This document shows positions 1-32,728 of a stretch of 32,728 nucleotides of DNA, one piece after another. Origin of the DNA: a virus. Made by a program: the position numbers and the translations under genes. Where the stretch lies: the IMG/VR virus record IMGVR_UViG_3300042914_002025, positions 1 through 32,728 of that record; one strand, written 5' to 3'. Position 1 is the stretch's first letter; every line of letters begins with the position of its first letter. Under the pieces are notes generated by a model. It was not told where the DNA came from, ran no database searches, and saw nothing but the letters and a program-made list of their open reading frames with translations.

Positions 1-92
1 GATTCCCTGCACGGGCCGAGCCTGAAGGCCGCGAGGCACGACGCTCGGTAGGCCAGCCGTTGGGGTAAAGCGCAACCCGCCGCCAGGGGCAG

Positions 93-109
93 GCGTGACG
101 AAGTCACGC
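93..109. promoter_or_regulatory. Perfect dyad, operator or hairpin candidate
   Basis: GCGTGAC and GTCACGC form 7-bp arms around GAA. No U-tract follows on either strand, so an operator is more likely than a terminator. No matching second copy was found in the window. Confidence 0.3.
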
Positions 110-159
110 GCTGTCCCACGTGACAAGTGTGCTAGTCATGGAGCGACGTGACTACAGAA

Positions 160-173
160 CTACACAGGTGTAG
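160..173. promoter_or_regulatory. Perfect dyad, operator candidate
   Basis: CTACAC-AG-GTGTAG has 6-bp arms and a 2-bp centre, typical in size for a small dimeric repressor site. It lies about 20 bp past the end of the last minus-strand small RNA. The binding protein is unknown; the small HTH protein at 2617-2862 is one guess. Confidence 0.3.
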
Positions 174-191
174 CGGATTCGCTCACATACG

Positions 192-330
192 AACGAAACA
201 AAACAGCCCCGCGTGAGGGGCTGTATGGTGAACTTCGACCTGTTCACTCGCCTTTCGGCGTCCGCCAGTCCTTGCGGAAGGTTTGTCGGTTTCCCGACTA
301 TGCACCGTCAACGGCTGACGGAGGTTTTGT
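192..330 (-). ncRNA. Putative structured small RNA, unit 4 of tandem array
   Basis: Minus-strand transcript of about 139 nt, predicted from a consensus sigma-70 promoter (337-364) and an intrinsic terminator (195-224). Almost the whole body folds into consecutive hairpins. In plus coordinates the arms are 305-310/316-321, 285-289/294-298, 261-265/274-278, 249-252/257-260, 229-233/242-246 and the terminator 203-210/217-224. On the minus strand two of these (285-298 and 249-260) carry GAAA tetraloops, which are TTTC if read the other way. This supports minus-strand RNA. Two 8-nt loops read AAGGACTG and AGGTCGAA. No start codon with a ribosome binding site was seen, so it is probably noncoding. 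Function unknown. Confidence 0.65.
195..224 (-). terminator. Intrinsic terminator of small RNA unit 4
   Basis: On the minus strand an 8-bp stem ACAGCCCC/GGGGCTGT (224-203) with a 6-nt loop runs straight into TTTGTTTC. This is a textbook intrinsic terminator. The stem is almost identical to the unit 3 terminator. Confidence 0.85.
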
Positions 331-336
331 TTCGCG

Positions 337-364
337 AGTATACGCTTCGCCATGCGCCTGTCAA
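337..364 (-). promoter_or_regulatory. Sigma-70 promoter of small RNA unit 4
   Basis: Read on the minus strand: TTGACA (364-359), 16-bp spacer, TATACT (342-337), predicted start near 330. It shares the first 11 spacer bases, GGCGCATGGCG, with the unit 3 promoter. The -35 overlaps the U-tract of the unit 3 terminator. Confidence 0.85.
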
Positions 365-391
365 ACGAAACAGCCCCGCGTAGGGGGCTGT
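363..391 (-). terminator. Intrinsic terminator of small RNA unit 3
   Basis: Minus-strand stem ACAGCCCC/GGGGCTGT (391-370) with loop CTACGC, followed by TTCGTTTGACA. The final bases of the U-tract are also the TTGACA -35 box of the next unit. Confidence 0.8.
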
Positions 392-462
392 TCGACCAGT
401 CAGACCTCTGGTCGCATATGCAAATGCGTTGGGTCGGTGTCGGACACGGACCTTCGGATGAC
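363..462 (-). ncRNA. Putative structured small RNA, unit 3 of tandem array
   Basis: Minus-strand transcript of about 100 nt between the promoter at 470-497 and the terminator ending near 363. Hairpins in plus coordinates: 432-452 (interrupted stem GGTC/GACC plus GTG/CAC), 413-428 (CGCAT/ATGCG), 394-413 (GACCAG/CTGGTC around the 8-nt loop AGGTCTGA), and the terminator 370-391. The AGGTC loop also occurs in unit 4 on a stem of different sequence, as expected if structure and loop are kept while the stem drifts. No coding potential recognised. Confidence 0.65.
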
Positions 463-469
463 GGCGGTG

Positions 470-497
470 AGTATACGGCGCGCCATGCGCCTGTCAA
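470..497 (-). promoter_or_regulatory. Sigma-70 promoter of small RNA unit 3
   Basis: Read on the minus strand: TTGACA (497-492), 16-bp spacer, TATACT (475-470), start near 462. Both boxes and the spacing equal those of the unit 4 promoter and the plus-strand promoter at 1088-1115. Confidence 0.85.
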
Positions 498-534
498 ACA
501 AACTCGCCGCGGATCTTGCGATCAACGCGGCGAG
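496..534 (-). terminator. Intrinsic terminator of small RNA unit 2
   Basis: Minus-strand 9-bp stem CTCGCCGCG/CGCGGCGAG (534-526 with 511-503), with an inner GATC/GATC helix, followed directly by TTTGTTTGACA. The U-tract merges into the -35 box of unit 3. Confidence 0.8.
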
Positions 535-608
535 CTTCCGGGGGTTCAAATCGGGTCGCGCCGGTTGCCCAGCACCGCTGGTTGGCCTCGTCAGGTGACG
601 CGCCCGAT
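496..608 (-). ncRNA. Putative structured small RNA, unit 2 of tandem array
   Basis: Minus-strand transcript of about 113 nt. The predicted start, A at 608, is the first base of a closing helix: ATCGGG CGCG pairs with CGCG A CCCGAT, with one bulged A. This helix encloses two hairpins, CGTC-ACCT-GACG and CCAGC-GGT-GCTGG, so the 5' part is a compact junction. A short single strand leads into the terminator at 534-503. The plus strand carries the tRNA-like string GGTTCAAATC (544-553), but its flanks do not pair as a T-arm. Confidence 0.55.
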
Positions 609-614
609 GGGGGA

Positions 615-642
615 ACTATACCCGGAAACAGAACACCCGCAA
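615..642 (-). promoter_or_regulatory. Promoter of small RNA unit 2
   Basis: Read on the minus strand: TTGCGG (642-637), 16-bp spacer, TATAGT (620-615), start at 608. The -35 box lies inside the 3' arm of the upstream terminator. It is weaker than the unit 3 and 4 promoters but has the same spacing. Confidence 0.6.
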
Positions 643-657
643 GCGAACTTGCGGGTG
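626..657 (-). terminator. Intrinsic terminator of small RNA unit 1
   Basis: A 10-bp stem CACCCGCAAG/CTTGCGGGTG (634-643 with 648-657) around a 4-nt loop. The minus strand continues with TTCTGTTT. The plus strand has ATTTTT about 5 nt beyond the stem, so weak bidirectional termination is possible. Confidence 0.75.
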
Positions 658-719
658 CCTGCAATTTTTCCCCGCAGTTCGCGATTTGGTCGCTATGCTG
701 CGGGCTGCTAATCCATCGC
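626..719 (-). ncRNA. Putative structured small RNA, unit 1 of tandem array
   Basis: Minus-strand transcript of about 94 nt from a predicted start near 719. CCCGCAG/CTGCGGG (704-698 with 677-671) encloses a GCGA-CCAAA-TCGC hairpin, followed by an A-rich single strand and the terminator at 657-634. This is the least certain of the four units because its promoter is the weakest match, but the architecture and terminator fit the series. Confidence 0.5.
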
Positions 720-725
720 GCTTGC

Positions 726-753
726 ATTGTAGCGAACCTGCCCCCAGGGGCAA
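726..753 (-). promoter_or_regulatory. Promoter candidate of small RNA unit 1
   Basis: Read on the minus strand: TTGCCC (753-748), 16-bp spacer, TACAAT (731-726), start near 719. It follows a weak hairpin (776-758) plus ATTGTT, repeating the terminator-into-promoter layout. Confidence 0.45.
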
Positions 754-1087
754 CAATGCCGCAGGACGCTCCCGGCGCGGTAGGGGAGCATGGATGTAGA
801 CGCAGGGCCGAGTGACCCTACCCTGCGCCACCGAAAGGTGCGCTCACCCACGATTGAAGCGGCTGGCAGTCCTCCAGCGAAATGGTGAAATTCGTGGCAT
901 CGACCGAAAGCGCGGCTCCGTGCGGGCTGGTTGATCGTGGCCCCATTGCGGGGTCACACTCCCTCTGCGCTCACCATGCGAACTGAAAGCCCTGCCGGCG
1001 GCTGTGCGGATCGAACCTGATCCTTCTTGAAACACCGCCCGCCACCTCCTCCGACCGTCAATCCCGGCCGACCTCGCGCCCAGCCCA
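754..1087. other. Hairpin-rich noncoding region, orientation unresolved
   Basis: No protein gene is supported. In plus coordinates the inverted repeats are: 801-807/821-827 (CGCAGGG/CCCTGCG); CACC-GAAA-GGTG near 829-840, a GNRA loop on the plus strand; 862-866/874-878 (GCTGG/CCAGC); 937-944/950-957 (8 bp, one wobble); and 1008-1012/1019-1023 (GGATC/GATCC). A 9-bp helix 849-857 with 931-939 could close a multibranch domain but competes with the 937-957 hairpin. On the minus strand the 862-878 and 1008-1023 loops begin AGGAC and AGGTT, like the small-RNA loops. No convincing promoter was found, so it may be a fifth RNA unit, an origin or a packaging site. Confidence 0.4.
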
Positions 1088-1115
1088 TTGACAGATCATT
1101 ACGGCGGCGTATACT
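1088..1115 (+). promoter_or_regulatory. Sigma-70 promoter of the first rightward gene
   Basis: TTGACA (1088-1093), 16-bp spacer, TATACT (1110-1115). The -10 box ends 7 nt before ATG at 1123, which puts the transcription start at or next to the A of the start codon. The mRNA would therefore be leaderless. Confidence 0.85.
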
Positions 1116-1122
1116 GCCGTCA

Positions 1123-1572
1123 ATGAACCAGGTCACGTGGCAGGACAATCGTGCGCTGATGGGGGAGCTGTGGCCGAAGTGGCGACTTGAGCCGTCACTT
1201 TCGAGGTTGATTGACAAGAAGTGGGGTCAGCTCCACCAGGACAAGTTGCGAGAGTGCATTGAGCAGCACCGACTCGAGCGTGATTCGTCGCCGGACATCA
1301 GCGCGATCCACAAGGAATACTGCAAGATCAGCGGAGAGGACGCAGGCACGCACGAACGCAACCACGAGATCCGACGCACCCAGCGCGCACGCGAGGAGTG
1401 GGCAGGCCCGTCGCCGGCGGAACGCGAAGCCGACGAGCAGTGGGCCAAGGAGATCCTCTCGACCGCAACCGCATCCGAGATCCGTCAAGTGCGCGAATCC
1501 GTTGGTCTGAACCTCAAGAACGATCTCTGGCTCGCCGTGGCAATTGACCGCATGCGCCGCAAACTTGCATGA
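1123..1572 (+). CDS. Hypothetical early protein, leaderless
   Basis: 149 residues, charged, Trp-rich near the N-terminus (WPKW at about 17-20) and helical, ending in a basic tail. I chose ATG 1123 over the upstream in-frame ATG at 1027 because the promoter at 1088-1115 lies between them and would start transcription at 1123. The first half (a WPKW motif, then helices, then a segment like SSPDISAIHKEYCK) loosely resembles the N-terminal fold of phage helicase loader or inhibitor proteins, but this is a weak impression and not an assignment. There is no Shine-Dalgarno sequence. It is the first gene of the rightward early cluster. Confidence 0.75.
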   Translation: MNQVTWQDNRALMGELWPKWRLEPSLSRLIDKKWGQLHQDKLRECIEQHRLERDSSPDISAIHKEYCKISGEDAGTHERNHEIRRTQRAREEWAGPSPAEREADEQWAKEILSTATASEIRQVRESVGLNLKNDLWLAVAIDRMRRKLA

Positions 1573-1591
1573 TTACACTCTGTCGTATACG
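1565..1591 (+). promoter_or_regulatory. Weak promoter candidate before 1646 gene
   Basis: TTGCAT (1565-1570), 15-bp spacer, TATACG (1586-1591). The -10 carries the GTATAC hexamer seen in the other early promoters. Start would be near 1598, giving a leader of about 48 nt with a ribosome binding site. Confidence 0.35.
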
Positions 1592-1645
1592 ATCCACGCT
1601 GGCGGCGCGTGCCGTCATTGACAACACCGAACGAGAGGAGATCGC

Positions 1646-2227
1646 ATGTGGTACGTGATTGCATGGCGCGACGAAACGTCAAGCATGATGACGCTTGACA
1701 TCCCGGGCTTCGAGAAGTGGTGTGATGACAACGCTTCCGTCCTGTCATCACGCATTAACTTCGGCCTGTGCCACGGGAACAGAATCACGCCAGAATTGTT
1801 GATTGACACATGGAACGTCAAGTGGCCCGGGACGCTCGCGTTCCGATGGAACTCGCGCCTTGGCGCAATCGAGTGCGACACGCTTGAGTTCGGCGTTCGC
1901 GTCGAGATCCTCCCCGAACGCATGGCCCCTCACATCGAATTGATGGACCCGGAGGAGGACGAATACTGGTGGTGGCACGGCGTTGACAAGAACGGGACGC
2001 CGCAGTTCCGAATCGTCCTCGAGGTTACCCAGCACGAAGCCGTCAACGACGCGCTCGCGCATTCCAAGACGCTCATGCAGAAGTGGCACGAAAAGGTCGA
2101 GGACTTCGATACCCAGGAATGGTCCGACGAACGCAAGAACCTGCGCCGGCAGTACGACGATTTCAGGAACTGGGTGATCGCGCAGACGCAGCACAATCCG
2201 CCAGACCCGGAACGCGAACCGCGCTAA
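1646..2227 (+). CDS. Hypothetical acidic protein
   Basis: 193 residues with no recognised family. It is rich in Trp and acidic residues (a run PEEDEYWWWHG near 101-111), with a charged helical C-terminal third and a proline-rich end. ATG 1646 is preceded by GAGAGGAG at a normal distance, so unlike its neighbours it is translated by Shine-Dalgarno recognition. It lies 73 nt after the previous gene and is followed by a hairpin at 2251-2278. The position between replication-type and packaging genes suggests an early host-takeover or regulatory role; that is inference only. Confidence 0.7.
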   Translation: MWYVIAWRDETSSMMTLDIPGFEKWCDDNASVLSSRINFGLCHGNRITPELLIDTWNVKWPGTLAFRWNSRLGAIECDTLEFGVRVEILPERMAPHIELMDPEEDEYWWWHGVDKNGTPQFRIVLEVTQHEAVNDALAHSKTLMQKWHEKVEDFDTQEWSDERKNLRRQYDDFRNWVIAQTQHNPPDPEREPR

Positions 2228-2250
2228 CCGATCCAACGTCACTAAACCGG

Positions 2251-2278
2251 ACCCGTAGGCAAAAAAATGCCTATGGGT
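2251..2278 (+). terminator. Hairpin, probable weak terminator
   Basis: ACCCGTAGGC pairs with GCCTATGGGT (10 bp, one G-U) around an A-rich 8-nt loop. The following tract is poor in T, so it may attenuate rather than end transcription. Confidence 0.5.
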
Positions 2279-2288
2279 TCGTGCTTTG

Positions 2289-2294
2289 TAGACT
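2289..2294 (+). promoter_or_regulatory. -10 box of leaderless gene at 2302
   Basis: TAGACT ends 7 nt before ATG 2302, the same spacing as at 1115/1123 and 2609/2617. No good -35 box is visible, so the promoter may be weak or need an activator. Confidence 0.45.
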
Positions 2295-2301
2295 TACCCA
2301 C

Positions 2302-2601
2302 ATGGCGAAGCGCGGGAAGAAATCTTGCCCACATCCCGTACTCCTCGCCAACCTCGAGGACACGCTCCTCGGCGTCATGTACCCGCGACCAGGCGAAACG
2401 GGAATCCCCGTCGCCATCTACTCCGGCGACATGATCGCCGCACGACTCCGCGATCATGAGTCAATGTCAATGGCGGAGGCACGCGCCTTCGTCACCGACC
2501 GCATCGAAGCCGACATCGAAGGATGCAAGCTCATCGGGTGGCCCAGGATCATCTGGGCAGCGACTTCCGAGGACTTCGGGAAGGAAGTCACGCAGGATTA
2601 G
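2302..2601 (+). CDS. Hypothetical early protein, probably leaderless
   Basis: 99 residues. It has a basic N-terminus (MAKRGKK), a central segment on the pattern of LLGVMYPRPGETGIPVAIYS, and a helical acidic C-terminal half. No family recognised. The upstream bases hold no Shine-Dalgarno sequence, only the -10-like TAGACT 7 nt before ATG, so a leaderless transcript is likely. ATG 2302 is preferred to the upstream in-frame ATG at 2083 because that region is covered by the preceding gene in another frame and by the hairpin at 2251-2278. The next gene starts 15 nt downstream with its own -10 box overlapping the gap. Confidence 0.7.
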   Translation: MAKRGKKSCPHPVLLANLEDTLLGVMYPRPGETGIPVAIYSGDMIAARLRDHESMSMAEARAFVTDRIEADIEGCKLIGWPRIIWAATSEDFGKEVTQD

Positions 2602-2603
2602 CG

Positions 2604-2609
2604 TATACT
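2604..2609 (+). promoter_or_regulatory. -10 box of leaderless gene at 2617
   Basis: GCGTATACT is identical to the nine bases around the -10 at 1110-1115, and TATACT again ends 7 nt before ATG. The -35 position (about 2582-2587) is a poor match. Confidence 0.55.
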
Positions 2610-2616
2610 CCAGCGA

Positions 2617-2862
2617 ATGAATATCAGGTCGTACGATGACTTCAAGGAAGCCATTACCCGGCGAGTCACTGGCGCGGGCCTCACGCGCTCTGCGCTTGCG
2701 CGCCAGCTCGAGCAGGACGGCGAACTCCGCGCACACACCGTCCGCTGCCTCCTCTCCAAAGCACCCAGCATCGGCCGCCGCAAGCCGGCGTTCGACTCCA
2801 TCCTGAAGATCGCACATGCAGCAGGACTCGAACTCACGCTCACCCCCAAGGAACCAGCCTGA
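2617..2862 (+). CDS. Small HTH (Cro/CI-like) regulator candidate
   Basis: 81 residues. The stretch GLTRSALARQLEQDG, followed by a second helix and an ILKIAHAAGLELTL ending, matches the general pattern of Xre/Cro-type helix-turn-helix regulators and HigA-like antitoxins, in which the last helix reads roughly as a leucine/isoleucine-rich LEKIAEALG. No toxin partner is next to it. The start has a -10 box 7 nt upstream and no ribosome binding site. The stop codon shares one base with the next start (TGATG). It could control the early promoters, possibly through the dyads near the left edge, but no operator match supports this yet. Confidence 0.65.
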   Translation: MNIRSYDDFKEAITRRVTGAGLTRSALARQLEQDGELRAHTVRCLLSKAPSIGRRKPAFDSILKIAHAAGLELTLTPKEPA

Positions 2863-3350
2863 TGGCGCATGTGGTGCATAGTGCCCGTCGCCCTTGGGGA
2901 GAAGGCGAGTTGCAGTGGGCAGTGACGGAGTCCAAATCCGTCCGGGAAGTCGCCGAACGACTGGGTCGAACACAAGCCGCTGTGTATTCCCGCGCACATA
3001 GCGAAGGCATTTCGTTGCGGCATTTCATGCCGAAGCGGAAGATGCCGAAGAATGAATACAGCCGTGTGTATTACAAGCGGACCAAGCATGTTCGAGATGC
3101 TTACTGCCGTGCGTGGAGGAATCAGGCGCGCAAGGATCTTCTGATCCAACACGGCGGGAAGTGTGTTCACTGTGGCATCGACAACTTGGATGTGCTGGAC
3201 TTCGACCACATCAACAACGATGGGCATAAGGATTCACGGAAGAACATCATCTTCCTGGTGAAGCAAGACCCATCACGGTTTCAAGTGTTGTGCAAGAATT
3301 GCAACTGGCTGAAGGAACTCACAAGGAGACGAAATGCCAAGCAAGTCTGA
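2862..3350 (+). CDS. HNH endonuclease with N-terminal HTH
   Basis: 162 residues. The N-terminal 50 residues hold a DNA-binding-like segment (SVREVAERLGRTQAAVYSRA). The C-terminal half has the HNH/zinc pattern: CVHCG, then LDFDHINNDG, then CKNCN. This supports a beta-beta-alpha-metal nuclease. HNH proteins beside terminase genes in HK97-type phages are known to assist packaging cleavage; a free-standing homing nuclease is the alternative. Translation is coupled to the previous gene through TGATG. Base composition is clearly less GC-rich than the flanks, which suggests recent acquisition. Confidence 0.85.
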   Translation: MAHVVHSARRPWGEGELQWAVTESKSVREVAERLGRTQAAVYSRAHSEGISLRHFMPKRKMPKNEYSRVYYKRTKHVRDAYCRAWRNQARKDLLIQHGGKCVHCGIDNLDVLDFDHINNDGHKDSRKNIIFLVKQDPSRFQVLCKNCNWLKELTRRRNAKQV

Positions 3351-3480
3351 ACGGCAGCGAAGGCTTATGGCGGCCGCCGCGCATTCAAGCAAATTCGCCA
3401 AGAAGGTCGGCGTGCCCATGTCCGTCGCCAAGAAGTTCAACCGCGCCGACGCCCGCAAGTCCAAGGCCCGCAAGAAGTGA
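3334..3480 (+). CDS. 48-residue basic phage protein
   Basis: Begins MPSKSERQRRLMAAAAHSS and ends in a Lys/Arg-rich tail. AAGGAG lies 5 nt before ATG 3334, an excellent ribosome binding site, and the gene overlaps the end of the HNH gene by 17 nt. Very similar short proteins (MPSKS...RLMAAAAHN...FAKKVG(V/I)P) are common in phages beside terminase and HNH genes; this is recalled, not searched. The function is unknown. Its size and charge suggest nucleic-acid or protein-complex binding. Confidence 0.8.
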   Translation: MPSKSERQRRLMAAAAHSSKFAKKVGVPMSVAKKFNRADARKSKARKK

Positions 3481-3731
3481 CGCGCCTCGTCGCCTACGGC
3501 GAGAACGGGCGCCGGGTAGGGGAAAGCCACCACCATGCCACGATCCCGCAAGCCATCGTCGATGAAATCCGCGAACTCCACGAAGAACACGGATGGGGCT
3601 ACCGACGCATCGCCAAAGCCCTCGGGCTCGCCTGGTACACCGTCGCCAAGATCGCGAAGTACCAACGCCGCGTCGCCGTCCCCCGCCGATGGGAGCGCAT
3701 CCCCGAAGCGACCGAGGGGCCGACCGCCTGA
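3477..3731 (+). CDS. HTH protein overlapping small terminase
   Basis: 84 residues from a GTG start that overlaps the previous stop (GTGA). The central sequence DEIRELHEEHGWGYRRIAKA, followed by LGLAWYTVAKIAKY, is a clear helix-turn-helix of the resolvase/terminase-small-subunit type. Third positions are strongly G/C in this frame, which supports real coding. The last 197 nt are also the start of the small terminase in another frame. It may help DNA recognition in packaging or act as a regulator. A frameshift fusion with the downstream frame cannot be excluded by eye. Confidence 0.7.
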   Translation: MTRLVAYGENGRRVGESHHHATIPQAIVDEIRELHEEHGWGYRRIAKALGLAWYTVAKIAKYQRRVAVPRRWERIPEATEGPTA

Positions 3732-4107
3732 ACCCGTCCCGGCACACCACGCCGACAGCCTGATCCAATGGCTGTCCGAGGGCAAGCCGCTCCGCGAATG
3801 GTGCCGGCAGCCCGGGCACCCGGACTGGCGCACCGTGTACCACTGGATGGACAAGGACGAGGCATTTGTGGCACGCATCGCACGCGCACGCGAGGACGGC
3901 TACGACGTGATCGCCGACCAGTGCATGGCGCTGGCCGATGACGAGCCTCGCGACCAGGTCTACGTGGCGTGGCGCAGGCTTCAGGTCGATACCCGGCTCA
4001 AGCTCCTCGCCAAGTGGAACCCCAAGAAGTACGGCGACAGGCAGGCCGTCGCCCACGAGGGCGGCGTGACCCTGAATGTCATCACGGGCGTCCCGGATGC
4101 CAACTGA
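3535..4107 (+). CDS. Terminase small subunit
   Basis: 190 residues. Residues from about 75 onward match a common small-terminase family: a helix (LIQWLSEGKPLREWCRQPGH), a TVYHWM recognition helix, then FVARIARAREDGYDVIADQ and a KLLAKWNPKKYGD segment. It would recognise the phage DNA and load the large subunit. The start is debatable. ATG 3535 follows AGGGGAAAG at a suitable distance, but the first 70 residues are low-complexity Ser/Pro/Thr/Arg sequence read across the HTH gene in another frame. No better in-frame ATG or GTG occurs before the conserved part. The stop overlaps the large terminase start. Confidence 0.85.
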   Translation: MPRSRKPSSMKSANSTKNTDGATDASPKPSGSPGTPSPRSRSTNAASPSPADGSASPKRPRGRPPEPVPAHHADSLIQWLSEGKPLREWCRQPGHPDWRTVYHWMDKDEAFVARIARAREDGYDVIADQCMALADDEPRDQVYVAWRRLQVDTRLKLLAKWNPKKYGDRQAVAHEGGVTLNVITGVPDAN

Positions 4108-5422
4108 AACGGTGCGCCTGAACTACGCGCCCAGGGCGTGGCAGAAGCGGTGCCACCTCGAGCGCAAGCGGTTCACGGTTCTCGCCCTGCACCGACGAGC
4201 CGGCAAGACCGAGCTCGCCATCATGGAGCTGCTCGACAAGGCCATCAAGTTCAAGGCCGAACTGGGGTTCTTCGTCTACGTGGCGCCATACCTCAAGCAG
4301 GCCAAGGCCATCGCATGGGCTCGCCTCAAGTCCAAGATCGACCCGTTCATCCGCACCGCGGCCGTGGAAGTGAACGAGGCCGATCTGGCCGTGACGTTCA
4401 AGCACAACAAGGCCACCATCCGCCTGTTCGGCGGCGACAACCCCGACGCCCTGCGCGGCGTCCGACTCGACGGATGCGTGATTGACGAGGTCGCCCAGAT
4501 CAAGCCCGAGGTCTGGAACGACATCATCCAGCCCGCCCTGTCCGACCGCAAGGGCTGGGCCATGTTCATCGGGACGCCCGCAGGCATCAACCTGTTCAGC
4601 GAGCTGTTCTACCGCGCAGGCAGCCTGCCGGATTGGTGGGCCGCCCGCTACACCGTCCACGACACCGACGCCCTGGACGAGGACGAGGTCGCACGCCTGA
4701 AGCGCGACATGCCAGAGCAGGCGTTCGCACGCGAGTACCTCTGCGACTTCGCCGCCGCCGGCGAGGACCAGCTCATCAGCCTCACCGACGCGACCGCCGC
4801 GAGCGAGCGCAAGATCGCTGACGGCGACGTCATTGAGTTCCCGCTCGTCATCGGCGTGGATCCGGCCCGGTTCGGGGATGACCGCAGCGTCATCGTCCTG
4901 CGCCAAGGACTCCGCATGGAGCCGCCGATGGTGTTCACGGGCATTGACAACATGAGCCTCGCCGCCGCCGTCGCCAACGTCATTGAGGACCGCGACCCGG
5001 ACGCGGTGTTCATTGACAGCGGCGCGGGTGCCGGCGTCATCGACCGACTGCGGCAGCTCGGGTACGACGTCATCGAGGTGCCGTTCGGTGGCAAGGCGTC
5101 GAACCCGAACCTGTTCGTCAACAAGCGCGCCGAGATGTGGTGGGGTGTCAAGGAATGGATCGACATGGGCGGCGTCCTGCCCAACCGCACCGATCTCCTC
5201 ACCGAACTGTCAACGCCGACGTACTGGTACGACGCGGTCGGCAAGCGGTGCCTGGAGTCGAAGGACGAGATCAAGAAGCGCCTGCAAGGCGGCGGCAGCC
5301 CGGACATCGCTGACGCGCTGGCGTTGACATTCGCGTACCCCGTGGCGAAGCAGCTGCCACGCGAGGTGCGCGAGCGACTTGACCCGCGACCGAAGGACTA
5401 CGACCCCTACGAGGACATGTGA
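4076..5422 (+). CDS. terL: Terminase large subunit (packaging ATPase/nuclease)
   Basis: 448 residues from ATG 4076; ATG 4097 (441 residues, overlapping the small terminase stop) is an equally good start. The ATPase domain has Walker A HRRAGKT (39-45), Walker B CVIDE (134-138) and the coupling motif FIGTPAG (164-170). The RNase H-like nuclease domain has its acidic residues in VIGVDPARFGDD (D262), VFIDSGAGAG (D314) and SPDIADAL (D410/D413). It pumps DNA into the prohead through the portal and cuts concatemers. All key residues appear intact. The gene continues directly into an acetyltransferase gene through TGATG. Confidence 0.95.
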   Translation: MSSRASRMPTETVRLNYAPRAWQKRCHLERKRFTVLALHRRAGKTELAIMELLDKAIKFKAELGFFVYVAPYLKQAKAIAWARLKSKIDPFIRTAAVEVNEADLAVTFKHNKATIRLFGGDNPDALRGVRLDGCVIDEVAQIKPEVWNDIIQPALSDRKGWAMFIGTPAGINLFSELFYRAGSLPDWWAARYTVHDTDALDEDEVARLKRDMPEQAFAREYLCDFAAAGEDQLISLTDATAASERKIADGDVIEFPLVIGVDPARFGDDRSVIVLRQGLRMEPPMVFTGIDNMSLAAAVANVIEDRDPDAVFIDSGAGAGVIDRLRQLGYDVIEVPFGGKASNPNLFVNKRAEMWWGVKEWIDMGGVLPNRTDLLTELSTPTYWYDAVGKRCLESKDEIKKRLQGGGSPDIADALALTFAYPVAKQLPREVRERLDPRPKDYDPYEDM

Positions 5423-5871
5423 TGCTCATCCGAGTCGCCACCGCCGATGACCTTGACACGATCCTTGACATGGGTGAACGCTTCATCGCGTTCGGTCCGC
5501 ACGGCAAGCATGTCAATGCGGACAGGGAGCAGCTCCGCGCCGGCGTGTCGGCGTTCATGCAGGCAGGGATCTTCTTCCTCGCCGAGTCAAACGGCAAGGT
5601 CTGCGGGATGCTCGCGTGCGCCCTGATGCCGATGTGGTTCGCGCCGAACGTGCTGGTCGCCCACGAACTGGCGTGGTGGGTGGACGAGGAGGCACGCGGC
5701 TCGAGCGCGGCCATGCGACTCGTCATGGCGTACCAGGCGTGGGCGAGGGAAGTTGGCGCGCACGTCGTGACGATGAGCCAACTCGTCGCGGTCAACGGCG
5801 AGCAGGTTGGTAGGATGCTGCGAAAGCTCGGGTACGAGCCGAGCGAGATGACCTACGTCAAGGGAGGCTAG
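5422..5871 (+). CDS. GNAT-family N-acetyltransferase
   Basis: 149 residues. It starts LIRVATADDLDTILDMG, the usual GNAT N-terminus, has a central beta-strand pair (FFLAESNGKVCGML), an ELAWWVDEEARGSSAA loop-helix at the acetyl-CoA position and a final VNGEQVGRMLRKLGYE segment. ATG 5422 shares its A with the terminase stop. GNAT genes between terminase and portal recur in BPP-1-like and other podoviruses; the substrate is not known. A structural-protein modification or an anti-host role are both possible. It is translated with the packaging genes, which favours a late function. Confidence 0.85.
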   Translation: MLIRVATADDLDTILDMGERFIAFGPHGKHVNADREQLRAGVSAFMQAGIFFLAESNGKVCGMLACALMPMWFAPNVLVAHELAWWVDEEARGSSAAMRLVMAYQAWAREVGAHVVTMSQLVAVNGEQVGRMLRKLGYEPSEMTYVKGG

Positions 5872-6261
5872 ATGCCATTCTTCGCAGCACTCGGCACCGC
5901 GCTCGGCGCATCGGCAGCATCGGCAGCGACGGTCGGCGCAGTTGCCACGGCGGGACTTGCGGCGACCGGCGCGGGACTCGGCTACACAATCGCGAGCGGC
6001 GAATCCGCCAAGAACGCGCAGGAGAAGGCGCTTCGGCAGCAGACGCAGGAGCAGAACCGTCTCGCCGCGCAGGCCGCCATGCAGCAGCGCCGCAGCGAGC
6101 AGGCCATCGCAGGCGCGCAGCGCCGCGAACCCAACGTGCAGGCCATCATGGCCGGGGCGCAGGAAGCAGCGACCGGGCCGACCAGCACTATGCTCACCGG
6201 GCCGACGGGCGTGAACCCGCAGGATCTTGCGCTCGGACGTTCCACCCTCCTGGGGGGCTGA
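5872..6261 (+). CDS. Small Ala-rich virion-associated protein
   Basis: 129 residues. The N-terminal 35 residues are Ala/Gly-rich and hydrophobic (possible membrane-active helix), the middle is a Gln/Arg-rich helix (QEKALRQQTQEQNRLAAQAA), and the C-terminus ends TGVNPQDLALGRSTLLGG. A tail of this kind is familiar from podovirus proteins encoded just before the portal. Function unknown; a minor head or ejected protein is plausible. GGGAGG 5-6 nt before ATG 5872 is a strong ribosome binding site. Confidence 0.75.
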   Translation: MPFFAALGTALGASAASAATVGAVATAGLAATGAGLGYTIASGESAKNAQEKALRQQTQEQNRLAAQAAMQQRRSEQAIAGAQRREPNVQAIMAGAQEAATGPTSTMLTGPTGVNPQDLALGRSTLLGG

Positions 6262-6262
6262 C

Positions 6263-7975
6263 ATGAGCGAATACACAGGCGACAACCGCTCGTACCCGGA
6301 CGCTCCCACGCGGGATCGCCTGTTCACGCGCTGGGGACAGCTCAAGAGCGAGCGCGCATCGTGGATGGCGCACTGGCAGGAGATCACCTCCTACCTCCTC
6401 CCGCGCAACGGCCGCTACTTCCGCGAGGACCGGAACCGCGGCTATCGCCGTCACAACAACATCTACGACAACACCGGGACGCGTGCACTCCGCACGCTCG
6501 GCGCCGGCCTGATGTCTGGCGCCACATCGCCCGCACGGCAGTGGTTCCGCCTCGCCACGCCCGACCCCGAGCTGAACTCCTACCAGCCCGTCAAGTTGTG
6601 GCTCGATGACGTCACCAAGCGCATGCAGCGCGTGTTCCAGAAGTCGAACACCTACCGCTCCCTGCACCTGATGTACGAGGAACTCGGCGCGTTCGGCACG
6701 GCCGCGAGCATCGTGCTGCCGGACTTCAACGAGGTCATCCACCACTACCCGCTGACCGCAGGCGAATACTGCATCTCGACCGACGCGCAGGGCCGCGTCT
6801 GCACACTGTACCGCGAGTTCGAGATGACCGTGTCGCAGATCGTCAAGGAGTTCGGGTACGACAACTGCTCGACCTCCGTGCAGAACATGTACGACACGGG
6901 GACGCTCGACCAGTGGGTTCCCGTCGTGCATGCCATCGAGCCGCGCATGGACCGCGACATCAAGAAGCGCGACAGCAAGAACATGCCCTACGGGTCGTGG
7001 TACTTCGAGGTCGGCGGCGAGCAGGACAAGTTCCTGCGCGAGAGCGGGTTCAACTACTTCCCCGCGCTCTGCCCGCGGTGGTCCGTGGTCGGCGGCGATA
7101 TCTACGGGAACAGCCCCGGCATGGAGGCGCTCGGAGACGTCAAGCAGCTCCAGCACGAGCAGCTCCGCAAGGCGCAGGCCATTGACTTCCAGACCAAGCC
7201 GCCGCTCCAGGTGCCGATCTCCATGAAGAACCGGGACGTCGAGACGATGCCCGGTGGGATCACGTTCGTTGACCCGGCTGGCAACGGCATCCGCTCCGCG
7301 TTCGAGACCAACCTGAACCTGTCGTACCTCCTCGCCGACATCCAGGACTGCCGCAGCCGCGTCAGCGGCGCGTTCTACGCGGACCTGTTCCTGATGCTGG
7401 CGTCGGCCCCGCAGGCGCGGATGACCGCCACGGAGGTCGCCGAGCGCCATGAGGAGAAGCTCCTCATGCTCGGCCCCGTCCTCGAGCGCCTGCACAACGA
7501 GCTGCTCAACCCGCTCATTGACATCACGTTCGACCGCATGATCCTCGGAGGCGTCATCCCGCCGGCCCCCGCCGAGTTGCAGGGCATGGATCTCAACGTC
7601 GAGTTCGTGTCAATGCTGGCGCAGGCGCAGCGTGCCATCGGCACGAACGCCGTTGACAGGTTCGTCGGCAACCTCGGCGCCATCGCGCAGATGAAGCCCG
7701 ACATCCTTGACAAGTTTGACAGCGACCAGTGGGCTGACATCTACGCGGACATGCTCGGCGTGGACCCGTCCCTGATCGTGGCCGACAAGGAGGTCGCGAT
7801 GGTGCGGCAGGCCCGCAACCAAGCGATGGCCGCGAAGGAACAGGTGGCCGCGATGCAGCAGCAGTCCCAGACCGTCAAGAACATGGCGCAGGCTCCCACG
7901 CAGGGACAGAACGCGCTCACCGACGTGGTGAACATGTTCAGCGGCTACGGCTCGCCGTCAGCCGTCGAAGTCTGA
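6263..7975 (+). CDS. Portal (head-to-tail connector) protein
   Basis: 570 residues, close to T7 gp8 (536). It belongs to the podoviral head-to-tail connecting protein family. The N-terminal LFTRWGQLKSERASWMAHWQ, then YLLPRNGRYF, then LGAGLMSGATSPARQWFRLA are typical, as is a Gln-rich C-terminal tail. It forms the 12-subunit ring through which DNA enters and leaves. I start at ATG 6263 rather than the upstream in-frame 6227, because a GGGGGG ribosome binding site lies 5 nt before it and 6227-6261 is the end of the preceding gene. Confidence 0.93.
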   Translation: MSEYTGDNRSYPDAPTRDRLFTRWGQLKSERASWMAHWQEITSYLLPRNGRYFREDRNRGYRRHNNIYDNTGTRALRTLGAGLMSGATSPARQWFRLATPDPELNSYQPVKLWLDDVTKRMQRVFQKSNTYRSLHLMYEELGAFGTAASIVLPDFNEVIHHYPLTAGEYCISTDAQGRVCTLYREFEMTVSQIVKEFGYDNCSTSVQNMYDTGTLDQWVPVVHAIEPRMDRDIKKRDSKNMPYGSWYFEVGGEQDKFLRESGFNYFPALCPRWSVVGGDIYGNSPGMEALGDVKQLQHEQLRKAQAIDFQTKPPLQVPISMKNRDVETMPGGITFVDPAGNGIRSAFETNLNLSYLLADIQDCRSRVSGAFYADLFLMLASAPQARMTATEVAERHEEKLLMLGPVLERLHNELLNPLIDITFDRMILGGVIPPAPAELQGMDLNVEFVSMLAQAQRAIGTNAVDRFVGNLGAIAQMKPDILDKFDSDQWADIYADMLGVDPSLIVADKEVAMVRQARNQAMAAKEQVAAMQQQSQTVKNMAQAPTQGQNALTDVVNMFSGYGSPSAVEV

Positions 7976-8018
7976 TGTTTCGCAATGGCAACGCCTTCGC
8001 ATTTGATAGGATGGCATC

Positions 8019-8366
8019 GTGAGCAACTATGACCCGCTCGACCTGCGGGGCCAGGAGAAGGCGAAGGCGCAGCGCGACCTCCGCGAACGACTGGACCGCG
8101 AGAACGAGGAGGGCGACGTCAAGTGGCTCATGGGCAACAAGCGTGGCCGTCGCGTCGTATGGCGGCTTCTGGACACGGCAGGGATCTTCCGCTCGTCGTT
8201 CAACACCAACGCGATGGCAATGGCCTTCGCGGAAGGGAACAGGAACTACGGGCTTCGGCTCCTCTCGCTCGTCCACTCGCAATGCCCAGAGCTGTATCCC
8301 GTGATGATGAAGGAGAACACGAATGAACGAACCAACGATGGTGGAAGCAGCGGCAACGACAACTAA
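8019..8366 (+). CDS. Bbp19-like phage protein
   Basis: 115 residues from GTG 8019, with AGGATGG about 5 nt upstream. The core DVKWLMGNKRGRRVVWRLLD, followed by AGIFRSSF and a LRLLSLVHSQCPELY segment, matches the Bbp19 family named from Bordetella phage BPP-1. Its role is not established; the gene regularly sits between portal and scaffold. The last 44 nt overlap the scaffold gene, so translation is probably coupled. Confidence 0.85.
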   Translation: MSNYDPLDLRGQEKAKAQRDLRERLDRENEEGDVKWLMGNKRGRRVVWRLLDTAGIFRSSFNTNAMAMAFAEGNRNYGLRLLSLVHSQCPELYPVMMKENTNERTNDGGSSGNDN

Positions 8367-9015
8367 CGCTGCCCCGTCATCTTCGGCCCCTGCAAGCACC
8401 TCGGCGACGGCCGAGAAGCTCTACGGGGACGGGCAGAAGCCGAACGCGACCCAGGAGCCGCAAGCCGCAAAGGCGGCCGCTGCGGAAACCGTCGCGGATG
8501 ACCAGCCGGCAGCCGAGGCGAAGGCGGAAGCCAAGCCGCAGGCCGCGCCGGAGAAGTACGAGTTCAAGGCACAGGACGGACGTCAATTCGACGCCGAGGT
8601 GCTGAACACGTACTCCGAGGTCGCCCGCGAACTCAACCTGTCGCAGGAGGCGGCGCAGCGCGTCCTTGACGCAATGGCCCCCAAGATGGCCGAGCGTCAG
8701 GTGGCGCAGATCGAGGCGATCCGTGCGGAATGGGCGAACTCGTCCAAGACGGACAAGGAGTTCGGCGGCGAGAAGCTGTCGGAGAACCTGTCCACCGCGA
8801 AGAAGGCGCTCGATGCGTTCGGCACCACCGAACTCCGCACGCTGCTCAACGAGTCTGGCCTGGGCAACCACCCGGAGGTGATCCGGTTCATGGTCCGCGC
8901 AGGCAAGGCGATCAGTGAGGATCGGTTCGTCGCAGGAACGAAGGGTTCGGCGAAACCAGCCGGACCACGCTCGTTCAACGACTTCGCCGATGCTCTGTAT
9001 TCAAGTCAGTCCTAA
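8323..9015 (+). CDS. Capsid scaffolding protein
   Basis: 230 residues. The N-terminal 80 are Ala/Pro/Glu-rich and probably disordered, the middle is helical (coiled-coil-like LSQEAAQRVLDAMAPKMAER), and the C-terminal end is basic then Ser-rich. This composition, and its place directly before the major capsid gene, are typical of podoviral scaffolds that direct prohead assembly and then leave. AAGGAG lies 7-8 nt before ATG 8323. No protease motif was seen. Confidence 0.8.
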   Translation: MNEPTMVEAAATTTNAAPSSSAPASTSATAEKLYGDGQKPNATQEPQAAKAAAAETVADDQPAAEAKAEAKPQAAPEKYEFKAQDGRQFDAEVLNTYSEVARELNLSQEAAQRVLDAMAPKMAERQVAQIEAIRAEWANSSKTDKEFGGEKLSENLSTAKKALDAFGTTELRTLLNESGLGNHPEVIRFMVRAGKAISEDRFVAGTKGSAKPAGPRSFNDFADALYSSQS

Positions 9016-9036
9016 CCAACACAAGGAGCCATTCCA

Positions 9037-10068
9037 ATGGCAGCACTTTCTACCAACAACCTGTCGCTGGCCGAGTGGGCCAAGCGCATTGATCCCGAGG
9101 GCCGCATCCCGGTCATCGCGGAACTCCTGTCCCAGACCAACGAAGTCCTCGAGGACTGCGTGTTCAAGGAGGGCAACCTGCCCACCGGCGAGCGCGTCGT
9201 GATCCGCACGGGCCTTCCCACCGTCTACTGGCGCGCCCTCAACCAGGGCATCCCGAACAGCAAGTCCACGACCGCGCAGGTCGATGAGGCTTGCGGCATC
9301 CTCGAAGCCCGCAGCGAGGTTGACAAGGATCTCGCCATGCTCAACGGCAACACGGCGCAGTTCCGCCTGTCCGAGGACGTGGCCTTCCTCGAGGCCATGA
9401 ACCAGACGATGGCGACCACGCTGTTCTACGGCAACCCCTCGACTGACCCGAAGCAGTTCCTCGGAATCGCTCCTCGGTACTCGGCCCTGTCGGGTTCCGG
9501 GAACTCGCAGAACGTGCTGAATGCCCTGACCGGCAGCAGCTACTCGGCGACCGCCAACACGTCGATTTACCTCGTCGTGTGGGGCGACAACACCGTGTAC
9601 TGCCCCTTCCCGAAGGGTTCGCAGGCCGGCCTCATGCACGAGGATCTCGGCGAGCAGACCGTGTATGACGGTTCCAACCGCATGCAGGCCTACGCCACCC
9701 GTTACCAGTGGAAGTCGGGCCTCGTCGTGAAGGATTGGCGCTACGTGGTTCGCATCGCCAACATCAACACAACCGCGCTGTTCTCCCAGGTTGATAGCCA
9801 GGCTCCTGGCGCAGCGACCGCGATCATGAAGCTCATGAGCCGTGCGCTCTACCGCGTCCCCAACATGGCGATGGGCCGCGCCGCGTTCTACATGAACCGC
9901 ACCGTCCACAGCGGCCTTTCGGTTGCTGCGCTCGACAAGAGCCAGTACGTCCTGAAGGTCAATGAGGGACTATCGCAGTTCGGCACCCCGTACAGCTGGC
10001 TGACCTTCCAGGGCGTCCCCCTGCGTTGCGTCGATGCCATCGTCAACACCGAAGCTCAGGTTTCCTGA
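9037..10068 (+). CDS. Major capsid protein (GP7/Bbp17 type)
   Basis: 343 residues. The order LSLAEWAKRIDPEGRIPVIA, then LSQTNEVLEDCVFKEGN, and later a long beta-rich region with YATRYQWKSGLVVKDWRYVV is the pattern of the GP7/BPP-1-type capsid family with an HK97 fold. It builds the icosahedral shell. ATG 9037 has AAGGAG about 10 nt upstream. The scaffold precedes it and the cement protein follows, as in BPP-1. Confidence 0.9.
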   Translation: MAALSTNNLSLAEWAKRIDPEGRIPVIAELLSQTNEVLEDCVFKEGNLPTGERVVIRTGLPTVYWRALNQGIPNSKSTTAQVDEACGILEARSEVDKDLAMLNGNTAQFRLSEDVAFLEAMNQTMATTLFYGNPSTDPKQFLGIAPRYSALSGSGNSQNVLNALTGSSYSATANTSIYLVVWGDNTVYCPFPKGSQAGLMHEDLGEQTVYDGSNRMQAYATRYQWKSGLVVKDWRYVVRIANINTTALFSQVDSQAPGAATAIMKLMSRALYRVPNMAMGRAAFYMNRTVHSGLSVAALDKSQYVLKVNEGLSQFGTPYSWLTFQGVPLRCVDAIVNTEAQVS

Positions 10069-10099
10069 CGCATCAAACTCCTGAAGGGAGAACAACACA

Positions 10100-10612
10100 A
10101 TGATTTTCGACGTCTTTAGCAGCAACAACGTCATCAGCGGGACCGTCCCGCAGACCGGAGCGGTCACCGGGCAGGCGGCACTTCCCGTGGCCGGCACGCC
10201 CGTCGTTTCCACCAATTCCATCGACCTGCTTCAGGCGAGGGATCTCGGCGAAGGCGGCGACCTGTACGTTTGTTTCACCATCGTGACGGCGTACAACAAC
10301 CTCACCTCTCTCGAGATGGAGGTCATCATCGCCGACAACGATCCGCTCACGACGAACCCCAGGGCCGTCGGTTCGTCCGGTCGCATCCTGCTCGCGGATG
10401 GCTTGGACACGGTGAACAGCCAGTTCTATGTCCGCATCAACCCGGCTCTCCTCGAGCCGAGTACGTTCAGCCAGTCCACCGGCCGTCGTTACCTTGGCGC
10501 CCGTTATCAAACGTTTGGCACCACGCCGACCACCGGCAGCATCTGCGCGTACCTGACGATGGACATTCAGGACGGCCGCAAGTTCTATCCGTCCGGCTTC
10601 GCCGTTCAGTGA
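10100..10612 (+). CDS. Capsid cement protein (Bbp16-like)
   Basis: 170 residues, beta-rich, with an N-terminal MIFDVFSSNNVISG, a SIDLLQARDLGEGGDLYV motif and a final region with the GRRYLGARYQTFGTTPTTGS pattern. This matches the Bbp16 cement family that braces the BPP-1 capsid from outside. GAAGGGAG lies about 10 nt before ATG. The gene follows the major capsid gene at 31 nt, as expected. Confidence 0.85.
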   Translation: MIFDVFSSNNVISGTVPQTGAVTGQAALPVAGTPVVSTNSIDLLQARDLGEGGDLYVCFTIVTAYNNLTSLEMEVIIADNDPLTTNPRAVGSSGRILLADGLDTVNSQFYVRINPALLEPSTFSQSTGRRYLGARYQTFGTTPTTGSICAYLTMDIQDGRKFYPSGFAVQ

Positions 10613-10623
10613 GGATCAACGAC

Positions 10624-10818
10624 ATGAAGGTCAAGGCACTCGTCAATTGTTTCGTGGACAACGGCTACCGCCGCGAAGGCGAAATCTTCGACTGCGGAAG
10701 CAAGTTCATCCCTGAACTGATGGAGCCGCTCGAGGCGGTTCCGCAGGACGAGGAATCCGCGCCCGAAGCCCCGAAGCTTCGCAAGCGCGGAAAGGCCGCG
10801 ACCGAAATGTCGGAGTGA
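10624..10818 (+). CDS. Small acidic/basic protein after cement gene
   Basis: 64 residues: MKVKALVNCFVDNGYRREGE, then a Glu/Pro-rich stretch and a basic KLRKRGK near the C-terminus. Short proteins of this form are common after the head genes of BPP-1-like phages; no function is established. I use ATG 10624, with GAGGAT 9 nt upstream, because the in-frame sequence before it lies inside the cement gene in another frame. It closes the head operon before the hairpin at 10841. Confidence 0.75.
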   Translation: MKVKALVNCFVDNGYRREGEIFDCGSKFIPELMEPLEAVPQDEESAPEAPKLRKRGKAATEMSE

Positions 10819-10840
10819 TCCGAGCATGATGTGACGCAAG

Positions 10841-10875
10841 GGAGGGGAGTCGGCGGGAAACCCCGGCTCCCCTCC
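10841..10875 (+). terminator. Strong hairpin between head and tail genes
   Basis: GGAGGGGAGTCGG pairs with CCGGCTCCCCTCC (13 bp, one wobble) around CGGGAAACC. Only two T follow, so it probably reduces rather than stops readthrough, leaving more capsid than tail mRNA. It could also protect the 3' end of head mRNA. Confidence 0.65.
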
Positions 10876-10895
10876 TTCCCCGATAGGAGGCTCCC

Positions 10896-11576
10896 GTGCC
10901 AAGCGTCGTTGAAATCTGCAACCTCGCACTCGCGCACCTCGGCGACGATGCGACCATCGCCAGCATCGACCCGCCGGAGGGGTCCGCGCAGGCAGAGCAT
11001 TGCGCCCGGTTCTACCCCAGCGCACGGGACACGCTCCTCCAGATGCACAACTGGTCGTTCGCCTCGCGCCGCGTGAGCCTCGCGCAGGTGACGATGCCGT
11101 ACACCATGTGGAAGTACGCATACGCCGTACCGGGCGACATGATGACGGCCACCGCCGTCCTGCCGCCGGAGGCCGAGAGCGACTACTCGATCCGCGCATA
11201 CCCGGCCGACAAGTACGGGTACGGGTGGATCACGCCGCCGCTCCCGGGCGCAGGCGTGTACGTGCCGCAGGAATACGTCATCGAGACGGACACGCTCGGC
11301 AACAAGGTGATCTACACCAACCAGGAGAACGCGCTCCTGCGGTACCAGGCGCTCGTCACCGACCCGACCAAGTTCGACCCGCTGTTCGCCATCGCGCTAT
11401 CGCACCACCTCGCGGGGATGCTCGCCGGCCCGGTCGTGAAGGGTACGGAGGGTGCCACGGAAGGCAAGCGGCAGACGCAGCTTGCGCTCGGGTACGTGCA
11501 GATGGCCCGCGCCTCCGACAGCAACCAGCGCAACGTCAAGCCCGAACACATCACCTCTTGGATCTCGGGGCGCTGA
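10896..11576 (+). CDS. Tail tubular protein A (T7 gp11-like)
   Basis: 226 residues (T7 gp11 has 196). The N-terminal VVEICNLALAHLGDDATIAS, the ARFYPSARDTLLQMHNWSFA segment and the C-terminal helix are diagnostic of the family. Twelve copies normally form the ring below the portal (adaptor). The start is GTG 10896 with AGGAGG 5 nt upstream. The stop shares one base with the next start (TGATG), so it is coupled to tubular protein B. Confidence 0.93.
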   Translation: MPSVVEICNLALAHLGDDATIASIDPPEGSAQAEHCARFYPSARDTLLQMHNWSFASRRVSLAQVTMPYTMWKYAYAVPGDMMTATAVLPPEAESDYSIRAYPADKYGYGWITPPLPGAGVYVPQEYVIETDTLGNKVIYTNQENALLRYQALVTDPTKFDPLFAIALSHHLAGMLAGPVVKGTEGATEGKRQTQLALGYVQMARASDSNQRNVKPEHITSWISGR

Positions 11577-14314
11577 TGGCATCGGTACGGCACCTGTTCC
11601 GCTCGTTCGCAGGCGGCGAGATGTCGCCGGAGATGTTCGGCCGCGTGGACGATGCCAAGTTCCAGACGGGCGCTGCGAAGGTTCGGAACTTCATCCCGAT
11701 GCCGCAGGGGCCGCTCGAGAACCGTGCCGGCCTTGCGTTCGTCCGCGAGGTGAAGGACAGCACCAAGAAGGTGCGGCTGATCCCGTTCACCTACAGCACG
11801 ACGCAGACGATGGTGCTCGAGCTCGGAGCCGGGTACTTCCGGTTCCACACGCAGGGCGCGACGCTTGGGCCCGGGACGCCTGCCGCCTACAACGGCGCGA
11901 CCGCCTACGTGGTCGGGAACCTCGTTTCGAGCGGCGGCGTGAACTACTACTGCATCGCGAACACGACGGGCAACGCGCCGCCGAACGCCACCTACTGGTA
12001 TGCCATGCCGGCCGGGATCTACGAGATCCCGAACCCGTACGCCGAGGCCGACCTGTTCGACATCCACTACGTGCAGTCGGCCGACGTGCTGACGCTCGTG
12101 CACCCGAACTACGCGCCGCGTGAGCTGAAGCGCCTCGGTGCGACGAGTTGGACGCTCACAACGATCATCTTCGGAGCGGACATTTCCACACCGGGTGCGC
12201 CGACCGTCACGCCGACCAGGAGCGTCGGCGCGAACATCACCGGAATCAACGTCGGCACCGGGCACATCACCGTCAGCGCGGACGTCAAAGACGTCATATT
12301 CTCGGCAGGCGACACCATCTACATCAGCGGAATCACGTGGACTACGCCACCTACTGGCGGCGAACTGCTGAACGACAAGTTCTGGATCATTGACAAGTTC
12401 CACGGAGCTGGCGGAAACACGTTCTCCGTCCTGTCCGTGCAGAACGCGCTGGCCCCGACGCTCACCGGCGGCGTGTACGGAAGCGGTGGCCTCGTCCAGC
12501 CGATGACGCAGACGGCCGATCTCACGAACTACTACGTCATCACCGCCATCCCGGCGAACGGCGTTGACGAGACGCCACCGTCGAGCGCAGGAAACACGAC
12601 GAACAATCTGGCGATGGTCGGCGCGTACAACACGATCACCTGGTCGGCCGTGTCTGGCGCCGTTCGCTACAATGTCTACAAGCGGCAGAGCGGGCTGTAC
12701 GGGTACATCGGCCAGACCGAGACAACCTCGTTCGTGGACAACAACATCGCTCCCGACATGGGGATCTCTCCACCGACCGTTGACACGGTGTTATCGAGCA
12801 GCGGCAACTACCCAGGCGCGGTTTCGTACTTCGAGCAGCGCCGCATCTTCGCCGGCACGACGAACGCCCCGCAGACGCTGTGGATGACGCGCACCGGGAC
12901 CGAGAGCGACATGTCCTACCACATCCCGTTGCAGGACACCGACCGGATCAACTTCCGGGTCGCGGCACGGGAGGCGAACACCATCCGCCACATCGTCCCG
13001 CTGACGCAGCTCCTCCTGCTCACCAGCTCGGCGGAGTGGCGCGTCTCGCCCGTCAACAGCGACGTCATCACGCCGACCACCATCTCGGTGCGCCCGCAGT
13101 CGTACATCGGCGCCAACAACGTGCAGCCGTCAATCGTCAACAACACGGTGGTCTACTGCGCCGCACGCGGCGGACACGTGCGCGAACTCGGGTACTCCTG
13201 GCAGGCGAGCGGGTTCGTCACCGGCGACCTTTCGTTGCGCGCCGCGCACCTGTTCGACAACTACGACATCTCGGACATGTGCTACAGCAAGTCGCCGCAG
13301 CCCTTGCTGTGGTTCGTGTCAAGCACGGGCTACCTGCTGTCGCTGACCTATGTCCCGGACCAGCAGGTCGGGTCATGGGCATGGCATGACACCGACGGCA
13401 CCTTCGAGTCATGCACCGCCGTCGCGGAGGGCGCAGAGGACCGCCTGTACGTGGTCGTGAAGCGCACCATCGGCGGCGTCACCAAGCGGTACGTCGAGCG
13501 CATGGCGAGCCGGCAGGTCACGGAACTGAAGAACTGCTTCCACGTTGACAGCGGCCTGACATTCGACGGCACGAACACGGGGGCCACGACGGTCACGGTG
13601 ACGGGCGGCACGACATGGGGACCGAGCGAGGTGCTGACGATCACCGCCAGCAGCGCGATCTTCCAGTTCCCGTCAACGTCCACGCCGCCCACGGACATCA
13701 ACGACGCCATCGTGATGACGGACTCGGCTGGCAACAAGTACCGCCTTCGGATCATCGGCACGACCAGCACGACGGTGGCGACCGCCCGGGTGGATGTCAC
13801 CCTGCCGGCGGCGCTGCGGAACGTCGCCACGACCGTCTGGGCGTTCGCCCGCGACACCGTGAGCGGCCTGTCGCACCTCGAGGGAAAAACCGTCAGCATC
13901 CTTGCGGACGGCGCCGTGATGCCGCAGGTGACCGTCACGGGCGGCCAGGTGACCATCCAGCGCGCCTCCGCCCTCGTCCACGTCGGCCTCCCCTACGAGA
14001 GCGACCTCCAGACCATGCCGATTTCCATGAACGTGGACGGCTACGGGCAGGGCCGTTTCAAGAACGTCAACAAGGCGTGGATCCGGGTGTTCAAGTCAAG
14101 CGGCATCTTCATCGGGCCGGATGCGGACAACCTCGTGGAAGTCAAGCAGCGCACCACGGAGCCGTATGGCACGCCGCCCGGACTCAAGACCGACGAACTC
14201 GACGTCGATCTCACGCCGAGCTGGAAGGCGAGCGGACAGGTCTACATGCGGCAGGAGGATCCCCTTCCGCTTACCGTCGTTGGCATGACCCTTGAGGTCG
14301 TGCTGGGAGGCTGA
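11576..14314 (+). CDS. Tail tubular protein B / nozzle (T7 gp12-like)
   Basis: 912 residues (T7 gp12 has 794). The N-terminus VRHLFRSFAGGEMSPEMFGR, followed by KVRNFIPMPQGPLENRAG, is the nozzle-protein signature. A carbohydrate-binding-like insert lies near residues 100-142 (AYVVGNLVSSGGVNYYCIAN) and a fibronectin-III-like segment near 345-390 (TITWSAVSGAVRYNVYKR), both probably surface decorations. It forms the tail nozzle. Reading open further upstream is out-of-frame noise inside the previous gene. Confidence 0.92.
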   Translation: MASVRHLFRSFAGGEMSPEMFGRVDDAKFQTGAAKVRNFIPMPQGPLENRAGLAFVREVKDSTKKVRLIPFTYSTTQTMVLELGAGYFRFHTQGATLGPGTPAAYNGATAYVVGNLVSSGGVNYYCIANTTGNAPPNATYWYAMPAGIYEIPNPYAEADLFDIHYVQSADVLTLVHPNYAPRELKRLGATSWTLTTIIFGADISTPGAPTVTPTRSVGANITGINVGTGHITVSADVKDVIFSAGDTIYISGITWTTPPTGGELLNDKFWIIDKFHGAGGNTFSVLSVQNALAPTLTGGVYGSGGLVQPMTQTADLTNYYVITAIPANGVDETPPSSAGNTTNNLAMVGAYNTITWSAVSGAVRYNVYKRQSGLYGYIGQTETTSFVDNNIAPDMGISPPTVDTVLSSSGNYPGAVSYFEQRRIFAGTTNAPQTLWMTRTGTESDMSYHIPLQDTDRINFRVAAREANTIRHIVPLTQLLLLTSSAEWRVSPVNSDVITPTTISVRPQSYIGANNVQPSIVNNTVVYCAARGGHVRELGYSWQASGFVTGDLSLRAAHLFDNYDISDMCYSKSPQPLLWFVSSTGYLLSLTYVPDQQVGSWAWHDTDGTFESCTAVAEGAEDRLYVVVKRTIGGVTKRYVERMASRQVTELKNCFHVDSGLTFDGTNTGATTVTVTGGTTWGPSEVLTITASSAIFQFPSTSTPPTDINDAIVMTDSAGNKYRLRIIGTTSTTVATARVDVTLPAALRNVATTVWAFARDTVSGLSHLEGKTVSILADGAVMPQVTVTGGQVTIQRASALVHVGLPYESDLQTMPISMNVDGYGQGRFKNVNKAWIRVFKSSGIFIGPDADNLVEVKQRTTEPYGTPPGLKTDELDVDLTPSWKASGQVYMRQEDPLPLTVVGMTLEVVLGG

Positions 14315-14315
14315 C

Positions 14316-15023
14316 ATGGCAGTCGTACAGGTTCCATATGGAAGCAGCGGGACGTACCTGACCGGGTTGCAGCCGGGGCAGTCGTATGCCCAGGCGCAGG
14401 GCGCGGCGACGGGCGGCCTGACGAGCGGACTCGCCGAGGGGCTTCTCGTCGCTGGCCCCATCATGGCCATATTCGGGGCCGTCAACAGCGCCATCGGGTC
14501 GTACTACGGCGCCGTCAACCAGAAGAACCAGCTCGAGATGCAGGCGCAGAACCAGCGGTTCGCCGCCGAGATGTCCCGCATCAACCAGCGCGGGGCCGCC
14601 TTTACTGCCACGCAGATCGGTCGGGCTGGCCAGCAGCAGATCGGCCGCTACACGATGGGCGCAGGGCAGCAGCGGGCAAGCGCACGGGCGGGCCTGGCAG
14701 CCCGCGGCGCCACGCTCGGGGCAGGGACCGCCGGCGAGATCATCGGCAGCATGGACGTCATCAAGGAGATTGACGTCCTGTCAATGGACGCTGCCACCGT
14801 CCGGGCGCAGGAAGCCGCCAAGTTGCAGGCGTTCAATCTTGGGACGCAGGCGATGATGGCCGACATCTCGGCCAGGAACATACAGGCGACGGCAGGGACG
14901 ATCTACCCCGGCCTTCAGCTCGGGACGAGCCTGCTGGGGAGCGCAGCCGACATCGGCAGCACGTGGGCGCGCAACCGTCGCATCGAGGAACTGCTCGCAG
15001 GCGTGTCAACGCAGAGGCTCTGA
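14316..15023 (+). CDS. Internal virion protein (T7 gp14-like)
   Basis: 235 residues (T7 gp14 has 196). A hydrophobic Gly/Ala-rich segment near 33-58 (SGLAEGLLVAGPIMAIFGAV) is followed by long Gln/Ala-rich helices. Proteins of this kind are stored in the head and ejected first to form a channel in the outer membrane. GGGAGG lies 5 nt before ATG 14316. The gene order tubular B, gp14-like, large ejected proteins matches T7. Confidence 0.8.
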   Translation: MAVVQVPYGSSGTYLTGLQPGQSYAQAQGAATGGLTSGLAEGLLVAGPIMAIFGAVNSAIGSYYGAVNQKNQLEMQAQNQRFAAEMSRINQRGAAFTATQIGRAGQQQIGRYTMGAGQQRASARAGLAARGATLGAGTAGEIIGSMDVIKEIDVLSMDAATVRAQEAAKLQAFNLGTQAMMADISARNIQATAGTIYPGLQLGTSLLGSAADIGSTWARNRRIEELLAGVSTQRL

Positions 15024-15026
15024 TCC

Positions 15027-16811
15027 ATGCCGACCGTACCCACATCGTTCGTCCCGCAGGTCGCGCCCGCGCAGGGCGGTGACATCGGGCAGTTCCAGGC
15101 ACCCGGCGTGCAGCCGATGGAGAACCTGTTCCCGCAGCAGCAGGTCGCGCTGGGCCGCGCCATGATGCAGGCCGGCGAGGTCGCCTTCCGTGCAGGCAGC
15201 GCGATGCAGGATGACCTTGACAACGCCAACGCCAAGAGCGGCGACGTGGAGGGACTGAAGGCTGCCAACCCGATCTTCCAGAACTACATGGCCGCGCAGG
15301 GCAAGGACGCGGAGGACGGGTATCAGACGGCCGTTGACGGCGTGCGCTCGGCGTTCCAGGCGCAGATCGACCGGATGCCGACCGCGACGTCGAAGGCGAT
15401 GTACCAGCAGGTCGCCGCCCGGAACCTGTCGCAGTTCGAGTCACAGATGAACGCGCACCGCATGAAGGAGGCGCGGGTCTACGCGAAGAACGAGTCCGTC
15501 GCCCGCCGCGACGTGCGCGTGCAGATGGCCGTCAACTCGGTGCGACAGGCCGACGAGGTCAACCCCATGACGGGGAAGAAGTTCGGGATGGCCGAGATGG
15601 ACGTCAACCTCGCCGTTGCCGTCAACGAGCAGCGCGAGGCGATGAAGCTCGAGGGGATCTCGCAGGACAGCGCGCAGTGGAAGCTCGGCGAGCAGCAGGT
15701 CTACGAGTCGGCGCTCGACGGCATGACGAATGCCCTGATCGCGGACGGCAAGTACGCGGAGGCGCAGCAGCTCATTGACAGGTTCGCCGATGGCCGCGTC
15801 GGCGAGAAGGCGGTGAAGGCAATGAACCAGAGCCTCGAGGCGAACCGCCAGGTCGCGCTCGTCGAGCAGCTCGCTGACTCCATCCGACGCGACGGCTACG
15901 CGCACGCCGCCGCCGACCCGAAGCAGTACCCCGAGCGCGATGGCACGGACGTCCCGCCGGAGGATCTGCGCGGTGCGATGGACCGTGCGAACATGATCGA
16001 GGATCCGAAGATGCGGCGCCTCGTCAGGGACAAGATCAAGTCGGACTACGACGCCGAGGAGGCGCTGCTCAACGTCGAGTACCGCAACAACTACGACGCG
16101 GTCGCGCAGTACCTTGCCGTTCCCGGGAACCGCCTTGCCGACCTTCCGCCGAGGCAGAAGGCGATGCTGACGCCGGCGCACCTGTCGCACTTCCAGGCGC
16201 AGGAGTTCGGCGAGGCCGACGCCCGCGCCGATTACGAGGTCGCGCTGAACCCGTCGCGTGTACTCGACGCAGGGTGGATGCAGCAGCAGATGGGCGCGAT
16301 CTCGCCTGCCAAGTATGCGGAGTACGTCAAGGCGGCGCGTGAGCCGCAGAAGATCATCGACTCGACGCTGGACGAGGATCAGGTTAAGCAGACGCTGGTG
16401 GACGCCGGCCTCCGTGACATCGCCTATCCGAACCGCAGGGACGAGGATGAGGTTGACACCGGACTGCGGTTCCGCGAGAACGTGACGAGCATGGTGGATG
16501 CGGAGCAGCGAAGGCTGAACCGCAAGCTGTCGCGTGACGAGAAGCAGTCCATCATCGACCGCGCCATCGTGCAGCAGGCGACCATCAGGAAGCCCGGAAT
16601 GATCTACGGTTACAACGAGATCACCAAGCCGATGGCGACCATGACGCCAGAGGAAATGTCGATGAAGTTCGAGCGGTTCGTGCAGATGGAGGACGTCAAG
16701 ATCCCGCAGGACGAATATGTCCGTGCGATCAACGCGCTCGAGGGCGTCGGCATCGCTGTCCCGACCAACCGACAGATCAAGGCATACATCATGCGGAGCC
16801 GAGCCAAGTGA
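15027..16811 (+). CDS. Internal virion protein (T7 gp15-like position)
   Basis: 594 residues, almost wholly helical and charged after a Pro/Gln-rich N-terminus (T7 gp15 has 747). No enzyme motif is visible. It lies in the gp15 position between the gp14-like gene and the giant protein, and is probably part of the internal core that is ejected to build the trans-periplasmic channel. The start at 15027 is 3 nt after the previous stop. The stop overlaps the next start by 4 nt (GTGA). Confidence 0.75.
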   Translation: MPTVPTSFVPQVAPAQGGDIGQFQAPGVQPMENLFPQQQVALGRAMMQAGEVAFRAGSAMQDDLDNANAKSGDVEGLKAANPIFQNYMAAQGKDAEDGYQTAVDGVRSAFQAQIDRMPTATSKAMYQQVAARNLSQFESQMNAHRMKEARVYAKNESVARRDVRVQMAVNSVRQADEVNPMTGKKFGMAEMDVNLAVAVNEQREAMKLEGISQDSAQWKLGEQQVYESALDGMTNALIADGKYAEAQQLIDRFADGRVGEKAVKAMNQSLEANRQVALVEQLADSIRRDGYAHAAADPKQYPERDGTDVPPEDLRGAMDRANMIEDPKMRRLVRDKIKSDYDAEEALLNVEYRNNYDAVAQYLAVPGNRLADLPPRQKAMLTPAHLSHFQAQEFGEADARADYEVALNPSRVLDAGWMQQQMGAISPAKYAEYVKAAREPQKIIDSTLDEDQVKQTLVDAGLRDIAYPNRRDEDEVDTGLRFRENVTSMVDAEQRRLNRKLSRDEKQSIIDRAIVQQATIRKPGMIYGYNEITKPMATMTPEEMSMKFERFVQMEDVKIPQDEYVRAINALEGVGIAVPTNRQIKAYIMRSRAK

Positions 16812-19800
16812 TCGAACCGGACATCAACGAGCGCATGGCGCGGTTCGCGCCGTCACAGAACGTCGGCAACGAGCCGGACCCAATCGCGCTTGAGGTGCTT
16901 GCCGAGACGGAGGCGGATGCGCCGCCGCCGATGGCGCCCGGTTTCGATCCCATCGCCGTGCAGATCGCCCGCGAGTCGCAGGATGAGATGATGGCGACCC
17001 TGCGCGGGGCGTCGGCAGTAAACCCCGACCAGGCCGCGAGGGCGCAGCGCATCGGGCAGCAGGTCGGCATCGGTCAGGACGTGGTGCTGCGGAACATGGC
17101 CGAGATGGAGCGCGAGGTCGTTGCTCGGCAGGCAATCGACCGCGACCTCATGCGGACGGCCCCGAACCTCGCACGGTTTCTGGGTCAGCGCGAGTTCGCC
17201 ACCATCGCGCACGATGACATTGACAACCTGACCAAGACCGAGCGGGTGTTCAAGTGGTTCGCCGGCATCCCGAAGGACGTCGAGGAAGGTCTGTCCCGCG
17301 CAGTCGCCACCGCCGAACTCGGCAAGATGTACGAGGCGCAAATGCGCGGCGTGGAGCCGACGTGGCTCGACCGTGTGGTCATCCAGGGCTACAACGACGA
17401 ACTCCGGCGGCTGTCGAAGGAATCCGGGTTCATCGAGAGTGCGGCGAATCTGGTTGGCATCCGTGTTGAGATGGCGGCGCAGGTGCCTGAACAGGTGCTG
17501 ATGGGGACGGTAATGGGCGGTGCGGCCGGATTGGTCGGCGGTCCGTTCGCCCCGGCAACGGTTCCGGCTGGAATGGCTATCGGCGCTACTGCTGGCCTGA
17601 CGGTTGGCATGGGCCGCGCCGGATACATCCTAGAGGCGGGCAACGCCTACGGCAGCATGGTTGAGGAGGCGGACACCGTCCTGCGCCAGCGCAGGGACGC
17701 GGGTGAGATCGACGCCGCGACCTATGAGTCGGAAATGCGCGAGGTGCGCGACCGTGCGCGGACCATTGCCACGGGCGTCGGCGTGGTGAACGCGGGCCTG
17801 GAGCTGGTCGGGCTGAAGATGATCGCCGCCCCGTTCCGCGAGGCATTCAAGGGTGCCGTGCGCCGCGCCACCGCGCAGGCCGTGACGCAGCAGACCACCC
17901 GCGCCGCGCTCGGCAGGGCGGGGATGCAGTACGGACTTGCCATCGCGGGCGAGACGGGAACCGAGGTAATGCAGGAGATCGTCACCGTCGCCGGCGAGGA
18001 GCTGAACAGTTACGGTGCTGACCTGCCTCTCAAGATGTCAACGGAGGAAGGCCGCACAGAAGTCGCGCAGCGGCTGGTGGACACGGCGGTGGAGACGGCG
18101 AAGGGAATGGCACTCGTCGGCCTTCCCGGCCCCGTTGTCAACTACTACGTCAACACCCGCAAGGTCGCGGAGGCGCGCAAGGCCGAGCGGTTCTTCACGG
18201 ACCTCGCGGACGTCAGCAAGCAGGACAAGGTCGCCGAGCGCAGCCCTGCCGCCTACGAGCGGTTCCTCGCTGCCCAGGCCGAAGGCACGCAAGCCGAGAC
18301 GATCTACGTCGATGCACGCACGATGCAGTCCGTGCTTCAGCAGGCGCAGCGCGCAGACCCCGCCCTGACCGACGAGGTCATTGACGAGGCGATGCCTGGG
18401 ATCAGGGAGCAGATCGCGCAGCAGCTCGAGACGGGCGGCGACGTGACGATCCCGACAGCCACCTTCGGGGCGCGGCTGGCGCGGACTGATCTCGGAAGGT
18501 CGCTGATCCCGCACATGCGACTGAACCCGGACGCGCTTTCGGTGGACGAGGCGGTGCGATACCGGGGCCAGATGGAGGAGCGCCGGCAGGAGGCGATGCG
18601 CCTGATGCAGGAGCAGGACGCCGCCGGCACGTCGTTCTCGCAGGAGGCCGAAACGGTGCGCGACGATGTTCGTGCGCGACTTGAGGCGGCAGGCAGGAGC
18701 CGCGAGGAGGCCGACATCGGGTCGCTGCTGTACCGGGATTTCGTGGTGACGAACGCGGCGCGCATGGGCATGACTCCGGCGCAGTTCCAGGCCGAGCGCG
18801 GCCTGCGCGAGATCGTCGGCGCGGAGGTCGGCGTTGCGCCGCTAGAGCAGGCTGCGACGATGAACGCCGACTACCTCGCCGCTGTCGAGCGCGGCGACAT
18901 GGAAGCGGCGCAGCGCATGGTGGATGAGGCGGCGAAGGCACGCGGGATGATGTTTCGTGGTCACAAACGCAATCGGCCACAAGGTGTTACGGAAACATTT
19001 GTTTCTGAATCACGAGAGCAAGCACAACAGTTTGCCAATCAACACAGCGACGGCGTCGTGTCGTTGGTTCGATTCACCAAACCGCTGCGCGTCTATGAAC
19101 AACTAATTCCGTGGCAGGAATATCAAGACAGTTGGAGAAACAGCGTTTTGCTGAAGGGCTATGACGCAGTGCGCGTTATTGAGCCAAATGGACAAGACAC
19201 ATCGCTAGCAATACGAAACCAAGAATCGATTGGATTTGAGTCCGCCGACCCCGTCACCTACGACGAGGCCGGCAACGTCATCCCACTGTCGCGCCGCTTT
19301 GACATCACCAGCCCGCGCATCTTTGAGCAGGCGGCGATGTCTACTCGCGTGCCGTCAGCGAAGGGCATGGAGATGGCGGCCCTCGACGGCATGCTGCTGG
19401 CCGACTGGGACGCGATGAAGGACAACGAGAAGCTGATCGCCGGCAACCTCGCCAAGATCAAGGAACTCGGGTTCCCCGTTAAGCTGGACGAAACGAAGAC
19501 GCCTCGCGAGCAGCTTGAGCAGTTCATGGAGGCAGTCGCCGACAACCTGGACTACCTGTACGAGCAGATGGATCCGACCCAGCGCGAACGCGCCAAGATG
19601 TGGTACGTGGGCGGCCGGCGGATCGTGGAGTGGCTTGCTGCGCGTTACGGCATCACCGACATGCAGGCGGCCGCCATGCTCGCCGTGCTGTCACCGCAGA
19701 AGAACTGGTTCGAGAACGTGTCGATGGCCGACCGCATCGGCGACATCCTGACCTCTGCACGCAACGAGCGGTGGTCGCCCGAGATGGAGAAGAACTTCCG

Positions 19801-22800
19801 CCGCATGGTGGAGGATGTCCGCGCCCGCGTCACCATCACGGAGAGGCAGATCGCGGACAACGAGAAGCCGGAGAAGCCGACGAAGCCGCGCACGGAGGAA
19901 TCGCTCGAGGACTTCAAGGCGCGCAAGAAGTCGTTTGACGCACGCCGTCCTCGCCTCAAGGCGAAGTACGAGCGCGACTTGGCGCAATGGGAGCAGGAAC
20001 TCGAGGAATACGAGGTCGAGCTTGCCGAGCTGCAGGAATCCGGCGAATCGACCACGATGATCCGTGCGGACATGGCGGCTCACCGGCGCGAGCGCCCGAA
20101 GTCGCCGCGCATGCCCGGACGGGTTCTCGCCGAGTCCGCGGTCGAATTCGCTGCGCGCAACGAGCAGTACGAGAAGGATCTGGCCGAATGGGAGAAGCGC
20201 GGCACGCGCCTCGCGAAGATCCTCAAGTCGAAGCAGGACAGGATCAAGTACCTCGATGACCTGTCCGCGTCACCCCGCATGCAGGCCATGCGCGAAGGCA
20301 CCCTGCAGACCGTTCTTGCCTCAAAGGATCTCGAGCTTGCAGGCATGTTCGTCCGCATGTTCGATGAGGAACACAACGACCGGACGTTCGCCATCATCAC
20401 GCCGGAGGGTGGGATGGCCGGCCCGAGCATGGGCGCGTCCGGGCCGATGTCCATGCGGTGGGGTTCGTACTCGACCATCCAGAAGGCCATCAGCGTTTAC
20501 GAGGACGGCCGCGCCGAGAACGTGCATCACCAGATCGGCAAGGCGCACAAGGTCCGCAACTTCTACAACAACCTGTTCGATCCGACCAATGTCAATGCCG
20601 CGACGATTGACACCCATGCCATCGCAGCCGGCGCGCTCATGCCGTTGTCGGCCAGCGATGACATCGTCGGCTGGGGTCTTGGCGCTGGCGTGTCGGACGC
20701 GAAGCTCGGCCTGCACGGCGGCTACCCGATCCTGTTCGAGGCATACCGCAGGGCCGCGGCGCGGCGCGGCATCATCGCCCGCGAGGAGCAGTCGATCACG
20801 TGGGAGGCCATCCGCGGCCTGTTCGTCGCTGCCGAGAAGAAGACCCTCAAGCCGATCATCGCCGAGGTCTGGGGCCGCTACATGAAGGGCGACATCAGCC
20901 TCGAGGATGCACGCGCCCAGGTATTCAAGCTGGCCGGGGGCATCAAGACGCCGGAGTGGGTCGCGCAGCCTGCCAACCTCCCGGTCGGTTCCACGTACAG
21001 CGGTCGCTCGCGTTCGCTCATGGACGCGATGACGCCGGCGATCCAGCAGCAGATGCAGCAGATGACGCGCCTGATGTTCGAGATCGCGCCTGACCTGCGG
21101 GACGAGAAACTATCGGCTGCCTGGAAGGCACTCCCGATGGAGATTCGGCACGCCATCAGCAGGTCGGTGATGGCGAAGATCGTGCCGAAGATCCTCAAGG
21201 AGTACGGCGTGACGGCTGCCATCGAGGAACAGATCGGCGGCTGGGAGGGCGGGACGGAACTGTCATTTGCGATGTCGCTTCCGTCCACCACGCTGGTGCG
21301 CCAGATATCGCAGGCGCTGCGCGAGGTGCTGTCGCAGAAAGCCATCTTCTCGATCTCGGAGCAGAAGTTCGAGGGAGCAAGTCGTGCCGGCCTGGTGGTC
21401 ATTGACCTGCAGCCCGGAACGACCCCCGAGCAGATCACGGAACTGTACGAGAAACGCCTGTACCAAGTCACGAAACTCGGCCATTCCACGGTCGGGTCAA
21501 GCATGGTTATCGGGTTGAATGAAGGCGTTGACAGCGGTGAACTTGCTCGTAGAATTGACGCGGAACTTGGCAATGATCCGCTCATTGTCCGCATCAAGCA
21601 CGGAGAAGCATGGAGCCTCTATGACGAAAGCCCAGAACAGACCGTCGAAGGTGCAGCCGTTGACGAAAGAGGACTTGCGCGAGTTGACGAACGGCGGCGT
21701 CTTGATGCTCTTCGGGAACAGGCGACCGAACTCATCGTCAAGGAACTCCGGGCAGCGGGACTCTACGAGCAGGCAGCAGCCGGACCAGCCCGCGGCGGGT
21801 TCGACTTCGGCCGGCTGAAGATCCTGCTCGGCGAGCGCGCCGACGCCACGACATTCCTGCACGAACTGGTGCATTTCTACATGCACACCTACACGACCGC
21901 GGCGGCAGAGGGCCGTGCGGACGCGCAGATGCTCGCGGATCTCGACATCCTGTTCCGTTGGCTAAACGTGGAAGGCGATACGCCGGAGGCACGGCTCAAG
22001 ACCTACCTCGCCAGGACGTTCGAGCAGCGGAGGCCCGATGAGGAGGCAATCGCCTACAACAGCGAAATCTACATGTGGGAAGGCAAGGCACCGAGCGCCG
22101 AGCTGCGCGGGGTGTTCGAGCGCATGCGCACGTTCTTCAACCGCGTCTACAAGTCGATCCGTGACGAGCTGAACGCGATCTACCGCCGCGAGTTCGGGAA
22201 GGATCTCCCGATCCTCACGGGCGAGGTGAGGCAGGTGTTCGACCGCATGCTCGCAGCACCGGAGGCCATCCGCCGGCAGCAGGCCATTGACGGCATCAAG
22301 CCTGCGTTCCTGACCCGCGAGCAGGCGGGGGTTGACGAGGCGCAGTGGGCGGAACACCAGGCCGCGCTGGCCGATGCCGAGGCCATCGCCATCAACGACA
22401 TGACGAAGGCGAGCCTCCGCACGGTGCAGTGGCTGTCGAACGCCCGCAGCCGCATCGTCAAGGAGATGCAGTCGAAGCACGACGCCAAGCGCAAGGAGGT
22501 GCGCGATGAGGTTGCCGCGCAGGTCCGAATGGAGCCGGCGTACCGGGCGCAGGCGTACCTGCGGTACGGCAAGTTCATCGACGCGGACGGGCAGGAGGTT
22601 GAGGTCGATGGACCGCACAAGCTCGACCTGGACACGGTCAAGCAGATGTACGAGCTGGAGCCGGAGGCGCTGCGCCCGGACGTTACGGCGATGGCGCGTG
22701 GCAAGTACGGGTTCGTCGGCAAGGACGGCCTGAACCCCGACATGATCGCCGAGACGTTCGGCTACTCGAGCGGCGACCAGATGATCCGCGCCGTGATGGG

Positions 22801-25636
22801 ACTGAAGCCTATCAAGGAGGCCATCGACGAGCGCACGGACGCCGTGATGGTCGAGCGGTTCAGCGACCTGAACTCCAAGGCCGCGGTGGACGCCGAGGTG
22901 CAGAAGTCGCTCCACAACGAGGCACGCGCCCGGTTCGTCGCCATCGAGCTGAAGTTCGCGGCGAAGGCGACGGAGCCGACCCGCGTGATCGTGGAGGCCG
23001 CCCGTCAGGCAGCCCGTGACATCATCGCCGCCAAGAAGGTGCGCGACGTGCGCCCGAGCGAGCATGTCGCCGCCGAGGCGCGGGCGTCGAAGGACGCCGT
23101 CATGCTCGCTGGCAAGACGGAGATCCCGGACAGCCTGAAGGTCCGTTACCCGACCGGGACGGTGAACGAGGCGCTGATCCGCGCCAAGCGGCAGGAGATG
23201 TACCAGAACCAGCTCGCCGAGGAGGCGCTCCGCGTCAAGGACGAGGTGGACAAGGACGTCAAGTACCTGCGCCGCATCCTGCGCGACGAGAACGTCAAGC
23301 GCATGGGCGCCGACGCCGCCGACCAGGTTGCAGAGCTGCTGTCGCGGTTCGACGTGGCCGCCGTCCCGCTGAAGATCCTCGACCGCAGGAAGCAGACGCT
23401 GTCGGCATGGATGGAGGCAAAGGCCGATGGCGGCATCGTCCCGGACATCGCGCCCGAGCTGCTCGAGGCCGGCCGCCGCGTGAACTACCGCGAGATGACC
23501 GTGGCCGAGTTCCGCGACCTGGTGTCGGCGGTGAAGCAGATCGAGTACGTCGGCAAGAACGAGCGCAAGCTCCAGCTCGCCGAGGAGCGTGCCGAGTTCG
23601 AGGAGAAGCGCGACGATATCGTCACCCGCATTCGTGCGACCGGGCGCCTGCGCGGCCTTGATATCGACCCGCGCAGCCCGCTCACGAACATCGGGCGGAC
23701 GGTGTCCAAGCTCCAGGCGTTCGCCGCTGCCCATCTCAAGGCTGCGTCCATCGCCCGTGTCATGGACGGCGGAAAGGATGACGGCCCGCTGTGGAACACC
23801 GTGATCCGCACGGCGAACGCCGCCGCCGACATGGAGACGCGCATGCGCTCCGAGGCGACGGCCAAGCTCGCAGAGATCCTGAAGCCCGTGTTCGCGCTCG
23901 GCAACATGGGCGGCAAGGGCATGTTCTTCCGGTCGATCAACCGCAGCCTGAACCGCGAGGCACGGATCGCCATCGCCCTGAACATGGGCAACGCCGGCAA
24001 CATGCAGCGCCTGCTTGACGGCGAGGGCTGGAACATGGCCCAGGTGCAGCCCATCCTCGAGAGCCTGACCGCCGCGGAATGGAACGCGGTGCAGCAGGTG
24101 TGGGACTTCCTCGAGACGTACCGCCCGCTGGTCGCCGCGAAGGAGCGCCGCCTGTACGGCAAGGAGCCGAACTGGGTGGAGCCGCAGCCGCTGACCGTGC
24201 GGACATCGGACGGGCAGACGCTGACCATGCGCGGCGGCTATTACCCCGTCAAGTACGACCCCGTGGCGAGCGACCGGGTGGCGACCTTCGATGAGGTGCA
24301 GGAGGCCAAGGACGCGCTCCGAGGCACCTACACAGCCGCCACGACCCGCCGCTCGTTCACGAAGGCCCGTGCCGAGAAGGTGGTCGGTCGCCCGATCCTC
24401 TACACGCTTGACGCCGCGTTCAGCGGTGTCAACGACGTGATCCACGACCTGGCATGGCATGAGTGGCTGATCTCCACGAACCGCCTGCTGCGGGACGAGA
24501 AGTTCGCCAACGCCGTGCGCGAGACGCGGGGGCCGGAGTTCCTGCGGCAGTTGCGGGAGTGGGCGAAGGCGAACGCCGCCGGCGACCGCCCCGCGAACGT
24601 CGAGGGCGCGCTGTCGTGGCTGCGGCAGGGCATCAGCGCGTCGGGACTCGGGTTCAACGTGATGAGCGCCGCGCTCCAGATCACCGGGTTCAACCAGAGC
24701 GTGGTTCGCGTGGGCGCGAAGTGGGTCGGACTCGGGATCGCCGAGTTCACGGCCAGCCCGCTCGTCACCAGCCAGTTCGTGCGCGAGAAGTCATCGTTCA
24801 TGGCCGAGCGCCAGCGGACGCAGTTCCGCGAGCTGAACGAACTCCGTAACACCGTGCGAGGCAAGGGCGCCGGCGTCCGCAAGGTGCTGGCGCAGGCTTA
24901 CGTGGCGATGATGACCATGCAGCGGGCCGTTGACACCCCGACGTGGGTGGGCGCCTACCGCAAGGCGCTGACCGGCGGCAAGGACGATGCGACCGCCGTG
25001 GCGCTCGCCGACCAGGCTGTCAAGGACTCGCAGGGCAGCGGCCTGACGGCAGACCTTGCCGCCATCGAGCGCGGTGGCCCGGGCCTGAAGTTGTTCACCG
25101 TGTTCTACTCGTACATGAACACCGTCTACAACATGGCGGCGGTGCAGACCTACACGGCGCGTGGGCGCGGAAAGCTCGCCGCCGACTACGTCATGCTGCT
25201 GGTTGTCCCGGTGGTACTCGGACACGCCATCAAGGCGTTGCTGACGCCCGATGCAGGCGATGACGATTTCGACCCGGAGGCGCTGGCACGGAAACTGGCC
25301 GCCGAGGAACTGTCGTTCCTGATGGGGACGATGGTCGTGGCCCGCGAGTTCGGCGGGGCGGCGCAGCTCCTGACGGGCGCGGAGGGCGCACGGATGGGCT
25401 ACGGCGGCCCTGCCGGCGTCCGCGCCATCGGCGAGGCGTACAACCTTGCCACGCAGACCGGGCAGATGGAGTTCGACCGTGCCTTCGTCCGTTCGGCGAT
25501 CAACACGCTCGGCGCGTTCACGGGACTCCCGAGCGCGCAGATCAACCGCACCATCGACGGCGTCGAGGCGATCCTCGAGGGCGAGGTCGAGGGCGTCGGC
25601 GCGGTGATCGCTCCTCTCACTGGTGTCAAGAAGTAG
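16808..25636 (+). CDS. Giant internal virion/polyvalent protein (gp16 position)
   Basis: 2942 residues from a GTG start (T7 gp16 has 1318). Segments in order: a hydrophobic Gly/Ala-rich stretch (about 230-270); helices; an ADP-ribosyltransferase-like segment (about 712-815; FRGH 716-719, a TFVSES turn and a C-terminal DEAGNVIPLSRRF); an HhH/glycosylase-like region (about 930-1270, LAVLSPQKNWFENV to IDTHA) split by a coiled coil (about 1010-1150); a zinc-peptidase motif HELVH (1685-1689); long helices with an ETFGYSSGDQMIRAV pattern; and a hydrophobic C-terminus (about 2611-2645 and 2794-2812). This fits the polyvalent proteins described by Iyer and colleagues in 2017. Probably ejected with the DNA. 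No lytic transglycosylase motif was seen. Confidence 0.85.
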   Translation: MIEPDINERMARFAPSQNVGNEPDPIALEVLAETEADAPPPMAPGFDPIAVQIARESQDEMMATLRGASAVNPDQAARAQRIGQQVGIGQDVVLRNMAEMEREVVARQAIDRDLMRTAPNLARFLGQREFATIAHDDIDNLTKTERVFKWFAGIPKDVEEGLSRAVATAELGKMYEAQMRGVEPTWLDRVVIQGYNDELRRLSKESGFIESAANLVGIRVEMAAQVPEQVLMGTVMGGAAGLVGGPFAPATVPAGMAIGATAGLTVGMGRAGYILEAGNAYGSMVEEADTVLRQRRDAGEIDAATYESEMREVRDRARTIATGVGVVNAGLELVGLKMIAAPFREAFKGAVRRATAQAVTQQTTRAALGRAGMQYGLAIAGETGTEVMQEIVTVAGEELNSYGADLPLKMSTEEGRTEVAQRLVDTAVETAKGMALVGLPGPVVNYYVNTRKVAEARKAERFFTDLADVSKQDKVAERSPAAYERFLAAQAEGTQAETIYVDARTMQSVLQQAQRADPALTDEVIDEAMPGIREQIAQQLETGGDVTIPTATFGARLARTDLGRSLIPHMRLNPDALSVDEAVRYRGQMEERRQEAMRLMQEQDAAGTSFSQEAETVRDDVRARLEAAGRSREEADIGSLLYRDFVVTNAARMGMTPAQFQAERGLREIVGAEVGVAPLEQAATMNADYLAAVERGDMEAAQRMVDEAAKARGMMFRGHKRNRPQGVTETFVSESREQAQQFANQHSDGVVSLVRFTKPLRVYEQLIPWQEYQDSWRNSVLLKGYDAVRVIEPNGQDTSLAIRNQESIGFESADPVTYDEAGNVIPLSRRFDITSPRIFEQAAMSTRVPSAKGMEMAALDGMLLADWDAMKDNEKLIAGNLAKIKELGFPVKLDETKTPREQLEQFMEAVADNLDYLYEQMDPTQRERAKMWYVGGRRIVEWLAARYGITDMQAAAMLAVLSPQKNWFENVSMADRIGDILTSARNERWSPEMEKNFRRMVEDVRARVTITERQIADNEKPEKPTKPRTEESLEDFKARKKSFDARRPRLKAKYERDLAQWEQELEEYEVELAELQESGESTTMIRADMAAHRRERPKSPRMPGRVLAESAVEFAARNEQYEKDLAEWEKRGTRLAKILKSKQDRIKYLDDLSASPRMQAMREGTLQTVLASKDLELAGMFVRMFDEEHNDRTFAIITPEGGMAGPSMGASGPMSMRWGSYSTIQKAISVYEDGRAENVHHQIGKAHKVRNFYNNLFDPTNVNAATIDTHAIAAGALMPLSASDDIVGWGLGAGVSDAKLGLHGGYPILFEAYRRAAARRGIIAREEQSITWEAIRGLFVAAEKKTLKPIIAEVWGRYMKGDISLEDARAQVFKLAGGIKTPEWVAQPANLPVGSTYSGRSRSLMDAMTPAIQQQMQQMTRLMFEIAPDLRDEKLSAAWKALPMEIRHAISRSVMAKIVPKILKEYGVTAAIEEQIGGWEGGTELSFAMSLPSTTLVRQISQALREVLSQKAIFSISEQKFEGASRAGLVVIDLQPGTTPEQITELYEKRLYQVTKLGHSTVGSSMVIGLNEGVDSGELARRIDAELGNDPLIVRIKHGEAWSLYDESPEQTVEGAAVDERGLARVDERRRLDALREQATELIVKELRAAGLYEQAAAGPARGGFDFGRLKILLGERADATTFLHELVHFYMHTYTTAAAEGRADAQMLADLDILFRWLNVEGDTPEARLKTYLARTFEQRRPDEEAIAYNSEIYMWEGKAPSAELRGVFERMRTFFNRVYKSIRDELNAIYRREFGKDLPILTGEVRQVFDRMLAAPEAIRRQQAIDGIKPAFLTREQAGVDEAQWAEHQAALADAEAIAINDMTKASLRTVQWLSNARSRIVKEMQSKHDAKRKEVRDEVAAQVRMEPAYRAQAYLRYGKFIDADGQEVEVDGPHKLDLDTVKQMYELEPEALRPDVTAMARGKYGFVGKDGLNPDMIAETFGYSSGDQMIRAVMGLKPIKEAIDERTDAVMVERFSDLNSKAAVDAEVQKSLHNEARARFVAIELKFAAKATEPTRVIVEAARQAARDIIAAKKVRDVRPSEHVAAEARASKDAVMLAGKTEIPDSLKVRYPTGTVNEALIRAKRQEMYQNQLAEEALRVKDEVDKDVKYLRRILRDENVKRMGADAADQVAELLSRFDVAAVPLKILDRRKQTLSAWMEAKADGGIVPDIAPELLEAGRRVNYREMTVAEFRDLVSAVKQIEYVGKNERKLQLAEERAEFEEKRDDIVTRIRATGRLRGLDIDPRSPLTNIGRTVSKLQAFAAAHLKAASIARVMDGGKDDGPLWNTVIRTANAAADMETRMRSEATAKLAEILKPVFALGNMGGKGMFFRSINRSLNREARIAIALNMGNAGNMQRLLDGEGWNMAQVQPILESLTAAEWNAVQQVWDFLETYRPLVAAKERRLYGKEPNWVEPQPLTVRTSDGQTLTMRGGYYPVKYDPVASDRVATFDEVQEAKDALRGTYTAATTRRSFTKARAEKVVGRPILYTLDAAFSGVNDVIHDLAWHEWLISTNRLLRDEKFANAVRETRGPEFLRQLREWAKANAAGDRPANVEGALSWLRQGISASGLGFNVMSAALQITGFNQSVVRVGAKWVGLGIAEFTASPLVTSQFVREKSSFMAERQRTQFRELNELRNTVRGKGAGVRKVLAQAYVAMMTMQRAVDTPTWVGAYRKALTGGKDDATAVALADQAVKDSQGSGLTADLAAIERGGPGLKLFTVFYSYMNTVYNMAAVQTYTARGRGKLAADYVMLLVVPVVLGHAIKALLTPDAGDDDFDPEALARKLAAEELSFLMGTMVVAREFGGAAQLLTGAEGARMGYGGPAGVRAIGEAYNLATQTGQMEFDRAFVRSAINTLGAFTGLPSAQINRTIDGVEAILEGEVEGVGAVIAPLTGVKK

Positions 25637-25687
25637 AAACGAACCGCAGACTGATATCATCCACCCCACGGCAGGGAGACGCTATAG

Positions 25688-28126
25688 ATGACGATTTCCA
25701 GCACAACGCGAATTGCGGGTCCGTTCACGGGCAACGGCACGGCATCCACGTTCCCCTTCACCTTCAAGGTGTTCGCGGCCGCAGACCTCGACGTTGTCCG
25801 GCTGAACAGTTCCACGGGCGTCGAGTCCACGCTCGTCCTGAACTCCGACTACAGCGTCGCCCTCAACGGCGACCAGAACTCGAACCCGGGCGGCAGCATC
25901 ACGCTGCTTGCCGGCGCGCTTGCGACCGGGTTCACGCTCGTCATCACCTCGGACATCGCGAACCTCCAGCCCACGGACCTGACGAACCAGGGCGGGTTCT
26001 ACCCTGAGGTCATCACGGACGCGCTGGACCGGGCGACCATCCAGATCCAGCAGATCAGCGACATCGGCGACCGGACCATCAAGATCCCGATCACGGACGG
26101 CAGCCTGAACATGGAGCTGCCGACCGCGGATGCGCGTGCGAACTCGTTCCTCGCCTTCGACGCCAACGGCCTCCCCACGGCGATCACGGCTGGAACGAGC
26201 GGCGCGCCCACGACGATCACGCGCCAGGTGTTCAGCGGCACGGGTTCGCAGACGGTGTTCACGCTCGCCTCGGACCCCGGTGCGCTCGGCAACAGCGCAC
26301 AGGTCTACATCGGCGGCGTATACCAGCAGCGCAGCACCTACACGATTGCCGGCACGACCCTGACGTTCTCGCAGGCTCCGGTTGCCGGGACCGACAACAT
26401 CGAGTTCGTGAACTTCCTGACGAGCAACATCGGCGCGACGAGCGCGGACCTCGTCACCTACACGCCGAGCGGCGTCGGCGCAGTCGCCCGCAGCGCGGCG
26501 AGCAAGTTCGGCGATGTGATTAGCGTCAAGGATTTCGGTGCTGTTGGAGACGATGTCGCCAACGACACAGCAGCTTTGCAGGCAGCAATCAATGCCGCAT
26601 ACGCAGCGAACAAGGCGCTATACATCCCAGGCGGAAAATATCGCTTCACGACACTGACTTTTGCCCCAACTGATTCTGTTTCTACCGGGCAGGGACTGCG
26701 AATCTATGGAGATTCCACAGGCAATGGAACTGGTGGGCGCGGAACCATTTTGCGGACAACGGCATCGAGCGGCGCTGCCTTCACGATCAATGCATCAACT
26801 GGTGCGTGTTATGTTGAGCTTGATGGATTGACGTTTGCTGGTAACCCGAACGTCACGTCTGGCGTCCAATTCAACCAAAACTGGTTGGCAAAAATCAAGA
26901 ATTGCGTGTTTACCGGGTTCTCAAATGCTTCTGCCAAGGCATTGTGGTTCTATACGAGCGCGGTTTCTGTTGGATATTCCGGTTCATCGTTCGTACAGAA
27001 CTGCATCTTTCAAAGCAACAGCACTGGCATTTTCAGCGGCGGAGCTGCATCGGGAACCCCAGCGGTAAATTTCGTTCAATACCGAGACTGTTATTTTCTT
27101 GACCATACCGTTGCAGCCGTGCAAGTTGGCGCAAGTGGTGGACCAGCAATGCAGGCGCGATCCCACATTTTCAACGGGTGTGGATTTGAAGGGAATGCAC
27201 GCGACATCCTGACTTATGCGTCGATGTACGCCATGTCGGTAACTGGCTGCTACTTCGAAACCATTACTCCGAGCCACACAGCTCCACGCATTGAGATTGC
27301 GACTGATGGCGTTAGCGCACCTGGCGAATCAATCAACATCAGTGAGTGCTATTTCCAGTACGACAATCTTGCCGCCGGCAACTCAATCATTTCGATTGCG
27401 TCCGGAAGCATCAATGTCAAGAAAAATCATTGCTCGAACGGCAACCAGACTGACAGGTATTTCCTGTCGGCCACGCACGCAACGAAGTCGGATTTTGAGC
27501 CAAGCACGACCCCGCCTGGTGTCACTGCATTTCCGAGCAGGATTTCAAGTACGTCAAGCATTGGTGCTGCCAAAATCTATACGCAAGCGGTGAATACCGA
27601 ATTGCGTCCCGAGCCTCTTGCGAGCAACACCGCAAATGCCGCGAGGATTTATCAGGGGGCTGGATCGCCGAGCAACTCTCTTGGCTCAAGCGGCGATCTG
27701 TACATCAACAATGCAGTGTCTGGGGAAAACATTGAATCTCGTGATGCAATCTGGCAGAAGGGTTCGTCTTTCTGGAAGCGAGTCACATACCTTCAGTCGA
27801 TTGACAACATCTCATATGCATCGGTGATGACCCCGGATCTCGCCAAGGGTTCTATCCTTCAAATCACGCCGAACAACAGCAGTGCGTTCACGATTGATCC
27901 GGTTGCCAATGCTGGTCCTGGCCAGATTTACAGCATCGCAATTATCAATACAACTGGTGGCGCTCTTGGCGCAGCAACCTTTTCGACTGCTTCCGGCGGT
28001 TACAAACTTGCTGGAGCGTGGACCCAGCCCGCTAATGGTTTCCGAAGGATTGTGACCTTCTACTACGACCCAGGAAATTTGTTCAGTTACGAAATTGCGC
28101 GATCCGCTGCTGACGTTGCAAACTAA
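25688..28126 (+). CDS. Tailspike/tail fibre with beta-helix domain
   Basis: 812 residues. Residues 1-140 are the podoviral fibre adaptor (FPFTFKVFAAADLDVVRLN, then a LTNQGGFYPEVITDALDRAT motif), which binds the tail. A second beta domain spans about 165-250. The joint ISVKDFGAVGDDVANDTAAL begins a pectate-lyase-like right-handed beta-helix that runs to about 600, then a C-terminal trimerisation or receptor region. AGGGAG lies about 10 nt before ATG. Codon use is GC-rich until about 26515 and then turns distinctly AT-rich, which points to exchange of the receptor-binding part. Depolymerase activity is likely but not shown. Confidence 0.9.
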   Translation: MTISSTTRIAGPFTGNGTASTFPFTFKVFAAADLDVVRLNSSTGVESTLVLNSDYSVALNGDQNSNPGGSITLLAGALATGFTLVITSDIANLQPTDLTNQGGFYPEVITDALDRATIQIQQISDIGDRTIKIPITDGSLNMELPTADARANSFLAFDANGLPTAITAGTSGAPTTITRQVFSGTGSQTVFTLASDPGALGNSAQVYIGGVYQQRSTYTIAGTTLTFSQAPVAGTDNIEFVNFLTSNIGATSADLVTYTPSGVGAVARSAASKFGDVISVKDFGAVGDDVANDTAALQAAINAAYAANKALYIPGGKYRFTTLTFAPTDSVSTGQGLRIYGDSTGNGTGGRGTILRTTASSGAAFTINASTGACYVELDGLTFAGNPNVTSGVQFNQNWLAKIKNCVFTGFSNASAKALWFYTSAVSVGYSGSSFVQNCIFQSNSTGIFSGGAASGTPAVNFVQYRDCYFLDHTVAAVQVGASGGPAMQARSHIFNGCGFEGNARDILTYASMYAMSVTGCYFETITPSHTAPRIEIATDGVSAPGESINISECYFQYDNLAAGNSIISIASGSINVKKNHCSNGNQTDRYFLSATHATKSDFEPSTTPPGVTAFPSRISSTSSIGAAKIYTQAVNTELRPEPLASNTANAARIYQGAGSPSNSLGSSGDLYINNAVSGENIESRDAIWQKGSSFWKRVTYLQSIDNISYASVMTPDLAKGSILQITPNNSSAFTIDPVANAGPGQIYSIAIINTTGGALGAATFSTASGGYKLAGAWTQPANGFRRIVTFYYDPGNLFSYEIARSAADVAN

Positions 28127-28138
28127 AAAGTAACTTCT

Positions 28139-29758
28139 ATGCCCCAAACCAAACCAACCTCCGAACAGGTCACGTTCCTCGCCGCCGGCACGGGCGCCAC
28201 GCAGCGCACTGCGCTCGACAAGCTCCGCGATGCCGTGAGCGTCAAGGACTTTGGTGCAGCAGGCGATGGAACGGCGGATGACACGGCAGAAATTCAGGCG
28301 GCACTTGACGCAGTTCCTGCCGTTGGCGGATGCGTGTACTTCCCGGCAGGTACATATGTCGTGTCAGCGCCACTCGTCGTTGACTCAAATACCGTTTTGG
28401 TTGGCGACGGGATGTATGTGTCCAAGCTGTCTGCAACAACGGCATTTACGTCATCGCAGGCAATGGTCTACGCGAATACCGAGAACAACATCACTATCGA
28501 AGATCTTGGGTTCTTCGGCAACACGAACGGAACGCTCGGCGCTGGCACCGGAATTCACTTGAAGAACGGCACCAGGAACCAGGTTCGGAACTGTTACGTT
28601 GAGAACACCACGCAAGCAGGCATCCGTTACGAGGAGCAGAATAACGGCATCATCGATGGATGCACTCTCAACGCATGCGGGCGAACGGGATACACAGACA
28701 ATCACGGGATCATGCTGTATTCGGCTAGCGGTTCAGCAATCCAGACGTATTCCTGCAAGGTCACATCCAATACTGTCACCAATTCCTTCCGCAAGGGAAT
28801 CACGACGTTCTCCGATCTGCTGTTGTACGACCTGCTGATTTCCGGCAATACGGTAACTGGCTCTGGACTCGGGAACATTTATGTCGGCGGCACAGCTCCT
28901 GCCAGCACGCACGACAAAATCCGGGTGGTCGGGAATTATGTCGAGGGAGGCCCGATCAACATTCAAGTCGGAGCAACGAGCAATTCCGTCATCGACGGGA
29001 ACACTTGCGGGGCTAACACTACGGCCAGCGCAAACATCGGATTCGTAGATTCAACGGATCTCGTCATCTCCAACAATGTCGTGCAGAGTTCCAACCTGCA
29101 TGCCATTGCGACGATTACGAGTGGTGCAGCGCGGAACGAGCAGATTTCCATCGTCGGAAACATCGCCCGAAACAGCAACAGAAGTGATTCAGCAACCGGG
29201 TTTGGGATTTGGGTTGCCGACACGGATGTGGCGATTGTGTCTGGCAACATTGTCATCGACGATGTGGCAACGACCAGGCAGCGATATGGAATCGTCGATG
29301 CGACCGGCAACACGAATGTTGCGATCCGAGACAACATCGTTCTGAATACGGTGACGGCGCCGTACCTTGTGCAGACCGCAACAGGCATGTTGTCATATGC
29401 CGAGTTCGGCACGTCGTTTGTGTTCGCTGGCAGCATTCGCACGAATCAATCCGTGTACACGGCTTCCAACGGCAACAACAACAACATTGTCATCCCGTCA
29501 CAATGCGGAACGATGCGGATCACTGGGCCAACTGGTGCATATTCGATAACCGGGCTAGCCGGCGGGACTATTGGCCGGGAAATCACCATCATCAACGACA
29601 CGGCATACACGTTGACGCTGGAAGTCAATGACGCTAACTCATCGGTTGGGAATCGTTTGCTTCCAACTGGAAGTGTTGACATGTCCGTTGTTGCTTATGG
29701 TTCGCAACGATTGTTGTATGCGACGGCTCAAGGCAATAATTTCTGGGTGACACCATGA
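28139..29758 (+). CDS. Second beta-helix tailspike
   Basis: 539 residues. It lacks the long adaptor of the first tailspike and begins with a short joint (TGATQRTALDKLRDAVSVKD) leading into FGAAGDGTADDTAEIQAALD, the start of a pectate-lyase-3-type helix with many NxVxxG-like turns. The C-terminal 120 residues form a separate beta domain ending NFWVTP. No ribosome binding site precedes ATG 28139, and the 12-nt gap is AT-rich. It may dock on the first tailspike as a branched receptor-binding system and split capsular or O-polysaccharide. Confidence 0.85.
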   Translation: MPQTKPTSEQVTFLAAGTGATQRTALDKLRDAVSVKDFGAAGDGTADDTAEIQAALDAVPAVGGCVYFPAGTYVVSAPLVVDSNTVLVGDGMYVSKLSATTAFTSSQAMVYANTENNITIEDLGFFGNTNGTLGAGTGIHLKNGTRNQVRNCYVENTTQAGIRYEEQNNGIIDGCTLNACGRTGYTDNHGIMLYSASGSAIQTYSCKVTSNTVTNSFRKGITTFSDLLLYDLLISGNTVTGSGLGNIYVGGTAPASTHDKIRVVGNYVEGGPINIQVGATSNSVIDGNTCGANTTASANIGFVDSTDLVISNNVVQSSNLHAIATITSGAARNEQISIVGNIARNSNRSDSATGFGIWVADTDVAIVSGNIVIDDVATTRQRYGIVDATGNTNVAIRDNIVLNTVTAPYLVQTATGMLSYAEFGTSFVFAGSIRTNQSVYTASNGNNNNIVIPSQCGTMRITGPTGAYSITGLAGGTIGREITIINDTAYTLTLEVNDANSSVGNRLLPTGSVDMSVVAYGSQRLLYATAQGNNFWVTP

Positions 29759-29979
29759 CCACCCCTCACCACGACGAACTGTTCCTCGCCATCGGCCGCC
29801 TCGAGGGGAAGGTCGATTCGATCCTCGCCCAGCAGTCGCGCCAGAACGACGAGCTGAAGGCGCACGACGCACGCATCCGATCACTCGAGCACTCACGCGG
29901 CTACATGCTCGGCTGGAGCGCGGCCATCGGGGCCGGCATGAGCCTTGCCGCCAACTACCTCATCAAGCACTTCGCATAA
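29755..29979 (+). CDS. Holin candidate
   Basis: 74 residues. An N-terminal coiled coil (about 8-48, charged) is followed by one transmembrane helix (about 49-70, GYMLGWSAAIGAGMSLAANYL) and a short basic end. This layout is seen in XhlA-like and other small holin-associated proteins. The start overlaps the tailspike stop (ATGA). No endolysin gene is adjacent, so the lysis role is inferred from topology and context only. Confidence 0.6.
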   Translation: MTTPHHDELFLAIGRLEGKVDSILAQQSRQNDELKAHDARIRSLEHSRGYMLGWSAAIGAGMSLAANYLIKHFA

Positions 29980-29989
29980 GGAACCCGCC

Positions 29990-30532
29990 ATGCCAATGGA
30001 CATCGTCATCGCCACCGACAAGCCGGAGTACCGCACGAGCGGACTCATCACCGCCTCGAGCGGGACATACGACAACGCGGTCCCGACCGCCACGATCCCG
30101 TCCACGACGGGCCAGACGTTCCTCGTCCCGACGAACCTCGGCGACAAGCCGAGCCTGCTTCGCCTGGTCCCGTTCCACAGCGCGAGCAACGCCACGACCC
30201 CGGGCATGCGCGTGATCGGCTGGACCACGTACGTGCAGACGAACGGCACCCCGATCTACGTCCCGTCGCTGCTCGCTGACCTGGCGTGCGCGTACAACGC
30301 CACCGCCGGCAGCATCCCGAGCCTTTTCGTAAACGGCACGACGCAGCACTTCTTCCATGCGATCACGGTCGGCACGGGCGTTCCCACGGTGAACGTGTAC
30401 AGCCCCGGCACGGCCGCTGCTGCCGGCACGCCATCGGCCGGCGTGGTGATAGACACCATTGGCGTCCAGTACGTGACGTTCCAGTTCGAGTCCTCGACGG
30501 GCACGATGGGCGCGTTCTACGCATTCCTCTGA
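29990..30532 (+). CDS. Hypothetical beta-rich virion protein
   Basis: 180 residues, rich in Thr, Ser, Gly and Val with no long helix. No family recognised. The composition and the place among tail-fibre genes suggest a structural or decoration protein. I use ATG 29990 with AAGGAA about 7 nt upstream; the earlier in-frame ATG at 29945 lies inside the previous gene. ATG 29996 is also possible. Base composition here is GC-rich, unlike the tailspikes before it. Confidence 0.7.
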   Translation: MPMDIVIATDKPEYRTSGLITASSGTYDNAVPTATIPSTTGQTFLVPTNLGDKPSLLRLVPFHSASNATTPGMRVIGWTTYVQTNGTPIYVPSLLADLACAYNATAGSIPSLFVNGTTQHFFHAITVGTGVPTVNVYSPGTAAAAGTPSAGVVIDTIGVQYVTFQFESSTGTMGAFYAFL

Positions 30533-30544
30533 TCGGAGGCCGCG

Positions 30545-31441
30545 ATGCGGTACGACGTAGGCAGGTTCCGACGCCCGATGCGCCGTTCGACCGAGGGCCA
30601 GTTGATGAGCCTCATCAGTCTTGGGATTTCGGCAGAGATTCTTGTCGTTGCCGGCGGCGGAGGAGGAGGCGGTTCGCAAGCCGGACAGTACGGCGGCGGA
30701 GGTGGCGGAGCAGGTGGATTGCTTTATTTCGCTGCCGCAAATATCTCGTCCGCCTTATGGGTTGTGACCATTGGAGGCGGCGGAGCCGGTGGCACGCATG
30801 CCGCGAATGCAGGGGCCGGAACGAACACCACCATCGCAGCGATTGGAGCTACCGCAATTGGTGGTGGTCGCGGTGGTCGTGGAAGTGCAACAACATCACA
30901 ACCGACGAACGGTGGATCTGGTGGTGGTGTTGGTGGATTTCCGACGCAAACAGCTGGAACCGGAACGGTCGGTCAGGGCAATGATGGTGGAGCAAACGCA
31001 ACAAATGCTGTTCCTTTCCGCGGAGCGGGTGGTGGCGGTGCGGGCGGCGTTGGCGCTACCGCAAACAACGGAACTGGAGCTGGCGGTGCTGGATTGACGT
31101 ATTTCGGAAATGCTTACGCTGGCGGCGGTGGAGGTGGATCAGGAACGACTGCGGCTGGCGGAACTGGCGGATCAAGTGTTGGCGGAAACGGAGCCACTAC
31201 CGCAACGACCAATGGAACGGGATCAAACGCCACAGCCAGCACCGGAAGCGGCGGAGGCGGTGCTGCGCCTGTCCTGTCTGGATCGGGTTCGGCAGGAGGT
31301 CTTGGGTCCGATGGCGTTGTCGTAATTCGGTATCCAGGCGTTGCAATTCCAACGGCTGCTTACACCGGAACGATGACGACATCCACGAGCGGTGGATTCA
31401 CGACGCACACTCTGACGACTTCGGGGACTTTCACCACATGA
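30545..31441 (+). CDS. Glycine-rich tail adhesin
   Basis: 298 residues. After a basic N-terminus comes EILVVAGGGGGGG, repeated GGGGGAGG blocks, and the closing GVVVIRYPG motif, which is the usual order of the phage glycine-rich tail domain. A C-terminal Thr/Ser-rich beta strand set follows. Related adhesins such as the gp38 of phage S16 use polyglycine-II helix sandwiches with variable loops between them to bind receptors. GGAGG lies 5 nt before ATG 30545. The coding sequence becomes less GC-rich from about 30620. Confidence 0.8.
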   Translation: MRYDVGRFRRPMRRSTEGQLMSLISLGISAEILVVAGGGGGGGSQAGQYGGGGGGAGGLLYFAAANISSALWVVTIGGGGAGGTHAANAGAGTNTTIAAIGATAIGGGRGGRGSATTSQPTNGGSGGGVGGFPTQTAGTGTVGQGNDGGANATNAVPFRGAGGGGAGGVGATANNGTGAGGAGLTYFGNAYAGGGGGGSGTTAAGGTGGSSVGGNGATTATTNGTGSNATASTGSGGGGAAPVLSGSGSAGGLGSDGVVVIRYPGVAIPTAAYTGTMTTSTSGGFTTHTLTTSGTFTT

Positions 31442-31647
31442 ATTACTTTGCACAGATCGTCGATGGATTCGTGGCGCAAGTTCTTGTCGCACCGAATGCT
31501 GATTGGTGTGCAACCAATGTTGGCGGGACATGGCTTGAATGTCGCAAGGATGGGTCGATCCGCGGCAAGTATCCGGCAATTGGCGATAGTTACGATTCCA
31601 TCAACGACGTTTTCATATCGCCGGATGGCGTTCCGGAGCCAATGTAA
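31438..31647 (+). CDS. Small adhesin-partner protein
   Basis: 69 residues: MNYFAQIVDGFVAQVLVAPN, a GGTWLECRKDGSIRGKY segment and IGDSYDSINDVFISP. Short proteins of this pattern (YFAQ...V..V, then GIG..YD...D.FI.P) often follow fibre or Gly-rich genes in aquatic phages. The start overlaps the adhesin stop (ATGA). An assembly helper or small virion protein is likely; the exact role is unknown. Confidence 0.75.
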   Translation: MNYFAQIVDGFVAQVLVAPNADWCATNVGGTWLECRKDGSIRGKYPAIGDSYDSINDVFISPDGVPEPM

Positions 31648-32129
31648 TGCTGCGCTGGCTCGCCGTTCTCGCGCTTGTCGGGTGCAACCCGGTGCAGCGC
31701 ATCTCGAACCACGCCAACGCCATCCGCACGGAAGCGCAGGCGCTCGGTGAACACGGGCAGGCCATCGGTGATCCCGTGGTCGTGGCGGGCGCGGAGCGCA
31801 TCGACGGCCTCGCGGCGGGCATCCACGACGAACTGCCGAACGTGACGAACAAGGTGCCGGCGTGGCTGTCAACGCTGCAATGGTGGGGGATCGCGGTCGC
31901 GGTCGTTGCCGTGGCGTTCGTGCTGTGGCAATCCGGGGCGTTCACCGCCATCCGCATCGCGGTGGGCTGGTTGCCTCGCCGCAAGGTTGCCCAGGCCGAA
32001 CTGGCCCTTGATACATTGGATCAATCCCGTCCCGAGGGGGACAGGGAACTCGTCGCCGCGTTGCGCTCGGACCCCGAGTTCGACGCGGCCTTCCGCAAGG
32101 CGCGCAAGCGCAGAAAGGCGCAGGAATGA
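31647..32129 (+). CDS. Predicted lipoprotein with transmembrane helix
   Basis: 160 residues. The N-terminus MLRWLAVLALVGC has a lipobox L-V-G-C with Cys13. A helical segment follows, then a transmembrane helix at about 78-95 (WWGIAVAVVAVAFVLW), then a basic cytoplasmic-like tail. The gene shares one base with the preceding stop (TAATG). The mix of lipid anchor and inner-membrane helix close to a holin candidate raises the idea of a spanin-like or exclusion protein, but no family is recognised and either label would be a guess. Confidence 0.7.
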   Translation: MLRWLAVLALVGCNPVQRISNHANAIRTEAQALGEHGQAIGDPVVVAGAERIDGLAAGIHDELPNVTNKVPAWLSTLQWWGIAVAVVAVAFVLWQSGAFTAIRIAVGWLPRRKVAQAELALDTLDQSRPEGDRELVAALRSDPEFDAAFRKARKRRKAQE

Positions 32130-32239
32130 TCCTCGCAGACGCTCTCGGCACGGTGTGGTTCACGCTCCTCGTTGCGGCGGCAGGCTTCGCCGCCGGCTGG
32201 ATCCTGAAGGGCAAGCACGGCCACAAGTTCAAGTTCTGA
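32126..32239 (+). CDS. 37-residue membrane protein
   Basis: The sequence starts MILADALGTVWFTLLVAAAG, is mostly one transmembrane helix, and ends in a basic KGKHGHKFKF tail. ATG 32126 overlaps the preceding stop (ATGA), so it is coupled to the lipoprotein. It is the last gene of the late operon. A holin, pinholin or regulator of the lipoprotein is possible; the size alone does not decide. Confidence 0.65.
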   Translation: MILADALGTVWFTLLVAAAGFAAGWILKGKHGHKFKF

Positions 32240-32258
32240 CCGATCCTGCTCCTCTCAC

Positions 32259-32302
32259 GGGGCGCGGCCGGCTGCGGATTCGTCCGTCGCTCGCCGCGCC
32301 CC
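32259..32302 (+). terminator. Terminator of the rightward late operon
   Basis: GGGGCGCGGC (32259-32268) pairs with GCCGCGCCCC (32293-32302), a perfect 10-bp stem with a 24-nt loop, followed by TCGCTGTTTC. It lies 20 nt after the last rightward stop codon. Confidence 0.7.
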
Positions 32303-32314
32303 TCGCTGTTTCAG

Positions 32315-32362
32315 GAAAAGAAAAACCCCCGGCTGGTCCGTCCGTGAGAACGGGGCCGGGGG
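32315..32362 (-). terminator. Terminator of the leftward operon
   Basis: On the minus strand CCCCCGGC and GCCGGGGG (32362-32355 with 32333-32326), with further pairing inside, are followed by TTTTTCTTTTC. This is a strong intrinsic terminator directly after the Gp157-like gene, facing the late-operon terminator. Confidence 0.85.
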
Positions 32363-32378
32363 GAGAGGATGGCCTGAA

Positions 32379-32728
32379 TCAGCGGATGCGGAGGCTGGTG
32401 CCTCGAGGGAGCAGCGTACACCCGGGAATGGCGGTGCCGGCCTCGAGCGCGGCGCGGATCGCCTCCTTGTTCGCCTCGACCTTCACGGCCTGGTACTGCG
32501 GCGCAAGGGCGGTCGGCTCGACCGCGACCTCCATCGCCTGCTTGCCTCCCACCCCGGCAACCCGCAGCTGGAAGCGCGGGGTGTCAATGGCGGTGCGGCC
32601 CGTCGCCTCCATCGCCTCCTTGAGGCGTTCCTTGAGGCGGTCGGCCAGGGCATCGTCGGCCTCGGCGAGCTGCGCGATTCGCTTGGCCTCGGCCTTGCGT
32701 GCGTCACGGCGCAGCTCGAGGCTGCGGA
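32379..32728 (-). CDS. Siphovirus Gp157-family protein, partial
   Basis: The C-terminal 115 residues or so; the start lies beyond the right edge. A coiled-coil charged helix is followed by LKEAMEATGRTAIDTPRFQL, then VKVEANKEAIRAALEAGTAI and PRGTSLRIR. The RTxIxTPxFxL segment, the NKxAIxxAL helix and the SLRIR end are diagnostic of the Gp157 family, which usually lies in recombination or replication modules beside single-strand annealing proteins. An ATG at 32612 is internal. This shows that a leftward early module continues off the window. Confidence 0.9.
   Translation of the reverse strand, partial: RSLELRRDARKAEAKRIAQLAEADDALADRLKERLKEAMEATGRTAIDTPRFQLRVAGVGGKQAMEVAVEPTALAPQYQAVKVEANKEAIRAALEAGTAIPGCTLLPRGTSLRIR

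What the first reader, a model, noticed from the sequence alone, without database searches (positions are those of the whole stretch)
16808..25636. A 2942-residue polyvalent protein in the ejected-protein slot
One gene of nearly 9 kb fills the T7 gp16 position but carries effector-like segments: ADP-ribosyltransferase-like, HhH-like and an HELVH zinc peptidase. Polyvalent proteins are proposed to enter the host with the DNA and counter defences. Fusing them to the internal core would deliver several enzymes before any phage gene is transcribed.
Basis: partly seen in the sequence, partly recalled or inferred. Interest (0 to 1): 0.75.

Follow-up and report, generated by a model that had tools for sequence, protein, structure and literature searches.

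The report
Phage entry protein with swappable cargo
One giant phage protein, encoded where short-tailed phages keep the proteins they inject, carries enzyme-like cargo domains that close relatives swap wholesale, and a short glutamine motif recurs at the junctions between domains, which suggests (not yet shown) that the protein cuts itself into separate tools during infection.

Summary
The 2942-codon gene is real and lies in the T7 gene 14-15-16-17 order. It is a relative of Bordetella phage BPP-1 Bbp10. Conserved outer parts (about aa 1-612 and 1821-2942) enclose a variable stretch that here holds an ART-fold domain, a DUF7178 domain with a long helical insert plus a tandem ferredoxin-like domain, and an HExxH zinc peptidase. 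The ART and peptidase readings hold, but the ART lacks the family's H-Y-D residues; the HhH reading is not supported. Polyvalent proteins and their peptidase are known (Iyer 2017; CLCA_X 2013). Added here: (1) the cargo is a fast-exchanging cassette. A relative with 98% identical C-terminal chassis carries different cargo, and among pairs with at least 90% identical chassis 11 of 22 share under 30% of cargo. (2) A motif, [LFYM]-x-Q, often followed by Ala-Ala, sits at module junctions and 20-55 residues before the peptidase's HExxH in 67 of 69 relatives (control stretch 11), replicated in 23 of 25 prophages (6) and 48 of 53 further viral contigs (11). I propose it marks self-cleavage sites that release cargo from an injected polyprotein. 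Neither cleavage nor virion packaging of this protein was shown.

The parts
16808..25636 (+). whole gene, 2942 aa, 325 kDa polyvalent protein of the Bbp10 type
16808..18643 (+). N-terminal chassis, aa 1-612 (conserved in relatives with unrelated cargo)
16997..17254 (+). LPD22 domain, aa 64-149
   Evidence: Pfam PF18834 E 2.8e-18
18635..18649 (+). F610-S-Q-E-A, candidate junction site at the end of the N-chassis (weaker class of site: 19 of 61 relatives have a comparable one)
18842..18856 (+). L679-E-Q-A-A, candidate junction site, chassis to ART
18950..19246 (+). ART-fold core, aa about 715-813 (H-Y-D positions read R-F-D)
19322..19336 (+). F839-E-Q-A-A, candidate junction site, ART to DUF7178, in predicted disorder
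19388..20842 (+). DUF7178 domain, aa about 861-1345, enzyme-like invariants (WY, SP, W, N, K1248, D1268-x-H1270, QS, W, R)
   Evidence: Pfam PF23802 E 2.9e-22
19739..20473 (+). long helical (coiled-coil-like) insert inside DUF7178, between the two Pfam stretches (aa 978-1222)
21053..21613 (+). tandem ferredoxin-like domain, aa about 1416-1602, follows DUF7178 in most DUF7178 relatives
21764..21778 (+). Y1653-E-Q-A-A, candidate cleavage site directly before the peptidase
21785..22267 (+). zinc peptidase (MPTase / CLCA_X-type), aa about 1660-1820; HELVH at 21860-21874
22268..25633 (+). C-terminal chassis, aa about 1821-2942 (phrog_9880)
11000..14314 (+). neighbour: tail protein
14292..15023 (+). 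neighbour: internal virion protein-like (gp14 slot)
15027..16811 (+). neighbour: 594-aa protein in the gp15 slot, weak endolysin-PHROG match
25688..28126 (+). neighbour: tail fibre/spike protein (gp17 slot)

Best explanation
It is a virion-carried polyprotein. The two conserved ends form the ejection machinery of a short-tailed phage (gp16 slot). Between them is an exchangeable cargo bay with enzyme-like domains; in this phage an ART-fold domain and a DUF7178/ferredoxin-like pair. The protein is packaged, enters the host with or ahead of the DNA, and its own zinc peptidase cuts at Gln sites ([LFYM]-x-Q, mostly followed by a small residue) in the linkers. That would separate a 66-kDa N-chassis, an 18-kDa ART module, a 91-kDa DUF7178 module and a 142-kDa peptidase plus C-chassis, so that each effector can go to its own target. 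Shown by sequence: the chassis/cargo split, the cassette exchange, the domain identities stated, and the motif's enrichment and placement. Inferred: packaging, injection, that the motif is the cut site, that this peptidase makes the cut, and what the cargo does (most likely counters host defences or modifies host targets).
For: Cargo bay: L002 is 92-98% identical to the window in most N- and C-chassis blocks but has different cargo; short islands of 88-94% DNA identity flank the ART slot. Among relatives with at least 90% identical chassis, 11 of 22 pairs share under 30% of cargo, including 99% chassis with 0% cargo shared. Two relatives have an emptied ART slot with only its edges left. Cargo repertoire over 43 relatives: ART-PolyVal 23, PBECR5 7, DUF7178 5, RadC, GGDEF, SAM lyase, ASCH. 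Motif: [FLMY]xQAA 59 times in cargo against 4.7 in shuffles (max 12), but 19 against 21.9 in the chassis; none in the other virion proteins of the window that were scanned, except one YVQSA in the tail protein; 61 occurrences use 45 different DNA strings and all four Ala codons, so the peptide is what is kept. [FLMY]xQ lies 20-55 residues before HExxH in 67/69 (control stretch 11), then with the same pattern in 23/25 prophages (control 6) and 48/53 new viral contigs (control 11). Two of the three junction sites fall in or next to stretches modelled as disordered. CLCA metallopeptidases, to which the Bbp10 peptidase region was linked as a CLCA_X seed, self-cleave (PMC3650047). Iyer et al. proposed autoprocessing of polyvalent proteins by such peptidases (PMC5512222).
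Against: No cleavage or virion presence has been measured for this protein, and I found no proteomics for relatives. N4 virion RNAP and P1 DdrB, which also carry HExxH peptidases, lack the motif before the peptidase, so it is not a rule for all polyvalent proteins. The cargo [FLMY]xQAA test was designed after seeing the motif and its occurrences are partly related by descent. A conserved linker could have a structural role instead. A Gln-specific zinc peptidase would be unusual. The ART may be inactive.
Confidence: 0.55

Rival explanations
1. Ordinary polyvalent protein that works as one uncut chain, as N4 virion RNAP does. The Gln motif is a conserved structural linker (flexible hinge or helix cap), and the peptidase acts on host proteins or is needed for encapsidation.
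For: N4 virion RNAP with an HExxH domain is reported as packaged unprocessed (PMC5512222). The motif lies in linkers by position.
Against: N4 RNAP lacks this motif, so it is not a like-for-like case. A hinge would not need one Gln in over 90% of relatives while its neighbours and the spacer length vary.
Confidence: 0.25
2. The linkers are seams kept for recombination: short shared DNA that lets phages exchange cargo modules, with no protease role.
For: Islands of DNA identity flank the ART slot in the L002/window pair, and ART slots with emptied cores keep both edges.
Against: The junction motif is encoded by 45 different DNA strings among 61 occurrences. The pre-peptidase site persists in distant relatives whose surrounding protein sequence has diverged.
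Confidence: 0.12
3. The sites are cut by a different protease (prohead or host protease) during head maturation.
For: Large phages mature head and ejection proteins with prohead proteases (PMC10052503, title and abstract only). PHROG names 8323-9015 a protease family.
Against: The motif is absent from the capsid, scaffold-like and other head proteins of the window, and the 8323-9015 product looks like an Ala-rich scaffold. The most conserved site is coupled to the peptidase domain itself.
Confidence: 0.08

Closest known systems
Bordetella phage BPP-1 Bbp10 (Rauchvirus)
   Same: same slot, same N- and C-chassis, same peptidase (aa 345-661 and 1659-2933 of the window align at about 29% and 48%) with a Gln site just before the peptidase (FYQ)
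   Different: 2052 aa against 2942; only about 180 aa between the chassis and the peptidase, so the large effector cargo is absent
Polyvalent proteins (Iyer et al. 2017, PMC5512222)
   Same: several unrelated enzyme-like domains plus an LPD and a zincin peptidase in one late-gene protein
   Different: the paper proposes processing; a search of its main text found no cleavage-site motif. DUF7178 and the tandem ferredoxin-like domain are cargo that I did not see in the passages read.
CLCA_X zinc peptidases (PMC3650047, 2013)
   Same: Bbp10 residues 700-1000 were a seed of this family; HExxH kept
   Different: the consensus Asp of HExxHxxxD is H1693 here, and Glu in Bbp10 itself
Phage N4 virion RNA polymerase and P1 DdrB
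   Same: giant virion-delivered or virion-processed proteins with an HExxH domain
   Different: neither shows the Gln motif in front of the peptidase

Membership tests
Polyvalent proteins | two or more biochemically unrelated domains in one chain | tested here: met
   ART fold, DUF7178, zinc peptidase, LPD22
Polyvalent proteins | encoded among late virion genes | tested here: met
Polyvalent proteins | delivered into the host at entry | not testable with these tools
   needs virion and infected-cell proteomics
Bbp10-type ejection-slot protein | shared chassis (phrog_9880) and T7-like gene order gp14-15-16-17 | tested here: met
   phrog_9880 E 0; BPP-1 order
ART-PolyVal | ART fold | tested here: met
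   rows 1-18 all ART-fold, Z 6.1 to 2.8; model pLDDT only 64.5
ART-PolyVal | H-Y-D active site | tested here: not met
   aligned residues R717, F and D786 in alignment A6; no Pfam match for the window while 23 of 43 relatives' cargos match
HhH-GPD DNA glycosylase | profile similarity to PF00730 | tested here: not met
   no match at E <= 10; hhalign no better than reversed decoys
HhH-GPD DNA glycosylase | HhH-GPD fold | tested here: inconclusive
   structure matches were filled by another domain of the model; hhalign with these shallow profiles also found only 6.6% for a true pair (MutY-AlkA)
Zincin-like MPTase | HExxH plus a conserved downstream Glu | tested here: met
   H1685, E1686, H1689, E1746, E1753 all 100% of 50
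CLCA_X | HExxHxxxD consensus | tested here: inconclusive
   H1693 at that place; the seed Bbp10 has Glu
CLCA-type self-cleaving peptidase | autoproteolysis | not testable with these tools
   needs an in vitro assay

The most novel reading that the evidence does not exclude
The [LFYM]-x-Q linkers are the cut sites of the Bbp10-family zinc peptidase, so hundreds of short-tailed phages inject a self-processing polyprotein whose cargo bay is exchanged as a cassette while the ejection chassis stays fixed.
Probability: 0.45. Interest if true: 0.75.

Novelty: new variant of a known kind. Interest (0 to 1): 0.56.

Why it matters
That zincin peptidases cut polyvalent proteins into units has been proposed since 2017, without a site motif in the text I could search. 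A conserved Gln motif at module junctions and in front of the peptidase makes that proposal testable with one mutant or one proteomics run. The fixed chassis with fast-swapped cargo also gives a way to list injected phage effectors: whatever sits between these two sites in a relative is a candidate, including domains such as DUF7178 that have no known function.

Tried and rejected
HhH/DNA-glycosylase reading of aa 900-1280: PF00730 search of the window and hhalign of DUF7178 profiles against 15-28 Nth/MutY/AlkA-type sequences gave nothing above reversed decoys. By eye, G-x-x-HK-V-x-N-F followed by [VI]D-[TR]-H resembles the HhH-GPD signature, and one actinophage member is annotated 'glycosylase'; I left this as a lead, as control pairs also scored poorly. 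In some searches some hhalign runs failed on input format and were not used. An alignment mixing fragments of different domains (A4) misplaced rows and was not used for folding; only its peptidase columns were used, for conservation. Foldseek of the 986-residue model found only the tandem ferredoxin-like domain, best rows RND-pump porter domains at Z 10.7; this is a common fold and no function was read from it. Motif in N4 RNAP and P1 DdrB/DarA: not present at the matching place. PDB sequence searches of DUF7178 and of the A5 profile gave no significant match. NCBIfam gave nothing. Literature search for virion proteomics of Bbp10 relatives found none.

Full report
WHAT IS THERE. The gene at 16808-25636 is open for 2942 codons from a GTG start. 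It is coding: 100 base shuffles never gave an open run over 330 codons, and third positions are 85.7% G+C. Upstream lie terminase, portal, a scaffold-like protein, major head protein, a tail protein, an internal-virion-protein-like gene and a 594-aa protein; downstream are tail fibre or spike genes. This is the T7 gene 14-15-16-17 order, with this gene in the gene 16 place. The record is a 32,728-base virus fragment.

RELATIVES. The protein is related to Bbp10 of Bordetella phage BPP-1 and to giant proteins of 39-47 kb phages of Xanthomonas, Vibrio, Pseudomonas, Caulobacter, Cobetia, Limnohabitans and others. 80 viral-contig and 33 bacterial-contig relatives were fetched; where named, the bacterial hosts are mostly Betaproteobacteria.

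CHASSIS AND CARGO. Relatives align with aa 1 to about 680 and about 1650-2942, and mostly not in between. The closest relative, L002, is the clearest case: nucleotide identity is 92-98% in most N- and C-chassis blocks, drops from aa 620, vanishes through the cargo, is intermediate over the peptidase (about 0.5-0.8 in most blocks, rising near its end) and recovers from aa 1820. Two islands, 18845-18939 (88%) and 19239-19339 (94%), frame the ART slot. Over relatives with at least 90% identical C-chassis, 11 of 22 pairs share less than 30% of their cargo. BPP-1 has only about 180 aa in this place. Pfam on 43 cargos found ART-PolyVal in 23, PBECR5 in 7, DUF7178 in 5, and single GGDEF, RadC, DUF3293, SAM lyase and ASCH matches. 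In L013 and L017 the ART core is gone but its two edges remain.

DOMAINS IN THIS PHAGE. aa 64-149 is LPD22. aa 680-845 was folded with 17 ART-slot relatives (pLDDT 64.5). In the structural comparison the first 18 rows are all ART-fold proteins (RES toxins, ParT, exotoxin A domain III, PARPs), Z 6.1 down to 2.8, and the next, unrelated row has Z 2.6. Z 6 is modest, but the consistency of the list supports the fold. The H-Y-D residues of the polyvalent ART family read R-F-D in the alignment. aa 861-1345 is DUF7178, split by a long helical insert. DUF7178 is widespread: at least 486 stretches in viral contigs encode a relative, including insert-free proteins of about 210-275 aa, and Roseobacter phage CRP-738 has it in the second gene after the portal, an independent link to virion genes. 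Invariant residues look enzymatic. I could not confirm an HhH-GPD relation. aa 1416-1602 is a tandem ferredoxin-like domain that follows DUF7178 in most DUF7178 proteins compared. aa 1660-1820 is the zinc peptidase, with HExxH and two downstream Glu invariant in 50 of 50. The Bbp10 region containing this domain was a seed of the CLCA_X family in 2013, placed next to the self-cleaving CLCA proteins.

THE JUNCTION MOTIF. In the window the sequence [L/F/Y]-E-Q-A-A occurs at aa 679, 839 and 1653: at the chassis/ART, ART/DUF7178 and cargo/peptidase junctions. Across relatives, [FLMY]xQAA occurs 59 times in cargo against 4.7 expected (maximum 12 in 300 shuffles), and 19 times against 21.9 in the chassis. 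Within the pattern [FLMY]-x-Z-A-A in cargo, only Gln stands far above composition at position Z (59 against 6). A wider test, [FLMY]xQ 20-55 residues before HExxH, gave 67 of 69 (control stretch 11, shuffle maximum 33) in the discovery set. The same pattern and window were then applied to two new sets: prophages 23 of 25 (control 6, shuffle maximum 13) and non-redundant new viral contigs 48 of 53 (control 11, shuffle maximum 26). The residue after Gln is most often Gly, Ala or Pro; the spacer to the peptidase varies. The cargo occurrences are written in 45 different DNA strings, so the peptide is under selection. In the models, the 839 site falls in a low-confidence stretch and the 1653 site abuts one. 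None of the other virion proteins scanned in the window has [FLMY]xQ[ASP][AS], except one in the tail protein. N4 RNAP, which the literature describes as packaged uncut, lacks it.

INTERPRETATION. The simplest account that joins these facts is a self-processing injected polyprotein: a fixed ejection chassis, an exchangeable cargo bay, a peptidase, and Gln sites between the modules. Shown by sequence: chassis, exchange, domain assignments as qualified, motif enrichment and its replication. Inferred: packaging, injection, cleavage at these sites, and the role of the cargo. Rivals are an uncut protein with structural linkers, recombination seams, or cutting by another protease; the confidences are given in the fields.

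PLACE AMONG KNOWN THINGS. Polyvalent proteins, polyvalent ARTs and their zincin peptidases are known (PMC5512222), as is a link of Bbp10 to CLCA peptidases (PMC3650047). A search of the main text of PMC5512222 for 'cleavage site' found only a reference title, and a wider paper search found no such motif described; subscription papers and supplements were not searched, so priority is not claimed.

Noticed in passing
L007 (PQ492659.1, Limnohabitans phage DC33): The record is labelled Inoviridae (filamentous phages), but it is a 39-kb genome with a 3125-aa Bbp10-type protein and podovirus-like gene order; the taxonomy label looks wrong.
   Followed up: no
relatives of 16808-25636 in public records (L003-L006): Labels such as 'crystallin beta/gamma motif-containing protein', 'lysin' and 'lysis protein' are spread over this family; nothing found here supports them for the giant protein.
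   Followed up: partly
25688-29758: The tail fibre/spike genes drop to about 55% G+C against 61-67% in most of the window, which suggests recent import.
   Followed up: no
8323-9015: PHROG names this family 'protease', but the product is Ala-rich and looks like a scaffold protein.
   Followed up: partly
15027-16811: The gp15-slot neighbour is annotated with an M23 peptidase or lysozyme in relatives L004, L006 and L008; in the window only a weak endolysin-PHROG match is seen.
   Followed up: no
30545-31441: A very Gly-rich 298-aa protein after the fibre genes (phrog_2295), function unknown.
   Followed up: no
L139:4810-7317 (Roseobacter phage CRP-738 gp40): DUF7178 sits in an 835-aa protein two genes after the portal gene, an independent association of this domain with virion genes.
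   Followed up: partly
L013:12626-12856 and L017:9651-9866: Emptied ART slots: the first and last about 30 residues of the ART module are joined with the core missing.
   Followed up: yes
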